Assembly (NCBI GenBank): GCA_024403995.1
Contig: JAKSQT010000005.1
Location: forward strand, 1-62,541
Direction of reading: 5' to 3'
Source: Ruminococcus sp.
GTDB lineage: Bacteria > Bacillota > Clostridia > Oscillospirales > Ruminococcaceae
Length of the DNA: 62,541 bases
The position numbers and the translations under genes were made by a program. This document shows positions 1 to 62,541 of the stretch, piece after piece. Below the pieces are notes generated by a model that saw only the letters and a list, made by a program, of their open reading frames with translations, was not told the origin of the DNA and did not search any database. Position 1 is the stretch's first letter, and each line of letters opens with the position of its first letter.

Positions 1-70
1 CCTTTTTCAAAAGGGTTTCCCTCAATAATAAGTATAATATTTCTACATGAGTATCAACATTAATACAGGC
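1..70. repeat. Partial MITE-like repeat, family C, cut by window edge
   Basis: Bases 1-34 are the exact reverse complement of 56889-56922, inside the complete family C element at 56846-56984. Bases 35-70 resemble the right end of that element (about 56941-56979), ending in the shared ACAGGC. The element core is itself palindromic, which explains the match on both strands. Only the right part lies in the window. It sits just upstream of the promoter of the sigma factor gene. Confidence 0.7.
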
Positions 71-76
71 GGTTTT

Positions 77-105
77 TTGTATTTTCATAGGTTTTGTAGT
101 ATAAT
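77..105 (+). promoter_or_regulatory. Candidate sigma-A promoter for the ECF sigma operon
   Basis: A perfect -10 box TATAAT (100-105) lies 17 bases after a weak -35 box TTGTAT (77-82). It would give a leader of about 100 nt before the sigma gene. The weak -35 leaves room for control by an alternative factor, including autoregulation by the ECF sigma itself, but no ECF-type promoter was recognised. Confidence 0.45.
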
Positions 106-211
106 TAATGCGAATACAAATTTTTTTTTATTTTTGCTTTGAGTTTTTGGAAAAACGTGGTACTAATAAGTGAAAGGACAAAGCGCAGTTCCTTGAAAGG
201 AGGAATCCCAC

Positions 212-763
212 ATGGATAACGGTGAAAGTAGCTACCGCCGTTTACTTGCGGGTGATGATGAAGGTTTATATGAGATAATTTGCTCATACAGAGAAGGACT
301 TACTCTGTATCTGAACAGCTTTGTACAGAATATTCACATTGCTGAATCTCTTGCTGAGGATACCTTTGCGGAGCTTGCAATTAAATGTCCGAAGTTTTCA
401 GGGAAAAGTTCATTCAAAACGTGGCTTTATGCTATCGGAAGGAATATAACCTCAAAATATCTGAGGAAAAATTCAAAACTTGACATCATTCCGCTTGAAT
501 CGCAGGAATTTCTTGAAGATGAAGAAAATATAGAAAAAAACTATATAAAAAATGAACAGAAGCAACACGTTCATCAGGCTTTGCACCGCCTTAAACCTGA
601 ATATCGTCAGGTGCTTTTCCTTGCGTATTTTGAAGAATTCAGCAATGCAGAGACAGCAGATGTCATGAATAAATCAAAACGTCAGATAGAAGCTCTGATA
701 TACAATGCAAAAAAAGCCCTGAAAGCTGAACTGGAAAGGAGTGGCTTTGTATATGAAGAATAA
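212..763 (+). CDS. ECF-type RNA polymerase sigma factor
   Basis: The 183-residue protein has the two-domain layout of group 4 (ECF) sigma factors. The region 2 helix with SFKTWLYAIGRN (about residues 68-79) binds core polymerase and the -10 region. Region 4 (about residues 125-178) carries LHRLKPEYRQVL and a helix-turn-helix around SNAETADVMNKS for the -35 region. A strong GAAAGGAGG site precedes the ATG. The next gene starts 11 bases before this stop codon, so the two are translationally coupled, as in sigma/anti-sigma pairs. The third gene is a secreted dockerin protein. I infer a sigma factor that answers an outside signal through its membrane partner and may control cellulosome or surface genes. 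The target regulon cannot be read from the window. Confidence 0.9.
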   Translation: MDNGESSYRRLLAGDDEGLYEIICSYREGLTLYLNSFVQNIHIAESLAEDTFAELAIKCPKFSGKSSFKTWLYAIGRNITSKYLRKNSKLDIIPLESQEFLEDEENIEKNYIKNEQKQHVHQALHRLKPEYRQVLFLAYFEEFSNAETADVMNKSKRQIEALIYNAKKALKAELERSGFVYEE

Positions 764-1937
764 TGAAGAAATGTATCAGAGCGTACTCCTGAGACGTGCT
801 GAATACCGTGAAAAAAAGAACAGAAGAATTATCATTATAAAGCGTACAGCACCTGCCATAGCCTGTTTCTGCTTTGCCGCAGTCATCGGTATAGGTTTCA
901 GTGCCGTAAAGCTTTCAAGAACGCCTGAGCAGTCGGATATCATTGAAGATACTACGATAAAAAGCACAGACGTTTCCACAACCTGCGTCGGCAGTACAAA
1001 AGTACAGACAACAATGAAAAATGCCGCTGTTACGTCAGATTCATCTGCGGCGAGTGTATATACCACATCAAAAAAAGCAACGGATACAAACAGGCATCAG
1101 ACCACTGAAACTGTCGTTACGGATGCAGATTCAGGCGTGGAAAATGTGCATACCGAGACCAATGCAGTGACTTCAAAGCCTGTGCATACAAATACCAATG
1201 CAAAAACTTCAAAGCCGGTGAGTACAAATACAACGGTCAGAACAGAACATAAGACAACTGCAAGTACTGCATCTGCAACAGCGCCCAAAACAACGCTGTC
1301 TACTGCTGTCACAAAAACTACAGCAACAAGAACAACACTGTCACCTATTGTCACACAAGCAGTGGCTGAATATATTTCACCGACTGTTCAGCCTGTATAT
1401 TTTTATACTGTCAGTGATATCGTCGATGCAGTTGAAAGGTTTTTCCCGCAGCCAATTCCTCAAACTGCCGGAACAAGTGTTACATCGTCTGAACATGCCG
1501 AAGAGGTCTATTCACAGATGTATTCAAAAATACAAAATGACGGCTGTATCTTTGCGGTCAAGGAAAATAATGCTGTTGTGCCAAAAGATGACTTTGGATT
1601 TTATCTTTTCCCATATGCACGTTTTGAGGATATCGGTGTTGGCGGATATGCTGAGTTTAACGGCAGTCTCTATAATGTGACGTTCTATTATACATACCGT
1701 ACCCCGGAAGATGATGATGGGATTGCGGATTATCTGTATGAGCGAATGGGGCGCAGATGTGATGAGGAGCTTGATGTGAATGGTCATACCGTCAGCATAT
1801 GCAATTCTGATGACGGAAGGATTTATGCAGACTTTTTTATTGATGAGTGCCATTATATTGAGGTCGCTGCATCTGTATCGGAAGATGAGATGTGCGGATT
1901 TTTAAATATGCTGGAATATGAAACTATTTATTTTTAA
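753..1937 (+). CDS. Membrane-anchored ECF partner (putative anti-sigma/sensor) with Thr-rich stalk
   Basis: The 394-residue protein has a short basic cytoplasmic N-terminus (about 30 residues), one membrane segment near residues 30-52, a stalk of about 150 residues rich in Thr, Ser, Ala and Val with repeated KTTAT/TSKPV-like units, and a globular C-terminal domain (about residues 205-394) rich in aromatic and acidic residues. The AAAGGAG site at 735-741 fits the ATG at 753 better than the in-frame GTG at 741. No named domain was recognised. Position and topology (inside-TM-stalk-sensor) fit an anti-sigma or sigma-regulating sensor, like the RsgI logic of clostridial cellulosome control, but sequence homology to RsgI is not claimed. 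The cytoplasmic part is very short for a classical anti-sigma domain, so the function is inferred. Confidence 0.75.
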   Translation: MKNNEEMYQSVLLRRAEYREKKNRRIIIIKRTAPAIACFCFAAVIGIGFSAVKLSRTPEQSDIIEDTTIKSTDVSTTCVGSTKVQTTMKNAAVTSDSSAASVYTTSKKATDTNRHQTTETVVTDADSGVENVHTETNAVTSKPVHTNTNAKTSKPVSTNTTVRTEHKTTASTASATAPKTTLSTAVTKTTATRTTLSPIVTQAVAEYISPTVQPVYFYTVSDIVDAVERFFPQPIPQTAGTSVTSSEHAEEVYSQMYSKIQNDGCIFAVKENNAVVPKDDFGFYLFPYARFEDIGVGGYAEFNGSLYNVTFYYTYRTPEDDDGIADYLYERMGRRCDEELDVNGHTVSICNSDDGRIYADFFIDECHYIEVAASVSEDEMCGFLNMLEYETIYF

Positions 1938-1949
1938 GGAGCTGATTTT

Positions 1950-2939
1950 ATGAAAAAAAGATTTATGGCAATTATGCTTTCCGCAATTACAATGGCTTGT
2001 TCAGTCAGTGCGGTTTACGCTGAATGTGCATTCAGTGAATGGAACGGAAAAAATGTAAGCATGACGCTGTCTCAGGAACTGAGTGAAAACGGCAGTGAAA
2101 AAATTGATATTTTACTTGGCGTTTCAATGGACAAGACATATGTTTACAAAGGAAAAACATGGTCTGAATACGCTGCAGACTATGACAACAGCCGTGTTGA
2201 TTCTGAAAAAATGCATGAGCTTGTAAAAATGGGAGATTATCTGAAATACGGTGAAAAGCTGTATACAGCCGGTACACCTGACGGCGAAAAATGGTCAGAA
2301 GCATACTACAATGAAAAAGTTGAGTGTTACGGCGAAGAACTGCTTTCAAAGTATATCGTGAACGGAGAATTTTTGCAGGATAAGCTTATTGCTGATACCG
2401 AAGCTTTTGAAAAGGAATATTACAAAGCATATCATGAAGCATATACAGCAGTTTCACAGTATTCAACCGAAAATGTCTATAAAGAATTACAGCAGAAGGA
2501 TGTAGACTGTGATTATGACAAGGACAAAAACAAGCTTGTCATTCATATGACTGCTGATGAATTTGCCGATTTGTCCATAGACAATGTCTCTTTATACCAA
2601 CTTGATCTGCCGGTTTCTGATGATGGTGAGCCGATTTGTGCTGAAGCTGCTTTATATCCTGTTGCATCGCCTGTTGACACTGTGATAGTATGCGGCGATG
2701 CAAATAACGATTCTGCCATTGATTCAAGAGATGCTTCTGCTATACTCATCGCATATGCTAATTCTTCAAGTGATGCAGGTTATAAGTTGAATCATGACGA
2801 TATTCAGAAAATGGATGCAGATGAAAACAATATAGTCGATTCCCGTGATGCAAGCTTTGTACTTGCGTATTATGCCTTTACCTCGGCAAACGGAAAGGGA
2901 ACGCTGAAAGATTATGTTAAAAATATTAAAAAATGCTGA
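1950..2939 (+). CDS. Secreted dockerin type I protein of unknown catalytic function
   Basis: The 329-residue protein has a signal peptide (basic KKR start, hydrophobic stretch, cleavage near VYAECA) and a middle region (about 30-245) with no family I recognise. The C-terminus is a type I dockerin: two calcium-binding F-hand repeats, CGDANNDSAIDSRDAS near 248 and DADENNIVDSRDAS near 289. Dockerins bind cohesins on scaffoldins and so place the protein in a cellulosome. The gene starts 12 bases after the sensor gene and has its own AAGGAG site, so it belongs to the sigma operon. Having a dockerin protein as a direct operon partner suggests that the sigma factor deals with the cell surface or polysaccharide. 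No glycosidase motif was found. Confidence 0.85.
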   Translation: MKKRFMAIMLSAITMACSVSAVYAECAFSEWNGKNVSMTLSQELSENGSEKIDILLGVSMDKTYVYKGKTWSEYAADYDNSRVDSEKMHELVKMGDYLKYGEKLYTAGTPDGEKWSEAYYNEKVECYGEELLSKYIVNGEFLQDKLIADTEAFEKEYYKAYHEAYTAVSQYSTENVYKELQQKDVDCDYDKDKNKLVIHMTADEFADLSIDNVSLYQLDLPVSDDGEPICAEAALYPVASPVDTVIVCGDANNDSAIDSRDASAILIAYANSSSDAGYKLNHDDIQKMDADENNIVDSRDASFVLAYYAFTSANGKGTLKDYVKNIKKC

Positions 2940-2948
2940 TGATGTCCG

Positions 2949-3869
2949 TTATATAAACGATGTTCCTGTTTTACGGCTTGAACACGGCGGAGAATAGAGC
3001 CATTTGTCAATGTGTGCGGCATCTGTGAAGTATTCGTTCTCTGTGGGTTTTGCAATTTCGTCTGAGACATCGACAACTATCAGCTTTATCTTCATTTTTT
3101 CGGGTATGACCGCTTTTATGTAGACGCTGACCGTCTGACCGACGGAGATGCCTTCTTTCGGTTCTGCAAGACCTGCAAGGTTTGGCGCAAGTTCCACGAA
3201 AATGCCGTACTCCTCAACGGAACGTACAATTCCTGTGACAGTTCCGCCGACTTCAAAGCGTGCGGCATTTTCCTCCCATGTTCCGAGCAGTTCCTTATGG
3301 GTAAGGCATATCCTTCCGTTTTCGACAGCTTTTACAACAGCTTTTATCTGCTGACCAACGGTGAAGCGGTCTGACGGGTGAGAGATGCGTGAGACTGAGA
3401 TAACATCTATCGGGATAAGTGACGGCACACCGCAGCCAATATCAGTAAATGCGCCGAATTGCTCAAGATGCGTGACCTTTGCATCAATAACATCTCCGAT
3501 TTTGAGACGGGATATATATTCGCTTATGCATTTTTCCTGAGCCGCTTTCCGTGAGAGCACGGCACGGACATTTCCGTATTCATCGGTATTTACGGAAGTT
3601 ACCATAAAGCATACTATTTTGTTTACCCGTGAAATGAGGGCGATATCACGGGTTTTGCCCTCGGCGATACCTATTGCCCCCTCCTCACGGGGAATTATGC
3701 CTTTTCCGCATGGCAGATCGATTATTAGATTGTGGAAACTGTCACAGACTGCGGCACGGGCTTCAAGGATGAATCCGCCTGACAATGCCTCCGAGAGACC
3801 TGCGGCGGATGAGATACAGCGCTGATTAAGCTCTGTGCCGAAAATATGACCTTCTGGTTTGTAAATCAT
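2949..3869 (-). CDS. S1 RNA-binding domain protein
   Basis: The 306-residue protein contains at least two S1-type OB folds: one around residues 125-185 (KIGDVIDAKVTHLEQFGAF) and one around 205-265 (VGGTVTGIVRSVEEYGIFVELAP). It resembles the Firmicute S1-like proteins related to RpsA and YabR rather than full ribosomal S1. A role in RNA binding or translation is known for the fold; the exact role here is inferred. The start was set at the ATG at 3869 because GGAGGT lies 6 bases upstream; an open frame continues to 3902 but lacks a better site. It runs opposite to the sigma operon, and the two stop codons lie only about 10 bases apart. Confidence 0.85.
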   Translation of the reverse strand: MIYKPEGHIFGTELNQRCISSAAGLSEALSGGFILEARAAVCDSFHNLIIDLPCGKGIIPREEGAIGIAEGKTRDIALISRVNKIVCFMVTSVNTDEYGNVRAVLSRKAAQEKCISEYISRLKIGDVIDAKVTHLEQFGAFTDIGCGVPSLIPIDVISVSRISHPSDRFTVGQQIKAVVKAVENGRICLTHKELLGTWEENAARFEVGGTVTGIVRSVEEYGIFVELAPNLAGLAEPKEGISVGQTVSVYIKAVIPEKMKIKLIVVDVSDEIAKPTENEYFTDAAHIDKWLYSPPCSSRKTGTSFI

Positions 3870-3942
3870 TTTTTTACCTCCGTTCATATGATGAATGTTC
3901 ACAACGTCATTATATGCGGAGGTTTTGTTTGTTATTACTTCA

Positions 3943-4101
3943 GGGCATCTCTAAAAACTCCTTATGAGAAAAAGCAGCTATGCACAGCATCTGCTGCGTC
4001 AAGCCCTCTCATAGTGTGAAAGCACGCCTTCGATTGCTTTTCTTGCATCTACTGTACCTATCTGCTTTTTCTTATTCAAAACGAGTTATTAGAGATGCAC
4101 T
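3943..4101. repeat. MITE-like element, family A
   Basis: This 159-base non-coding element begins with GGGCATCTCTAAAAACTCC and ends with a decayed inverted copy (TTATTAGAGATGCAC). The interior is nearly the reverse complement of the complete copy at 60898-61055, including the block with GCAGCATCTGCTGC's relative (GCACAGCATCTGCTGCG) and the CATCTACTGTACC block. It lies upstream of the S1-domain gene on the far side of its promoter. Confidence 0.85.
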
Positions 4102-4332
4102 TTATGGTCACAGCAACAATGTTGCCTAAAGTTTTTCCGTCGGGCAAGCCGAGGCATATAACTGCGGATAGTCCGTAAATCATCGCAGGCTCGATTTACT
4201 GCTTTTTAGGGAGGCGCTGCCTCCCTCGCACACCCTCCGCAAGGGAGCGAAGCGGCTCCCTTGACCCCGCAGTATTATGCGGCTTCGCTGTTATTTTTTG
4301 CTGTTGTCGGAATCAAATGGCAGCGGCGCTTT
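4102..4332. other. Intergenic spacer with GC-rich hairpins
   Basis: No gene is supported here. The stretch contains two neighbouring GC-rich inverted repeats, GGGAGGCGCTGCCTCCC near 4210 and GGGAGCGAAGCGGCTCCC near 4244, which would fold as strong hairpins. They are followed by T-rich sequence near 4295 and could terminate transcription or be repeat remnants. Open frames on the plus strand here have no ribosome site and run into the antisense of the next gene. Confidence 0.5.
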
Positions 4333-4689
4333 TTACACAGCAGACCTGATATTCAGCCCTCCAAGCGAGTTCATCACCGCTATCACTTCACCAACAGAGC
4401 CGCTTCCGCACACGATGCAGGCTGTTGTGTTTGTGCGGCGATATGGTTCAGGCACATCATCCGCATATACAGGCGACTCCATAACGGCTGACATGAAATT
4501 TGTCCGTGTATTGAATGCGGTCGGCAGTACTGTATATGACGTGCCATGTGTGAGACTGTTTGCGTTTGCGGAAATTTTACTTTGAATCGTAGATGCGGAA
4601 TAGATGCTCCCAACGCTCTCCCTGATACGCATAATTGCAAGTTCAGCAAGCTCCTGTGTCTCAAATTCACCAATTACTCTTGATAACAT
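4333..4689 (-). CDS. Small protein of unknown function
   Basis: The 118-residue protein starts MLSRVIGEFETQELAELA and has an AAAGGATG ribosome site placed correctly before the ATG. It has no signal peptide or membrane segment. The N-terminal 30 residues (beta strand, then a helix with ELAELAIMRIR) and the C-terminal GSVGEVIAVMNSLGG suggest a small alpha/beta fold of the kind in which two strands flank a helix. I do not recognise a family with certainty. It is transcribed away from the DUF951-prfA operon. Confidence 0.65.
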   Translation of the reverse strand: MLSRVIGEFETQELAELAIMRIRESVGSIYSASTIQSKISANANSLTHGTSYTVLPTAFNTRTNFMSAVMESPVYADDVPEPYRRTNTTACIVCGSGSVGEVIAVMNSLGGLNIRSAV

Positions 4690-4784
4690 TTTATCATCCT
4701 TTCACTTTTTGTTTGAGATAGATATGTTTTTTTTCGTGTTTTTATTATTTTTACACAAATATAAAAAAATATACCTCTTATATA

Positions 4785-4813
4785 TTGATTTACAGAAGAT
4801 TTTGGGGTATAAT
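4785..4813 (+). promoter_or_regulatory. Sigma-A promoter of the DUF951-prfA operon
   Basis: TTGATT (4785-4790) and TATAAT (4808-4813) are separated by exactly 17 bases. They place a start near 4820, about 43 bases before the first gene. Confidence 0.7.
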
Positions 4814-4862
4814 TAATAATGCGCCGCTATGGCTATATTTAAAAGTAGAGTGAGGGATAAAC

Positions 4863-5051
4863 TTGGACGTTAGACCTGATGATGTTCTGATAATGAAAAA
4901 AGATCACCCGTGCGGCGGCAGGGAAATGTATGTAATACGTTCAGGCATGGACTTCAGACTGCGCTGTGTTAAGTGCGGCAGAGAGTTCATGATACCCAGA
5001 AATAAAATCGAAAAAAGCATAAAAAGCATCAGGCGTGAAAGTGAAGGATAG
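4863..5051 (+). CDS. DUF951 family protein
   Basis: The 62-residue protein matches the short Firmicute DUF951 family: a VLIMKKDHPCGG block, then DFRLRCVKCGREFMIPR and a basic C-terminus. The three cysteines (CGG and CVKC) suggest a small metal or nucleic-acid binding fold, but the function of the family is unknown. The start codon is TTG at 4863, supported by a GTGAGGGA site. DUF951 genes are commonly found with housekeeping translation genes, as here, where prfA follows after 45 bases. Confidence 0.85.
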   Translation: MDVRPDDVLIMKKDHPCGGREMYVIRSGMDFRLRCVKCGREFMIPRNKIEKSIKSIRRESEG

Positions 5052-5096
5052 ACTGCATTCTTTTTCTGATAGTATATTGTTTTTAAGGAGATTATT

Positions 5097-6170
5097 ATGT
5101 TTGAAAAGCTTGCAGCTATGGAACAAAAGTATGAGGAGATAAGCGAGAGACTTTCTGACCCCGATATCGTCAGCGACAATAAGCTTTATACTCAGCTTAT
5201 GAGGGAGTATAAGAATATGACTCCCATTATCGAAAAGTACCGTGAGTACAAAAAATATCTTTCACAGAATACGGAAGCTAAGGAACTGCTTGACGGCGGC
5301 GGTCTCGACAGGGATTTCAGAGAAATGGCTCAGGCTGAATTCGAGGAGTCAAGAGATGCTATGGAAAGCTGTACTCAGGAACTGAAAATACTCCTTCTTC
5401 CGAAAGACCCGAATGATGACAAAAACGTTATTATCGAGATAAGAGGCGGTGCAGGCGGCGAGGAGGCTTCACTCTTTGCTAATTCACTGTACCGTATGTA
5501 TACAATGTATGCAGAGGCACGAGGCTGGAAACAGGAAGTGCTCAATGCAAACCCGACTGAACTTGGCGGTTTCAAGGAGATCAGCTTCTCCATTGAGGGA
5601 GAGGGCGCTTACTCCCGTCTGAAATACGAGAGCGGCGTTCACAGAGTTCAGCGTGTTCCTGAAACTGAATCTCAGGGACGTATTCATACTTCGACTGTTA
5701 CGGTCGCTGTTCTTGTGGAGGCTGACGAGGTCGAACTGGAGATAAATCCTACCGACCTTAAAATAGACTACTTCCGTTCAAGCGGCGCAGGCGGTCAGCA
5801 TATCAACAAGACCGAATCAGCCGTCCGTATCACTTATCTGCCGACAAATGTGGTGGTCGAGTGTCAGGACGAGAGAAGTCAGCATAAGAATAAGGACAGA
5901 GCAATGAAGATCCTGCGCTCACGTATCTATGAGGCTATGCAGGAGGAACAGAATGCCAAGATCGCTTCGGAAAGAAAAAATCAGGTCGGTACAGGCGACC
6001 GCTCCGAGCGTATCAGAACATATAACTATCCGCAGGGACGACTCACAGACCACAGAATAGGTCTTACTATCTACAGGCTGGAGGATATCCTCAACGGAAA
6101 TCTTGACGAGGTATTTGATTCGCTGGCTACTGCCGATCAGGCAGCTAAACTGGCAAGTCAGGAAGAGTAA
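5097..6170 (+). CDS. prfA: Peptide chain release factor 1
   Basis: The 357-residue length is normal for RF1. The GGQ motif ([15 protein letters not shown], about residues 226-240) is the loop that triggers peptide release at the ribosomal peptidyl centre, and [18 protein letters not shown] lies in the codon-recognition domain just before it. The protein reads UAA and UAG. An AAGGAG site precedes the ATG. The gene is second in a run of five closely spaced plus-strand genes. No PrmC methylase gene, often linked to prfA, is seen next to it. Confidence 0.97.
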
Positions 6171-6174
6171 AGGT

Positions 6175-7188
6175 ATGGATACTGTTTTACTGAGTGACAG
6201 CGCCGCCGATATAGAAAAAGCGGCAGAGCTTATAAAAAACGGTCAGATCGTCGGTATTCCGACTGAAACCGTATATGGTCTCGGTGCGGACGCTTCCAAT
6301 GAGGAGGCTGTACGCAGCATTTTTGCGGCTAAAGGCAGACCGGCGGATAATCCGCTTATAGTTCACCTTGCGGATTTTTCCGATGCAGTGAATTATACAA
6401 GCGGGATACCTGACCTTGCTTTCAGGCTTGCAGAACGTTTCTGCCCGGGACCGCTGACTATCGTCCTGCCAAAGAATGACAGGATACCTATGGTCACTTC
6501 GGGTGGTCTTGACACGGTTGGAATACGTGTTCCGTCACACCCTGTCATGCATGAGCTGATTGCCGTAAGCGGAAAGCCTATTGCTGCACCGTCAGCCAAT
6601 ACATCAGGCTACCCAAGCCCTACATCAGCCGCACACGTAATGCGTGACATGAACGGTAAAGTCGCTGCTGTCGTTGACGGAGGCGAGTCACAGTTCGGCG
6701 TTGAGTCTACTGTCATTGCTATTGAGAGTGCAGATACCGTCCGTATACTGCGTCCGGGCTGTGTGACAAGGGAAATGCTTCTTGAAGTCTGCGGTGACGT
6801 TATTATTGACCATGCCATACTCAATGAGCTTGCGGCAGGTGAAAAAGCTGCTTCTCCCGGCATGAAATACAAGCACTACTCTCCGAAAGCGGATATCATC
6901 ATGGTCGAGGGCACTATTGAAGCCTTCACGAAATTCGTTTCTGAGAATGAACCTGAAAAAACTTATTCGCTTATTTATAACGGCGATGAAAAATATTTCC
7001 CATACAGATTTATGACCTATGGCGGCGACAGTCTCCAACAGGCACATCAGTTGTTTTCCAAGCTGAGAGAGCTTGACGATATCGGTGCAGAAAAGGTCTA
7101 TGTCCGTGCCCCGTCAAAGGACGGCGTCGGACTTGCAGTATATAACCGTCTGATAAGGGCGGCAGGATTCGAGGTGATAAGGATATGA
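6175..7188 (+). CDS. L-threonylcarbamoyladenylate synthase (Sua5/YrdC/TsaC family)
   Basis: The 338-residue protein makes threonylcarbamoyl-AMP, the first step of the t6A37 tRNA modification. The YrdC domain fills about residues 12-200, with GIPTETVYGLGADA, AAKGRPADNPLIVHL and SPGMKYKHYSP beyond it. The extra C-terminal domain (about 235-338) makes it the long Sua5 type rather than the short TsaC type. The ATG at 6175 lies 4 bases after the prfA stop with an AGGAAGAG site; a longer frame would run into prfA. The partners TsaE and TsaB are encoded at 27.2-28.3 kb. Confidence 0.93.
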   Translation: MDTVLLSDSAADIEKAAELIKNGQIVGIPTETVYGLGADASNEEAVRSIFAAKGRPADNPLIVHLADFSDAVNYTSGIPDLAFRLAERFCPGPLTIVLPKNDRIPMVTSGGLDTVGIRVPSHPVMHELIAVSGKPIAAPSANTSGYPSPTSAAHVMRDMNGKVAAVVDGGESQFGVESTVIAIESADTVRILRPGCVTREMLLEVCGDVIIDHAILNELAAGEKAASPGMKYKHYSPKADIIMVEGTIEAFTKFVSENEPEKTYSLIYNGDEKYFPYRFMTYGGDSLQQAHQLFSKLRELDDIGAEKVYVRAPSKDGVGLAVYNRLIRAAGFEVIRI

Positions 7189-7835
7189 ATACTCTGAGCG
7201 GCGTTATGGTCGTCGGTCTGACAGGTCAGACGGGCGCAGGCAAAAGTACGGTTGCCAAAGTCTTTGAAGAAAACGGTTTTGCTATAATTGATGCCGATAT
7301 CGTGGCACGGAAAGTTGTCGAGAAAGGTACGCAGTGTCTTGATGAAATTGCGGATTTTTTCGGAAACGGTGTCATCACAGACGAGGGAACTCTCAACAGA
7401 CCGGCACTTGCGGGCATTGTTTTCTCGGATAAGGCAAAGCTCGAAACTCTTGATACTATTATATATCCTTACATCACAGGCGAGATACTAAATATGATAA
7501 AACGCTTTTCCGCAGATGGTGAAAAGCTTATTCTGCTCGATGCTCCTACACTTTTTGAAAGCCATGCGGATGATTTCTGCGAGATCATTATTTCTGTGCT
7601 TGCAGATCCTGATATCAGGGAGCAGAGAATTATTTCCCGTGACGGTATAACATCCGAACAGGCAAGAAAACGCATGAATTCACAGATGAGTGAGGATTTT
7701 TTCATATCCCATTCGGATTATATCATACAGAACAACGGACATATCAATCTTGTTAATGAGATATCCAAAGAGGTATCCGACAGAATTAAAGATCTTTTCG
7801 TTTCCTCAACAGAACAGGAAACGGTCAATGTATGA
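7185..7835 (+). CDS. coaE: Dephospho-CoA kinase
   Basis: The 216-residue P-loop kinase performs the last step of coenzyme A synthesis, phosphorylating the 3' hydroxyl of dephospho-CoA. The Walker A motif GQTGAGKST is near residues 14-22, the family motif IDADIVAR near 36-43, and LLDAPTLFE near 117-125. The start codon overlaps the previous stop (ATGA), showing translational coupling. Confidence 0.95.
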   Translation: MNTLSGVMVVGLTGQTGAGKSTVAKVFEENGFAIIDADIVARKVVEKGTQCLDEIADFFGNGVITDEGTLNRPALAGIVFSDKAKLETLDTIIYPYITGEILNMIKRFSADGEKLILLDAPTLFESHADDFCEIIISVLADPDIREQRIISRDGITSEQARKRMNSQMSEDFFISHSDYIIQNNGHINLVNEISKEVSDRIKDLFVSSTEQETVNV

Positions 7836-7853
7836 AAAGGAGTTGGAATAACT

Positions 7854-9257
7854 ATGGCAGAAAAGAAAAATACAGCAGCAAAACTCAAAGAAGAACTTCT
7901 TATGAATAAGAAAAATGCTGTGTACAGTCTTACAAAGAAACAGCTTGCAGCTTGTGACGAATTTTGTGAGGGCTATAAGGACTTCATGGATAAGGCAAAG
8001 ATAGAGCGTGAAGCTGTTGAATACTCCGAGGCTCTCCTTAAAAAGAAAGGCTTTGTTGAGTATAAGAAGGGCATGAAGCTCAAGGCAGGCACTAAGATAT
8101 ACCGCAACAACAGAGGAAAATCAATTATCATGGCTGTTATCGGTACAGCACCTATCGAGGATGGTATCAGACTGTGCGCTGCACATATTGACTCCCCAAG
8201 ACTTGATCTGAAGCAGAATCCTCTCTATGAGGACAATGAGATCGCACTTTTCAAGACTCATTACTACGGCGGTATCAAGAAATACCAGTGGACTACTATT
8301 CCGCTTGCACTTCACGGCGTTATCATCAAGGCTGACGGCACTTCGATATCCGTAAATATCGGCGAGGACGAGAAAGATCCTGTTTTCTGCGTTACCGATC
8401 TTCTTCCGCATCTTGCAGCCGCACAGATGACAAAGCCGCTTGCAAAAGGCATTACAGGCGAACAGCTCAATCTCGTTATAGGTTCACGTCCATTCAAGGA
8501 TGATGAGGAAAGCGGTTCAGTCAAGCTCAATATCATGAGCATTCTCAATAAGAAATACGGCATCACAGAGGCTGATTTCATATCAGCAGAGCTTGAAGCT
8601 GTTCCTGCATTCAAGGCAAGGGATATCGGCTTTGACAGAAGCATGATAGGCGCATACGGTCATGATGACAAGGTTTGTGCATATCCTGCACTTATGGCTG
8701 CTGCTGAGTGCGAGAAGCCGGTTCATACTATGGTCACTGTTCTCACAGATAAAGAGGAGACAGGAAGCGACGGAAATACAGGTCTCAATTCATCATATCT
8801 CAATTATTTTGTAGCTGATATCGCTGAGGCTCTTGGTTCTGACGGCAGAACAGTACTCTCTGCATCCGAATGTCTCTCTGCTGATGTAAATGCTGCATTT
8901 GATCCGACATTCCCTGAAGTCAACGAGAAGAACAACAGCGCATTCATCAACAAGGGTGTGGTTGTTACAAAGTATACAGGCGCTCGTGGAAAGAGCGGCA
9001 CATCTGATGCCTCTGCTGAGTTTACAGGCAGAATACGCCGCCTTATGGATGCTAACAACGTTATCTGGCAGACAGGCGAGCTTGGCAAGGTCGATGAGGG
9101 CGGCGGCGGAACAGTCGCACAGTATATTGCAAATCTTAATGTAGATACGATAGATCTTGGCGTACCTGTGCTTTCTATGCACGCTCCTTACGAGATAGTA
9201 TCAAAGATCGATACCTATATGGCATACAAGGCATTCAAGGTATTCATGGCTGATTAA
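7854..9257 (+). CDS. M18 family aminopeptidase
   Basis: The 467-residue cytoplasmic metallopeptidase has the M18 (aspartyl aminopeptidase-like) layout. Metal and catalytic positions are visible in AAHIDSPRLDLK (about residue 102), GYGHDDKV-like GAYGHDDKVC (about 268), TDKEETGS (about 300) and the C-terminal VLSMHAPYE (about 443). It trims N-terminal residues from peptides. An AAAAGGAG site precedes the ATG. It is the last gene of the DUF951-prfA-coaE run and is followed by a clear terminator. Confidence 0.93.
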   Translation: MAEKKNTAAKLKEELLMNKKNAVYSLTKKQLAACDEFCEGYKDFMDKAKIEREAVEYSEALLKKKGFVEYKKGMKLKAGTKIYRNNRGKSIIMAVIGTAPIEDGIRLCAAHIDSPRLDLKQNPLYEDNEIALFKTHYYGGIKKYQWTTIPLALHGVIIKADGTSISVNIGEDEKDPVFCVTDLLPHLAAAQMTKPLAKGITGEQLNLVIGSRPFKDDEESGSVKLNIMSILNKKYGITEADFISAELEAVPAFKARDIGFDRSMIGAYGHDDKVCAYPALMAAAECEKPVHTMVTVLTDKEETGSDGNTGLNSSYLNYFVADIAEALGSDGRTVLSASECLSADVNAAFDPTFPEVNEKNNSAFINKGVVVTKYTGARGKSGTSDASAEFTGRIRRLMDANNVIWQTGELGKVDEGGGGTVAQYIANLNVDTIDLGVPVLSMHAPYEIVSKIDTYMAYKAFKVFMAD

Positions 9258-9272
9258 TCATTTTGATGAAAC

Positions 9273-9317
9273 AAATACACCTGAATTGAACATCAATATC
9301 AGGTGTATTTATTTTTT
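9273..9317 (+). terminator. Intrinsic terminator after the M18 peptidase gene
   Basis: A 12-base stem, AAATACACCTGA paired with TCAGGTGTATTT, is followed by a T-rich tail. Confidence 0.85.
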
Positions 9318-9396
9318 ATAGTGTAAGCGAATGACGGTATTTCGGCAAATCTCAAGCATAATATGTATTTTTTGCGTAGGAATATGAAATATATAT

Positions 9397-9425
9397 TTGA
9401 AAAACATTCTCATATAGTGTATAAT
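9397..9425 (+). promoter_or_regulatory. Consensus sigma-A promoter of a short transcript
   Basis: TTGAAA (9397-9402), a 17-base spacer and perfect TATAAT (9420-9425). No open frame with a ribosome site follows before the terminator at 9484-9522, so the promoter seems to drive a small RNA. Confidence 0.75.
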
Positions 9426-9431
9426 AACAGT

Positions 9432-9524
9432 ATAGGAAATTGATTTTCATAACAAATAATTCCTATTCCATCCCCTTTTTTTTAGAATGAGATTCTTTCC
9501 CCAAGGTCTCATTCTTTTTTTTAA
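9432..9524 (+). ncRNA. Candidate small non-coding RNA, about 90 nt
   Basis: Between the consensus promoter and a strong terminator lies a short unit with no coding capacity. The predicted RNA starts with a hairpin (ATAGGAA at 9432-9438 pairing with TTCCTAT at 9460-9466), has a pyrimidine-rich single-stranded CCAUCCCCUUUU stretch, and ends in the terminator hairpin. The C-rich stretch could pair with purine-rich ribosome sites, which is how many trans-acting sRNAs work; that is inference. It is too short for 6S or tmRNA and matches no class I know. Confidence 0.5.
9484..9522 (+). terminator. Intrinsic terminator of the candidate sRNA
   Basis: A 9-base perfect stem (AGAATGAGA with TCTCATTCT) is followed by a run of eight T. 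Confidence 0.85.
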
Positions 9525-9551
9525 TTATCGACTAAGTATTGCCAAAAAATT

Positions 9552-9585
9552 AAGCCGCACAGATTTTCTGTGCGGCTGTTTTTTA
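9552..9585 (-). terminator. Bidirectional terminator after the LysR gene
   Basis: The stem AGCCGCACAGA / TCTGTGCGGCT has a 3-base loop and T-rich tails on both strands. It ends the LysR transcript on the minus strand and also protects it from plus-strand readthrough. Confidence 0.8.
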
Positions 9586-10536
9586 TTAAAGTCCGTTATT
9601 ATCGAACTGGTTCTGTACTTTCTTTGAGCAAGCCATAAGACTTTCAACGCATTCGGTAACAAGTGCATTGTTTTCGCTTGACTTACGGTAGATGATAATG
9701 TCTTTATTGAGGTGCTTGGCAAGTGAGCACTTCTTGATGATAAGACCGCTTGATTCAAGGAATTTATTCTGTATCGGAGGTATCCACATGAACGAGTCTT
9801 TAACTGTTGTAAGAAGACTGATCTGAGAACCTCTGTCGTAAACATAAATTCTCTTGATAGCCTGTGAATCATCATAGTCCATACTGAGCATAGCACGTCT
9901 CATCATCTCAGGGTCGCTTGTGCCGTTATATATCTCAGGATACTGTCTGAGTTCTTCATATGGGATATCATCATACTTAGCAAGAGGATGAGTTGCCGGT
10001 ATGCAGACACCAAGACGGTACTCGCAGAGTGTCTGGCTGATAAGCTTTCTTGAGTTGATTCTTTCGTTGAACATTTCAACGTAGCTTTCAGGGATACGCA
10101 TAACACCAACATCAAATTTACCTGTGCAGGTATCGTTCATAACGGAAATAGTGTCGGTCTCAACGAGGTGTATGTCCATTCTGTCGCATTCTTCAGCATA
10201 CTTTGAGATAAACTCGCCCATGATGGAAGTAACATATCCTGAACGGCAGACACCAATATTCATAGAAATATCAGAGCAGTTGCGAGTAAGGTAATCACGT
10301 TCAAGGCTGTGAATGTCATTTACGATAGAAGTAGCTTTTGAAAGGAACTTTTCTCCTTCAGGAGTGAGCACCATACCGTTGGAAGTTCTGCTGAAAATCT
10401 GAATTCCAAGTTCGGTTTCAAGTTCCTTGAGCGCAATACTGATGTTAGGCTGAGCCTGAAAGAGTTTTTTTGCAGCGTGAGTGATGCTGCCCTCCTGAGC
10501 GATTGCGATAACATATTCGAGCTGTTGAATTTTCAT
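9586..10536 (-). CDS. LysR-type transcriptional regulator
   Basis: The 316-residue protein begins with the typical LysR winged helix-turn-helix (MKIQQLEYVIAIAQEGSIT, then AAKKLFQAQPNISIALKELE) and continues with a two-lobed periplasmic-binding-type effector domain from about residue 90. The ATG at 10536 has an AAGGAG site; the open frame continues upstream but includes the untranslated leader. The gene stands alone, with no divergently transcribed target beside it, so the inducer and regulon are unknown. Its own leader carries a palindrome that could be an autoregulatory site. Confidence 0.92.
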   Translation of the reverse strand: MKIQQLEYVIAIAQEGSITHAAKKLFQAQPNISIALKELETELGIQIFSRTSNGMVLTPEGEKFLSKATSIVNDIHSLERDYLTRNCSDISMNIGVCRSGYVTSIMGEFISKYAEECDRMDIHLVETDTISVMNDTCTGKFDVGVMRIPESYVEMFNERINSRKLISQTLCEYRLGVCIPATHPLAKYDDIPYEELRQYPEIYNGTSDPEMMRRAMLSMDYDDSQAIKRIYVYDRGSQISLLTTVKDSFMWIPPIQNKFLESSGLIIKKCSLAKHLNKDIIIYRKSSENNALVTECVESLMACSKKVQNQFDNNGL

Positions 10537-10601
10537 TGATATTCTCCTTAATAGTAATTGAAGCAGCATCGCACGATAATTGTACGCTGTTGCATCGGGG
10601 C

Positions 10602-10617
10602 TTGATTTACGAATCAA
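10602..10617. promoter_or_regulatory. Perfect palindrome in the LysR leader (possible operator)
   Basis: TTGATTTACGAATCAA is a 16-base perfect inverted repeat with the T-N11-A form of LysR boxes. It lies about 60 bases downstream of the predicted transcription start, where binding would block elongation and give negative autoregulation. Assignment as the operator is inference. Confidence 0.45.
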
Positions 10618-10680
10618 ATTACAAACGGTTTTGCTGCATGGAAATCGCAGCCTCACCTTAATTTTTCTCAATACAATAAT

Positions 10681-10709
10681 ATTATAACACATATATATTA
10701 AAATGTCAA
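10681..10709 (-). promoter_or_regulatory. Consensus promoter of the LysR gene
   Basis: Read on the minus strand: TTGACA (10709-10704), 17-base spacer, TATAAT (10686-10681). It predicts a start near 10675 and an untranslated leader of about 140 nt, unusually long for a regulator gene. Confidence 0.8.
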
Positions 10710-10825
10710 AGTATTTTTTAATAATCCATGAAAAAAATATGGACGTAAATACGCCTATATTTGAGACAAAGTGACAAATTAAACGTATTAAATGCTATAA
10801 TTTAAGAATAGTTTAAGCTTGATGA

Positions 10826-11389
10826 TTACTTCCCGTCATGAACTGAAAAAGTATCAACATCAACAATGCCTGATGATGAAGAAGTGCTGCCGGAATAGCG
10901 CTGTTTTATGAATTTTGCGACGATAAAGTCAAAAACTCCGAAGCCTGTTAATATAAGACCGATTGCAAAGCGTATAGCATTTCCAAGCCTCAGCGGATTT
11001 ATCATGAAAAATATACCGCCTAAAATGAGAACAACAGCCCATGCGATGCTGATAATTCTGCTGCGTCCTTCGCTTCTTTTTTTAATTGTTCCTATCAGGC
11101 GGGTAATGCCGAGAATTGCGAAGATAGTTCCGGCAAGCAGCGAAATTCGTATCATGAGGAATTTCGGAAGTGCAGCAATGAAAGCACCGATAAGCATTCC
11201 GATGATGCTGCCGCCTATCATAGGTGCACCTTGTCCTGCGGAAGTGAAAAGAGTTTTCACACTTCCGATGATGATAATTAATCCGATAACACAGAATATG
11301 CCTGAAATGATCTTCGGAAAAAATGCGATGATAATTCCGAGAATTACAAGCAATACTCCTTTAACGAGATAGTCTGAACGTTCAGCCAT
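10826..11389 (-). CDS. DUF308/HdeD-like membrane protein
   Basis: The 187-residue protein is made of about six hydrophobic segments in pairs (LLVILGIIIAFFPKIISGI and similar), with short loops and a Ser-rich tail. This fits the DUF308 family, to which the acid-resistance protein HdeD belongs; function outside enterobacteria is unknown. The ATG at 11389 follows a GGGGGA site; upstream frame extensions lack one. It lies 68 bases after the transglutaminase gene and may share its transcript. Confidence 0.8.
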   Translation of the reverse strand: MAERSDYLVKGVLLVILGIIIAFFPKIISGIFCVIGLIIIIGSVKTLFTSAGQGAPMIGGSIIGMLIGAFIAALPKFLMIRISLLAGTIFAILGITRLIGTIKKRSEGRSRIISIAWAVVLILGGIFFMINPLRLGNAIRFAIGLILTGFGVFDFIVAKFIKQRYSGSTSSSSGIVDVDTFSVHDGK

Positions 11390-11457
11390 AAAAAAATCCC
11401 CCTTTTTTACCCGAAACAGGCGGCAGAACTCAGTCTGCACACCTGTTTTTGAAATGA

Positions 11458-14148
11458 TCATATCATGTTTGCGATAAATTTAATGTACAGCTTACCAAAG
11501 AAGCTTGATTTGCTGTAGATAGTTTCTGCAAGCTTTCTGACTGTATTTCCGCACTGTTTCAGCTCGTCGGCAGTTGGTTTTGAGTTGCCGAATTTTGAGC
11601 GCAGTGCTATGTCAGTCAATGTTCTGAATGAATTTTCGTCGAAATAAATTCCGCCGATCTTTTTTTCTACATCATCGGCAAATTCTGTGAACTTGCTGTT
11701 GATGTTTTCGATTTTCTTGTATTCCAGAAGCTTTATTGCATAGGCATACATAGAAGCGATTCTGTCACCGCTTTTTCCGCCTGTAAATCGTTTTTCACGC
11801 CTTTTCAGTGATACAAGCCTGCGGATAATGATAATGACTACAGTAAGTGCAGCAATTAACAGCCATCTGAGAAGTTCTGCGGCAACTGCCGATAATTTTG
11901 CTCTGCTTTTGCCGCCGTTATCATTGCCGAAACCGAAACCGCCCGGCTTGGTTGTGGCTGAAGTGGTGGAAGTACTTTGCTTTGGCTTTTTCGATGCACT
12001 GTGAGATGTATTTTTGCCGGAAGTTGTTGATGTGCCGTCTGCTGCCGAGACTGATGTGGTAGTTGAGGTGACAGGAGAAGTTGTAGTGACAGGCGAAGTA
12101 TTTATAGTGCTGTTGGAATAGCCTGCTGTAAATTCAAACGGAACCCAGCCGAAGCCGTCGATATATACCTCTGCCCATGCGTGGCTTCTGTTGTCCTTTA
12201 TGTCGATGGTATATGTGCCGTCACTGTTTTTGGATTTATCGTTGAAATCGTCGCCGACAATAACATATCCTGTTGCATATCGGGCAGGGATACCTGCCAT
12301 TCTTGCGAGCATAACGCCTGATGAAGCGAAGTGAGTACAGTAGCCTTTCTGGTTTTCAAGAAGAAAATAGTTGACAAAATCACGGTTTGAAGGCGTTTTT
12401 CCGGGTTTGAGCGAATACTGTGTACTGCTTGTCATTTTTTCTCTCAGAGCTTTGAGAAGTTCGAGCTTATCATTGGCAGTTGAAGTACTGTACGAGTCGA
12501 AAATTTCTGAATATGCTTCCCTTACCTCCTGCATGGCACTGTTGTCGGGGACATCAAGGTAATTGTCATAAACAAATGTGCTGTACTGATTTTCAAGCAG
12601 CTCTGCCATAAGCGGATAGCCGGTGCTATAGAGAAAATCATCGGGAGCAGCAAGCTCAAAGTCAAGCGGGAAGAAGTCGTCATATGTATAGAGACTGTGT
12701 GTATCGCAGAATTGGGATACTTTGTCACGCCATGCGGAATCCTGAATAAGACCGGCTGAATATGAAGCTCTCTGGACGCTGCCGATAAACGGTGCTATCT
12801 TTTCTGCGGTAAGCGGAATGAACTGATAGTCTATGCTTTTTGTTTCGTTATTGTTAAGTTTGAAGAATTTGTCGTTTTCGGGCTTGATGCCGCCTGTTGT
12901 CTGAAAACAGTATGGTATGAACAGCTTTTTGTGCTTTAAATGTGAGGTGATATTGATGTTGGAACTGTTGAGAACACCGTTTTCGTCATAAAGGAGAGTT
13001 GAGAATGTGACAGGAAAGATCTGCGGATTGATGCCATATTCGTCACATTCAGTAAGTCTCGGATCGGTATAGGCTGTTTCGGGAAGGTCGAACCATTCGT
13101 TGTCTTTATAGACCGAACCTGCATAATCTTTAAGATAAAGTGCAACATCGGGTTTTGAGGAGACATTTACGGTAAGGTCAGTGACGTTCTTGTATGAGAT
13201 ATGGTCAAAGCTGCCGAGCTTATGTGACTCAAATCTGAATTCAAAGCCGAATGCGCTTGAAAGGTCTGTCAGACTTTCGGCAAGATTGTCGATGCTGAAT
13301 GAGTTGAAAGCCTCGGCAATAGCCTTGCGCTTTTTGTTTATTTCATCGCTGCGCTTGTAGTCGGTGACTTTCAGCACGAACATTGTAACAAGCGTTACCG
13401 CCATAATGCAGCCCATTATGTAAGCACCGCATCTTTCGGTGACTTTGAGCTTCATGTGCCGTTTTGGGAAGAACAGGTTGTCCTTCCGCACAAATCCGCT
13501 TTGTCCGCCTGAATACTCTCCCACGTCAATGGTACACATCGCAAGGAGAGAGAGCCAGTATGCAACGACGGTCATGCCCCTGAAAACAGGAAGTTCGATG
13601 CCGTTATAAAGACCTATCTCGATGACAGGAAATGTCACGAGAAGCGGCAGAATAGGGTTCGGTCTTGCAATGGTGAAGAAATAAATTACTATTGCGAGCA
13701 GCCATACATAGAAGAAAAGGAATGTAGTGACCGATTCCTCTTCAAGCTGAGGCGAAAGGTTTTTATAATAGTTTATCTTGCTGTGGAATGAGACTTTGTA
13801 GATTATATTGTATATATACTTGAATCCCTCTGTTATTACGGCTATTTTTTTATACAGCGCACCGAGATAGACTACGGCTGAGCCTGCATATATCCAGAGA
13901 GCCTTGCCTTCGATGACGGTGAGCAGTATATAGAACAGTGAAAGACCGCATGAAGCGATAAATATGCGTCCTTTGTCGAAGCTGAGTTCAAACATACCGA
14001 AAAACGAGAGAATTACAGCCGCAAAGCCTGCCGCAGCGATGAAAACCGAGAAAGGTTTCCTGAAATTGGTTCGCTTGGTTTTGACGGACATTATGATGCT
14101 GTCGCATACTGAAATGCCGTTGTTATTTTGTATATTCTTGTTTTTCAT
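11458..14148 (-). CDS. Membrane transglutaminase-like protein (TgpA type)
   Basis: The 896-residue protein has about six N-terminal membrane segments (residues 30-265), an extracellular region with a transglutaminase core, a Thr/Ser-rich stretch (about 700-745), one more membrane segment (about 765-790) and a cytoplasmic tail resembling DUF4129. The core shows the Cys of GYCTHFASSGVMLARMAG (about 620) and the His of NRSHAWAEVY (about 670), with GFGWVPFEFTAGYS following. It starts at the ATG overlapping the DUF58 stop. The moxR-DUF58-transglutaminase trio is a conserved operon; the enzyme probably acts on extracellular proteins or the wall, but its substrate is unknown. Confidence 0.9.
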   Translation of the reverse strand: MKNKNIQNNNGISVCDSIIMSVKTKRTNFRKPFSVFIAAAGFAAVILSFFGMFELSFDKGRIFIASCGLSLFYILLTVIEGKALWIYAGSAVVYLGALYKKIAVITEGFKYIYNIIYKVSFHSKINYYKNLSPQLEEESVTTFLFFYVWLLAIVIYFFTIARPNPILPLLVTFPVIEIGLYNGIELPVFRGMTVVAYWLSLLAMCTIDVGEYSGGQSGFVRKDNLFFPKRHMKLKVTERCGAYIMGCIMAVTLVTMFVLKVTDYKRSDEINKKRKAIAEAFNSFSIDNLAESLTDLSSAFGFEFRFESHKLGSFDHISYKNVTDLTVNVSSKPDVALYLKDYAGSVYKDNEWFDLPETAYTDPRLTECDEYGINPQIFPVTFSTLLYDENGVLNSSNINITSHLKHKKLFIPYCFQTTGGIKPENDKFFKLNNNETKSIDYQFIPLTAEKIAPFIGSVQRASYSAGLIQDSAWRDKVSQFCDTHSLYTYDDFFPLDFELAAPDDFLYSTGYPLMAELLENQYSTFVYDNYLDVPDNSAMQEVREAYSEIFDSYSTSTANDKLELLKALREKMTSSTQYSLKPGKTPSNRDFVNYFLLENQKGYCTHFASSGVMLARMAGIPARYATGYVIVGDDFNDKSKNSDGTYTIDIKDNRSHAWAEVYIDGFGWVPFEFTAGYSNSTINTSPVTTTSPVTSTTTSVSAADGTSTTSGKNTSHSASKKPKQSTSTTSATTKPGGFGFGNDNGGKSRAKLSAVAAELLRWLLIAALTVVIIIIRRLVSLKRREKRFTGGKSGDRIASMYAYAIKLLEYKKIENINSKFTEFADDVEKKIGGIYFDENSFRTLTDIALRSKFGNSKPTADELKQCGNTVRKLAETIYSKSSFFGKLYIKFIANMI

Positions 14149-15341
14149 TATATCTCTATGTCCTTTATGGAAGCGGAAATCCTGCCGATAATGACAGGCG
14201 TAACTGTCAGTGATGTGCAGCCTGCCTGAATTTTTGCCGTATCGTCAATATTCTTTACAACGACTGCTGCATTTTTGATATCGGCATCTGCCTCCTCGTC
14301 AAGATACTCAAAGACAGGTGATTCCAGCGCAGAAGTGATGAAAGTGAATGATGAAAGTGAAGAAACCGGATTTTCGGCAAAATATGTTTCCGGGGCTTCG
14401 CAGTAGAGATTGTCGTTGATAGAGAAGATGATCTCCTTGATAACATCGCTCAGAACTTCGGGAGAGGTGATGTTCCTTTCCGTGAAGCATCTGTTTTTAG
14501 CGCTGTAGAAGACCAGTTTGTGAATGCGTTCATTTTCTGCAAGGAACTGCGAAACAGAAAGCAGGGTTTCCACAAGTGTGTCGAAAACGGGCAGTGTATA
14601 TTCGCTGTCCTCATAGCATTTTAGGTCGAGGAAGACAACGCACGGAACATCTATCGGAAGGCTGTATTCCTTGACGATGAATTCATCTTTTTTGGAACTC
14701 AGTTTCCAGTGGATGCGGTTGAGTTTATCTCCGGGGATATACTCACGCAGGTCAAAAACCTCTGACGGATCGTCACCGGCTTTGTGTTCGGAAAAATTGT
14801 CGCTTTCCTCGTTGATTCTGTCTGTATAGCATATTGTGCCGTTTATTTCATGTCCTTCCGGAATAACTGCTACCTTAGCGCCCGCATTTCTTGCAATGTT
14901 GAATTTGAATATCCTCAGCGGATCGAATATTATTATCTTTTCGGTCTTTATCTTGATGATTCCGCAGAATTTAGAGCTTATCTGGAAAGTGATCCTCTGC
15001 GAGTTGCGTGGCTGGATCGGGAGATAAAGCTCAAAGTCGGTTATCTGGTTGTTGAAAACGTTGTAGTATTCAATATGTGCCTCGGCTTTTCCGACAGGGA
15101 AAAAACTGTTGTTGGTTATGACAAGCTGAACGGGAAATGACTGATTTTTTGCAACAGTGCTGTCTTTGAGGGCGAATTCGACTTTCAGCTTTCTTTTGGT
15201 ATATGATGTTGTCAGGAACATGATTATTGGCAGACTAATCATAATGACCAGAAGAACCAGTGCAAAATCCCACAGATAAAGGATATAGAAAGCTATGCAG
15301 ACGAATATCAGCACAATAAAGAGTATTTTTGTAAGCAGCAT
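14148..15341 (-). CDS. DUF58 domain protein
   Basis: The 397-residue protein has two membrane segments near the N-terminus (about 5-45), a beta-rich domain and the DUF58 signature DKLNRIHWKLSSKKDEFIVKE's core (R-IHW-L-S-K near residue 215), followed by a vWA-like fold. DUF58 proteins always travel with MoxR AAA+ ATPases, which here is encoded directly upstream. The stop overlaps the next gene's start. The role in the trio is probably assembly or maturation of a surface complex. Confidence 0.9.
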   Translation of the reverse strand: MLLTKILFIVLIFVCIAFYILYLWDFALVLLVIMISLPIIMFLTTSYTKRKLKVEFALKDSTVAKNQSFPVQLVITNNSFFPVGKAEAHIEYYNVFNNQITDFELYLPIQPRNSQRITFQISSKFCGIIKIKTEKIIIFDPLRIFKFNIARNAGAKVAVIPEGHEINGTICYTDRINEESDNFSEHKAGDDPSEVFDLREYIPGDKLNRIHWKLSSKKDEFIVKEYSLPIDVPCVVFLDLKCYEDSEYTLPVFDTLVETLLSVSQFLAENERIHKLVFYSAKNRCFTERNITSPEVLSDVIKEIIFSINDNLYCEAPETYFAENPVSSLSSFTFITSALESPVFEYLDEEADADIKNAAVVVKNIDDTAKIQAGCTSLTVTPVIIGRISASIKDIEI

Positions 15342-15346
15342 GAGAT

Positions 15347-16306
15347 TTACCTGCCTGTTTCGGAAATTCCGGGAACCGGGACTTGTTTGAGAATCTCGCT
15401 TATGATATCGGAAGCTGTAACATCTGAGAGCTTGGCTTTGGAATTGAGCATGATGCGGTGTTCAAAAACGTCGCCGCAGACATAGGAAATATCCTCCGGG
15501 ATAACATAGTCACGTCCCATAGCGACTGCAATGCCCTTGGAAAGCTGCATGAGAGCAAGCGTACCTCTTGGGCTGATGCCGAGTTTGAGCATCGGATGAT
15601 TTCTTGTTGCAGCCGAAAGAGAGACGATATATTCATAGATTCTGTCATCAACATAGACATTGGATATATAATCCTGAAGCTCAACGATGAATTTTGCATC
15701 GGCAACAGGCTGAACGAGGTCAAGCGGATTGTTGTTGTACTTTGCTTTGAGAATTCCGACTTCGCCCTTGAAATCAGGATAGCCCATGCTGAGTCTTATC
15801 ATGAATCTGTCAAGCTGTGAGTCGGGAAGATTGTGAGTACCTGCCGAGCCTATCGGGTTCTGTGTTGCGATAACGGTATACGGTTCAGGCAGTTTATATG
15901 TATTGCCGTCAACGGTGATGCTTTTTTCCTCCATGAGTTCAAGGAGGGCAGACTGTGTCTTGCTTGAAGTACGGTTTATTTCGTCGGCAAGAAAGAGATT
16001 GCAGAAAGCAACGCCCGGACGGAATTCAAATTTTCCTTCAGCTTTGTTATAAATTGAAAAACCTGTTACATCTGACGGCAGAACATCAGGTGTGAACTGC
16101 ATTCTGTTGTGTTCAAGCGAAAGAGCCTTTGAAAAAGCAAGGGCGAGGGTTGTTTTTCCCACACCGGGGATATCCTCGATAAGAACGTGACCTTTGCATA
16201 GTACCGCAAGAAGTACCTTGATGATAACAGCGTCCTTGCCGATGACAGCCTTTTTGACTTCGGAAATGACCGAATTGATACGGTTTGTGTAATAGGTGTT
16301 GTTCAT
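15347..16306 (-). CDS. MoxR family AAA+ ATPase
   Basis: The 319-residue ATPase shows Walker A GVGKTTLA (about residue 46), Walker B LFLADEINR (about 107), sensor-1 ATQNP (about 149) and the C-terminal lid. MoxR ATPases act as chaperones for vWA and DUF58 partners. The ATG at 16306 has an AGGAGA site 6 bases upstream. It is the first gene of the operon and has a promoter at 16445-16473. Confidence 0.93.
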   Translation of the reverse strand: MNNTYYTNRINSVISEVKKAVIGKDAVIIKVLLAVLCKGHVLIEDIPGVGKTTLALAFSKALSLEHNRMQFTPDVLPSDVTGFSIYNKAEGKFEFRPGVAFCNLFLADEINRTSSKTQSALLELMEEKSITVDGNTYKLPEPYTVIATQNPIGSAGTHNLPDSQLDRFMIRLSMGYPDFKGEVGILKAKYNNNPLDLVQPVADAKFIVELQDYISNVYVDDRIYEYIVSLSAATRNHPMLKLGISPRGTLALMQLSKGIAVAMGRDYVIPEDISYVCGDVFEHRIMLNSKAKLSDVTASDIISEILKQVPVPGISETGR

Positions 16307-16444
16307 TTTTGTATCTCCTGTATGCCTGTCTCCTGACAGGCTTATGTATTTGCTCATCAGTCAGGCAGAAGACAGATGTGCTGTGAAACGGCGGCGTAAA
16401 CTCGCCGTAAATGTCTTATGCGGGAACTGAATACAGCTTCTTAT

Positions 16445-16473
16445 ATTATACCATTATTTAATCACTTTTGCAA
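16445..16473 (-). promoter_or_regulatory. Promoter of the moxR operon
   Basis: On the minus strand TTGCAA, 17 bases, TATAAT. The predicted start near 16438 gives a leader of about 130 nt. Confidence 0.65.
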
Positions 16474-16491
16474 TAGCGAAAAGCAAGAAAT

Positions 16492-16517
16492 AAAAAAATC
16501 CCTCACAGGGAGGGATC
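16492..16517 (-). terminator. Terminator of the TraX-like gene
   Basis: On the minus strand GATCCCTCCCTGTGAGGGAT forms a hairpin followed by seven T. It separates the TraX-like gene from moxR. Confidence 0.7.
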
Positions 16518-16532
16518 AGGACGGATATGGTA

Positions 16533-17255
16533 TCAATATCCGAAATATTTGTTTTTGATAAAATAGAGCAGCAGCATATGAGCAGGATAAATGATATAGA
16601 AAAGGTATTTCAGTATCTTTCCCTTGATAAAGCCACGTTTTCCGTTATAAAGAGCTATCGGGATGAATGCGCAGCCTGCCTTCCATGTTGAGCTGAGCAG
16701 ACCTGAGCCGATAATTGCACGGATAAACGGTTTGTCTCTGAGAATATATACCATGAGTATGAAACAGAAGCCGGTACAGCCGTAGTCGGCTTTCAGGAAA
16801 AGTGTGACAACAAAAATCGGCACAAGGCAGGCAGTCACTTTTATGATGCTGGATTTGTATTTTTCATAGAGGCATATTCCAAGATAGCCAAGAAACAGCG
16901 TGAAAAAAACGTTTTGGTTTTCCCAGCACACTGTGCCTGCATGACATAAATTCCACGGTATTTCCGAGACAGCAGCGAAAATCAGCAGGCTTATGCCATA
17001 TTTCTTTCTGTCATGTGTATGGACATAGCCTTCGGTGAGAAGAAAAGCGTATATCGGAAATGCAATACGTCCAATTCCACGCAGTATATTGTACATGATG
17101 ACATATTTGTCGCTGGTGTCGTATATATCGGTTATCATAGAGCCGATGATCGCAGCTGTGGTATGGTCTATGAGCATTGTGACGAGGGCGATGACTTTGA
17201 GCATACTTCCGCTCAGTATCTTGTATTTCTGAGGAATACGGGCTTCTTCGTTCAT
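16533..17255 (-). CDS. TraX family membrane protein
   Basis: The 240-residue protein has six to seven membrane segments and the family hallmark near the N-terminus, SMLKVIALVTMLIDHTTA. TraX acetylates F pilin, but chromosomal Firmicute homologues stand alone and are thought to be membrane acyltransferases of unknown substrate. The ATG at 17255 follows an AAAAGGAT site and lies about 35 bases after the predicted transcription start, which rules out the longer frame starting at 17378. No other conjugation gene is nearby, so transfer is not implied. Confidence 0.85.
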   Translation of the reverse strand: MNEEARIPQKYKILSGSMLKVIALVTMLIDHTTAAIIGSMITDIYDTSDKYVIMYNILRGIGRIAFPIYAFLLTEGYVHTHDRKKYGISLLIFAAVSEIPWNLCHAGTVCWENQNVFFTLFLGYLGICLYEKYKSSIIKVTACLVPIFVVTLFLKADYGCTGFCFILMVYILRDKPFIRAIIGSGLLSSTWKAGCAFIPIALYNGKRGFIKGKILKYLFYIIYPAHMLLLYFIKNKYFGY

Positions 17256-17298
17256 AATATCATCCTTTTCATTATATTTTGAGGGTTTTTCCGTAAAC

Positions 17299-17327
17299 AT
17301 TATATAGCAAATGCTGATATTTGTCAA
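17299..17327 (-). promoter_or_regulatory. Consensus promoter of the TraX-like gene
   Basis: On the minus strand TTGACA (17327-17322), 17 bases, TATAAT (17304-17299). A family B repeat begins 9 bases upstream of the -35 box. Confidence 0.85.
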
Positions 17328-17335
17328 GCTATTTA

Positions 17336-17566
17336 AGGCAACACCGCACAAAGCACGTCTGATGACTTTGTACGTCATAAACTTGTATCTTTTCCGTCAT
17401 CTTGCACAGAAATTCTTTGCCATACGTGGTCTCTCCCTGTGGGAGAGGTGTCAGCGAAGCTGACAGAGAGGCTGACCGACAGACCAGTATGCCTGCAAAA
17501 TTTCTGTACAATCTGACGAAAAATCTAACTGCGTTTCTGCCGCACAATCTTTGTGCGGTGTTGCCT
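17336..17566. repeat. MITE-like element, family B, with nested insert
   Basis: The ends are AGGCAACACCGCACAAAG and its inverted complement CTTTGTGCGGTGTTGCCT, framed by TTAA on both sides. The interior is the reverse complement of the copy at 30047-30219. A 61-base segment (17427-17487) with its own short inverted ends (TGGTCT/AGACCA) interrupts the homology. A further fragment of the right end (TGCGGTGTTGCC) follows at 17570-17581. Confidence 0.88.
17427..17487. repeat. Palindromic insert inside the family B element
   Basis: The segment begins TGGTCTCTCCC and ends with AGACCAG. It contains the internal inverted repeats CTCTCCCTGTGGGAGAG and GTCAGCGAAGCTGAC. It is absent from the family B copy at 30047-30219, whose sequence is continuous across the site. 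Confidence 0.7.
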
Positions 17567-17581
17567 TAATGCGGTGTTGCC

Positions 17582-17874
17582 GTGACAAAAATGCCGTTCA
17601 TCTGTATCAACAAAATATTGTTGAAAACTTCCGCACAAAATCAGGCAATGTCAAAATGAGAGGAAAATTGCAGAACCATGAAATTATACTGCAAGTTATA
17701 AAAAGTACGAAAAATACGGACAAACAGGCTGTTGAAAAAAAGAAAAATCACAAGATTATGTAAAAAAGAAAAACATATTAACGTATGAAATATAGGATTA
17801 TTGTGCATGATGTATAATCAAAAATTTTTCTTTTAGTTCATGTTGGCGATAAAGCGGAAAAATATTTGAAATGC
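17582..17874. other. AT-rich spacer without a supported gene
   Basis: The plus-strand frame at 17551-17763 begins in the repeat, has no ribosome site and no recognisable protein features. Nothing else was seen before the promoter at 17875. Confidence 0.5.
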
Positions 17875-17903
17875 TTGAAATTTCTTCCTGAATATGCTAT
17901 TAT
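17875..17903 (+). promoter_or_regulatory. Promoter of the SleB-type hydrolase gene
   Basis: TTGAAA (17875-17880), 17 bases, TATTAT (17898-17903). It lies downstream of the first ATG of the long open frame (17866), so translation must begin at 17947. Confidence 0.8.
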
Positions 17904-17946
17904 GTTAACAGCCCAGAAATACTCTAATTCACGAAAGGATGAGTTG

Positions 17947-18882
17947 ATGGTAAATCTTAAAGCCGCAGCTTTGGCTTGCGGGGTTGTTGTTACTTGCTTG
18001 GGCGGAGGAATCGGTGCAGCTTGCATCAATTCTTCAAAAGTAAACTCAGCAGACGTTGTTGAGGAATGTGACGCTGAAATCACAACATCCACCAGCAACG
18101 GTTCTCAGGCAACTGAAGTTTCAGAAGCCGCTGAGAAAACAACATCTGAAAAAAAGGTCACCACCTCAATGGAAACTGCTCTCGCTAAGGTAAATACCTC
18201 GGCAGGCAGCAAGTCAGTAAAAACTGACAGGAACGAATCCTCTACAAAAGAGATTTCTACCGCTGTTAATACAGCTGAAACTAAAGCAGCTATTACTGCT
18301 GCAAAGGTTACTGTACCCGCCCCCGTTCATGCAACTGTTCCAAAAGCAGAGACAACAGAAAAAGTCACTGAAGCTCAGACGGAGCCTACGACTGAATATG
18401 TTGCCACAACTGCCGATTCAGTTACAGCACCCGTTCCCCCTTCAACAGAAGCACTTACAGAGGCACAGACTACAATTGAACCAAATTCAGAAACAGCACC
18501 TAACGATACTTCAGGCACAACAGTCGTATCCATAACAGGAGCAGGCGAACTTCCGATTACGGACGAAGAGTACATTATTCTCTGTAATGCAGTTGCCAAC
18601 GAAGCAGGTTCAGATTGGATAAGTGTCAACGATAAGGCAAAGGTTGTCGAGGTCATCATGAACAGAGTTAAGTCTGAGACATTCCCGAACACGATATACG
18701 GTGTTCTTGCCCAGCCTAACCAGTTCGACGGAGCTTATAACTACATCAATCTCGGCGTATTTTCAAGCTTTGTAACAGATACAGTCAAAGAGGCTGTAGA
18801 CCTTTATTTTAGCAGTCCTGAGACGTTCAGCGAAGGCTATTATTATTTCTACGGCGACGGTTATCAGAACCATTTTTCTTAA
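17947..18882 (+). CDS. Secreted SleB-type cell wall hydrolase
   Basis: The 311-residue protein has an N-terminal signal or anchor segment (about residues 4-28), a long low-complexity stalk rich in Thr, Ala, Glu and Val (about 35-200), and a C-terminal domain of the SleB/CwlJ hydrolase-2 family (about 207-311) with ILCNAVANEAGSDW, VVEVIMNRV and EGYYYFYGDGYQNHFS. The family cleaves peptidoglycan, in spores as a cortex lytic enzyme and in vegetative cells as wall remodelling enzymes. AAAGGATG precedes the ATG at 17947. The stalk suggests display beyond the wall. A terminator follows directly. Confidence 0.88.
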   Translation: MVNLKAAALACGVVVTCLGGGIGAACINSSKVNSADVVEECDAEITTSTSNGSQATEVSEAAEKTTSEKKVTTSMETALAKVNTSAGSKSVKTDRNESSTKEISTAVNTAETKAAITAAKVTVPAPVHATVPKAETTEKVTEAQTEPTTEYVATTADSVTAPVPPSTEALTEAQTTIEPNSETAPNDTSGTTVVSITGAGELPITDEEYIILCNAVANEAGSDWISVNDKAKVVEVIMNRVKSETFPNTIYGVLAQPNQFDGAYNYINLGVFSSFVTDTVKEAVDLYFSSPETFSEGYYYFYGDGYQNHFS

Positions 18883-18896
18883 ATAACGAAAAAAAT

Positions 18897-18928
18897 GAGC
18901 AGAACTAAACAGAGTTCTGCTCTTTTTT
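18897..18928 (+). terminator. Terminator after the wall hydrolase gene
   Basis: GAGCAGAAC pairs with GTTCTGCTC, followed by TTTTTT. Confidence 0.88.
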
Positions 18929-18930
18929 GT

Positions 18931-18959
18931 TTGTAATCATGCTGTTTTTGTGTTATAAT
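18931..18959 (+). promoter_or_regulatory. Promoter of the gatCAB-copA operon
   Basis: TTGTAA, 17 bases, perfect TATAAT (18954-18959), about 40 bases before gatC. Confidence 0.6.
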
Positions 18960-19000
18960 AAAGATACTACTTATTTATTGATCTGCACGGAGGACATAAT

Positions 19001-19270
19001 ATGTTTGATATTGATAGAATTGCTAAGCTTGCTGCGCTGAATATCGAGCCTGATGAAAGGGCTGCGCTTGAACATGACATGGCTGAAATTGTTGCTATGG
19101 TTGGCGGACTTCCAGAATGTGACGGCAGTCTTTTGTACGGAAACGGCGGAATTACGGAACTTCGTGACGACTGTGCTGAAAACAGCGGCTGTACCCATGA
19201 GGAGCTTATGGCAAATGCTCCTGAGACAGTGGGCGGCTGTTTCGGTGTACCAAAAACTGTGGAGTGCTGA
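19001..19270 (+). CDS. gatC: Asp-tRNA(Asn)/Glu-tRNA(Gln) amidotransferase subunit C
   Basis: The 89-residue subunit stabilises the GatA-GatB interface. The family features are the N-terminal IAKLAALNIEPDE helix with a hydrophobic pattern and the extended C-terminal tail with the usual conserved proline-rich end shortened to PETVGGCFGVPKTV. A GGAGG site lies 8 bases before the ATG. It is followed after one base by gatA. Confidence 0.9.
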   Translation: MFDIDRIAKLAALNIEPDERAALEHDMAEIVAMVGGLPECDGSLLYGNGGITELRDDCAENSGCTHEELMANAPETVGGCFGVPKTVEC

Positions 19271-19271
19271 T

Positions 19272-20708
19272 ATGAGATTATGTGAAAAAAATGCAGCAGA
19301 ACTTTCGGCTATGCTGCGTGAGAAAAAGTGCAGTGCGGCTGAGATCCTTGCCGATGCAAAACAGAAAATAAGCGAGACCGAACCAGCAGTCAACGCATTC
19401 ATCACCGTTGACGAAAATGCTGAAAATGCCGCAGAATCGGTTGACAAAGCCATTGCAGACGGTGCAGCGCTTTCGCCTCTTGCCGGTATTCCTGTTGCTG
19501 TCAAGGACAATATTTCAACAAAAGGACTGCTGACTACCTGCGGTTCACATATGCTTGATAACTACGTTCCACCATATGATGCAGAGGTCATAACACGCCT
19601 AAGAAATGCAGGTGCAGTAATTTTAGGAAAAACTAACATGGACGAATTTGCCATGGGTTCAGCATCGGACACATCAGTATACGGCGCTGTCCGCAACCCG
19701 ATAAACAGCGCTTTTTCGGCAGGCGGCTCGTCGGGAGGTTCTGCCGCCGCAGTCCGTTCATGTGAAGCTGTTCTTGCTCTCGGTTCTGATACGGGAGGTT
19801 CTGTACGTCAGCCAGCGGCATTCTGCGGAATTGTCGGTTTTAAACCTACTTACGGCACTGTGTCACGCTACGGACTTGTAGCATTTGCAAGTTCACTGGA
19901 GCAGATAGGCTCAATGGGACGTACTGTTGAGGATGCCGCAATGCTTCACAGCGTTATCAGCGGATATGACTCAAAGGACGCTGTTTCGGCAAAAAACTAC
20001 TGTTTTGAGAATTTGTGCGGTACTGCTGATATGAACGGCATTCGTGTTGGGATACCTGTTGAATTGCTGGGAGAAAATATCTCTGATGACGTGAAAAATG
20101 CCGTAAATTCGGCGGATGAGCTTATGGAAAGACACGGCGCACGTATAAGCCGCATAAGTATTCCTACCTTGAAATATGCCGTAAATTCGTACTATATCAT
20201 TTCATCTGCCGAGGCTTCTTCCAATCTTGCTCGTTTTGATGGCGTTCGCTTCGGACATCGTGCGGAAAACTGCCGTACACTTGCGGAAATGTACGAAAAA
20301 TCGAGGAGCGAAGGCTTTGGAGCAGAGGTCAGAAGGCGAATAATGCTTGGTACATTTGTGCTTAGCGAGGGGGCATTTGATGAATATTACAAACGTGCTG
20401 TTTTGGCGGCAAAAAGCCTGTCTTTCGGGCTTTCTGAGGTCATGAACGATTGCGATGTACTGTTGATGCCTGTCTATCCGACGGCTTCTCTGCGGCTTGA
20501 CGAAAAAGTATCGCCTGTACAGCGATATGCGGCTGATCTGTGTACAGTGCCTGCAAATCTTTCGGGAATGCCTGCGGTAAGTCTGCCATACGGGAAAAAT
20601 GCCGATGGTATGCCGCTTGCGGTTCAGCTTATGGGAGCAAAATTCTCGGACAGCCGACTGCTTGCAATAGCATCTGCCTTTGAAAAAATTGCCGGAGGTG
20701 AAATATAA
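19272..20708 (+). CDS. gatA: Asp-tRNA(Asn)/Glu-tRNA(Gln) amidotransferase subunit A
   Basis: The 478-residue amidase releases ammonia from glutamine for transamidation of mischarged tRNA. The Ser-cisSer-Lys triad is visible: Lys in PVAVKDN (about residue 77), the cis-Ser in GGSSGGSAAAV (about 153) and the nucleophile in DTGGSVRQPA (about 177). The ATG at 19272 has GGAG 8 bases upstream. The longer frame beginning at 19053 overlaps gatC in another frame and is not used. Confidence 0.96.
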   Translation: MRLCEKNAAELSAMLREKKCSAAEILADAKQKISETEPAVNAFITVDENAENAAESVDKAIADGAALSPLAGIPVAVKDNISTKGLLTTCGSHMLDNYVPPYDAEVITRLRNAGAVILGKTNMDEFAMGSASDTSVYGAVRNPINSAFSAGGSSGGSAAAVRSCEAVLALGSDTGGSVRQPAAFCGIVGFKPTYGTVSRYGLVAFASSLEQIGSMGRTVEDAAMLHSVISGYDSKDAVSAKNYCFENLCGTADMNGIRVGIPVELLGENISDDVKNAVNSADELMERHGARISRISIPTLKYAVNSYYIISSAEASSNLARFDGVRFGHRAENCRTLAEMYEKSRSEGFGAEVRRRIMLGTFVLSEGAFDEYYKRAVLAAKSLSFGLSEVMNDCDVLLMPVYPTASLRLDEKVSPVQRYAADLCTVPANLSGMPAVSLPYGKNADGMPLAVQLMGAKFSDSRLLAIASAFEKIAGGEI

Positions 20709-22141
20709 TGGGCGAATGGGAAACAGTCATCGGGCTTGAAATTCATGCCGAACTGAACACGAAAACGAAGATATACTGCGGCTGTAAGAATGAATTTGGC
20801 GCAGCGCCGAATACGAATGTGTGCCCTGTATGCATGGGACTTCCAGGGGCACTGCCCGTTATGAACAGAAAGGTCACGGAGTATGCCGTGAAAATGGGAC
20901 ACGCCCTGAACTGTGTGATAAATCCTGTCAGCAGTCAGGCGAGAAAGAATTATTTTTACCCTGACCTGCCAAAGGCTTACCAGATCTCACAGGGCGAATT
21001 TCCAATCTGCGGCAAAGGTCATCTTGATATACTTGTTGACGGAAAAGTACGCAGAATAGGCATAAATCGTATTCATACCGAGGAAGATGCCGGCAAGCTT
21101 ATTCATGACGGTGCATACAGTGGTTCGCTTGTTGACCTGAACAGATGCGGTGTTCCGCTTATCGAAATTGTGACTGAACCTGACCTGAGAAGTTCTCATG
21201 AGGCGTGGATATTTCTCACTATGATAAAGAGTATTCTTCGATATATCGACATTTCAGACTGCAAGATGCAGGAAGGTTCAATTCGGTGCGATGTTAATGT
21301 ATCGGTCAGAAAAAGCGGTCAGCCGCTTGGTACAAGATGCGAGATGAAGAATATCAACAGTTTCAGCGGCGCTGTACGTGCAATTGAATTTGAGGCTGAC
21401 AGGCAGATCAGACTGCTTGAAAATGGATGTACAGTTGTTCAGGAGACCCGCCGCTGGGACGATATGAACGGAAAAAGTACGGTTATGCGTACAAAGGAGA
21501 ATGCACAGGATTACAGGTATTTTCCTGAACCGGACATGGGGGCAACAGTGCTTGAGGAACGATATATCGCTGAAATCGGCGCACAAGTCCCCGAACTTCC
21601 GAATAAAAAACAGATTAGATATGTTAACGAATACGGTATGTCGGAAACTGATGCGTATACACTGGTTCTTGACTGCGATAAATCGGCATTTTTCGATGCT
21701 TGCTGCGCTGTTGGGATATGTACGCCGAAAGAAGCCGCAAAGTGGGTGATTGGCGATATATCGAGGTATACCAATGACACAGGAATTTCTGTTATTGATA
21801 CAAAACTGACTCCGCAGTCACTTGCTGAACTGGTTAAATATGTTGAAAACAACACAGTGTCTGTAAGCGGCGCAAAAAAAGTGTTCGATATTCTCATTTC
21901 AGAGGGCGGAGTGACGGCTGAAATTATCCGAAAACTCGGCGTTGAGCAAAATTCTGATGCCGATTTTATTGAAAAGCTTGTGGGAAAAATCATTCAAACA
22001 AACGAAAAGTCGGTCGCAGACTACAGAAACGGAAAGGACAAAGCTCTCGGATTTCTTGTCGGTCAGGCTATGAAAATGTCGCAGGGAAGGGCAAATCCGG
22101 CACTTGTCAGGGAAGCGGTTCAAAGGAGACTTGCGGAATGA
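20708..22141 (+). CDS. gatB: Asp-tRNA(Asn)/Glu-tRNA(Gln) amidotransferase subunit B
   Basis: The 477-residue subunit binds the tRNA and activates the mischarged Glu or Asp. Family motifs are VIGLEIHAELNTKTKIYCGC at the N-terminus with zinc-site cysteines, NYFYPDLPKAYQISQ, and the C-terminal YqeY-like domain (about 330-477). The ATG overlaps the gatA stop (TAATG). The next gene, copA, overlaps this stop by 4 bases. Confidence 0.96.
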   Translation: MGEWETVIGLEIHAELNTKTKIYCGCKNEFGAAPNTNVCPVCMGLPGALPVMNRKVTEYAVKMGHALNCVINPVSSQARKNYFYPDLPKAYQISQGEFPICGKGHLDILVDGKVRRIGINRIHTEEDAGKLIHDGAYSGSLVDLNRCGVPLIEIVTEPDLRSSHEAWIFLTMIKSILRYIDISDCKMQEGSIRCDVNVSVRKSGQPLGTRCEMKNINSFSGAVRAIEFEADRQIRLLENGCTVVQETRRWDDMNGKSTVMRTKENAQDYRYFPEPDMGATVLEERYIAEIGAQVPELPNKKQIRYVNEYGMSETDAYTLVLDCDKSAFFDACCAVGICTPKEAAKWVIGDISRYTNDTGISVIDTKLTPQSLAELVKYVENNTVSVSGAKKVFDILISEGGVTAEIIRKLGVEQNSDADFIEKLVGKIIQTNEKSVADYRNGKDKALGFLVGQAMKMSQGRANPALVREAVQRRLAE

Positions 22142-24627
22142 GACAATTTAACGTGACAGGAATGAACTGTGCCGCCTGCAGTGCCCGTGTTGAAAAGGCT
22201 GTGAATGCCTTGAAAGATGTAAGCTCGTGTTCGGTAAATCTTCTGACAAATTCTATGGGAGTCGATGGGACGGCGAGCGATGCAGATATCATAAATGCAG
22301 TGCGGAATGCAGGCTATGGAGCGTGCAGAAAAGGCGGAAAAACAGCCGAAAATGATGATTTCCTCCAAGATACGGAAACGCCGCTGATACGGAAACGACT
22401 GTTGTTTTCATTATTTTTTCTGTTCATTTTGATGTATATTTCGATGGGACACTCCATGTTTGGACTTCCAGTGCCACGAAAATTTGCCGAAAATCCCGTG
22501 TTTTCTGGAATAATTCAGCTTATTCTTTCAGGAGCGGTCATGGTGATAAACCAGAAATTTTTCGTGAACGGCTTCCGTGGAATTGTCCATTTTGCGCCGA
22601 ATATGGATACTCTCGTTGCGATTGGGTCGGGAGCGTCATTCATTTATAGCACATGGTCGCTGCTGAAAATGGCTGATATGCTCGGAAATGACGGTATATC
22701 GGTACTTTCTGACGGCTCAAATGATCTTTTTTTTGACTCTGCGGCGATGATTCTGACGTTAATTACAGTCGGAAAAATGCTTGAATCACGCTCCAAAGGC
22801 AGGACGACCGATGCGCTGAAAGGGCTTATGCGCCTTGCACCCAAAACTGCTGAGGTGTTGATTGACGGCGTTGAAACAGAAGTTCCTGCTGAAAATGTTG
22901 AAAAAGGCGATATTTTCGTGGTTCGTGCAGGACAGAGTATCCCTGTTGACGGAGAAATAATCGAGGGTGAGGCTGCAATTGACGAATCTTCGCTGACCGG
23001 TGAGAGCGTTCCTGTTGATAAAATTGTCGGAAATATGGTATCTGCGGCATCTGTCAGCCAATCGGGATATATCCGCTGCAGGGCAACTCGTATCGGCAAA
23101 GATACTACTCTTTCACAGATAATTCGCATGGTAAGCGATGCCGCTGCAACGAAAGCTCCCATTGCAAAAATTGCGGATAAAGTGGCTGGAATTTTCGTGC
23201 CTGTAGTCATTGGAATTGCGATTCTGACATTTTTTGTGTGGCTTATAATTGGAGAAACGGTTGGCTGTTCGCTTTCAAGAGCAATTGCTGTACTTGTTGT
23301 CAGCTGTCCGTGTGCATTAGGACTTGCCACTCCCGTTGCTGTAATGGTTGGAAATGGAGTTGCCGCAAATAACGGTATATTGTTCAAAACGGCATCATCT
23401 CTTGAAGCGGCAGGTAAAGTTGATACTGTGGTTCTGGACAAAACAGGCACTATAACTGAAGGCGAACCAAAGGTTACAGACGTAATTCCGTCTGATAATT
23501 TCAGTGAAAATGAATTGCTTGAACTTGCTTATTCACTTGAATTAAAAAGTGAACATCCGCTTGCAAAATCTGTAACCGGATATTGCGGTGAGCGGCAGAT
23601 TACTTTTTATGATGTCGCAGATTACAGGACATTTTCTGGCAGCGGAATTTCGGGAAAATCGAACGGTAACGAACTTTATGGCGGAAGTTTACGGTTTATT
23701 TCGGAACATATCGGTATCACAAATTTAATTGTTGAAATGGTTGAAAAGCTCGCTGATGAGGGAAAAACACCGATTTTGTTTTCGGATGGCGGAAAATTTG
23801 CGGGTATAATTGCTGTGGCTGATGTTATAAAGCTTGACAGTGCAGAAGCTGTGCAGGAATTGCGGAATATGGGAATACGTGTTGTCATGCTTACAGGTGA
23901 CAACAAACGCACGGCTGATGCAGTCGGCAGAAAAATCTGTGCTGACGAGGTGATCGCAGAGGTTATGCCTGATGGTAAGGAGCGTGTGATACGTGAACTT
24001 AAAAAACACGGAAAAACCGCTATGGTTGGCGATGGAATCAATGATGCACCTGCACTTATGTCGGCAGATATCGGGATTGCGATAGGAAAAGGTTCTGATA
24101 TTGCGGTAGATTCAGCAGAAATTGTACTCATGAAAAACAATCTCAGCGATATTCCTGCACTGATAAGACTTAGCAGAAAGACGCTGAAAAATATCCGTGA
24201 GAACCTGTTCTGGGCGTTCTTCTATAATGTTATCGGCATTCCTCTTGCCGCAGGTGCATATATCGGGCTTTTCGGCTGGGAACTGAGTCCGATGTTCGGG
24301 GCAGCGGCTATGAGTCTGTCAAGTTTTTGCGTAGTCACGAATGCACTTCGCCTGAATTTCATTGATATATATAACGCAAAAAATGATAGGAAACGTGATA
24401 ATGCTTTAAAAACAGGAGATTATGTTGTTAAAACAGTATATATCAAAGGTATGATGTGCCATCACTGCGAAGCAAGGGTGAAAACTGCTCTTGAGGCTAT
24501 ACAAGGTGTTTCAGAGGCTGTTCCTGACTATGAAAAGGGGACTGTTGCGGTTACTATGGCTGACAGCGTTTCTGTTAAAGCAATTAAGAAAGCAGTTACA
24601 GATGCAGGGTATAAATATGTAAAATAA
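22138..24627 (+). CDS. copA: Copper-type P1B ATPase with N- and C-terminal metal-binding domains
   Basis: The 829-residue pump expels Cu(I). In order: a heavy-metal-associated (HMA) domain with CAAC (residues 11-14), eight membrane segments, the TGES actuator loop (about 288), the membrane CPC motif (about 389-391) with SCPCALGLATP, the phosphorylation site DKTGT (about 434), TGDN, GDGINDAPAL (about 632), and then after the last membrane segments a second HMA domain with CHHC near residue 780. The C-terminal HMA looks like a fused CopZ chaperone. Translational overlap with gatB (ATGA) is an unusual pairing of copper export with tRNA amidation genes. No CsoR or CopY operator was recognised. 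Confidence 0.93.
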   Translation: MRQFNVTGMNCAACSARVEKAVNALKDVSSCSVNLLTNSMGVDGTASDADIINAVRNAGYGACRKGGKTAENDDFLQDTETPLIRKRLLFSLFFLFILMYISMGHSMFGLPVPRKFAENPVFSGIIQLILSGAVMVINQKFFVNGFRGIVHFAPNMDTLVAIGSGASFIYSTWSLLKMADMLGNDGISVLSDGSNDLFFDSAAMILTLITVGKMLESRSKGRTTDALKGLMRLAPKTAEVLIDGVETEVPAENVEKGDIFVVRAGQSIPVDGEIIEGEAAIDESSLTGESVPVDKIVGNMVSAASVSQSGYIRCRATRIGKDTTLSQIIRMVSDAAATKAPIAKIADKVAGIFVPVVIGIAILTFFVWLIIGETVGCSLSRAIAVLVVSCPCALGLATPVAVMVGNGVAANNGILFKTASSLEAAGKVDTVVLDKTGTITEGEPKVTDVIPSDNFSENELLELAYSLELKSEHPLAKSVTGYCGERQITFYDVADYRTFSGSGISGKSNGNELYGGSLRFISEHIGITNLIVEMVEKLADEGKTPILFSDGGKFAGIIAVADVIKLDSAEAVQELRNMGIRVVMLTGDNKRTADAVGRKICADEVIAEVMPDGKERVIRELKKHGKTAMVGDGINDAPALMSADIGIAIGKGSDIAVDSAEIVLMKNNLSDIPALIRLSRKTLKNIRENLFWAFFYNVIGIPLAAGAYIGLFGWELSPMFGAAAMSLSSFCVVTNALRLNFIDIYNAKNDRKRDNALKTGDYVVKTVYIKGMMCHHCEARVKTALEAIQGVSEAVPDYEKGTVAVTMADSVSVKAIKKAVTDAGYKYVK

Positions 24628-24704
24628 TAATCTTATTCTGTGACTTAACTTTTTGTTCTGAATAAATGACAATTAATTTAAAAAAATAATTAATGCTGTA
24701 TGGC

Positions 24705-24733
24705 TTGACTTTTTATTCCGTTTATGATATAAT
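24705..24733 (+). promoter_or_regulatory. Promoter of tRNA-Leu
   Basis: TTGACT (24705-24710), 17 bases, TATAAT (24728-24733), 35 bases before the mature tRNA. Confidence 0.8.
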
Positions 24734-24768
24734 ATTTAAGTACTTCAAAGCAGTGACTTTGAAGTTAT

Positions 24769-24852
24769 GCGAATATGGCGGAATAGGCAGACGCGCTGGC
24801 TTCAGGTGCCAGTCGGGGCAACTCGGTGCAGGTTCAACTCCTGTTATTCGCA
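24769..24852 (+). tRNA. tRNA-Leu (anticodon CAG)
   Basis: The 84-base class II tRNA folds with acceptor stem GCGAATA/TATTCGC, anticodon stem CTGGC/GCCAG with loop TTCAGGT, a long variable arm (TCGGGGCAACTCG region) and T stem GCAGG/CCTGT with loop TTCAACT. The 3' CCA is not encoded; the sequence after the discriminator A is CTC, so CCA must be added by the tRNA nucleotidyltransferase. It is followed by a terminator. Confidence 0.95.
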
Positions 24853-24858
24853 CTCATC

Positions 24859-24890
24859 AAACTCCTCGATTTTTCGGGGAGTTTTCTTTT
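24859..24890 (+). terminator. Terminator after tRNA-Leu
   Basis: AAACTCCTCGA pairs with TCGGGGAGTTT (one G-T pair), then TTCTTTT. It ends only about 20 bases before the next start codon, so the ribosome site of the PARG-like gene lies right behind it. Confidence 0.8.
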
Positions 24891-24909
24891 ATCTGAAAGG
24901 AGATGCGTT

Positions 24910-25710
24910 ATGAATAATATCGAAATTGCCAATGAAACTTTGAAAATTACTGCTGATGGTTTTTATATGCTCGGCGATAAAAAAATTGAACTTCTTCAAC
25001 TGAATTTTGCATCAGTTGAGGTTATCACCCCTGAAAGCGGCGTTTCTCTTGCTCAGAAATATTCCGATTTGCACAAAGATGGGGAGATGTGTTCGTTTAA
25101 AGTGACAAATGAAGACTCCTTTCAGGCAGCGCATCGCTATGAAAAACCGTTTGTTATGAATTTTGCGAATGCTCATCATGCAGGCGGTGGTTTTCGTCTT
25201 GGCGCAAATGCTCAGGAGGAGTCACTTTGTCGGTGCAGTACGTTGTATTCGTCGATTAAATCCGAAGCTGCGGCAGCCATGTATAAATACAACAATTCAC
25301 ATATTTCATGTTTTGAGTCCGATAATATGCTGCTTTCCGAGGAGGTCTGCGTGTTCAGGGATGAGAAATGTGAACTGCTGGAAAAGCCTTTTCAGGTGGC
25401 TGTTGTGACGATTCCTGCGCCAAACAGGCGTGGTGCGGCGCTTATTGCAGCGAAATCCGCAGTTGCTGAGACAATGACCCGCCGTATACGCATAATGCTT
25501 GCGGCTGCGGCTGACCACGGATACAAAAATCTTGTTCTCGGTGCATGGGGATGCGGAGCTTTCGGCAATTCTCCTGCGGATGTTTCCGAATATTTCCGCA
25601 CGGTTCTGATCGATGAGGAGTTCGGCAGACTCTTTGATGAGGTTTGCTTTGCGGTTTATGGTAAGAATGACGGAAAAAATATAACTGAATTCCGAAAAAA
25701 ATTTGAATAA
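24910..25710 (+). CDS. PARG-like protein (TIGR02452 family)
   Basis: The 266-residue protein matches the microbial poly(ADP-ribose) glycohydrolase family, a macrodomain fold. The catalytic loop GGGFRLGANAQEESLCR (about residues 96-112) carries the Gly-rich stretch and the paired glutamates, and NFANAHHAGGG precedes it. The C-terminus holds VLGAWGCGAFGN (about 214), a typical macrodomain phosphate loop. It would remove ADP-ribose from proteins or process related nucleotides. AAAGGAG precedes the ATG at 24910. It stands alone between tRNA-Leu and a MITE-like element, a common place for acquired genes, and no ADP-ribosyltransferase gene is near. Confidence 0.9.
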   Translation: MNNIEIANETLKITADGFYMLGDKKIELLQLNFASVEVITPESGVSLAQKYSDLHKDGEMCSFKVTNEDSFQAAHRYEKPFVMNFANAHHAGGGFRLGANAQEESLCRCSTLYSSIKSEAAAAMYKYNNSHISCFESDNMLLSEEVCVFRDEKCELLEKPFQVAVVTIPAPNRRGAALIAAKSAVAETMTRRIRIMLAAAADHGYKNLVLGAWGCGAFGNSPADVSEYFRTVLIDEEFGRLFDEVCFAVYGKNDGKNITEFRKKFE

Positions 25711-25746
25711 GTTTATGGGCACTGCGTGGAATATTGCGGTGCATCA

Positions 25747-25935
25747 GGGCAACTCTAATAAACTTCTGAGAAAAAGCATCTTTGTACAGCATATGCTGCA
25801 CCCAGTCTGTCGAAAATATTTCGTTAAACAATGGCTGTCGAGGACGCCGGCCCCTACAATTCAGCTATTCTTCGTTAATGCATTTGTAGGGGATGTCGTC
25901 CTCGACGTCAAAAAAAATGTTTTTTAGAGATGCCC
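25747..25935. repeat. MITE-like element, family A, with nested palindrome
   Basis: The ends are GGGCAACTCTAATAAAC and TTTTTTAGAGATGCCC, an imperfect terminal inverted repeat of family A. The left third matches the other copies (CTTCTGAGAAAAAGCA, then GCAGCATATGCTGC-like sequence), but the middle is replaced by a separate large inverted repeat at 25837-25906. Confidence 0.85.
25837..25906. repeat. Palindromic element nested in the family A repeat
   Basis: The left arm GTCGAGGACGCCGGCCCC-TACAA (25837-25859) pairs with the right arm TTGTAGGGGATGTCGTCCTCGAC (25884-25906) around a 24-base loop. A half copy (GCTGTCGAGGACGCCGTCCC) occurs at 60736-60755, so it is a repeat in its own right. Confidence 0.8.
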
Positions 25936-26188
25936 TTTATTTATTACAGCATCTTGCACATTACTTAGCACTTTATTTTGTTTAAATAGTATATTAGAAA
26001 AAATAAGGACAATTTTGTCAAGTGTGCACAATAGAAAGCATAAACCCGATATAAATAACATATGAAATATAGAGAAAATAATAATATGTTGTGAAAATTG
26101 ACTTATTTACAACGTGACCTATATGATTTAATGGCAAAATTCAACATTCTGCTGAAAAAAGTGCTGCATTTTTGTTTTTTTTATGCAG
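25936..26188. other. AT-rich spacer without a supported gene
   Basis: No ribosome site with an open frame, tRNA or clear hairpin was seen between the family A repeat and the promoter at 26189. Confidence 0.5.
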
Positions 26189-26217
26189 TTGACAGATAAA
26201 ACTATCTGTGATATAAT
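26189..26217 (+). promoter_or_regulatory. Perfect consensus sigma-A promoter
   Basis: TTGACA (26189-26194), 17-base spacer, TATAAT (26212-26217). This is an exact match to the consensus and should be one of the strongest promoters in the window, driving the small gene at 26274. The spacer contains GATAAAACTATC, a short imperfect palindrome that could serve as an operator. Confidence 0.9.
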
Positions 26218-26273
26218 AAACACAGTAAGCAGATATTGTGCTCGCTTGCTATACATCGAAAGGAGGCAGACTC

Positions 26274-26594
26274 ATGAAAGTAAGCAGAGAAAGTTACTGG
26301 AATGTTATTGACTACATATTCACTCATTCGCACTTCATTGAAGACTCACAAAATCCGAAGGACATGATCGCCCTCGATTTTTCAGAAGACGGAAAAGGTG
26401 TGTGGCTGAAGGATATACTTGATACTTTTACAAATGAAAGATGTACCAAGGAGGAACTGCTGACGATTTTCCATATTCTTGAGGTCAGAGAAATTATAAG
26501 AATGAACTACAATGCAGCAAGAAAAGACCACAGAATCATGGATCTTACATCGAAAGGCTATGAAGAATATCTTGTTATGAAGGACATTCTCTGA
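26274..26594 (+). CDS. Small cytoplasmic protein, possible winged helix
   Basis: The 106-residue protein has a perfect AAAGGAGG site and a consensus promoter, so it is probably well expressed. Predicted structure is mainly helical: WNVIDYIFTHS, GVWLKDILDTF, TKEELLTIFHILEVREII and a C-terminal LTSKGYEEYL. The order of helices ending in a Thr/Ser-Lys-Gly-Tyr turn is typical of small winged-helix proteins, but I do not recognise the family. It is monocistronic, with its own terminator. Confidence 0.75.
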   Translation: MKVSRESYWNVIDYIFTHSHFIEDSQNPKDMIALDFSEDGKGVWLKDILDTFTNERCTKEELLTIFHILEVREIIRMNYNAARKDHRIMDLTSKGYEEYLVMKDIL

Positions 26595-26620
26595 GATAAC
26601 GGTTTTTTAGCAAAAAATTA

Positions 26621-26651
26621 CACCTGAACTTTTGTGGTTCAGGTGTTTTTT
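26621..26651 (+). terminator. Terminator of the small helical protein gene
   Basis: CACCTGAAC pairs with GTTCAGGTG, followed by TTTTTTG. Confidence 0.88.
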
Positions 26652-26680
26652 GTTTGTGCAGGAAATTATGATGCTGTCTT

Positions 26681-26730
26681 AGGGCAATATCGCACAAAGC
26701 ACGTCTAACGACTTTGTACGGTGTTGCCTT
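26681..26730. repeat. Short family B element overlapping the rpiB stop
   Basis: A 50-base internally deleted copy with ends AGGGCAATATCGCACAAAG and CTTTGTACGGTGTTGCCTT and a short centre (CACGTCTAACGA) that also occurs in the long copy at 17336. The last two bases form part of the rpiB stop codon on the minus strand. Confidence 0.8.
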
Positions 26731-27166
26731 AGTTCTTTTCTTCAATTGCTGATATCAGGTCGATTCTTCTCTGGTGTCTGCCGCCCTCAAAACCTGTGGT
26801 GAGGAATATCTCGGCCAGTTCACAGCCGAGTCCGCAGCCAAGAGTTCTTGCGCCCATGCACATTACATTTGAATTGTTATGGAGACGTGTGAACTTTGTT
26901 GAGAAGGAGTCAGAGCAGAGCGCTGCACGTATGCCCTTGAATTTGTTTGCGGCGATAGACATTCCGATGCCTGTACCGCAGATGAGAATGCCCTTTTCAC
27001 ATTCGCCCGAAAGAATCTGTCCGCAGACAGCCTCTGCAATTACAGGGTAGTCGCATGGTTCACCGTCTGTACCCATATCTTTGAATTCAAAGCCCTTTTC
27101 GCTCAGAGCCTTGATTATTTCTTTTTTCATTTCCACACCAGCGTGGTCACAGCCGATAGCTATCAT
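26729..27166 (-). CDS. rpiB: Ribose 5-phosphate isomerase B
   Basis: The 145-residue enzyme interconverts ribose 5-phosphate and ribulose 5-phosphate. MIAIGCDHAGVEMK at the N-terminus, the catalytic Cys in ILICGTGIGMSIAANK (about residue 66), the active-site His in LHNNSNV (about 98) and MGARTLG are all present. AAAAGGAG precedes the ATG. It is the last gene of the fhs-tsaE-tsaB-rpiB run, 26 bases after tsaB. Its TAA stop coincides with the edge of a family B repeat. Confidence 0.95.
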   Translation of the reverse strand: MIAIGCDHAGVEMKKEIIKALSEKGFEFKDMGTDGEPCDYPVIAEAVCGQILSGECEKGILICGTGIGMSIAANKFKGIRAALCSDSFSTKFTRLHNNSNVMCMGARTLGCGLGCELAEIFLTTGFEGGRHQRRIDLISAIEEKN

Positions 27167-27192
27167 ATAAATATTCTCCTTTTTGCCTTGAT

Positions 27193-27888
27193 TCAGGCGT
27201 TTTTTTGTTCAAGATCCTTTTCTGCCTTGACCTTCTGGAGGTATGATACTTCAAGAAGTTCAGGCTCTGTAAGCTGACGTGATATGCCTGCAAGACATAC
27301 TCCGACAGCGTTCTGCAATCTGCCCTGAGGCGGAGCGATAGTGAAAACAGGTGAGCGGTAGTCATTGAAAAAATCAGCCGCACCATCGCCGCAAAGCAGA
27401 CATTCTCCTATATTCAGCGCAAGGTATTCTGCAAGCTCGTCACGGGAGATTATCTGTTCTTCCGTGACCTGTTCTATGCAGAATCCGTCACTTTTATATG
27501 TACAGGTATAGACAAGCTCTGCTCTTGCCTTGATAATTGAGCAGATATGCCCTTTATGTGCAAGATTATTGCAGGCGAGTCCGAGAAGCGTTGAAACACC
27601 GCAGCATTTTACGCCAAGACCAAAGCTCATAGCCTTTGCGGCTGCAACCCCAATGCGGAGTCCTGTATATGAGCCGGGACCGTTTGCCACGGCAATTCCG
27701 CCGATATCAGTGATCTGCTTTCCTGCCTGTGCGATCATTTCCTTTACGGCAGGCATGATGACCTGCGAATGTGTCTTCTGTGTATACAAAGAAGTCTGGG
27801 CAAGAAATGTTTCAGTATCCGAGTCAAACAAAGCCGCCGAGGCGGTTTTTCCCGATGTGTCAATTCCAAGCAGCAGCAAATCTTCCAC
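27193..27888 (-). CDS. tsaB: tRNA threonylcarbamoyladenosine protein TsaB
   Basis: The ASKHA-fold protein is the TsaD partner in t6A37 synthesis. LLLGIDTSGKTASAALF at the N-terminus and GIAVANGPGSYTGLRIG (about residue 70) are the family signatures. The start is uncertain: GTG at 27888 (231 residues) has GAGG close upstream, a TTG at 27879 is an alternative, and the TTG at 27915 would add nine residues unlike the family. All overlap the tsaE end by 20-56 bases, showing tight coupling. Confidence 0.88.
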   Translation of the reverse strand: MEDLLLLGIDTSGKTASAALFDSDTETFLAQTSLYTQKTHSQVIMPAVKEMIAQAGKQITDIGGIAVANGPGSYTGLRIGVAAAKAMSFGLGVKCCGVSTLLGLACNNLAHKGHICSIIKARAELVYTCTYKSDGFCIEQVTEEQIISRDELAEYLALNIGECLLCGDGAADFFNDYRSPVFTIAPPQGRLQNAVGVCLAGISRQLTEPELLEVSYLQKVKAEKDLEQKNA

Positions 27889-28303
27889 CGTCCTCAATAA
27901 TAATCTCACGTTCAAGCTCGCTGAGCCTGTTTATGGTAATATAAATGGTATTTTTCGGAAGAAAATCAGCGATATTCTCCGACCATTCCACAGCCGCCAC
28001 GTTATCCTCGAAAGGATAGTCATAGAAGCCTGTGGACTCTAAATCTTCCTCGGAGGAGATGCGGTACATATCAAAATGATAAAGCGTAAGGTCATCGCCA
28101 CGGTATTCGTTGACAAGAGCGAATGTAGGTGATGTTACGTTGTCGCCAAGTCCGAGACCGACGGCAAGACCACGGGTGAAGGTAGTTTTTCCTGCGCCCA
28201 GTCCGCCTTTATAAGCGATCATATCTCCCTTTTTCAGGAGACTGCCCAGCTTTTCGGCAGCGGCAATGGTCTCCTGCGGGGAGTTCGTAATAATTTTTAG
28301 CAT
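27860..28303 (-). CDS. tsaE: tRNA threonylcarbamoyladenosine ATPase TsaE
   Basis: The 147-residue P-loop ATPase drives the t6A complex. Walker A is GGLGAGKTTFTRGLA (about residues 33-47), with SPTFALVNEYRG and LYHFDMYRI following. It starts one base after the fhs stop and overlaps tsaB. TsaD, the fourth component, is not in the window; the Sua5-type synthase is at 6.2 kb. Confidence 0.94.
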   Translation of the reverse strand: MLKIITNSPQETIAAAEKLGSLLKKGDMIAYKGGLGAGKTTFTRGLAVGLGLGDNVTSPTFALVNEYRGDDLTLYHFDMYRISSEEDLESTGFYDYPFEDNVAAVEWSENIADFLPKNTIYITINRLSELEREIIIEDGGRFAAAWN

Positions 28304-28304
28304 A

Positions 28305-29984
28305 TCAGAACAGTCCTGTGATATTTCCGTTTTCGTCGCAGTCGATGTTTAATGCGGCAGGCTTTTTCGGCAGACCGGGCATTGTAAGGATATCGCCTGT
28401 ATAAATTACGACAAATCCTGCACCTGACGAAAGTCTTGCGTCACGGACAGTGATGCGGAAATTCTTAGGTTTGCCGAGGAGTGACGGGTTATCTGAGAGG
28501 GAATACTGTGTCTTTGCCACGCAGACAGGGATATCCCAGAATCCGATATTTTCTATCTCCTTGATAGCTTTTTCAGCCTGTGCGGTGAATGTAACGCCGT
28601 CTGCACGATATATCTCCTTTGCGAGGATCTCAACCTTGCTCTTTATTGTGGACTGAGTGTCGTAGAGCGGTTTGAATTCGGAATCCTCAGCAGAGCAGAG
28701 ACTGATGGTTTCGCATACCTTTTCAGCGAGGTCTGTGCCGCCTGCGCTGCCCTTTGCGAATATTTCACAGATGGAAACTTCAACGCCAAGCTCTGCACAG
28801 AACTGTCTTACAAATTCAATTTCAGCCTCTGTATCAGCAGCGAAACGGTTTATTGCAACAACTACGGGAACATGGAATTTGTGCATATTTTCGATGTGGG
28901 TTTTAAGGTTTACAATACCTTTTTCAAGTGCCCACATATTTTCCTTTGACAGCTCATCCTTGTGAACGCCGCCGTTGTATTTCAGAGCCTTTATTGTGGC
29001 TACGAGAACTACGCATGACGGAGCAAGACCACCGAAACGGCACTTGATGTCCATGAATTTCTCAGCGCCGAGGTCTGAGCCGAAGCCTGCCTCAGTTACA
29101 ACGTAATCGCCAAGTTTAAGGGCAAGTTTTGTTGCTCTGAGTGAGTTGCAGCCGTGTGCGATATTTGCAAACGGACCGCCGTGGATAAATGCCGGATTGT
29201 TTTCAAGAGTTTGTACAAGGTTAGGTTTGAGTGCATCTTTAAGGAGTGCTGTCATTGCACCGCAAGCACCTATCTCACGGGCAAAAACAGGTTCGCCGCT
29301 GAGATTGTATGCAACAAGGATATTGCCGAGACGCTCCTTTAAGTCTGCAAGGTCGGAAGCGAGGCAGAGAATAGCCATTATTTCAGATGCAACAGTGATG
29401 TTGAAGCCGTCCTCTCTTGGAACGCCGTTAGCTTTTCCGCCAAGACCTACGAGAATATTTCTGAGGGCACGGTCGTTCATGTCCATGCAGCGCTTGAAAA
29501 GTATCCTTCTCTGGTCGATGCGGAGTTCATTGCCTTGCTGGAGATGATTGTCTATCATGGCGCAGAGCAGATTGTTTGCTGCGGTGATAGCGTGCATATC
29601 GCCTGTAAAGTGGAGATTGATGTCCTCCATCGGCACTACCTGAGCATATCCGCCGCCTGCAGCGCCGCCCTTCATTCCGAATACCGGGCCGAGTGAAGGT
29701 TCACGGAGTGCAAGAACAGTTTTTTTGCCGATACGGTTCATGGCATCTGCAAGACCAACACTGACTGTGGTTTTGCCCTCACCTGCGGGGGTAGGGTTTA
29801 TAGCGGTGACGAGAATGAGTTTGCCGTCCTCCTTGTCAGCGAGCTTGCTGAAAACATTTTCAGAGATCTTAGCCTTATAGTGACCGTAGGGTTCAAGATC
29901 TTCTTCGTCAATGCCGAGACCTGCGGCTATCTCGGAAATGCGCTTCATTTCGGCTTTCTGAGCAATTTCGATATCTGATAACAT
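28305..29984 (-). CDS. fhs: Formate-tetrahydrofolate ligase
   Basis: The 559-residue enzyme makes 10-formyl-THF from formate and ATP, supplying purine and fMet synthesis and forming part of the methyl branch of acetogenesis. The phosphate loop [14 protein letters not shown] is near residue 67, the monovalent cation and folate regions [18 protein letters not shown] near 93 and [10 protein letters not shown] near 300. The length is normal. It leads the fhs-tsaE-tsaB-rpiB transcript from a promoter at 30018-30046. Confidence 0.96.
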
Positions 29985-30017
29985 AGTTTATCCTCCGATA
30001 ACAATAATATTATTTTT

Positions 30018-30046
30018 ATTATACCACATTCCGGCAGTGATTTCAA
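30018..30046 (-). promoter_or_regulatory. Promoter of the fhs operon, abutted by a repeat
   Basis: On the minus strand TTGAAA (30046-30041), 17 bases, TATAAT (30023-30018). The family B repeat starts at 30047, directly behind the -35 box, so the native upstream sequence has been displaced. Confidence 0.85.
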
Positions 30047-30219
30047 GGGCAACACCTCACAAAGATTGTGCGGCAGAAACGCAGTCAGATTTTTCGTCAG
30101 ATTGTACAGAAATTTTGCAGGCATACTATCGTATGCCAAAAAATTCTGTGCAAGATGACGGAAAAGATGCAAGTTTATGACGTGCAAAGTTATCATACGT
30201 GCTTTGTGAGGTGTTGCCC
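30047..30219. repeat. MITE-like element, family B, long copy
   Basis: The ends are GGGCAACACCTCACAAAG and CTTTGTGAGGTGTTGCCC, perfect inverted repeats with matching C/T changes in both ends (compensatory). The interior shares its sequence with 17336-17566 in opposite orientation and includes the small palindrome GGCATACTATCGTATGCC at the centre. Confidence 0.88.
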
Positions 30220-30360
30220 GAAAGCAATACCTCACAAAGATTGTGCGGCAGCATTTGCTTTTCATATATGACTTGCAGTATTTCTTTGGTGCCATTCTTA
30301 ATAAATCTGGTTTTCTGCTTTATTTTTTTATTAGCGAGACAATAAAATATGCAATACTGC
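30220..30360. other. Spacer with a fragment of family B
   Basis: AGCAATACCTCACAAAGATTGTGCGGCAGC (30223-30252, shortened here to its role) repeats the left end of the adjacent element, so a second, truncated copy sits in tandem. The rest of the spacer is AT-rich and shows no gene. Confidence 0.6.
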
Positions 30361-30389
30361 TTGATTTATTATAAGGAATGTGTTATAAT
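30361..30389 (+). promoter_or_regulatory. Promoter of mtnN
   Basis: TTGATT, 17 bases, TATAAT (30384-30389). The leader before the ATG is about 77 nt. Confidence 0.75.
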
Positions 30390-30472
30390 AATCTACAGAC
30401 ATAAACGTGATCGTCGGTTTAATGTCAAGCGGCAAAATAACGGCTGCCATATCAAAAATTGGAGTGATTGAA

Positions 30473-31150
30473 ATGAATACTATAGCAATTATCGGTGCAA
30501 TGCCGTCGGAACTTGTTGACATAAGAAAAGTACTTAAAGGCACTGAGACAAAAAAAATCGCCGGATTTGAATTCTATATCGACAGTTTTCACGGAAAGAA
30601 GATCATCAATGTCTGCTGCGGAATTGCAAAGGTCAACGCTGCTCTCTGCACACAGGTGACTATTGATAATTTCCATCCCGACTGCATTATCAATGCCGGA
30701 ATTGCCGGCGGTATGAATTCAGATGTAAAGGTATGCGACATCGTTATTTCAAACGAGGTGCTCCCGCATGACCTTGATCTGCATTTCCTCAAGGATTATC
30801 CGCCGTACTGCGGAATTTTCAAGGCTGACGAAAAGCTTATCGAAGCGGCTGAGAAGTCATGCAGCGAGGAGGGCGCAAAGAGCTTCCGTGGAAGAATAGT
30901 TTCCGGCGAGGCTTTCATTTCAAGCAACGAGGTCAAAGCTGCCATTCAGGAGAAGTTTTCACCTTATGCTGTTGATATGGAAAGTTCAGCTGTCGGTCAC
31001 TGCTGTTATCTGAATGATATGCCGTTTGTTGCTGTAAGATGCATTTCCGACAACGCTGACGATGACGGTGCAATGTCATTTGACGAGTTTGAGAAGATCG
31101 CTGCTAAACGTGTTGCAGGCATCGTTCTCAGAATGCTTGAAAAATTATAA
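30473..31150 (+). CDS. mtnN: 5'-methylthioadenosine/S-adenosylhomocysteine nucleosidase
   Basis: The 225-residue enzyme cleaves MTA and SAH to adenine and a thioribose or ribosyl-homocysteine, feeding methionine salvage and activated methyl recycling. Family motifs are IAIIGAMPSEL at the N-terminus, GIAGGMNSDV (about 77), the catalytic Glu region SGEAFISS (about 144), DMESSAVGH (about 172) and the catalytic Asp in RCISDNADDD (about 195). ATG 30473 has GGAG 9 bases upstream. A dockerin gene starts 19 bases after the stop, so the two could be cotranscribed. Confidence 0.94.
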   Translation: MNTIAIIGAMPSELVDIRKVLKGTETKKIAGFEFYIDSFHGKKIINVCCGIAKVNAALCTQVTIDNFHPDCIINAGIAGGMNSDVKVCDIVISNEVLPHDLDLHFLKDYPPYCGIFKADEKLIEAAEKSCSEEGAKSFRGRIVSGEAFISSNEVKAAIQEKFSPYAVDMESSAVGHCCYLNDMPFVAVRCISDNADDDGAMSFDEFEKIAAKRVAGIVLRMLEKL

Positions 31151-31169
31151 TTATTGGAGGTAGCAAAAC

Positions 31170-32093
31170 ATGAAAAAGCTTATCGCAATCCTGTCTGCTG
31201 CCGTTGCAGTATGCAGCGCAGTACCATTTACAGCATCAGCAGCCGCTGATGAACTTACTTACATACCGACACTCTATTTTAAGGGTGAACAGAGTGATTC
31301 GATCGATGTTCTTCCTAACGGTGTTCTTTATGCAAACACCAAGTCAGGCAAGACACTGAAAGCCTCAGCTAAGGCATTTATTAAGGATGATTGCCTCCGT
31401 GCAGGTCAGATCGTAGTAAAATGGGTATGGAATGATGACAACGTAACTCTCAGCAATATCCAGGATCCTATTTCTGCCGGCACTCTTGCTCCGTATAAGG
31501 GCTATGCTTCAGCTTCTGACATCGGTCTCAATGACAGCTATGACCAGAAGATGATCGGCGTAAGCTATCAGTCTGCCGAGGGCGTTAATCCGCTTGCTCC
31601 TACAGGCGAAACCAGCGATGCTTACCCGCTTGCAGTATTTGACGTGAATGTCAGCTCATCAGCTCCGGCTGATTACTATAATATCGCTTTCAAGACAGAG
31701 CAGCCTAACGTTTCAAGCATCTCATACAGACTTTCAAAGGAAGCTGCTGACAGACGTGAAGGCGATGCAAAGGGAATGGATATCAGAGATATCAGACCTT
31801 CAGGCGATAACGCAAAGCCGCTTATTGTTGCGGTTTCAGACAGAATGCTCGGTGATGTCAACAATGATAAGACGATCGATGCCAAGGATGCATCATTAAT
31901 ACTTAAAGACTATGCTCTCCGTTCAGCAAATCAGCCTTCTATCTTTACAAAAGAACAGCTTGTTGCTGCTGATCTTAACGGAGATATAAAGTCAGATTCA
32001 CGTGATGCTTCAAGAGTTCTCGGATATTATGCTTATATTTCAACTGATGCAGGAAACGGAACTTCACTTATCGATTACTTATACAAGAACTGA
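31170..32093 (+). CDS. Secreted dockerin type I protein
   Basis: The 307-residue protein has a signal peptide (MKKLIAILSAAVAVCS, cleaved near TASA-A), a beta-rich region (about 27-225) with no recognised catalytic motif, and a C-terminal type I dockerin with two F-hands: LGDVNNDKTIDAKDAS (about 229) and AADLNGDIKSDSRDAS (about 268). The region before the dockerin has the strand pattern of a cohesin- or Ig-like module, but this is inference. The second repeats of the two window dockerins share SRDAS before a YYA-type motif, so both could bind the same cohesin type. A terminator follows. Confidence 0.88.
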   Translation: MKKLIAILSAAVAVCSAVPFTASAAADELTYIPTLYFKGEQSDSIDVLPNGVLYANTKSGKTLKASAKAFIKDDCLRAGQIVVKWVWNDDNVTLSNIQDPISAGTLAPYKGYASASDIGLNDSYDQKMIGVSYQSAEGVNPLAPTGETSDAYPLAVFDVNVSSSAPADYYNIAFKTEQPNVSSISYRLSKEAADRREGDAKGMDIRDIRPSGDNAKPLIVAVSDRMLGDVNNDKTIDAKDASLILKDYALRSANQPSIFTKEQLVAADLNGDIKSDSRDASRVLGYYAYISTDAGNGTSLIDYLYKN

Positions 32094-32100
32094 TAATATG

Positions 32101-32138
32101 ACAGCACCGCACCCTTGTGTGGTGCTGTTTTTTAGGAG
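32101..32138 (+). terminator. Terminator after the dockerin gene
   Basis: ACAGCACC and GGTGCTGT form the stem, followed by TTTTTT. The stem core (GCACCGCAC) resembles the ends of family B repeats. Confidence 0.8.
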
Positions 32139-32144
32139 AAAGTT

Positions 32145-33050
32145 ATGGTATATACAGTAACATTTAATCCGGCGATAGATTACGTAATGCATACCGGTAC
32201 GTTGAGGAAGGGCAGTGTGAACCGGTCTTTTTCAGAGGAGATTTTTTACGGAGGAAAAGGCATAAATGTTTCGGCTGTGCTTTCAGAGCTGGGGGTAAAG
32301 TCTGTTGCACTTGGATTTGTTGCAGGCTTCACAGGGCAGGCTATTGAGGACGGCGTTAAGGCTATGGGCATAGAAACTGACTTTGTTCATCTTGAAAACG
32401 GATGTTCAAGAATAAATGTCAAGGTGAAGTCGGATGATGTGACAGAGCTTAACGGTCAGGGACCTGATATAGACAGTGTTGCACTCAATAAGCTTTTCGT
32501 GAAACTGAACAGGATTCAGGACGGTGATGTGCTTGTGCTTGCCGGCAGTATACCGAGAAGTATGCCTCCTGATGTTTATGATCATATCCTCGCATTTCTT
32601 TCAGACAGAAAACTGCGTATTGTTGTTGATGCAGAAAAGCTTCTTCTTCTGAATGCGCTTAAATACAAGCCGTTTCTGGTCAAGCCGAATATTGACGAGC
32701 TTGGTGCGATGTTCGGAGTTGAGATACACAATGATGATGAAGCAGAATCCTATGCCGAAAAGCTGCGTGATATGGGGGCACAGAATGTGCTTGTTTCAAT
32801 GGCTGACAGGGGGGCTTTGCTTATCGATGAAAAGGGAAAGTGCCATAAGCTCGGCGTTTGCCATGGATTTGTACGCAATGCGGTCGGCGCAGGCGATTCG
32901 ATGGTTGCAGGCTTTATTGCTGGCAGCATGGAGGGCGATTTTGAATATGCGCTGAGACTTGGTACAGCCTGCGGCGGTGCTACGGCGTTTTCAGACGGAC
33001 TTGCCAAAAAGGAATATATTTCCAAGCTTTTATGGCAGTTGGATGAATAA
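32145..33050 (+). CDS. PfkB family sugar kinase, 1-phosphofructokinase type
   Basis: The 301-residue kinase has the FruK/LacC layout: MVYTVTFNPAIDYVM at the N-terminus, GGKGINVSAVLSELG (about 39), GSIPRSMP (about 132) and the C-terminal anion hole GAGDSMVAGF (about 249) with the catalytic Asp. It probably phosphorylates fructose 1-phosphate, although tagatose 6-phosphate is an alternative. No PTS transporter or FruR gene is next to it, so the source of its substrate is not visible here. An AGGAGAAAG site precedes the ATG. Confidence 0.88.
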   Translation: MVYTVTFNPAIDYVMHTGTLRKGSVNRSFSEEIFYGGKGINVSAVLSELGVKSVALGFVAGFTGQAIEDGVKAMGIETDFVHLENGCSRINVKVKSDDVTELNGQGPDIDSVALNKLFVKLNRIQDGDVLVLAGSIPRSMPPDVYDHILAFLSDRKLRIVVDAEKLLLLNALKYKPFLVKPNIDELGAMFGVEIHNDDEAESYAEKLRDMGAQNVLVSMADRGALLIDEKGKCHKLGVCHGFVRNAVGAGDSMVAGFIAGSMEGDFEYALRLGTACGGATAFSDGLAKKEYISKLLWQLDE

Positions 33051-33054
33051 TACT

Positions 33055-33435
33055 ATGGAAAAAATAATTGCAGCCTGCGGAAATGACTGTGCAGTTTGCC
33101 CCAGACATCTTCCGAAAACAGACGAAGAACTGCATCATACTGCGGAATTATGGCATAAGATCGGATATCGTGACCATGTTGTCACAAATGAGGAAATATC
33201 ATGCCGTGGATGCACTTCTGATAACTGGTGCAGATATCAGGTAGTGAAATGCACAGAAGAAAAAAATATCGCCAATTGCGGCGAGTGTGCGGAATATCCG
33301 TGCAAAACTATAATGGAATGCTTTGAAGTTACTATGAATTTTGAGCCGATGTGCAGAAAAATATGCACTGACAGCGAATACATGATAATAAAAAAAGCAT
33401 TCTTTGAAAAACGGGAAAATCTTGAAAATGCCTGA
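33055..33435 (+). CDS. DUF3795 family cysteine-rich protein
   Basis: The 126-residue protein contains eleven or more cysteines, in CGNDCAVCPRH (N-terminus), CRGCTSDNWCRY, CTEEKNIANCGECAEYPC and MCRKIC. This pattern is typical of DUF3795, probable metal- or FeS-binding proteins of unknown function in anaerobes. The start is 33055 (GGATGA site) or an in-frame ATG at 33043 inside the kinase gene end. It directly follows the sugar kinase and is probably cotranscribed. Confidence 0.82.
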   Translation: MEKIIAACGNDCAVCPRHLPKTDEELHHTAELWHKIGYRDHVVTNEEISCRGCTSDNWCRYQVVKCTEEKNIANCGECAEYPCKTIMECFEVTMNFEPMCRKICTDSEYMIIKKAFFEKRENLENA

Positions 33436-33630
33436 AAAAGGAATTGTATTCGTGAAAAATAAGGAACAGTGATATTGCGAAAAAAATAATGACAAGGATT
33501 TTTATGCAAGAAAAATTCTATCAGAAAAATGAAAAGAAAAATAAGGAACTATGCCGCAAAAAACTATTGTTTTTGAAAAACGGCGAATTTACAGCAGTAT
33601 TCTGCTGACGATCAATTGTAAAGAAAATAA

Positions 33631-33680
33631 ACCGCACAAAGCATTTTACATAAGCTGCTTTGTGCGGTATTTTTTATAAA
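33631..33680. terminator. Terminator hairpin between convergent genes
   Basis: ACCGCACAAAGC pairs with GCTTTGTGCGGT and is followed by ATTTTTTAT. It serves the plus-strand kinase transcript and possibly the symporter from the other side. The stem is nearly identical to the inner part of the family B ends, so it may be a domesticated repeat. Confidence 0.7.
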
Positions 33681-33694
33681 GGGCATCTCTAAAA
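33681..33694. repeat. Solo family A end at the symporter stop codon
   Basis: GGGCATCTCTAAAA is the family A terminal repeat alone, without the rest of the element. It begins immediately after the terminator and ends at the TAA stop of the symporter gene on the minus strand. Confidence 0.65.
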
Positions 33695-35284
33695 TTATTT
33701 TGTCTGAAGGCTGCTGAAAGCGTTGTCTACGATCTTCTTGTCAGGCGATGAAGTAAATGCACTTACTATCGGAACGATGAGGATTGAGATTATCATTGCA
33801 AATGCACCTGCGTTGATAGGTGAGAGCAGATTCAGCGGACAGCCGAGTGCGATAACGTCAGCTTTGAGACCATCGAATGCGCTGATGCCAAGGCTGAACA
33901 GTACCATATGTGTTACGCTGATGCCGATACCAGTAACGAAACTTGCCCAGCAAGCTGCCTTTGATGCCTTTTTCATGAACAGACCATAAAGGAATGGACC
34001 AAGGAATGCTCCTGAAAGTGCGCCCCATGAATATGACATGAGAGTTGAGATAGATGCGTTTTTGTTGCAGGCGATGATAACTGAGATTACGAGGAATACT
34101 GCAATGAAAATACGCATGAAAATCATCTGCTTCTTGTCGTTGAAATCCTTTACTCTCGGCTTGATCAGGTCGTTTGTGAGAGTTGAGCTTGATGTGAGAA
34201 CGAGTGATGAAAGTGTTGAGAGTGAAGCTGAAAGAACGAGAACAACAACTATTCCTATAAGGATATTCGGAAGTGCCTGATTGATAAGTGACGGAACCAT
34301 TGTATCATATACAGGCTTGCCGTTTGCAGTTTCGATAAGTGTTCTGCCGCTGCCGTCTGAGCCATCAAGTGTGCAGTAGAGTCTTACAAAACCGCCCATG
34401 AAGTATGAGCCGCCTGCAACAACAAATGCAAAAAGTGTTGAGATGATCGCACCTTTTTTGATAGCCTGTTCATCCTTGATGGCATAGAACTTCTGAACCA
34501 TCTGAGGAAGTCCCCATGTGCCAAGAGATGTAAGCACAACAACTCCGAAGAGGTTTATCGGGTCAGGACCGAAAAGACTGCCGAGAGTGCCTGTGTTTCC
34601 CTTGTCATCGGGGATAATGTTGAGTGCATCGATAGCTGCTGAGAGACCGTCCTTTTTCTGAACAGTGAGGGCTACTACAGTGCCGATGCCTATGAGCATG
34701 ATAATGCCCTGAACGAAGTCATTAAGTGCGGTAGCCTTGTAGCCGCCAAGTGTAACGTAAACAGCAGAAAGTACTGCCATTGCTATTATAATGTATGTAC
34801 CGCCGTTTTCACCGAGGTCAAAGACCATGCCGAAAAGACGTGAAAGACCGTTGTATACAGATGCAGTATACGGGATGAGGAAGATGAAAACAATAGCGGC
34901 TGATGCAGTTTTGAGAGCCTTTGAGTCAAAACGGAACTCGAAAAATTCAGGCATTGTTTTTGCACCAAGATGATTTGTCATGAGACGTGTGCGCTTGCCT
35001 ATGAGGAAGAACGGGATAAGACTGCCGATTATGGCGTTTCCGATGCCTACCCATGATGCTGATGCACCGTACATCCAGCCGAACTGACCTGCATAGCCGA
35101 TGAAAACAACGGCTGAGAAATAGGTCGTGCCATAGGAGAAAGCAGTGAGCCATGAGCCTACGCTTCTTCCGCCGAGCATGAAGTCTTCTGCGGATTTGGT
35201 TTTCTTTGATGTGATAACGCCTATGCTGATCATTATTGTGACATAGATGACCAGTACAACGAGCGTTGCAACTACAGAGTACAT
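33695..35284 (-). CDS. Sodium:solute symporter family transporter
   Basis: The 529-residue protein has 13 predicted membrane segments and the SSS (SLC5-like) features: an early SAEDFMLGGRSVGSWLTAFSYG block (about 35), YGTTYFSAV and the sodium-site region of segment 8, SASLSTLSSLVLTSSS (about 350). It resembles the proline (PutP) and pantothenate branches; substrate is not assigned. ATG 35284 follows GGAGCGA; the TTG at 35299 is part of the site. It has a consensus promoter and a leader of about 115 nt. Confidence 0.9.
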   Translation of the reverse strand: MYSVVATLVVLVIYVTIMISIGVITSKKTKSAEDFMLGGRSVGSWLTAFSYGTTYFSAVVFIGYAGQFGWMYGASASWVGIGNAIIGSLIPFFLIGKRTRLMTNHLGAKTMPEFFEFRFDSKALKTASAAIVFIFLIPYTASVYNGLSRLFGMVFDLGENGGTYIIIAMAVLSAVYVTLGGYKATALNDFVQGIIMLIGIGTVVALTVQKKDGLSAAIDALNIIPDDKGNTGTLGSLFGPDPINLFGVVVLTSLGTWGLPQMVQKFYAIKDEQAIKKGAIISTLFAFVVAGGSYFMGGFVRLYCTLDGSDGSGRTLIETANGKPVYDTMVPSLINQALPNILIGIVVVLVLSASLSTLSSLVLTSSSTLTNDLIKPRVKDFNDKKQMIFMRIFIAVFLVISVIIACNKNASISTLMSYSWGALSGAFLGPFLYGLFMKKASKAACWASFVTGIGISVTHMVLFSLGISAFDGLKADVIALGCPLNLLSPINAGAFAMIISILIVPIVSAFTSSPDKKIVDNAFSSLQTK

Positions 35285-35406
35285 AAAAGATCGCTCCAAT
35301 CATAAAATAATCGTAACACTTTATCTGCGGAAGGACGTTTTTGCTGAAAGTTTTTGAACGTCAAACCTGTAAAGCTTTAAAATGATAAAGTGAAATACCG
35401 TTACTT

Positions 35407-35435
35407 ATTATACAGCATAATGTGCGCCTTGTCAA
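35407..35435 (-). promoter_or_regulatory. Promoter of the symporter gene
   Basis: On the minus strand TTGACA (35435-35430), 17 bases, TATAAT (35412-35407). The leader contains a perfect 9-base inverted repeat, CACTTTATC with GATAAAGTG, spanning most of its length. Confidence 0.85.
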
Positions 35436-35623
35436 TAGTTTTTTGTCAGTTTTTCAGAATTTTTATGCATATCATGTTTACACTGCTGTTTCCCAAAGAA
35501 GCAGCATCTGCCGAGGATGAGCGGACAGCCGCAGAAAGTAAATGTCAGTAATATGCCGTCAACAGAGAGTATATAATCGTATTGTTTATACAAATAATAT
35601 AACATAATACAGCCCGAAAACAC

Positions 35624-35652
35624 TTGACAAATTATACATATTGTGTTATTAT
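35624..35652 (+). promoter_or_regulatory. Promoter of the calcium-type ATPase leader
   Basis: TTGACA (35624-35629), 17 bases, TATTAT (35647-35652). The predicted start at about 35659 leaves about 330 nt of leader before the ATPase start codon. Confidence 0.8.
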
Positions 35653-35658
35653 TTATGT

Positions 35659-35992
35659 ATTGTCATGTATGTTGTTTTCATGATGTTTTCTCTATGTATT
35701 TCCGACATGGAGAATGTTACATCTGTGTCAATGTTCATGAAAAATCTTTCAGGCACAATGATATAGTGCTGTCATATGAATTGGGGGTTGAAAAAATATG
35801 GGATTCTCGGTTCGCAAAGTTCAGGTATCATGCATAATTATACGGGTATACTGAATGAAACGGACTTCGGGATTTTTGCCGCATTGCTGAATGATACAGC
35901 TTTTTGCGGTGAGTTTTTGGGACACGCTGTGTTCCGCTTTGGGGTATTCTGCGAAAATTCGCAGAAAAATTATTTTTTAGGGAGTAAAAACA
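35659..35992 (+). promoter_or_regulatory. Long structured leader with terminator: candidate riboswitch or attenuator
   Basis: The leader is non-coding except for a possible 18-codon frame at 35798-35854 (GGGGG site, ATG, TGA). It holds several inverted repeats: GGCAC/GTGC(C) near 35753-35773, a bulged stem TTGCCGCA...TGCGGTGA with an inner GCTG/CAGC near 35876-35911, and a terminator at 35947-35978 that ends only 2 bases before the ribosome site of the ATPase. A 6-base TTCGCA at 35811-35816 can pair with the 5' side of the terminator stem (TGCGAA) as an antiterminator. This is the layout of a transcriptional riboswitch or leader-peptide attenuator. It does not show the conserved bases of the yybP-ykoY manganese, M-box or NiCo classes as far as I can see. 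Confidence 0.5.
35947..35978 (+). terminator. Attenuator-type terminator upstream of the ATPase
   Basis: TTCTGCGAA and TTCGCAGAA form a 9-base perfect inverted repeat with an AAATTATTTTTT tail, 15 bases before the ATG at 35993. A terminator in this place only makes sense if readthrough is regulated. Confidence 0.75.
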
Positions 35993-38590
35993 ATGAATCT
36001 GAAAGGTTTAACCGCAAAAGAAGTTGAAGAAAGCCGTGCGAAAAACGGCTCCAACACATTAACACAGATACCGCCTGACCCGCTTTGGAAAAAGATACTC
36101 GAAGGCTTCAAGGATCCTATGATCATGATCCTTCTCGTAGCACTTGTTGTACAGGTAGTACTGTTTTTCCTCAAACAGGCTGAATGGTTCGAGCCTGTGG
36201 GAATTCTTATCGCAATTCTCATTGCAAACGGTGTTTCATCCGTAAGTGAAAATAAACAGGAGGGCAAGGCATCTGCCCTTAAAGCTGAAGAAGAAGCAAA
36301 GGAACTTGCAAAGGTTCTCCGTGACGGTCAGCTTATAGAAATTCATGTAAGCGAAGTCGTTGTTGACGATATCGTTTATTTACAGGCAGGCGACAAGCTT
36401 CCTGCCGATGGTGAGATCGTTGAAGGCGCACTTAAACTTGATCAGGCTGCACTCAACGGCGAAACAGAAGAAGCAGACAAAATTCCTGATGAAAAATCAG
36501 AAGGCTATGATATAAAGGATCTTCTCAATAAGCACTATGCTTACCGTGGCACTGTTGTATGCGGCGGTGAAGGCTATATGAAGGTCAAGGTCGTTGGCGA
36601 CAAGACCCTCTTTGGTGAACTTGCACTTGAAGTTCAGGAGGATTCAAGAGAAACTCCGCTTCAGGTAAAGCTCGGCAAGCTTGCAAAGCAGATATCTACT
36701 TTCGGTTATATCGGTGCTATTGCAATTATCGTAGGTATTATTCTCAGAGCAGCAATTGTAGGTGAACTTCCTTCAGGCGGCGTTGAGTGGGTAAAGTTCC
36801 TCATGAACGCTATCACAGTTGCTGTTACTATCATTGTTTGTGCTGTACCGGAAGGTCTCCCGATGCTCACATCCATCCTTCTTTCTTTCCAGAGCCTTAA
36901 AATGTCCAAGGACAACGTTCTTGTAAGAAAGATCAACGGTCTTGAGACCGCAGGAAGCCTCAGTCTTCTTTTCAGTGATAAGACAGGTACTATCACCGAA
37001 GGCAGACTTTCAGTTGTTGAACTCGTAACTGGTAATGTTGTAAAATATGACAGTATCTCAAAACTCTGCCCTGAGCTTGAACTTGATGTTATCACAGGTA
37101 TCGGCGTTAACAACAGCGCAGTAGCAAGCAATGGTCAGGTAATCGGCGGCAACAGTACAGACCGTGCTCTCATGTCCTTCATCGTTGAGGAAAAAGCCGA
37201 AAACAAGATGAATAAGGACGAAGTAAGAGCATTCAACGCTTTCAACTCTACAAAGAAGATGTCAAGCGTTACTATCTGCCGTGACGGAAGCTTCTGCACA
37301 TATGTAAAGGGTGCTCCTGAAAGAATCGTAGAAAGATGTTCACATTATATAGATGAAAACGGCAATGTAAAGGAACTTACCGAAAAGGGCTACCTCATGC
37401 AGTATATTGATGAACAGGCAGGCCGTTCGATGAGACTTCTCGGTGTTGCCAAGAGAGACGGCGACAGCGATGAGGGAGATCTCACACTCGTATGCGTACT
37501 CTGTATCAGAGACAATGTCCGTAAGGAAGCCGTTGACGCTATCAAGGAAGTTCAGGAAGCCGGCATTCAGGTAGTTATGGTAACAGGTGACCGTAAGGAA
37601 ACCGCCTGCGCTATTGCAAAGGAGGCAGGACTTCTCAGAACAAACGAGGACGTTGCTCTTACATCAGGTGAAATGGCTGAAAAGTCAGACGAAGAACTCA
37701 AGGCTATCATTCCTCACCTCCGTGTTGTTGCACGTGCCCTTCCTACAGATAAGAGCCGTCTTGTAAGATGTGCTCAGGAACTTGACTATGTTGTTGGTAT
37801 GACAGGCGACGGTGTTAACGACTCACCTGCACTTAAAAAGGCTGATGTCGGATTTGCAATGGGCAGCGGTACCGAAGTTGCCAAGGAAGCCGGAGACATC
37901 ACTATCCTCGATGACAATTTCTCATCAATCGCAAAGGCTATCCTCTATGGACGTACAATGTTCAAGGGTATCAGAAAGTTCCTTATCTTCCAGCTTACTG
38001 TTAACGTTGCAGCAGTTCTTACCTGTTTCATCGGCTCACTTCTTGGTGAGGCAAAGATGATGACAGTTATTCAGCTTCTTCTTGTAAACCTTGCTATGGA
38101 TACACTTGCCGCTATCGCATTCGGCAGTGAACCTGCACTTAAGGAATACATGAAAGAAAAGCCTATTCCACGTCAGGCAAGCATCATCAGTCTGCCAATG
38201 CTCATTGAAGTTATCATAAGCGGACTTTATATCACAGCAGTTTGTCTCTGTATCCGTTTTGTTCCTGCAATTGCTGATCTCTTTGGAAACAGCGACAGAG
38301 TATATCTCTGCTCAGCACTTTTTGCAACATTCATGATGGCAATTTCATTCAACGGCTTCAATGCACGTACTGAAAGAATGAATGTATTTGAGCATCTCGG
38401 AAGAAACAAGAGTTTCCTTGCTGTAATCGGTGCACTTCTTGCTATCCAGTTCATTTTCGTAATGGTTGGCGGAGACTTCCTCAGCGTTACACCTCTTAAT
38501 GCAAAGACATGGATCATCTGTATCATTCTTGCATTCCTCGTAGTGCCGATCGACATCATCAGAAAAGCACTTACAAAGAAAGAAAAGTAA
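35993..38590 (+). CDS. Calcium-transporting-type P2 ATPase
   Basis: The 865-residue pump has the P2A/P2B layout: N-terminal cytoplasmic helices, membrane segments at about 50-95, the actuator domain with ALNGETEEADK, segment 4 with the ion-site VPEGLP (about 287), DKTGT phosphorylation site (about 329), KGAPER (about 442), TGDRKETA, GDGVNDSPALKKADVGFAM (about 605) and four to six C-terminal membrane segments. VPEGLP is typical of calcium pumps. In the actuator the usual TGES is replaced by NGET, as in many PMCA-type bacterial pumps. GGGAG precedes the ATG. Placement just ahead of calcium-binding TerD genes fits calcium homeostasis in the stress module. Confidence 0.93.
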   Translation: MNLKGLTAKEVEESRAKNGSNTLTQIPPDPLWKKILEGFKDPMIMILLVALVVQVVLFFLKQAEWFEPVGILIAILIANGVSSVSENKQEGKASALKAEEEAKELAKVLRDGQLIEIHVSEVVVDDIVYLQAGDKLPADGEIVEGALKLDQAALNGETEEADKIPDEKSEGYDIKDLLNKHYAYRGTVVCGGEGYMKVKVVGDKTLFGELALEVQEDSRETPLQVKLGKLAKQISTFGYIGAIAIIVGIILRAAIVGELPSGGVEWVKFLMNAITVAVTIIVCAVPEGLPMLTSILLSFQSLKMSKDNVLVRKINGLETAGSLSLLFSDKTGTITEGRLSVVELVTGNVVKYDSISKLCPELELDVITGIGVNNSAVASNGQVIGGNSTDRALMSFIVEEKAENKMNKDEVRAFNAFNSTKKMSSVTICRDGSFCTYVKGAPERIVERCSHYIDENGNVKELTEKGYLMQYIDEQAGRSMRLLGVAKRDGDSDEGDLTLVCVLCIRDNVRKEAVDAIKEVQEAGIQVVMVTGDRKETACAIAKEAGLLRTNEDVALTSGEMAEKSDEELKAIIPHLRVVARALPTDKSRLVRCAQELDYVVGMTGDGVNDSPALKKADVGFAMGSGTEVAKEAGDITILDDNFSSIAKAILYGRTMFKGIRKFLIFQLTVNVAAVLTCFIGSLLGEAKMMTVIQLLLVNLAMDTLAAIAFGSEPALKEYMKEKPIPRQASIISLPMLIEVIISGLYITAVCLCIRFVPAIADLFGNSDRVYLCSALFATFMMAISFNGFNARTERMNVFEHLGRNKSFLAVIGALLAIQFIFVMVGGDFLSVTPLNAKTWIICIILAFLVVPIDIIRKALTKKEK

Positions 38591-38599
38591 TTAATAGAA

Positions 38600-38626
38600 G
38601 CACCGCACTCTTTTGTGCGGTGTTTC
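38600..38626 (+). terminator. Weak hairpin after the ATPase gene
   Basis: CACCGCAC pairs with GTGCGGTG, followed only by TTTC. The poor T-run suggests that part of the transcription continues into the TerD genes. No convincing separate promoter for terD was found. The stem resembles the family B repeat end. Confidence 0.5.
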
Positions 38627-38686
38627 ACAAAAAATAAAGGTATTGCCAAAACAGCATAATACCACATAAAAAGGAGTTGTTTGAAT

Positions 38687-39295
38687 ATGAGTATCAATCT
38701 TCAGAAGGGTCAGAAAATCGACCTCACTAAACACGGCGCACCAGGCGGCGGTCTCAGAAACGTTCTTGTAGGTCTCGGCTGGGATGAGGCTCAGAAATCA
38801 GGATTTTTCAGCCGTCCGAAGCCGATAGACTGCGATGCATCAGTAATTCTCTGCGGCGCAGGCGGACACGTCCTCAACCCTTCAGATGTAAAGCAGTCAG
38901 TCATTTATTTCGGTAATCTCCGTCATCCAAGCGGCGCTATCATGCATATGGGCGATAACCTCACAGGTGCAGGTCAGGGCGATGATGAACAGATCAAGGT
39001 TGACCTTGCTGCTGTTCCGATGAATATTGAAAAAATGGTATTCGTTGTAAATATCTATGACGGCAGGGCAAGAGGTCAGCATTTCGGTATGATAAGAAAT
39101 GCATATATTCACCTTATCGACCTTTCAAACTCAAGCGAGATATGCCGCTTCAATCTTTCGGAAAATTACGATAATATGACAGGTCTTATCGTTGGTGAAA
39201 TATACAGATACAACGGCGAATGGAAATTCAATGCGATCGGTCAGCCGGTTCAGGAGGCAAGCCGTCTCCAGAATATTATTGATATATACAGATAA
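38687..39295 (+). CDS. TerD family calcium-binding protein 1
   Basis: The 202-residue TerD-fold protein (beta sandwich) starts SINLQKGQKIDLTK and carries the two acidic calcium-binding stretches of the family, here IDCDASVIL (about 43) and AGQGDDEQIKVDL (about 97), followed by VFVVNIYDG. In this copy LDLDAS is changed to IDCDAS and there is an insertion GAPGGGLRNV before GLGWD, so calcium binding may differ from its neighbour. AAGGAG lies 10 bases before the ATG. TerD proteins are linked with tellurite, phage and membrane stress tolerance. Confidence 0.94.
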   Translation: MSINLQKGQKIDLTKHGAPGGGLRNVLVGLGWDEAQKSGFFSRPKPIDCDASVILCGAGGHVLNPSDVKQSVIYFGNLRHPSGAIMHMGDNLTGAGQGDDEQIKVDLAAVPMNIEKMVFVVNIYDGRARGQHFGMIRNAYIHLIDLSNSSEICRFNLSENYDNMTGLIVGEIYRYNGEWKFNAIGQPVQEASRLQNIIDIYR

Positions 39296-39312
39296 CAGGG
39301 AGGAATTAAGTT

Positions 39313-39897
39313 ATGGCTATTAATCTTCAGAAGGGTCAGAGAGTTTCCCTTGATAATACTCTCACACACGCACTTGTAGGTCTCGGTTGGGATACAAACC
39401 ACTATGACGGCGGCTTTGACTTTGACCTTGATGCTTCTGTTTTCCTTCTTGGCGAAAACGGCAAGCTTCTCAGAGATGAGGACTTCGTTTTCTACAATAA
39501 CCTCAACGGTCGTGACGGTGCTGTAGTTCATACAGGTGATAACCTCACAGGTGAGGGCGACGGTGATGATGAAGTTATTATGATCGACTTCACAAAGATA
39601 CCGCCTGAGATCAAGAAGCTTGCTATCTGCGTTACTATTTATGATGCACAGACACGCCGTCAGAATTTCGGTCAGGTCTCAAATGCTTATATCCGTATCG
39701 CAAAGCTTGCTGATGAGTTTGATACAGTTGGGGAAACTGTTCTCAAATTTGACCTTGAAGAAGAATTTTCTATCGAAACAGCTCTCGTAGTAGCTGAAAT
39801 TTATAACAAGAACGGTGAATGGAAGTTCAATGCTGTTGCTGCCGGATATCAGGGCGGTCTTGAAGCAATCTGCCGTTCATTCGGTGCAAATGTCTGA
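39313..39897 (+). CDS. TerD family calcium-binding protein 2
   Basis: The 194-residue protein is a canonical TerD/TerZ/TerE relative: INLQKGQRVSLDN, VGLGWDTN, FDLDASVFLLG (about 35), VHTGDNLTGEGDGDDE (about 75) and ICVTIYDA. The acidic calcium sites are intact, unlike the partly altered first copy. It follows after 17 bases, with a GGGAGGAATT ribosome site. A 119-base gap with a weak hairpin separates it from the kinase gene. Confidence 0.96.
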   Translation: MAINLQKGQRVSLDNTLTHALVGLGWDTNHYDGGFDFDLDASVFLLGENGKLLRDEDFVFYNNLNGRDGAVVHTGDNLTGEGDGDDEVIMIDFTKIPPEIKKLAICVTIYDAQTRRQNFGQVSNAYIRIAKLADEFDTVGETVLKFDLEEEFSIETALVVAEIYNKNGEWKFNAVAAGYQGGLEAICRSFGANV

Positions 39898-40016
39898 TAA
39901 TAATAAAGACTGACAAAGTCACCTCTGAAAACCTTATCGTGCAGATTCGGTACAGATTTGCCGAAGATTACGGTGAACGGAATTCGGGGGTGGCTTTTTG
40001 ATTAAGAGGTGGGAAG

Positions 40017-41312
40017 ATGGTTGTATTTCAGAAAGGACAGCGCATAAAGTCTGCATCAGGCGGCGAGATCGAGATACTCGATTTTCTCGGCGCAGGCGGA
40101 CAGGGTGCTGTTTATAAAGTAAAATACGGCGGCGAGGAGCTTGCACTCAAATGGTTTCACTCAAACAAATTGTATGAGAATGAGCGCTTTTGCCGCAATA
40201 TTGAGAATAATATAAGACAGGGCGCACCGGCAGACTGCTTTCTGTGGCCGGTTGAACTGACAGAATTTATCAGCGGTTCTTTCGGCTATCTTATGAAGCT
40301 GAGACCGCCGCAGTACAGGGAGTTTTCACATTTTCTGCTTGCTAAGGTGCATTTTGCAGATATTTCGGCTCTTATCAATGCCGCACTGGGCATTATCAAT
40401 GGTTTCAGAGCGCTCCATAACCGTGGATACAGCTATCAGGATCTTAACGACGGAAACTTTTTCGTTGATCCGAAAACAGGCGATGTGCTGATATGCGACA
40501 ATGATAACGTTACGCCATATGGTGAAAACCTCGGTATTATGGGAAAATGCCGATATATGGCTCCTGAAGTCGTAACAGGCGGAAAGAGGCCTGACTGCCA
40601 TACCGACCGTTTCTCACTTGCTGTTATTCTGTATATGATACTGTTCCTCAATCATCCGCTTGAAGGCAAAAAGACAATGTGTCCGTGCCTTACAGAGGAG
40701 CTTGAATACAGATTTTACGGTGAATCTCCCGTATTCGTATGGGATGATTATGATGACTCAAACCGTCCTGTCAGGGGGGTACACGTCAATGAGATTAGAC
40801 TCTGGAAGATATATCCTGAATTTGTGAGAAAGGCTTTCGGAAGGGCTTTCAGTCATGAGGCTCTTGTCGGCGGAGATATCGAACACAGAGTCATTGAAAA
40901 GGAATGGCAGGAGATCTTCATGCAGCTCCGTGACATGACAATGAAGTGTTCTTGCGGAAGCGATACATTCTTTGATGTGAATGAACAGTCATGCGAATGC
41001 ATAAACTGTGGAAAAACAATTTTCAGACCAATGGTGCTGAAGGTGAAAAAGCGTAATATCGTGCTTGCATCAGGTTCAAAACTGTATACAGACTGTATTG
41101 AGCCTGAATGCGATGATTTCAGAAAGATAAGCGGTGAAGTGGTCGGAAGTATCACTGACCCGACAGTCCTTGGACTGAAAAATCTGACTGATACCGAGTG
41201 GGAGGCAGAGCTTCCGAATGGTTCAGCACGAAAATTCACAAAAGGTCAGGTCGTAAAACTTGGCAGAGGAGTAAAAATAAAATTCGGCGATGTCAGTGCC
41301 GAGATAAATTAA
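40017..41312 (+). CDS. Ter-associated protein kinase with C-terminal zinc ribbon
   Basis: The 431-residue protein has a kinase domain at about residues 15-270: Gly-rich loop LGAGGQGAVYKV, ATP lysine in LALKW (about 43), catalytic loop YSYQDLNDGNFFV in place of HRDLKPEN (about 140) and metal-binding DND in CDNDNV in place of DFG (about 161), then YMAPEV (about 182). Catalytic Asp, Asn and the metal Asp are kept, so it is probably active. After it come a zinc ribbon (CSCG...CECINCG, about 308-335) and a beta-rich tail (about 345-431) resembling an FHA-like fold. Kinases of this type are partners of TerY vWA proteins and PP2C phosphatases, both of which follow. Confidence 0.9.
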   Translation: MVVFQKGQRIKSASGGEIEILDFLGAGGQGAVYKVKYGGEELALKWFHSNKLYENERFCRNIENNIRQGAPADCFLWPVELTEFISGSFGYLMKLRPPQYREFSHFLLAKVHFADISALINAALGIINGFRALHNRGYSYQDLNDGNFFVDPKTGDVLICDNDNVTPYGENLGIMGKCRYMAPEVVTGGKRPDCHTDRFSLAVILYMILFLNHPLEGKKTMCPCLTEELEYRFYGESPVFVWDDYDDSNRPVRGVHVNEIRLWKIYPEFVRKAFGRAFSHEALVGGDIEHRVIEKEWQEIFMQLRDMTMKCSCGSDTFFDVNEQSCECINCGKTIFRPMVLKVKKRNIVLASGSKLYTDCIEPECDDFRKISGEVVGSITDPTVLGLKNLTDTEWEAELPNGSARKFTKGQVVKLGRGVKIKFGDVSAEIN

Positions 41313-41321
41313 GGTGATATT

Positions 41322-42101
41322 ATGGGAATTTATGATGATGTTGTTGAAGTAACACGAAGAACTATGGTGCTCTTTTTCGTGGTAGATACCTCGGGAAGTA
41401 TGAACGGAGCAAAGATAGGTACGGTAAACTCGGCTATCGAGGAGATTGTGCCTGAACTTAAAGATATATCCGAGGAGAATGCAGATGCAATGATAAAAGT
41501 TGCTACGCTTACATTCTCGTCAGGTGCAAAATGGATAAACGAGCCTATTTCAGCCGAGACTTTCCGCTGGAATTATCTCAATGCACAGGGAGTTACAGAT
41601 CTTGGAAAAGCTTTCGATGAGCTGAACGACAAGCTGTCAAGAAATGCTTATATGGGCGATATTTCAGGTTCTTTTGCACCTGTTATCTTCCTTATGTCTG
41701 ACGGCGAGCCGACTGATAATTATATGGACAGTCTTGAAGTGCTCAGAGAGAACAACTGGTTCAAAAAGGCTATCAAGGTAGCCGTTGCCATCGGAAAGGA
41801 TGCAAATAAGCGTGTTCTCAGTGAATTTACCGGAAATCCGGAGGCTGTTATCACTGTTCATTCACCGGAAGCGCTCAAAAAGTGGATACAGTTCGTCAGC
41901 GTTACTGCTTCACAGATAGGCAGCCGCAGTGCTAATGCAACAGGCGGACAGTCCGCACCTGTCACAGGCGAACAGACTGAAAAGCCAAAGAGCAAGATAA
42001 ACCTCACAAAACAGGAGGAATTCATAAGAGAGATCAAGGCTCAGGAAGCAGCCGAGGCTGAGGACTGGGACGACTTTGACGACGGCGGCATCCAGTGGTA
42101 A
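41322..42101 (+). CDS. TerY-like von Willebrand A domain protein
   Basis: The 259-residue protein has a vWA domain with an intact MIDAS metal site: DTSGSMNGAK (about 23), the Thr of GVTDLGKAF (about 92) and SDGEPTDNY (about 126). The C-terminus is an acidic, low-complexity tail ending DWDDFDDGGIQW. vWA proteins of the TerY group act as metal-dependent scaffolds in Ter systems, together with kinase and PP2C partners. It starts 9 bases after the kinase gene and is followed after 15 bases by the phosphatase. Confidence 0.93.
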   Translation: MGIYDDVVEVTRRTMVLFFVVDTSGSMNGAKIGTVNSAIEEIVPELKDISEENADAMIKVATLTFSSGAKWINEPISAETFRWNYLNAQGVTDLGKAFDELNDKLSRNAYMGDISGSFAPVIFLMSDGEPTDNYMDSLEVLRENNWFKKAIKVAVAIGKDANKRVLSEFTGNPEAVITVHSPEALKKWIQFVSVTASQIGSRSANATGGQSAPVTGEQTEKPKSKINLTKQEEFIREIKAQEAAEAEDWDDFDDGGIQW

Positions 42102-42116
42102 GCGGAGGCAATTGCT

Positions 42117-42983
42117 ATGAATTACAAGGCATTTGCAATTTCCGCACAGGGTGAAAGCCATATAAGACGTGGAAAGGAATGTCAGGATGCTTCTTTCAGT
42201 GTATGCAATGACGATGTTTCAATAATCGTTGTCTGTGACGGTCACGGCGGCGATGACTATGTGAGAAGTGCGTTCGGTTCGGTTTTTGCCTGTGAAACGG
42301 CAGTGGAGAATATCCGTTTCTTCCTTGAAAATGCTGACAAGGAAAAACTGAAAAATAACACCGATACTGTACTTGCAAATCTTGAGGCAAGCATCATCAG
42401 CGGCTGGAATGAGCGGCTTTCAGAGCATTATGCTGCAAATCCGTTTACTGATGATGAACTTGCACTGCTTTCTGACAGAGCTTTAAATCGTTATCTTAAT
42501 CAGAACCGCATTGAATCGGCATATGGAACTACTCTGCTTGCTGCGGCAGTCACAAAGGATTTCTGGTTTGCAATTCAGATAGGCGACGGCAAATGTGTCG
42601 CCGCCGATGCTGACGGAAATTTTGAGCAGCCTGTTCCATGGGACGATAAATGCTTTCTGAATACTACGACTTCTATGTGCGACAGCGAGGCTATCATAAA
42701 TTTCAGACATTATTACTCTGAAAAGCTTCCTGCGGCGGTTTTTTTATGTTCGGACGGCATTGATGACAGTTTCAGCGGAGATGAAAAGCTGAACGGTTTC
42801 TATAAAACTGTTCTTCAGTCTTTTTCCACGTCGGATATTGACGATGCTGTAAGCGAACTGAGGGAATATCTGCCCAGACTTTCTGCAAAGGGCAGCGGTG
42901 ATGATGTATCGGTCGCCGTTCTGTTTGACATGGTCGGAATTGCTGGTATAAGCGGAAATAATAACGGGAGCGTGACGAAATGA
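42117..42983 (+). CDS. PP2C family protein phosphatase
   Basis: The 288-residue PP2C enzyme should reverse the phosphorylation made by the kinase at 40017. Metal-binding aspartates are in VVCDGHGGDDYV (about 41), IQIGDGKC (about 155), CSDGIDDSF (about 209) and GSGDDVSVAV (about 261). The N-terminal AISAQGESHIRRGKECQD is typical of the Ter-associated PP2C group. Its stop overlaps the next start codon (ATGA). Confidence 0.93.
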   Translation: MNYKAFAISAQGESHIRRGKECQDASFSVCNDDVSIIVVCDGHGGDDYVRSAFGSVFACETAVENIRFFLENADKEKLKNNTDTVLANLEASIISGWNERLSEHYAANPFTDDELALLSDRALNRYLNQNRIESAYGTTLLAAAVTKDFWFAIQIGDGKCVAADADGNFEQPVPWDDKCFLNTTTSMCDSEAIINFRHYYSEKLPAAVFLCSDGIDDSFSGDEKLNGFYKTVLQSFSTSDIDDAVSELREYLPRLSAKGSGDDVSVAVLFDMVGIAGISGNNNGSVTK

Positions 42984-44524
42984 GCAATGACAGTAATGAG
43001 TTTCAGGATATACTGAGATCTGTTATTGATGAAAACGGTGCTGAACTGCTGAAAGATCCTTATAAAATGAATGCGTTTCTTCTTGACTTTGCGTATGAAT
43101 ACGGAAAATACCGTAAGCTTATCACAATTGTTCTTCAGGAGGACGTAGGCGATATTATTTTTCAGGCAAGAAACAAGGAAAGCGAAACAAAAGAACAGTC
43201 ACTTAAAAAATGTCTCCAGAGACTTAGATCTGAAACGTGGCTGACCGAAAGCGCTATGATACTTGCGGTGAATATGCTTGCAAAAGCAGTTGACCTTGGA
43301 TGCGAGCTTCCGGAATATAATGAGCCTGAACCTCAGAAAGCGGCTGCGCCTGTAACTCAGCCTGCACCGTCTGTATTGTCGTTGGTGCGTTCAACGCCGA
43401 AAAGCAGTGTGTCAGTAAAGGTGGCTGCAAATGCAGAAAAGGACATTATCAAAGGCGATATATCTGATGTGTGCGGTGACGTTACTCCTTATCTTACAGG
43501 TGTGACCTCTATCGGATATAAAGCGTTTATCGGCAATTTCATGCTTAAAAGAGTAATTATCCCTGAATGCGTTAAAACTATTATGGGAAAGGCGTTCAGT
43601 TGGTGCGTAAATCTTGAAGAAGTGCGCATCCCAAGCGGAATCGAAAAGATAGGTGAACGTGCCTTTGAAAGGTGCTATAATCTCAGGCAGATATCAATTG
43701 AAAATTCGCCAAAATATGCTGTCACCAACGGTATGCTCGTTGACAAGGAAAAAAAGCGTGTAATGAGGGCGATGAATGCAGACGGCAATATTAATATGAC
43801 AATACCTCACGGTATAAAATCGGTCGCTCCGTATGCATTTGAATGCAGCCCTGCAAATACCGTGTTTATTCCGTCAACGCTTGAAAGGATAAACAGCAAT
43901 GCATTCTATGACTGCTACTGTTTGAATGCATTTGACGTAGATTCGGGAAATTTCTGGTTTGCATCATATGACGGCGTACTCTATACAAACGAGGGAATGC
44001 AGCTTGTGCTCTATCCGCAGGGAAGGACTGCACCGGACTATTATATCAATTACGGTACTGTCGAGGTATGCGACAGGGCGTTCATGGGAGCAATGAACCT
44101 TGAAAAAGTAATTTTTTCAAGCTCTGCAAGAAAAATCGGCAGCCGTGCATTCCAGTTCTGTGAAAAACTGAAATCAGTAACACTTCCTGTAAGCATAACT
44201 TCCATTGGTGAAATGGCATTTCAGGGATGCAAGTCATTATCTATAATAACAATTCCTGTAAGCATCAAGGAGATAAGCGATTTTGTATTCAGTGAATGCC
44301 ATCGTTTAGAATCGATTACAGTTCCGCCAATGGTGGACAGAATAGGTCACGGCGCATTTCTGAACTGCCATCGTCTTGAAAGAATAGTGCTTCAGGAAGG
44401 TGTGTGCGTTATCGGAAATAACGCTTTCAAGGGATGTTCGGACAACCTTGTAATATATGCCAGAAATAACAGATTTGTGGAGCAGTACTGCAAAGCACAT
44501 TACATAAAATGTGTTGCTTTGTGA
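42980..44524 (+). CDS. Cytoplasmic BspA-type leucine-rich-repeat protein in the Ter module
   Basis: The 514-residue protein has no signal peptide. Residues 1-115 form a helical domain (ELLKDPYKMNAFLLDFAYEY..., SLKKCLQRLRSETWLTESAM) of a kind found as an accessory domain with kinase/Ter-type regulators. A Pro/Ala/Ser linker (about 115-150) follows, and then about ten BspA-type (LRR_5) repeats with the pattern I-G-x-x-A-F-x-x-C-x-x-L-x-x-V-x-I-P. BspA proteins are usually secreted, so a cytosolic form translationally coupled to a PP2C gene is unusual. I infer a protein-protein scaffold of the signalling complex. The end has a FVEQYCKAHYIK tail typical of BspA ends. Confidence 0.88.
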   Translation: MSNDSNEFQDILRSVIDENGAELLKDPYKMNAFLLDFAYEYGKYRKLITIVLQEDVGDIIFQARNKESETKEQSLKKCLQRLRSETWLTESAMILAVNMLAKAVDLGCELPEYNEPEPQKAAAPVTQPAPSVLSLVRSTPKSSVSVKVAANAEKDIIKGDISDVCGDVTPYLTGVTSIGYKAFIGNFMLKRVIIPECVKTIMGKAFSWCVNLEEVRIPSGIEKIGERAFERCYNLRQISIENSPKYAVTNGMLVDKEKKRVMRAMNADGNINMTIPHGIKSVAPYAFECSPANTVFIPSTLERINSNAFYDCYCLNAFDVDSGNFWFASYDGVLYTNEGMQLVLYPQGRTAPDYYINYGTVEVCDRAFMGAMNLEKVIFSSSARKIGSRAFQFCEKLKSVTLPVSITSIGEMAFQGCKSLSIITIPVSIKEISDFVFSECHRLESITVPPMVDRIGHGAFLNCHRLERIVLQEGVCVIGNNAFKGCSDNLVIYARNNRFVEQYCKAHYIKCVAL

Positions 44525-44582
44525 TAGTGAGGTATAGCCATAATTTTGTGTATTTATGCATGAAATTTTCATGGAGGAATAA

Positions 44583-45551
44583 ATGGATAATAATGTAATT
44601 GTTGATGAGCTGCCCTATCGTGTGGGCGGACTGCTCTATACGCCTGCGCTGAATGAGAGCATCGTCAGAAAGCTTGTTGCAGGCAGTATAAAAAATCTGA
44701 CATCTCTTGTTTTTTGTCTTGAAGATTCGATAATGGATGAAAGTCTTGAAGCGGCAGAGATCCGCCTTAAACAAAATCTGAATGAGCTTATGGAAAGCGG
44801 TGCTGAGCTGCCTCTGCTTTTTGTGCGTATAAGAACTCCTGAGCATATGGCTAAGGTGCATGAGCTTTTAGGTGATGCAGAGAAGCTGCTGACAGGCTAT
44901 GTTCTGCCGAAATTTGACCTTTCAAATGCTGACGGCTACATATCCCTTATAAAAAAATACAACAGGAAATCACTTGAAAAGCTCTATATCATGCCTATTC
45001 TTGAAAGCGGTTCGGTTGCAGAAATGAGCGGAAGAATAGAGACTCTCGGCTTGATAAAGCAGAAACTTGATGCGGTAAGGGAATATGTTCTGAATGTGCG
45101 TGTGGGCGGAAATGATTTCAGCAATATTTTCGGACTCCGCCGCAGCAAAAAGCAGAATATCTATCAGGTCGGTGTCATCAGGGATATACTTACGGCTGTT
45201 GTGAATGTTTTTGCCCGTGACTACGTTGTTTCGGCGGCTGTCTGGGAGTATTTCGGAAAGGATGCTGACGGCGAATGGGCAGAGGGACTGAGAAATGAGC
45301 TTGAACTTGACAGAATCAACGGCTTTATCGGAAAAACTGCGATCCATCCGTCACAGCTCCCCGTTATCTATGACAGCATGAAGGTCGAACGCTGTGACTA
45401 TGAAGATGCCTGTGCCATTCTGAACTGGAAACACGACGGGCTTGCCGTATCAAAGGGCGGAAGCGGCGACAGAATGAACGAAAAGAAATGCCATACAAGA
45501 TGGGCGGAAAAAATATTCATACTTGCAAAAGTGTATGGAATAAAGGACTGA
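44583..45551 (+). CDS. CitE-like (HpcH/HpaI) lyase of the Ter biosynthetic module
   Basis: The 322-residue TIM-barrel protein belongs to the HpcH/HpaI aldolase and citrate lyase beta family. Features are GGLLYTPALNESIV near the N-terminus, LVFCLEDSIMDE (about 41) with the acidic metal site, LLFVRIRTPEHM (about 77), VLPKF (about 107), ILESG and VGGNDFSNIFGL (about 178), and GKTAIHPSQLPVI (about 254). Comparative genomics of Ter systems puts a CitE-like enzyme with a phosphoribosyltransferase/Pelota protein and a HAD phosphatase in a predicted nucleoside-like metabolite pathway. The reaction is not known. Confidence 0.9.
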   Translation: MDNNVIVDELPYRVGGLLYTPALNESIVRKLVAGSIKNLTSLVFCLEDSIMDESLEAAEIRLKQNLNELMESGAELPLLFVRIRTPEHMAKVHELLGDAEKLLTGYVLPKFDLSNADGYISLIKKYNRKSLEKLYIMPILESGSVAEMSGRIETLGLIKQKLDAVREYVLNVRVGGNDFSNIFGLRRSKKQNIYQVGVIRDILTAVVNVFARDYVVSAAVWEYFGKDADGEWAEGLRNELELDRINGFIGKTAIHPSQLPVIYDSMKVERCDYEDACAILNWKHDGLAVSKGGSGDRMNEKKCHTRWAEKIFILAKVYGIKD

Positions 45552-45566
45552 GGGGAAAACTAATTA

Positions 45567-47729
45567 ATGAGCAAATACACTGAAAATGAACTTCTTCGCC
45601 TTGCAAAGCGTGTCAATAATACAAAGAGGACGTATCTCCTTGTTGACCCGATGCAGGGCAAGCATATGCCTGTTTCACCGTCTGCCGCACTTGAAATGAT
45701 GTATGCACTCGGCAGAAAGGCTACGGAAAAATACCCCGAAACAAGGCTTGTTATCGGTTTTGCAGAAACTGCTACGGCTGTCGGAGCGGCTGTTGCCGAA
45801 AGTATTTCGGGTGACTGTGCATATATCCATACCACAAGAGAAAATATCGCAGATGTGGCTGAATGGGCTGAATTTCTGGAGGAACACAGCCATGCAGCCG
45901 AGCAGAGACTTGCGGCTGACAGGCTGAGAGATTATATCAGCGGTACGGATACGGTGATTTTTGTTGATGACGAGCTTTCAACAGGAAAGACACTTATCAA
46001 CATTATCAACAGTATGAGGGAGATATTCCCGGAGCTTGAAACTAAAAAAATCGTGGCGGCTTCAATTATCAACCGTGTTTCCGATGAAAATACAGGACTT
46101 ATGCGTCAGAATGGCATTGAGTGCCTGAGTCTGCTGAAAATTGAGAATACTGACTATACCAAGGCTGTTGAGAATTTCTCCGTTACCGAAGCACAGCCGT
46201 TTGCTGTTTCTGAGAATATTCCTGATATTACGGCAAATATCAGAGTTCCCGATGCACGTCTCGGTGTAGTATGCGATGAATATATGAATGAGCTTGCGGC
46301 AGTCTGCAACAAGTTTGTGAATGAATATAAAGGGCGTATCAGCGGCAGAGTTCTTGTTCTCGGAACTGAGGAATTTATGTATCCTGCGCTTTATCTCGGC
46401 AGGTGCATTGAAAATTCAGGCATTGCCGATGAAGTGAAATGCCATGCGCCGACAAGAAGTCCGATAGGTATTTCTGACGGTGCTGATTATCCGATAAAAT
46501 CAGGAAATAAGATACACAGCTTTTATGATGCCGACAGAGTGACTTATATCTATAATATGGAAAAATATGACACAGCCGTTATCTTTACCGATGCTGCACC
46601 TGCAAACCGTCAGGCTGTCAGTGATATAGTCGGTATTATCAGGGAAAAAGGCTGCAAAAAAGTAATTCTTATTGAGGGAGAATCAATGTTCAGCACCTAT
46701 AAAAAGGAAGATGTGACGATACTGCTAAAAGATGTCACGGGACTTGTAACTCCGCTTGGAACAAAAGAACGTGAGGCACGTATACAGAGCGGAATACACT
46801 ATTCCATGATGCTGCCGCTTGAATATAAGCCTACGGAGACATACATGAACACATTCAGGGAGGCTGTCAGACTGTATGCACAGATTACGGCTGACGCTGT
46901 GGCAGGCGTTTCGGAAAAGATCGTCAGCGACAAGAAAGCTCCTGTTCTGGTATCTCTTGCCCGTGCAGGTACGTCTGTAGGCGTGCTCATAAAGCATTAC
47001 ATAAAGTATAAATACGGTATAGATGTTCCGCACTATACGATATCTATTATCCGTGGACGTGGAATCGACAAAAATGCCATGCAGTATATTCTTGACCGCC
47101 ATTCGCCTGAATCAATACAGTTCGTTGACGGCTGGACGGGAAAAGGCGCTATACAGCGTGAACTTGATAAGGCTATGGAGGACTATGAGGGCGTATCATC
47201 AGGTCTTGCAGTACTGTCTGATCCTGCGTATCTTGCGGAAAAAAGCGGTACATACGATGATTTCCTGATCGCAAGCTCGTGTCTCAACTCAACAGTTTCG
47301 GGACTTCTGAGCCGTACATACCTCAATTCCGATGCCATAGGCGAGAACGATTTCCACGGCGCACTTTTTTATAAGGAGCTTATGGACGAGGATCTTACCT
47401 ATTATTTCATAGATGCTGTAGAAAAATGCTTTGAGAAAGCTGCTCCGATAAACGACAGCGGCACAGGTGTAAGCGGTATGGACGAGGTAAGGGAGATATG
47501 CGAAAAATACGGAATTGAGGATATAAACCTTGTAAAACCGAGCATCGGTGAGGCTACAAGAGTACTGCTGAGGCGTGTTCCGTGGAAAATACTGGTTCAC
47601 AGTCTTGATGACCATGAGCACCTTGGACATCTCTATCAGCTTGCCGAGGAAAAGGGCATACAGCTTGAAGTCTATCCGCTGAAAAATTATCGTGCCTGTG
47701 GTCTGATAAAGAAACTTGCAGATAACTGA
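45567..47729 (+). CDS. Fused phosphoribosyltransferase-TRSP and StiP/Pelota protein
   Basis: The 720-residue protein joins two families that are usually separate. The N-terminal half has a phosphoribosyltransferase domain with the PRPP motif VIFVDDELSTGKT (about 128-140) and a TRSP-type domain (about 215-345). The second half (about 360-720) matches the StiP family: SGIHYSMMLPLEY (about 411), a second phosphoribosyltransferase fold with LVSLARAGTSVG (about 465) and the PRPP-like FVDGWTGKGAI (about 515), and a C-terminal Pelota RNA-binding domain (about 655-718) with KPSIGEATRVLLRR. In Ter operons these proteins are thought to make or attach a nucleotide-derived product. Fusion strongly implies that they act on the same substrate. 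Start ATG at 45567, 15 bases after the previous gene. Confidence 0.9.
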   Translation: MSKYTENELLRLAKRVNNTKRTYLLVDPMQGKHMPVSPSAALEMMYALGRKATEKYPETRLVIGFAETATAVGAAVAESISGDCAYIHTTRENIADVAEWAEFLEEHSHAAEQRLAADRLRDYISGTDTVIFVDDELSTGKTLINIINSMREIFPELETKKIVAASIINRVSDENTGLMRQNGIECLSLLKIENTDYTKAVENFSVTEAQPFAVSENIPDITANIRVPDARLGVVCDEYMNELAAVCNKFVNEYKGRISGRVLVLGTEEFMYPALYLGRCIENSGIADEVKCHAPTRSPIGISDGADYPIKSGNKIHSFYDADRVTYIYNMEKYDTAVIFTDAAPANRQAVSDIVGIIREKGCKKVILIEGESMFSTYKKEDVTILLKDVTGLVTPLGTKEREARIQSGIHYSMMLPLEYKPTETYMNTFREAVRLYAQITADAVAGVSEKIVSDKKAPVLVSLARAGTSVGVLIKHYIKYKYGIDVPHYTISIIRGRGIDKNAMQYILDRHSPESIQFVDGWTGKGAIQRELDKAMEDYEGVSSGLAVLSDPAYLAEKSGTYDDFLIASSCLNSTVSGLLSRTYLNSDAIGENDFHGALFYKELMDEDLTYYFIDAVEKCFEKAAPINDSGTGVSGMDEVREICEKYGIEDINLVKPSIGEATRVLLRRVPWKILVHSLDDHEHLGHLYQLAEEKGIQLEVYPLKNYRACGLIKKLADN

Positions 47730-47740
47730 GGAGGGCGGCT

Positions 47741-48487
47741 TTGACAACATTTTTTGCTGACCTCGACAATACGCTTATCTACTCGCACAGGCGTGAGATA
47801 GGCAATGACAAACTCCCTGTTGAATGGCTTCATGACAGGGAGCAGAGCTATATGACACGGAAAAGTCATGATTTTTTTATGAATGTCCGACAGCTTTCCG
47901 TTGTGCCGCTGACTTCACGGACAATGGAGCAGTACGGCAGACTTGCAGGCATTGCGGACAGTTTCGGCTGGGAGTATGCACTGATATGCAACGGTGGTAT
48001 CCTCCTGAAAAACGGTGAGATATGCCGTGAATGGCTTGATGAGACCTACCGCATGACAAGCGATTCAGCAGCGGAATTTGAACGTGCCTGTAAACTGATA
48101 AGTGCGGAAAATGATGCTGTTCACCTGACAGAAAAGATCATGGTCTATGCATCCTTTGACGAGCCGCAGCGTGTTGAAAGCATACTCAAAGAAAATCTTG
48201 ACAGCAAGCTTGTAAGCGTGTTTTCAGATCACCGCAAAGTCTACTGTGTGCCGAAAAAAATCAATAAGGGCATTGCGGTGCAGCGTTTCCGTGAGATGGG
48301 ACTTGCGGACGGCATTACAATTGCGGCAGGGGACGGCGAACAGGACGTGCCTATGCTTGAAAATGTCGATATACCGATAGTTCCTGATGCCCTGTATGAA
48401 AAGATAACAAATTCAGGAAAAAGACTTGCGGATAATTCACAGGTATTTTCGGACGGTATATCTGATATACTGAAAGAAATTTCATAA
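47741..48487 (+). CDS. HAD family phosphatase of the Ter module
   Basis: The 248-residue hydrolase has the HAD nucleophile motif FADLDNTLIYSHR (about residue 4), motif II TSRT (about 58), the lysine of KINKGIAV (about 172) and motif IV GDGEQDVPML (about 195), with a Cof-type cap. The start codon is TTG, supported by a strong GAGGAGGGCGG site 11 bases after the fusion gene. HAD enzymes are regular partners of the CitE-like and TRSP proteins and probably remove a phosphate from their product. It ends the Ter run. Confidence 0.88.
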   Translation: MTTFFADLDNTLIYSHRREIGNDKLPVEWLHDREQSYMTRKSHDFFMNVRQLSVVPLTSRTMEQYGRLAGIADSFGWEYALICNGGILLKNGEICREWLDETYRMTSDSAAEFERACKLISAENDAVHLTEKIMVYASFDEPQRVESILKENLDSKLVSVFSDHRKVYCVPKKINKGIAVQRFREMGLADGITIAAGDGEQDVPMLENVDIPIVPDALYEKITNSGKRLADNSQVFSDGISDILKEIS

Positions 48488-48571
48488 CAGTTTAATACTG
48501 TCACCTTTCGACAATTATAGCAGTATTTGTATGGTATACTATTATAAAATACTGTGTCAAAGGTGATAGTT

Positions 48572-50803
48572 ATGAAAAGAAAGGGCAGAATAAAAGAGTA
48601 CAGCGGAGTTATTACAGCGGCAGAGTCTGCGGCGGCATTTGCGGCAGGCTTTGTGCTTTCAGGGACAAGTGTCGGCGGTGCGGCAGCTTTTTCTGATATT
48701 TCGGCGGCAGGTGCTCTCGGTTCATCGGGCAGTGCGGCAGTTTTTCTCGGAAGTCTGCTGTATTGCTTCATTTCGGGCGCAATCGGCAGAAATATCGTCA
48801 AGCTTTCGGCTATGGCGGTAATTCTTATCGCAAAACTGCTCTCGGACAGCCGCAGTGAGCCTAAGTTCTGCGGTATTGTCACAGCGGCAGGCGTACTCCT
48901 GTCAGGTTCGGCTGTCTCGATTATTATCGGCGAATTTGCGCTGAAGATATTGTTCTATCTTTTTTACAGTGCTCTTGCAGGAATTACGGCATATTCGGCG
49001 GCTGAGATTCTTATGAGCATCCGCCGCAGACGTATGATAGACCTTACAGATTCGGGCTGCTGCTATGCCATTGTGTACACGGTTTTCACGGCATCGCTGT
49101 GTTCTGTTCCTTTGCCTTTTTGCAATATCGGCATTGTTTTCGGCGAAACAGTCACTCTGCTTGCGGCGTTCAATTATGGTCATATTGGAGGAGTACTCTG
49201 CGGCGCACTGACTGCCTGTGCGGCGTTTCTTGCATCTCCTGAGACGGGAATGACGGTCGTACTGCTGCCGGCGGCGGCTCTGCTTACAGGCTATCTCTAC
49301 AGGCGAAGGGCATGGTCTGCGGCACTGTTTTTTGCGGCTGCGAGCGTGATGCTGATAATCCTGACGGGCATGACGGAGAATGTAGCATTCACCTTGCTGA
49401 ATACTGTTCTCGGCTGTTCGGCTTTCATGCTTGCGGATAGAAAATTTACCGATAAACTGGTAAAGACAACATCTTTTTCGGAGCTGTCTTCACATGAAGT
49501 AACGGCATCAAGGCTTGTTTTCATGTCGGACACTGTAAACAGCATACGTGACGATGCGGACAGGATAGCCGAAATGCTGAAACAGCGTGAAAATGATGAC
49601 AAACACAGCGAAAACAGACTCGAAAAAGTCTGCACAGACTGCTATAGGAAGAATATATGCCGCAGAAAGGGCAGTTTCGTTATCGAGGGGCTGGAAAAGC
49701 TTTCTGTTATGGCAGAGGTTTCCATGGAGTCGTTTCCAAGCGAGCTTGATACCTGTATCCGCAAAAATGAGCTTATTTCGGCGCATGAAAGCCTGATGCA
49801 GGATGATATGATAACACGACTTCTTGAAACAGGATACGCTGACCGCCGTGGACTTGTCAGTGAAAATATGCTGATGATAGGCGATATCCTGCGCTTTGCA
49901 GGAGAAACTCCCGATATAAGAAAATCTGAGCCGATGAGCAGCCTTATTGAGATGAAGCTAAGAAAATTCGGCTATGAACCGTCTTTTACAGCGGCTTGCT
50001 ATACCGCTTCAAACAGGCTTTATGCCGAGATTTATTTTGATATGGAGAACGCCCCTGAGTCAAGTACGAGGATATGCGACCTGATATCTGACGAGATGCG
50101 TACCGAACTTTGCTGCACTGAACCGCTTAGTTCCGGAGCTGAAACGAGGATAGCGCTTTTTGAAAAGCCGAAGTACAGGCTTGAGGTTTATACGGCATCT
50201 TCAAGTGCTGATGATTCAGGCGAAAACGGCGATACTTCCGTATCTTTCAGCGACGGTACAGGCACAGGCTGCGTTGTGCTGTCTGACGGCATGGGCAGCG
50301 GACGTTCTGCGGCATTTGAGTCAAGACTTGTGGTGAAGCTTTTCCGCAGGCTGATAAGCAGCGGTATGCGCTGTGATGCGGCTGTGAGGCTGATAAATGC
50401 AGTCATGCTCACAAAGTCGAAAGAGGAGTCGTTCGCCACTCTCGATGCACTGCTGATAGACCTTGACAACGGCGGAATGACAGTGATAAAATCGGGAGCA
50501 GCAGCTACTGTGATACGCAGGGGCAGGGATGTGATACGCATAAGCACCACGACATTCCCTGTCGGAATCAGCGAAAAGTCCGAGCTGTTTACCGCAGAAC
50601 AGGAGTTCGGAACAGGCGATATCGCAATAATGTTTTCGGACGGAATTAACGAAAATGAGTACCTTTTTATCAGGGAACTGCTGCTTGGCGGCGATGACCT
50701 GAAAAGGATAGTTGATGAAATATGCAGCAAGGCTGACAGATTCAGCCCGAATATCAGAAATGACGATATAACTGTAATTGGTGTGCGAATTGTTGAAAAT
50801 TAA
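48572..50803 (+). CDS. spoIIE: SpoIIE-family membrane phosphatase
   Basis: The 743-residue protein has about ten membrane segments (residues 10-290), a central coiled region with the SpoIIE cysteine cluster VCTDCYRKNICRRK (about 352), and a C-terminal PP2C domain (about 540-743) with LSDGMGSGRSA (about 577) and FSDGINENE (about 695). SpoIIE dephosphorylates SpoIIAA to activate sigma F in the forespore. The gene starts 84 bases after the Ter HAD gene, with AAAGGTG. A second PP2C protein so close to the Ter phosphatase may be chance. Its presence implies sporulation ability or a recent loss of it in a group often called non-sporing. Confidence 0.88.
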   Translation: MKRKGRIKEYSGVITAAESAAAFAAGFVLSGTSVGGAAAFSDISAAGALGSSGSAAVFLGSLLYCFISGAIGRNIVKLSAMAVILIAKLLSDSRSEPKFCGIVTAAGVLLSGSAVSIIIGEFALKILFYLFYSALAGITAYSAAEILMSIRRRRMIDLTDSGCCYAIVYTVFTASLCSVPLPFCNIGIVFGETVTLLAAFNYGHIGGVLCGALTACAAFLASPETGMTVVLLPAAALLTGYLYRRRAWSAALFFAAASVMLIILTGMTENVAFTLLNTVLGCSAFMLADRKFTDKLVKTTSFSELSSHEVTASRLVFMSDTVNSIRDDADRIAEMLKQRENDDKHSENRLEKVCTDCYRKNICRRKGSFVIEGLEKLSVMAEVSMESFPSELDTCIRKNELISAHESLMQDDMITRLLETGYADRRGLVSENMLMIGDILRFAGETPDIRKSEPMSSLIEMKLRKFGYEPSFTAACYTASNRLYAEIYFDMENAPESSTRICDLISDEMRTELCCTEPLSSGAETRIALFEKPKYRLEVYTASSSADDSGENGDTSVSFSDGTGTGCVVLSDGMGSGRSAAFESRLVVKLFRRLISSGMRCDAAVRLINAVMLTKSKEESFATLDALLIDLDNGGMTVIKSGAAATVIRRGRDVIRISTTTFPVGISEKSELFTAEQEFGTGDIAIMFSDGINENEYLFIRELLLGGDDLKRIVDEICSKADRFSPNIRNDDITVIGVRIVEN

Positions 50804-50918
50804 GTTATTATTACCAAACATTTAAAAAACAGGCTTATTTTAATACGTCAAACTGCACAGACAATATATGGCAATATTGGTATAACATATGAATTTTTGT
50901 CTAATTTTACAAAAATGC

Positions 50919-50947
50919 TTGAATAATAGTTTCGTTTCTGATAAAAT
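50919..50947 (+). promoter_or_regulatory. Promoter of the glycogen operon
   Basis: TTGAAT, 17 bases, TAAAAT. It lies 26 bases before the glgB start, whose ribosome site is GGAGGAGG. Confidence 0.65.
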
Positions 50948-50972
50948 GTAATATAGCAAAGGAGGAGGAAAT

Positions 50973-52940
50973 ATGTCCGCAAATGTAAAAAATAATCCAA
51001 ATGATTTTCCACTGTACCTGTTCTATCAGGGCAAAAATTCAGAAGCATACAGGTTTTTCGGCGTTCATTCAAAAAAGAAGGGCAGGGGCACAGTCCACAC
51101 TTTCAGAGTATGGGCACCAAATGCCGTAAGTGTTTCGGTCGTAGGCGATTTCAACGGCTGGAACAGAGAAATTAACCCAATGTCACTCATCGCAGACGGA
51201 GTGTGGGAAGCCGAAATAACAAAACTGAAGCAGTACGATTCATATAAATTCAGCATTGAAGCCAAAGACGGAAGAATTATCCTCAAATCTGATCCGTATG
51301 CCGCTCATTATGAAACAAGACCTGCGACAGCCTCCAAGATCTATGAAAGTTCCTATGAATGGAACGATGCTTCATGGTTTGAAAGTAAAAAAGAAAAAAG
51401 CATCTATAAAAGTCCTGTGAATATCTATGAAGTTCACCTCGGCTCATGGAAAAATCACAGCGACGGTGTTTTTTTTGATTATATCACCTTTGCAAAGGAA
51501 ATGATACCTTATCTGAAAAAAATGTCGTATACCCACATCGAATTCATGCCGCTTACGGAATATCCTTTTGACGGCTCATGGGGATATCAGGTCACAGGTT
51601 ATTTTGCGCCTACTTCACGCTATGGAACTCCCGACGATATGAGAAAAATGGTCGATATGTTCCACGAGGCAGGAATTGGCGTTATCCTTGACTGGGTGCC
51701 TGCACACTTCCCGAAGGATGAATTCGGACTTTATGAGTTTGACGGAAGCTGCTGTTATGAATATACAGACGAGCGCAAAAAAGAGCATAAGGCATGGGGA
51801 ACAAGGGTATTCGACTATGGCAGACCGGAGGTATGCTCTTTCCTTATTTCAAGTGCGAATTACTGGTTTGATGAGTTCCACATCGACGGACTGAGGGTCG
51901 ATGCGGTCGCCTCGATGCTGTACCTTGACTACGACAGGCGTGACGGCGAATGGGCAGCTAATATCAATGGCGGAAACGAAAACCTCGAAGCTGTTGCCTT
52001 CCTTAAACAGCTCAATGAGGCTGTGTTTGAAAAGCATCCCGATGCCCTTATGATAGCAGAGGAATCAACTGCATGGCCGCTTGTAACAAAGCCTACTGAC
52101 TTAGGCGGTCTCGGCTTTAATTTCAAGTGGAACATGGGCTGGATGAACGATATGCTGAGTTATATGTCTCTTGACCCTATTTATCGTGCATTCAACCATG
52201 ACAAGGTGACTTTCTCGTTCTTCTATGCTTTTTCAGAGAACTATATTCTTCCTATCTCCCACGATGAAGTAGTTCACGGAAAATGCTCCATGATAGGCAA
52301 GATGCCCGGTGAATATGAACAGAAATTCGCTTCATACCGTGCGTTCCTCACTTATATGACCGCTCATCCCGGCAAGAAACTGCTGTTTATGGGTCAGGAG
52401 TTCGGTCAGATGAAGGAATGGGACTATAAATCACAGCTCGACTGGAATCTCCTCACCTTTGAGTCTCACAGAAATCTTCAGAAGTTTTCCGAGAAACTCA
52501 ACAGGTTCTATATGGATAATTCGCCTTTGTGGGAAAATGATGATTCATGGGACGGCTTCAGCTGGATATCAAATGACGATTATAAACAGAGCGTCATTGC
52601 ATTCAGACGTACCGACGATAAAGGCGAAGATCTGATAACAGTCTGCAATTTTGTGCCTGTAGAAAGGCGTGACTACAGGATAGGAGTTCCCGAAAAAGGA
52701 AAGTATAAACTGGTTTTCAACAGCGATGCAAAGGAATTCGGCGGTTCAGGCATTACCGAAACTTCCGTAAAGACAGAGCCTGTTCCTATGCACGGATTTG
52801 ACCAGAGTATTTCCGTTTCACTTGCTCCATTGTCAGTATTCTACCTGAAATACGCACCAACAAAGAAAAGAACAGTCAAAAACGAAACAAACGACATTCC
52901 TGACGAGAAAAAGAAAACGTGCAGGAAGACAAAAGAATGA
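50973..52940 (+). CDS. glgB: 1,4-alpha-glucan branching enzyme
   Basis: The 655-residue GH13 enzyme makes the alpha-1,6 branches of glycogen. An N-terminal CBM48 (about 30-130, [18 protein letters not shown]) precedes the (beta/alpha)8 barrel with [17 protein letters not shown] (about 190), the nucleophile Asp in [12 protein letters not shown] (about 307), the acid Glu in IAEESTAWP (about 355) and SHDEVVHGK (about 428). The C-terminal tail is basic (KKRTVKNE...). It is first in glgB-C-D-A, with a gap of 44 bases to glgC. Confidence 0.96.
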
Positions 52941-52984
52941 TAATTGCCTCAGCAAATTAATCCAACACACTTAGGAGGAAGTAT

Positions 52985-54211
52985 ATGAATACAAAGAAAA
53001 AAGTAGTAGCAATGCTCCTGGCAGGAGGACAGGGAAGCAGACTATATGCACTTACCAAAAGCGTAGCAAAACCGGCAGTTCCATACGGAGGAAAATACAG
53101 ACTTATAGATTTCCCGCTTTCCAACTGCACAAACTCAGGTATCGAGACGGTAGGCGTTCTCACACAGTATCAGCCTCTCGTTCTCAATGAATATATCGGA
53201 AGCGGTCAGCCGTGGGACCTTGACCGTCTGAACGGCGGTGTCCATGTTCTGCCGCCTTATGAAACACAGGCAGGTGCTTCATGGTATGAGGGAACTGCAA
53301 ATGCTATTTTTCAGAATATAAGGTTTATTGAAAGATATGATCCTGAATATGTTGTAGTTCTCGGCGGTGATCATATCTATAAAATGGACTATTCAAAAAT
53401 GGTCGATTTCCATGTCAAAAATGATGCCGACTGTACTATTTCCGTAATCAATGTCCCGATTGAGGAGGCTTCACGTTTCGGAATCATGATATGTGACGAG
53501 GATATGAAGATCGTCGATTTCGTTGAAAAGCCGAAGGAGCCGAAGTCTACTCTTGCTTCTATGGGTATTTATGTGTTCAGCTGGAATAAGCTCCGCAAAT
53601 ATCTAATGGAAAACGAGCTTGATGCCAACGCAAAGCGTGAACGTGGCGAAAAGTGGTCAAAGGACTTCGGAAAGGATATCATCACTTCCATGCTCCGTGA
53701 CAACCAGAGGCTTTTCGCTTATCAGTTTGACGGCTACTGGAAGGATGTCGGAACTCTCGAATCACTCTGGGAGGCAAATATCGACCTTCTCACACAGAAT
53801 ACCAAGCTTGACCTTTATGACAGAAACTGGAGAATATATTCACGTAACAACAATATGCCGCCGCAGTATATAGGCGACGAGGCTATCGTTGTGGACTCGA
53901 TGATCGCTGAAGGAAGCATCATCAACGGAACTGTTGATTTTTCCGTAGTCTTTCAGGGGGTAACAGTTGAAAAGGATGCTGTTGTCAAGAACAGCATAGT
54001 TATGCCGGGTACGATAATCAGATCCGGTGCAGTTGTGGAATATGCTATCATAGGTTCAGACTCCATTATTGAAAGCGGTGCAAAGATAGGCAAAGGCCCT
54101 GATGAAGCTGCCGAAGATGAAAAGTGGGGAATTGCCGTTGTCGGCAACAATGTCACTGTTTCTGAGGGCAAATATGTTGCACCAAAACAGATAATAGGCG
54201 AAAATATCTGA
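52985..54211 (+). CDS. glgC: Glucose-1-phosphate adenylyltransferase, catalytic subunit
   Basis: The 408-residue enzyme makes ADP-glucose. It has the pyrophosphorylase loop [14 protein letters not shown] (about 12), the [19 protein letters not shown] block (about 30), the catalytic [10 protein letters not shown] (about 124), [10 protein letters not shown] (about 180) and a left-handed beta-helix C-terminal domain. All catalytic residues are kept, in contrast to GlgD. AGGAGG precedes the ATG. Confidence 0.96.
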
Positions 54212-54230
54212 TTTCAAAAGGAGTTAAACT

Positions 54231-55337
54231 ATGAGTGTTAATTATAATGTTTTAGGACTTATTTTTGCAAGTATGCATGATTCAAATGTCAGTGAGCTTA
54301 CAAAACAACGTACTATGGGCTCTCTGCCATACGGCGGACGTTACCGCCTCATCGACTTTCCGCTGTCAAATATGGTAAATTCAAGCGTTCCGGAAGTCGG
54401 CGTTATCACAAAATCAAACTACGGTTCACTTCTTGACCACCTTGGTTCAGGACGTGACTGGGATCTGTCACGTAAAAAGGGCGGTCTCCACCTTCTTCCG
54501 CCTTATTCACATCAGGCTGGCGGTATGTATGAGGGCAGACTTGACGCTCTTGCTAATGTATGGAGCTATGTCGGACGTTCATCGGCTAAATATGTTATCA
54601 TGGCTAACTGCGATATCATTACAGCCATTGACTACAGACCTGCCCTGAGACAGCATATCGATACAGGCGCAGACGTTACCCTTATCTACAGCAAGGGAAT
54701 GTACGACTGCGAGAAGAATACAGGAATGACCATAATGGAATTTGACGACAACAACGTGCTCACTGATGTTATGGTAAATCCGCAGATGAAGGGACAGAGT
54801 AAGATATGGCTTGAGACCTTCATCATCAGCAAGGACTTCCTCGACAATATCGTTCATGATGCCGAAAGCAGAAATCAGCACAGCTTTACACGTTACATTC
54901 TCCAGATGAACCGTGACAAGTATAATATCATGGGATATGAGCACAAGGAGCTTTTCACAAGAATTGACAGCCTGAAAAACTACTATGATGCAAACCTCAT
55001 GCTTCTGGACAGCGAAAAGAAAAATGCGTTCTTCCAGAGAAGTATGCCTATCTATACCAAAGTAGGCGACAGCGCCCCTGTAAAATACGGCAAGGGCACT
55101 ATCAAGAACAGCCTTATTGCCGACGGCTGCATAGTTGAAGGTACTGTTGAAAATTCAGTGCTTTTCCGTGGCGTTAAGGTAGGCAAAGGCTCTGTTATCA
55201 AAAACTGCGTTCTCCTTCAGGGTACAACTGTCGGAGTTGACTGCAATGTTTCGGCTGTTATCACGGATAAAGATGCCGAGATAAAAGACAACCGTAATTT
55301 CAATGGTTCAGAGGACTATCCGTTCTATATCAAATAA
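54231..55337 (+). CDS. glgD: Non-catalytic ADP-glucose pyrophosphorylase subunit
   Basis: The 368-residue paralogue keeps the fold ([15 protein letters not shown] near 31, beta-helix C-terminus) but has lost the GG-x-G-x-R-L loop, which reads FASMHDSNVSEL, and GGDH, which reads ANCDIIT. In Firmicutes GlgD pairs with GlgC as a regulatory partner. An AAAAGGAG site precedes the ATG, 19 bases after glgC. Confidence 0.95.
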   Translation: MSVNYNVLGLIFASMHDSNVSELTKQRTMGSLPYGGRYRLIDFPLSNMVNSSVPEVGVITKSNYGSLLDHLGSGRDWDLSRKKGGLHLLPPYSHQAGGMYEGRLDALANVWSYVGRSSAKYVIMANCDIITAIDYRPALRQHIDTGADVTLIYSKGMYDCEKNTGMTIMEFDDNNVLTDVMVNPQMKGQSKIWLETFIISKDFLDNIVHDAESRNQHSFTRYILQMNRDKYNIMGYEHKELFTRIDSLKNYYDANLMLLDSEKKNAFFQRSMPIYTKVGDSAPVKYGKGTIKNSLIADGCIVEGTVENSVLFRGVKVGKGSVIKNCVLLQGTTVGVDCNVSAVITDKDAEIKDNRNFNGSEDYPFYIK

Positions 55338-55420
55338 ATGCAATACGATATTTAATCAAGTGCAGCATTGTACCATGCTGTATGATGCTGCCATAACAGG
55401 AAATGGTGGTGAAGAATATT

Positions 55421-56839
55421 ATGAAAATTCTGTTTGCTGCAAGTGAAGCAGTTCCTTTTGCTGCATCAGGCGGTCTTGCCGATGTTGCAGGTTCTCTCCC
55501 GAAGGCTATTCATGAAAAAGGTCACGACTGTCGTGTTGTCATGCCGCTTTACAGGGGAATATCAGAAAAGCTTCGCAGTAAAATGACGTTTATCAAAAAT
55601 ATGACGGTAGATGTTTCGTGGCGAAAACAGTACTGCGGAATATATACCTCGGTTTATGAGGGAATTACCTACTACTTCATTGACAATGAATACTATTTTG
55701 ACAGAGACGGTCTTTATGGTTTCTATGATGACTGTGAGAGATTTGTATTTTTCGACAGAGCAGTTCTTGAAATGCTGAAATATATCAGTTTCAAGCCTGA
55801 TATCATCAACTGCAACGACTGGCAGACCTCACTTATCCCTGTCTACTATCAGATATACTACAAGTATCAGCAAGGCTACGGCGATATAAAGAGCGTCATC
55901 ACTATCCACAACATAGAATATCAGGGCAAATTCGGCAAGGAGACTCTTGCTGAGGTCATGGGTATTCCTATGTATAACGCTAATCTCCTTGATTATGACG
56001 GCTCTGTCAATATGCTCAAGGGAGCAATTGAGACTGCCGATAAGATAATAACAGTAAGTCCGAGCTATGCGTGGGAAATTCTTGACCCGTGGTATGCTCA
56101 TGGTCTTGACAGAATTCTTGTAACAAAGCAGTATAAGCTGAAAGGTATCCTCAACGGCATAGATACAGACCTGTATAATCCGAAAAAGGATAAGTTCATC
56201 AGCAGTCATTACAATGCCGACAGACCTTCCGGCAAGGAAAAATGCAAGGCGGCGCTCTGTGAGGAGCTTGGTCTTGAACAGGGCGACGAGCCGATAATCG
56301 GTATTGTAACACGTTTTGTCAAGCATAAGGGTATCGATCTTATACGCTGCGTATTTGATGATATGATCGCAATGGGCATAAAATTTGCCGTTCTCGGAAG
56401 CGGCGAGAAGATATATGAGGACTTTTTCAGCGAAATGGGCGATCGCTATAAGGGCAAAGTCTCTGTAACACTTGGATTTGTGCCTGAACTTTCGCATAAG
56501 ATATATGCAGGCGCTGATATGTTCCTTATGCCGTCACAGAGCGAGCCGTGCGGACTTGCACAGATGATATCCATGAGATACGGAACTATTCCGATAGTGC
56601 GTGAAACGGGCGGTCTGCGTGATACCGTGCGTGACAACGGCGGCATCAACGGAAACGGCTATACATTCAAGACGTATAACGCTAATGATATGCTTTGTGC
56701 AGTCAAACGTGCCGCAGATGAGTTTGAAAACAAGGAAAACTGGGGCAGACTCATGCAGAGAGCTATGGAATGCGATTATAGCTGGTCTGCATCGGCTGAT
56801 GTGTATATCGAGACATATTATGAACTTCTGAATGAATAA
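55421..56839 (+). CDS. glgA: Glycogen synthase (ADP-glucose type)
   Basis: The 472-residue GT5 enzyme elongates glycogen from ADP-glucose. The N-terminal loop reads ASGGLADVAGSLP, where many homologues have KTGGL; the change of Lys in the sugar-nucleotide loop is common in clostridial relatives. CNDWQTSLIPVY (about 130), ITVHNIEYQGKF-like ITIHNIEYQGKF (about 163), VTRFVKHKGIDL (about 294) and the catalytic Glu region PSQSEPCGLAQM (about 370) are intact. The ATG at 55421 has GGTGGTGAAG upstream. A family C repeat begins 6 bases after the stop. Confidence 0.95.
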   Translation: MKILFAASEAVPFAASGGLADVAGSLPKAIHEKGHDCRVVMPLYRGISEKLRSKMTFIKNMTVDVSWRKQYCGIYTSVYEGITYYFIDNEYYFDRDGLYGFYDDCERFVFFDRAVLEMLKYISFKPDIINCNDWQTSLIPVYYQIYYKYQQGYGDIKSVITIHNIEYQGKFGKETLAEVMGIPMYNANLLDYDGSVNMLKGAIETADKIITVSPSYAWEILDPWYAHGLDRILVTKQYKLKGILNGIDTDLYNPKKDKFISSHYNADRPSGKEKCKAALCEELGLEQGDEPIIGIVTRFVKHKGIDLIRCVFDDMIAMGIKFAVLGSGEKIYEDFFSEMGDRYKGKVSVTLGFVPELSHKIYAGADMFLMPSQSEPCGLAQMISMRYGTIPIVRETGGLRDTVRDNGGINGNGYTFKTYNANDMLCAVKRAADEFENKENWGRLMQRAMECDYSWSASADVYIETYYELLNE

Positions 56840-56845
56840 TAATTA

Positions 56846-56984
56846 TAAGAGCCTGTGATCTGACCACAGCACTTTTATAGAAATTTTGTACTTATTATTG
56901 AGGGAAACCCTTTTGAAAAAGGGTTTTCCCCGATAAAGAGTAGAATTCCTATATGAGTACTGTTGTTATGATCACAGGCTCTTA
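56846..56984. repeat. MITE-like element, family C, complete
   Basis: This 139-base element has perfect 15-base inverted ends, TAAGAGCCTGTGATC and GATCACAGGCTCTTA, and an inner palindrome GGGAAACCCTTTT/AAAAAGGGTTTTCCC. It encodes no protein. The inner part recurs at the start of the window (1-70). Confidence 0.88.
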
Positions 56985-56985
56985 T

Positions 56986-57020
56986 AGGCAACACCGCACA
57001 AAGATTGTGCGGTGTTGCCT
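56986..57020. repeat. Minimal family B palindrome
   Basis: A 35-base almost perfect palindrome made of the two family B ends with a 3-base centre, AGGCAACACCGCACAA-AGA-TTGTGCGGTGTTGCCT. It is identical to 60779-60813. It lies between the glgA and phospholipase-like genes (convergent) and may stop transcription from both sides. Confidence 0.85.
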
Positions 57021-57024
57021 ATAA

Positions 57025-58101
57025 TTATTCAATTTGTTTTTGTTCGGCAGGTTGTTTCAAGGAAAATTTAAACATCTGCTTTTTATTTCTGGGGTCAAAT
57101 GCAGGCCATTCCGAACCGCCGTATTTCAGGACACGTCCCTGATTTTCGCCGAAATACGAAATAGTATACCTGCCGTTGAGACGGTGTGCAACAGTGAAAT
57201 TGCCGCAGACTTTATTTTTGCTGACGTGGGCAAGTATCATGCGGTGATTTTGTTTGAAGATGATGCCCTTTTCGGTGACTTCTGTGGTAAGTATCGGCAG
57301 ATCGTCCGAAAGCCTGCACTGCATACCGCTGACGATATAATGAGCGATTTCAGGCGGCAGGAACGTATCTTCACAGAAACGTTTCAGCAGAGCAGTAACC
57401 GAAAATTCAGTCTCATGAAGACGCATGGTGACTGCCTTTTTTATGTCTGAATAGAGAAGAACTTTTTCGTTGCGGCATTCTTCGGCAATGGTATTGAGTG
57501 CCTTGGAGAAGCTGTTGCGGTTGGAAAAAACGTCGAGAGCCTGCGGAATTACGCCGCATTCATCGATCTTGTCGGGATATATGATTGCGGCAAGGCGCTC
57601 ATAAGCCTGATGGAGACCTTTTTTCGGTGAAAAATAGGTCATGCCCGTGGCGTGAGGCAGGCAGCACATATCCGACAGCATATGTACGGCACGTCCGAGA
57701 TATGAGGCGGCTTGTCTGATATAGCCTGACTTATACATAGTCAGCGCCATTGTGTAGTCTTCCTCAAACATAGTGCGTGCGCTTGGTGCGAAATGACCGA
57801 GACCGTTTTTGTAATAACCGAGAAACGGCGAAGAATCAGCACCTATTGCGGAGACAGCGCAGTAATAATGCTTTCCGAGACCATTTTCACGGTCGCCTTT
57901 CTGGTCAGGCTTTTTAACAACATGGAGCATATATTTAAGCATTGGTCCGATGATCTGTTCTGACTCTGGGTAAAAGCTTTTCAGAAGTTCATAACTGCGT
58001 CTGAGAATGAGATAGTGAACCGGCGAGGTTTTTGTATCGTCTGTATTCATAAATGCGTCATAGACCTCTGGGTTCTGTAGGATAAATTTATTTTTGTTCA
58101 A
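57025..58101 (-). CDS. Zinc-dependent phospholipase C-like protein without signal peptide
   Basis: The 358-residue protein is mostly helical and has SYLGRAVHMLSDMCCLPHATG (about residues 152-172), which resembles the zinc-ligand helix (His...Asp...His) of clostridial alpha-toxin-type phospholipase C. Further histidines (GKHYYC near 82, GHFAPSARTMFE near 106) fit the same fold. The C-terminal region (about 285-355) is beta-rich, like a PLAT/C2 or lectin-like tail. There is no export signal. TTG at 58101 has AAAGGAG 9 bases upstream and lies about 18 bases after the predicted transcription start; the ATG at 58119 would sit at the start itself. Catalytic function is inferred and could be lost. 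Confidence 0.7.
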   Translation of the reverse strand: MNKNKFILQNPEVYDAFMNTDDTKTSPVHYLILRRSYELLKSFYPESEQIIGPMLKYMLHVVKKPDQKGDRENGLGKHYYCAVSAIGADSSPFLGYYKNGLGHFAPSARTMFEEDYTMALTMYKSGYIRQAASYLGRAVHMLSDMCCLPHATGMTYFSPKKGLHQAYERLAAIIYPDKIDECGVIPQALDVFSNRNSFSKALNTIAEECRNEKVLLYSDIKKAVTMRLHETEFSVTALLKRFCEDTFLPPEIAHYIVSGMQCRLSDDLPILTTEVTEKGIIFKQNHRMILAHVSKNKVCGNFTVAHRLNGRYTISYFGENQGRVLKYGGSEWPAFDPRNKKQMFKFSLKQPAEQKQIE

Positions 58102-58125
58102 GGTATCAGCTCCTTTCATAAGACT

Positions 58126-58154
58126 ATTATACACCATTTTTATCAACAAATCAA
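58126..58154 (-). promoter_or_regulatory. Promoter of the phospholipase-like gene
   Basis: On the minus strand TTGATT (58154-58149), 17 bases, TATAAT (58131-58126). It predicts a start near 58119 and decides the TTG start codon at 58101. Confidence 0.75.
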
Positions 58155-58244
58155 TAGGTTTTAATGAAAAACTTCTGTGTATAATGCATTAAAAAGGAAA
58201 CTGTTTTAAGGTTATCTCTAACTATGGGGAGATATCAATATAGA

Positions 58245-58946
58245 TCAAGTAGTCTGCGGTTCAGCGGCAGACTGTCTGTCTTTCATTTTAAGCCAGCTTT
58301 TGAATGCGTAGATGTCGTTGACGAGGAACATTACAAAGCATATGACCACTGAAATATATGACCGGTCAGATCTTGCGGCGAGCAGCCACAGTACAATGAG
58401 TACAGTATCATTTGCGGCATATGCAATGGAAAAATATGCACTTCTGCGGAATGTAAGGTATACTGCAATGAAACTTGTGGTTACGGAAAAAGTACTGGGA
58501 ATCAGGTTCGCTGTGCCGAAATGACGCAGAATAAAGAAGAAAACAACGGTCACGGCAATTGTCAGTATGCCAAGAAAACACAGTTCATTTTTTGAGACAG
58601 TGTTTACTTTGACCTCCGATCTATTGCCGTTGAAGGGATTTTTCAGCCATGCAGCAAGAGAAAATATTGCCATTGGCATAGTCATTCCCAGATAGGTCAT
58701 CATTTCGCCGTAATATGCGAAAGAGTACGAAATATAGCCGTAAATCAGGCTGAAAAATATCATCAGGAGCTGTCCGAGCGGATTGCCCTTGGCATTTATC
58801 ATTATCGATGTTACGCCGATGATCGAGGCGATAAGCGTAAGAAAGCCGCCGTTTTCAAAAATCAGAAAAGACAGCGTTATCATGCCGACTGATGTCAGCC
58901 AAATGAAAAGCTCTGTCCGTGTGAAATAATCAAGAATTTTTTTCAT
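58245..58946 (-). CDS. pnuC: PnuC-family nicotinamide riboside/mononucleoside transporter
   Basis: The 233-residue protein has seven membrane segments and the PnuC pattern, with LTSVGMITLSFLIFENGG at the N-terminus, NAKGNPLGQ in the middle and WLKNPF-type spacing (about 112) plus the C-terminal AANDTVLIVLWLLAA and VNDIYAFKSWLKMKDRQ. PnuC transporters take up nicotinamide riboside for NAD synthesis or, in related subgroups, thiamine or riboflavin. ATG 58946 has a GGAG site. The leader is only about 30 nt, so no NAD riboswitch is present. Confidence 0.88.
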   Translation of the reverse strand: MKKILDYFTRTELFIWLTSVGMITLSFLIFENGGFLTLIASIIGVTSIMINAKGNPLGQLLMIFFSLIYGYISYSFAYYGEMMTYLGMTMPMAIFSLAAWLKNPFNGNRSEVKVNTVSKNELCFLGILTIAVTVVFFFILRHFGTANLIPSTFSVTTSFIAVYLTFRRSAYFSIAYAANDTVLIVLWLLAARSDRSYISVVICFVMFLVNDIYAFKSWLKMKDRQSAAEPQTT

Positions 58947-58983
58947 AGTTGTCTCCAATCCGTTAATTTGCGGAATACGCATT

Positions 58984-59012
58984 ATTTTAGCATATTTCAG
59001 CCGTTTTGTCAA
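58984..59012 (-). promoter_or_regulatory. Promoter of pnuC
   Basis: On the minus strand TTGACA (59012-59007), 17 bases, TAAAAT (58989-58984). Confidence 0.8.
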
Positions 59013-59075
59013 CATTCATTTTATTTCAATCTTTTTGAAAAGTACTGTAAAATATTACAAAATTTGTCGTGCCAC

Positions 59076-59104
59076 TTGAAATTAGCGCTGAAAAGTGGCA
59101 TAAT
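59076..59104 (+). promoter_or_regulatory. Promoter of guaA
   Basis: TTGAAA (59076-59081), 17 bases, CATAAT (59099-59104). It overlaps an inverted repeat TGCCACTT...AAGTGGCA that could be an operator. The leader is about 30 nt, so no purine riboswitch fits. Confidence 0.65.
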
Positions 59105-59140
59105 ATTTTCAGGAAATTTTTTCGGAAGAAGGAGATATCT

Positions 59141-60691
59141 ATGGCAAATCAGCTCTGCATCGTTCTTGATTTCGGCGGACAGTATAATCAGCTCATCGCA
59201 AGGCGTGTCCGTGAATGCGGTGTGTACTGCGAGATCAAAAATTACAAGACTCCTATCGAGGAGATAAAAAGGCTTGCTCCTGACGGAATTATCTTCACAG
59301 GCGGTCCGAACAGCGTCTATGACGAGAGTTCTCCGCATATCAGCAAGGAGATATTTGAGCTTGGCATACCGGTTCTCGGTATCTGCTACGGCTGTCAGCT
59401 TATGGCATATACCCTCGGCGGTGAGGTCGCAAGCTGTACAAAAAGTGAGTACGGAAAAATCGGCATCGAACAGAATGGCGGACTGCTTTTCGGTAATGTT
59501 CCGAAGCAGAATATTGTATGGATGAGCCATACCGATTATGTGAGCAGACTGCCTGAAGGTTTTACTGTCACCGCAAGATCTGAGGATTGTCCTTGCGCTG
59601 CGTTTGAAAATGCTGAAAAAAGACTGTATGCCGTACAGTTCCATCCTGAAGTGACTCATAGCGAATACGGAAAACAGATTCTCCACAACTTCCTTTATGA
59701 TGTCTGCAAATTCAGCGGCGACTGGGTGATGGATGATTTCATTGATGCGACCATTTCAAAGCTTCGTGAGCAGATCGGCGATAAAAAGGTAATCCTCGGA
59801 CTTTCAGGCGGCGTTGATTCATCTGTTGCTGCCGGATTTCTCAGCCGTGCAGTCGGAAAACAGCTCACCTGCGTTTTTGTCGATCAGGGACTCATGCGTA
59901 AGGATGAGGGCGATTTTGTTGAGGAGACTTTCACAAAACTGTTCAACATGAATTTCGTACGTGTAAACTGCAAGGAGCAGTTCCTCAGCGCTCTCAAAGG
60001 TGTGACGGATCCCGAAAAGAAGCGTAAGATCATCGGCACCGAGTTCTATAACGTTTTCTGGGACAAGATACGTGAACAGGGCAACGGCGGATTTTTCGCA
60101 CAGGGTACAATATATCCTGACCGTATTGAAAGCGGCAAGGGCAATGAAAGCGGCGGCGGCAGCACCGCAACTATAAAAACGCATCACAACATGGTCGAAA
60201 GACCTGCGGATATACAGTTTGACGGCGTAATAGAGCCTCTTGGAGAGCTTTTCAAGGACGAGGTACGCAAAGTAGGCGAAAAACTTGGCATACCGCATGA
60301 GCTTGTCTGGAGACAGCCTTTCCCCGGTCCGGGACTTGGCGTGCGTATAATCGGCGAGATAACCGAGGAGAAAATCACTATTTTGCAGAATGCCGATGCC
60401 GTGCTCCGTGACGAGATACACAAGAGCGGTATAGAAGAAGATCTGCGTCAGTTTTTCGCAATTCTGCCTGATGTACATACCGTAGGCGTAATGGGCGATC
60501 ACCGTACTTACGATCATCTTATCGCTATCCGTGCAGTTACAACTGACGATTTCATGACTGCTGACTGGGCAAGAATACCGTATGACATTCTGGCAAGAGT
60601 ATCAAACCGCATCACAAATGAGGTAGAGCACGTCAACAGGGTAGTGTATGATATTACTTCAAAACCGCCTGCAACGGTGGAATGGGAGTAA
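59141..60691 (+). CDS. guaA: GMP synthase (glutamine-hydrolysing)
   Basis: The 516-residue enzyme converts XMP to GMP. The N-terminal class I amidotransferase has Cys in [16 protein letters not shown] (about 86) and His/Glu in FHPEVTHSE (about 172). The ATP pyrophosphatase P-loop [13 protein letters not shown] is near 228, and the C-terminal dimer domain with [13 protein letters not shown] near 395. ATG 59141 has AAGGAG. It is monocistronic. Confidence 0.97.
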
Positions 60692-60735
60692 CATTCAAGC
60701 AAAAGAAAAAGTCGAATTTGTTTTATTGGAAACGG

Positions 60736-60813
60736 GCTGTCGAGGACGCCGTCCCCAAATTAGTTTTTTGACACGCTGAGGCAACACCGCACAAAGATTG
60801 TGCGGTGTTGCCT
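60736..60813. repeat. Half of the nested palindrome plus a minimal family B palindrome
   Basis: Bases 60736-60755 (GCTGTCGAGGACGCCGTCCC) repeat one arm of the palindrome at 25837-25906. Bases 60779-60813 are the 35-base minimal family B palindrome, identical to 56986-57020. No gene lies in the spacer between guaA and the GH25 promoter. Confidence 0.8.
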
Positions 60814-60862
60814 TAACCTATAAAAGTAAATGCTGTTATCGTGGAAAAATATTTTTTCTGTC

Positions 60863-60891
60863 TTTACAACAATATAAAAATGTGGTATACT
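60863..60891 (+). promoter_or_regulatory. Promoter of the GH25 gene, upstream of a repeat
   Basis: TTTACA, 17 bases, TATACT. The predicted start (about 60898) coincides with the first base of the family A element, which is therefore transcribed as part of the leader. Confidence 0.7.
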
Positions 60892-60897
60892 ATATAT

Positions 60898-61055
60898 GGG
60901 CACCTCTAAAAACCCGTTTTGAGTAAGAAAAAACAGATAGGTACAGTAGATGCAAGAAAAGCCATCAAAGGCGTGCTTTCACACTACGAGAGGGCTTGAC
61001 GCAGCAGATGCTGTGCATAGCTGCTTTTTCTCAGAAGGGGTTTTTAGAGGTGCCC
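60898..61055. repeat. MITE-like element, family A, complete copy in a 5' leader
   Basis: This 158-base element has perfect 18-base inverted ends, GGGCACCTCTAAAAACCC and GGGTTTTTAGAGGTGCCC, flanked by ATAT on both sides (possible target duplication). It is non-coding. The inside matches 3943-4101 in reverse. Confidence 0.9.
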
Positions 61056-61096
61056 ATATGTATTATTTGTCGAACCATGTAACAGAAAGGGACAAT

Positions 61097-62491
61097 ATGA
61101 AAAGAATCACAGCAGCTTCACTTGCAATTGCACTTCTTCTGCTTGGCGGATGCGGTGACAAGGTAGTGCCGAATGTCTCCGAACAGGAAAAAAATAAAGC
61201 GGCATCGGAAGCAGCCGAAACCTCGGAAACTAAGAAAAATACTTCCGCAGCTGTTTCAGGTACGAAAACTACTTCAAAATCAACAGGCAGTACAATATCC
61301 AAAAAAACGACTGCTTCAACTGAAAAATCCAAAAAAACCACCACAACAGCAAATAAGAAAAATGTTCCTCCGCCGTCAGACCTCGTTCTGGAATGCCGTG
61401 ATACTCTTGAAGTCTATGAGGAGATAAAGCTCTCCGACTTCATCACAGATTCAAACGTTGAGCTGAAAGACGGGAATACTTTCGTCAGCACTGACAAGCT
61501 TGGCGAAAAAAAGATAAAAGTTGCATATATCCACGACGGCAGTGAATTTACTGCCGAACTGAAATACAGCGTTGTTGATACAACTCCGCCTCTGCTTATC
61601 AATACGGGCTGGGATACCAGACATCTCCTCGGAACGGATTTTGATATAGAGGAATATGTCGGCTATGGCGACAACTATGACAAAAAGCCCGTACTTACTT
61701 ATACAGGCGAGGTCGATAAGGATAAGGTCGGCTTGTATCCTCTTTCCGTCACAGTCACGGACGGCTCAGGCAATTCTTCAGAGTTTGACATTGAAATTCA
61801 GGTCCTCAGCGAAATACCTCACGAGCCTGATGAATCTCAGCGTGTCGATTTCAAGGACTTCGTCAAAAAATATGACAGCGATAATGTACAGTTCGGTATC
61901 GATGTTTCAACATGGCAGGGAGATATCGACTTTGAAGCAGTAAAAAATGCAGGATGCGAATTTGTCATCATGCGTATAGGCTGCTGGTACAATACCTATG
62001 ACGGCGTGAGAATCGATGACTGCTATGAGGAAAATATAAAAAATGCCAAAGCCGCAGGTCTTGACGTGGGCGTGTATCTCTATACCACGGATAATTCCGA
62101 AAAAGGTATAAAAGAACACGCAAAATGGGTAGCTGATACTCTTGACGGCAAAAAGCTTGAATATCCTGTTGCTTTTGACTGGGAGGAATGGACGAATTTT
62201 CAGGAGTTTGAGATGAGTCTTCATGATCTGAATGAACTTTTCAGGCTTTTCTCGGACGAAATGGAAAAATACGGCTATTCTTCCATGCTTTACAGCAGCC
62301 GAAATCTTCTCCGTACTATCTGGGACGACAAGTCAAAGTCATATAATTCTGTCTGGCTGGCACATTTTGTCGATGATACCGACTATGAAGGTGATTATGC
62401 CATCTGGCAGGCAAGCTGTTATGGAAAAATTGACGGTATCGCTGGAGATGTGGACATGAATATCCGCTATCTTGACCGTGATATGCCATAA
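61097..62491 (+). CDS. Lipoprotein GH25 lysozyme with Ig-like domains
   Basis: The 464-residue protein has a lipoprotein signal (LLLLGGCG, lipid Cys at residue 19), a Ser/Thr/Lys stalk (about 25-95), a beta-sandwich region (about 98-250, with KVAYIHDGSEFTAELKYSV and VGLYPLSVTVTDGSGNSSEF, as in DUF5011/Ig-like repeats) and a GH25 muramidase domain (about 268-464) with FGIDVSTWQGDIDF, VYLYTTD and the catalytic acids in PVAFDWEEW. It cuts the glycan of peptidoglycan. ATG 61097 has AAAGGGAC. Family A repeats lie on both sides of the gene, one in its leader and one at its stop. Confidence 0.92.
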   Translation: MKRITAASLAIALLLLGGCGDKVVPNVSEQEKNKAASEAAETSETKKNTSAAVSGTKTTSKSTGSTISKKTTASTEKSKKTTTTANKKNVPPPSDLVLECRDTLEVYEEIKLSDFITDSNVELKDGNTFVSTDKLGEKKIKVAYIHDGSEFTAELKYSVVDTTPPLLINTGWDTRHLLGTDFDIEEYVGYGDNYDKKPVLTYTGEVDKDKVGLYPLSVTVTDGSGNSSEFDIEIQVLSEIPHEPDESQRVDFKDFVKKYDSDNVQFGIDVSTWQGDIDFEAVKNAGCEFVIMRIGCWYNTYDGVRIDDCYEENIKNAKAAGLDVGVYLYTTDNSEKGIKEHAKWVADTLDGKKLEYPVAFDWEEWTNFQEFEMSLHDLNELFRLFSDEMEKYGYSSMLYSSRNLLRTIWDDKSKSYNSVWLAHFVDDTDYEGDYAIWQASCYGKIDGIAGDVDMNIRYLDRDMP

Positions 62492-62541
62492 GGGCATCTC
62501 TAAAAACCCCTTCTGAGAAAAAACAGCTATGCACAGCATCT
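62492..62541. repeat. MITE-like element, family A, cut by window edge
   Basis: GGGCATCTCTAAAAACCCC begins directly after the TAA stop of the GH25 gene, and CAGCTATGCACAGCATCT follows as in 3943-4101. The rest lies outside the window. Confidence 0.85.

Follow-up and report, generated by a model that had tools for sequence, protein, structure and literature searches.

A modular Ter-type gene cluster with a predicted calcium pump-TerD core in Ruminococcus sp.

The window, i.e. the whole stretch of 62,541 nucleotides that we analysed, contains ten forward-strand open reading frames between positions 35993 and 48487, separated by -4 to 119 bp. These genes, and a promoter-like site ahead of them, are as follows:

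35624..35652, + strand, promoter-like site TTGACA-17-TATTAT with an extended -10, preceding the pump gene (consensus scan, a consensus match only)
35993..38590, + strand, PMCA-type calcium-translocating P-type ATPase, 865 aa (TIGR01517)
38687..39295, + strand, TerD1 (PF02342, E 1.1e-66)
39313..39897, + strand, TerD2 (PF02342, E 7e-75)
40017..41312, + strand, Ser/Thr kinase (KIN) whose C-terminal part has a zinc ribbon and another conserved stretch (PF00069, E 2.8e-15)
41322..42101, + strand, TerY-like vWA protein with an acidic tail ending in Trp (PF00092)
42117..42983, + strand, PP2C phosphatase (PF13672, PP2C_2, E 7e-38)
42980..44524, + strand, LRR_5 protein with an N-terminal domain (PF13306, E 2.7e-60)
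44583..45551, + strand, CitE-like C-C bond lyase (C-C_Bond_Lyase) of the Ter biosynthetic module (PF15617, E 2.7e-100)
45567..47729, + strand, PRTase_2-TRSP in frame with StiP-PELOTA_1, StiP starting at about 46686 (PF15609, PF12500, PF11202, PF15608)
47741..48487, + strand, HAD (Cof-type) phosphatase, Hydrolase_3, with a TTG start (PF08282, E 2.1e-10)

All ten genes named in an initial annotation are present as open reading frames, and the Pfam and NCBIfam matches agree with its family names and with its assignment to the Ter systems (two TerD genes, the Ter biosynthetic families and a TerY-P triad). Below, Module A denotes the kinase-vWA-PP2C-LRR genes (the TerY-P triad plus the LRR gene) and Module B the lyase-PRTase-StiP-HAD genes. 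The GC content of the cluster (0.445) is close to that of its flanks (0.435 and 0.444), so that a recent foreign island is unsupported; the flanks resemble ordinary chromosomal genes when their translations are judged by eye. Compared with the closest relative (G119), pN was lower than pS in all 10 validly compared gene rows (the StiP row was excluded), with pN/pS of 0.13-0.53 and several genes near synonymous saturation, and the genes of the cluster are under purifying selection.

The pump scores 633.8 bits against TIGR01517 (cut-off 507), and this PMCA Ca2+ model far outscores every heavy-metal model. When the protein is aligned to plant ACA8, the DKTGT, PEGLP, N and NLxMD stretches line up, the latter two being presumably the Ca2+-site motifs, and it also aligns over nearly its full length with a bacterial Ca2+ P-type ATPase, lmo0841 of Listeria (PDB 6zhf, 9euq), which we take to be LMCA1. 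We classify it as a PMCA-type calcium ATPase, for which Ca2+ transport is predicted. The gene is preceded by a 340-nt leader that includes a hairpin (35947-35966); an Rfam search of 35250-36150 gave no match near the gathering score (best E 1.9), so that a riboswitch was rejected, the same search on nine relatives' loci returned tRNAs only, and in a by-eye comparison the leader was not common to relatives. Several relatives have similar promoter-like sites just 5' of the pump, again judged by eye. Another hairpin lies 3' of the pump gene (38601-38622), and together with the 119-bp gap before the kinase gene it could split transcription.

Both TerD proteins are stand-alone TerD domains (PF02342), as expected of Ter systems, and TerD2 aligns over its full length with the TerD structure entries 2kxt and 2kxv (the latter, we assume, the Ca2+-bound form), with the acidic motifs retained. 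The initial annotation had placed the calcium ATPase within the Ter block, and both co-occurrence and adjacency with TerD back this. Among 125 genomes of the genus, many of the compared genomes being drafts, the pump was present in 39, TerD in 42 and both in 37 (Fisher 7.6e-24, uncorrected for relatedness), and for 37 of 40 pump genes a TerD gene lay at most 11 kb away on the same contig. Across 391 Clostridia the corresponding counts were 25, 16 and 9 (p 3.3e-8, or 2.9e-7 when the window's own genome is excluded), and in all nine genomes with both, pump and TerD were adjacent or within about 4.4 kb of each other. At the order level, outside the genus, the pump was found in eight of 12 lyase clusters linked to TerD or PRTase. 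In a phylogeny of the 25 pumps from the class sample, 2 changes account for the label 'TerD-linked', compared with a mean of 7.5 for shuffled labels (none of 500 shuffles was as low), and a single clade of TerD-linked pumps is not rejected (AU p 0.19). In 11 loci (L177-L187) among 20 stretches the core stands by itself, flanked neither by TelA or ATP-grasp nor by any other Ter gene of the window. Nevertheless, 16 of the 25 pump genomes in the class sample have no strong TerD and such a pump is lacking from seven of the 16 TerD genomes, and thus the pump is neither constant nor Ter-specific; the Module B clusters of two genomes (G091 and G092) likewise contain TerD and no such pump. Judged from these gene contents, the PMCA-type Ca2+ ATPase and the TerD proteins appear to form the core of the cluster and its steadiest portion among relatives. 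A literature search returned several papers in which TerD and P-type ATPase both occur as words, and in passages of PMC12363816, PMC11090510, PMC7159879 and PMC7824862 we found no link between TerD and a calcium pump.

In Module A, K45, D142, D161 and D163 of the kinase, to which we ascribe the catalytic roles, are invariant across 9 aligned kinases, as are three of the four ribbon cysteines, the first being replaced by His in G119. The ribbon, a CxC...CxxC pattern C-terminal to the kinase domain as in TerY-P kinases, matched no family model above cut-off; the tail of the kinase and the N-terminal part of the LRR protein likewise had no Pfam match above cut-off, and among the best 60 of 1022 hits a PDB profile search listed the kinase domain alone. 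The vWA protein retains the MIDAS pattern DTSGS..T..D in the alignment (Pfam calls VWA only), and it and the PP2C phosphatase are of the kinds expected in a TerY-P triad. The LRR protein had been regarded as special to this cluster, a view we could not uphold: an LRR partner adjoins kinase-vWA-PP2C genes in all three non-Ter cassettes examined, the N-terminal domain of the window's LRR protein is common to the LRR proteins of such cassettes in alignments, and a cassette of this kind lies in the window's own genome (contig C92). Compared with G119, none of the ten validly compared proteins is less conserved than the LRR protein (41%), the repeats being 44% and the N-terminus 32% conserved, which leaves the idea of the repeats as a fast-varying recognition surface unsupported.

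Module B contains all families expected of a Ter biosynthetic module (PF15617, PF15609, PF12500, PF11202, PF15608 and PF08282). PRTase and StiP form one reading frame in the window and two in 30 of 30 relatives showing both, so that the fusion, previously read as an architecture, does not stand as one; by eye, the junction differs by one base from that of a relative (L063). In our reading, ATP-grasp of the Ter pathway and TerC are common in Ter systems and not obligatory. The reported lack of ATP-grasp is true of the cluster and not of the genome, where ATPgrasp_Ter lies on another contig (C176; in L055 it is inside the cluster), while that of TerC agrees with our finding no match at E<=0.001 in the draft genome, which is 86% complete.

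The window thus combines core, A and B, and conservation of gene order, which had been proposed as a check on the claim of one functional block, gave a divided answer. The order is kept in G119, spread over two contigs (SSS-pump-TerD-TerD-kinase-vWA-PP2C-LRR and lyase-PRTase-StiP-HAD-SpoIIE), whereas in other genomes the modules occur apart: five genomes that lack PRTase_2 have Module A behind the core, and Module B accompanies the core without Module A in others. Since A and B are each found without the other, the cluster is assembled from interchangeable modules. On sequence grounds we regard it as a modular variant of a composite Ter-dependent stress system of known kind, whose parts are found in different combinations in relatives.

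We consider it reasonably probable that these genes form a composite Ter-dependent stress-response operon in which the calcium pump and the two TerD proteins are the core and Modules A and B optional regulators, and it probably serves in a stress or anti-phage response that is linked to Ca2+ and regulated by phosphorylation. What we observed is the gene content, linkage, conserved motifs and purifying selection. In the mechanism that we propose, the trigger would be a rise in cytosolic Ca2+ through damage to the membrane, the entry of a phage or some other insult to the envelope. Both TerD proteins would then bind Ca2+ and form assemblies close to the membrane, and the pump would bring Ca2+ back down. 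The kinase and PP2C phosphatase may set the phosphorylation state, and hence the threshold of the response, the vWA and LRR proteins serving them as scaffolds. The lyase, PRTase, StiP and HAD proteins may make or turn over a nucleoside-like metabolite that would serve as a second signal, of which TerD is the probable reader. A and B would in this way act as optional regulators docked on the pump-TerD core.

A dedicated anti-phage role, with Ca2+ efflux and TerD assembly following phage entry, is a tentative possibility that overlaps with this proposal, phage being one such stress. It is suggested by an IMG/VR contig (L249) in which a pump-TerD x4 unit directly follows a gene of type III restriction type and one for a DNA methylase, by a triad of kinase, vWA and PP2C with TerY-C that a Prevotella plasmid carries in the vicinity of genes for ADP-ribosylglycohydrolase and exonuclease, and by TerY-P-like modules being reported, in passages of PMC11090510, as stand-alone defence. 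In contrast, the flanks of the window look ordinary by eye, and PADLOC matches were weak and partial, comprising kinase models, PRTase_III-A and, for the LRR protein, SduA (E 5e-4), so that we rejected a known anti-phage system. Two or three unrelated cassettes (pump-TerD, kinase-vWA-PP2C-LRR and the Ter metabolite module) may also simply lie side by side with no joint function, as could be argued from the occurrence of the parts alone or partly combined (core alone, core+A, core+B) and from the non-Ter LRR-kinase-vWA-PP2C cassette (L129) in the same genome. This we think unlikely, because Module A occupies the same place after TerD2 in six genomes besides the window's (G119, G141, G082, G003, G109 and G085), the gap between TerD2 and kinase is only about 15 bp in L114, and a different vWA-PP2C-kinase triad (kinase and vWA 25-30% identical) recurs beside pump, TerD and Module B: all share one contig in L056, L064 and L071, no vWA is visible in L058, and in G016 the set is split between two contigs (L061, L193). 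That the cluster is simply an operon for resistance to tellurite or heavy metals with a cation pump, as the naming of the TerD and StiP families after tellurite resistance might suggest, is very improbable given a pump of the PMCA Ca2+ type and no TerC found in the draft genome.

To our knowledge, the function of TerD proteins is still unsettled, and the pump-TerD link across Clostridia would make calcium handling part of TerD's job. Pump, terD1 and terD2, free of other modules, offer a directly testable three-gene unit, and the natural core-only, core+A and core+B genomes a series for finding the contribution of each module. More speculatively, Clostridia might possess a calcium-signalling stress system in which particular Ca2+ pump lineages work with TerD proteins as Ca2+-gated assemblies, this pair being the real core of many Ter systems and the phospho-switches and nucleotide-like second messenger exchangeable, docked regulators.

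Ter-dependent stress response systems were reportedly described by Anantharaman, Iyer and Aravind in 2012. As far as these can be known from citing passages (PMC7824862, PMC11090510, PMC7159879) and general background, the window shares with them TerD, the lyase, PRTase_2/TRSP, StiP, PELOTA, HAD and the TerY-P triad. The triad, defined in passages of PMC11090510 as vWA, PP2C and a kinase with a C-terminal zinc ribbon, is matched by the window's three proteins, which differ from it in a vWA without a TerY_C domain (a stand-alone TerY_C gene occurs in L114), the additional LRR protein and the further C-terminal stretch of the kinase. Jug gut phages, whose predicted hosts are Bacteroides/Phocaeicola, encode, like the window, a Ca2+ P-type ATPase as well as TerD, although the passages of PMC12363816 do not report the neighbourhood of the two. 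Judged on the same basis, the window departs from the Ter-dependent systems in the absence of TerC from its draft genome and of TelA, YceG and ATP-grasp from its ten genes, and in carrying a PMCA pump within the core and an LRR protein with the triad.

The window, contig C125, belongs to a draft genome of 2.58 Mb with a completeness of 86%. Ten open reading frames occupy 35993-48487 of the window on the + strand, spaced by -4 to 119 bp. In order, Pfam and NCBIfam assign them to a PMCA-type Ca2+ ATPase (the "pump"), TerD1 and TerD2, together the core; a kinase, vWA, PP2C and an LRR_5 protein (module A); and a C-C bond lyase, a PRTase_2-TRSP-StiP-PELOTA protein and a HAD phosphatase (module B). 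The GC content of the cluster is no different from that of its flanks, and pN is below pS in 10 of 11 gene rows, the eleventh (StiP) not being valid. A 340-nt leader (35653-35992) precedes the pump gene and carries, some 27 bases 5' of the start, a hairpin resembling a terminator; comparison by eye found no counterpart of the leader in relatives. Directly 3' of the pump gene is an 8-bp GC-rich hairpin (38601-38622) followed by few T on the + strand, possibly a partial terminator. A second P-type ATPase reading frame, at 22750-24243, shows only distant likeness to the pump.

The proposal of the initial annotation that a calcium ATPase forms part of the Ter system is borne out by its association with TerD. 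Among 125 genomes of the genus, the pump (E <= 1e-150) was found in 39, TerD (E <= 1e-50) in 42 and both in 37 (Fisher 7.6e-24, a value that is too small since the genomes are related). Out of 40 pump genes, 37 have a TerD on the same contig less than 11 kb away, start to start, and 33 less than 3.4 kb away. As for the exceptions, longer TerD-like genes adjoin the pump in G136 (L068), and the pumps of G125 (L192) and G016 (C211, L193) are on short contigs, the first next to lyase/ATP-grasp and the second next to a kinase. In an evenly drawn sample of 391 Clostridia genomes, the pump was found in 25 (a count that may be low because two best candidates were scored per genome), TerD in 16 and both in nine, always within about 4.4 kb; 16 genomes had a pump without a strong TerD and seven a TerD without a pump. 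At the order level the lyase family was matched in 37 of 394 genomes, and 16 clusters above 300 bits, the window's own genome included, were taken further. Leaving out that genome and L163-L165, which are not Ter-like, eight of 12 clusters contain the pump (L166, L167, L169, L171, L172, L173, L175 and L076); three run into contig ends (L168, L174, L176), and L170 has TerD with the pump absent.

For the 25 class-level pumps (nine TerD-linked, 16 unlinked), the tree requires two changes to account for the link, where shuffles gave 7.5; the AU test does not reject a single origin (p 0.19), but only 12% of bootstrap trees show one. A wider tree (n = 64), its rows selected partly via TerD, likewise gave two changes. 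The core also occurs alone: 11 loci (L177-L187, among 20 stretches) have neither the window's other Ter genes nor TelA or ATP-grasp adjoining it, and in five of these a gene of 267-273 aa, which is AIM24 in L177, lies between the TerDs.

Conservation of gene order, the test suggested earlier, was examined in relatives: pump-TerD1-TerD2-kinase-vWA-PP2C is kept in all six genomes with the nearest kinases (56-71% identity; G119, G141, G082, G003, G109, G085). L055 and L057 read pump-TerD1-TerD2-lyase-PRTase-StiP-(332-aa gene)-HAD, so that the kinase set is absent between TerD2 and the lyase. LRR follows PP2C in four of the six, i.e. where the contig continues, and G035 is consistent with the same order, divided between contigs (L119, L188). 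PRTase_2 had no match in five of the six, all except G119. Kinase homologues of any type occur in 100 of the 125 genomes, and 20 stretches were inspected (L113-L132; 19 via the kinase search, one via an ATPgrasp_Ter search of the own genome). Three of these (L129, from the own genome, L130 and L132) carry a cassette of the order LRR-kinase-vWA-PP2C that is not of Ter type; in L123 vWA and PP2C adjoin the kinase on the opposite strand, and in L120-L122 and L124-L128 neither adjoins it.

PRTase_2 exceeded the cut-off in 22 of the 125 genomes. Apart from the window and G125 (L079, L192), 20 neighbourhoods were compared for gene order (L055-L074), and 16 include the pump; of the other four, L063 and L069 are truncated at contig ends and L060 and L067 have no pump. 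The window-type kinase was beside PRTase_2 in none of the 20, and lies on another contig in two of these genomes, G119 (L063) and G035 (L069). In G119, the closest relative, both modules are present on separate contigs: the last genes of C107 (L113) are LRR and a transglutaminase-like one, and C35 (L063) starts with lyase-PRTase-StiP-HAD-SpoIIE. A comparison of the two ends found no overlap. Since arms of a single inverted repeat lie at both ends, a repeat element appears to have interrupted the assembly there, and the data suggest a small mobile element between the transglutaminase and lyase genes.

The fusion of PRTase and StiP had been taken as an architecture, a reading that did not survive comparison, as they are separate ORFs in all 30 relatives that show both (in five, about 1 kb apart with the lyase between). 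By eye, a single-base difference from L063 brings the window's overlapping PRTase and StiP into one frame; the joining may be a true recent event or a draft-genome error. ATP-grasp is indeed absent from the cluster, whereas the same genome carries ATPgrasp_Ter on contig C176, 65% identical to the 332-aa gene of L055, which Pfam assigns to the same family. TerC, also said to be lacking, was not found in the draft genome. Elsewhere in that genome are a TerD-vWA (TerF-like) protein on C175 (L078) and, on C114 (L077), an ORF of 489 aa that adjoins an AIM24 gene and has TerD at its C-terminus.

The window's kinase, vWA and PP2C constitute a TerY-P triad as defined in PMC11090510. Nine aligned kinases all share K45, D142, D161, D163 and three ribbon Cys, the first ribbon Cys being His in G119, and the vWA alignment preserves the MIDAS pattern. 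All 12 aligned vWA proteins of the window type, Ter-linked or not, end in Trp, in most after an acidic tail, possibly a docking peptide; three vWA of another triad type lack this Trp.

42057-42098, + strand: C-terminal tail of vWA, aligned with L113-L119, L123, L129, L130 and L132

That second triad type, with 25-30% identity in kinase and vWA, is found together with pump, TerD and module B in L056, L058 (no vWA within the stretch), L064 and L071, and is spread over two contigs in G016 (L061, L193); Pfam confirms PP2C in L058, L064 and L071, and the kinase in L064. The LRR counterparts in L129, L130 and L132 have a similar N-terminal domain plus an extra zinc-ribbon-like start. Downstream of the cassette at L129:6633-12282 (G000:C92) is a protein containing long Gln/Pro-rich repeats, likewise in L130, where it has a weak cytidine-deaminase match. 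In L114, a locus with module A but not B, LRR is followed at 2569-4037 by a stand-alone TerY_C gene and another, transglutaminase-like one (a family tested by Pfam on the L113 copy). On Prevotella plasmid pE2-28 (L253, NZ_CP091789.1), kinase-vWA-PP2C occur in the same order (43, 57 and 40% identical), preceded by a gene whose annotation is TerY-C metal binding; ADP-ribosylglycohydrolase and exonuclease genes are close by.

Linkage, domain content, conserved motifs and pN < pS are directly supported; the mode of action is proposed. PMCA-type ATPases export Ca2+, and a TerD structure has reportedly been solved with Ca2+; TerD2 matches structure entries 2kxt/2kxv. Ca2+ entry might be the trigger, with TerD as sensor or assembler, kinase and PP2C setting a threshold, the pump acting as reset and a metabolite as second signal. 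As set out in PMC7159879 and PMC7824862, the proposed role of TerD is to read nucleotide derivatives, one of which would be made by the PRTase/HAD set. An anti-phage use is plausible, if unproved, because a DNA methylase gene and one of type III restriction type lie directly 5' of pump-TerD x4 on L249 (IMGVR_UViG_3300019373_000210, filed as viral). On a human faecal virome contig (L252, MT840059.1, 4495 bases), TerD genes and a pump with 74% identity keep the same order; this unverified record could be bacterial DNA.

In a partial literature search, to which the 2012 comparative-genomics paper on Ter systems did not belong, no description of the pump as a Ter component was found. The gene families and the Ter framework are already known; the composite cluster and its pump-TerD core are, as far as could be checked, new.
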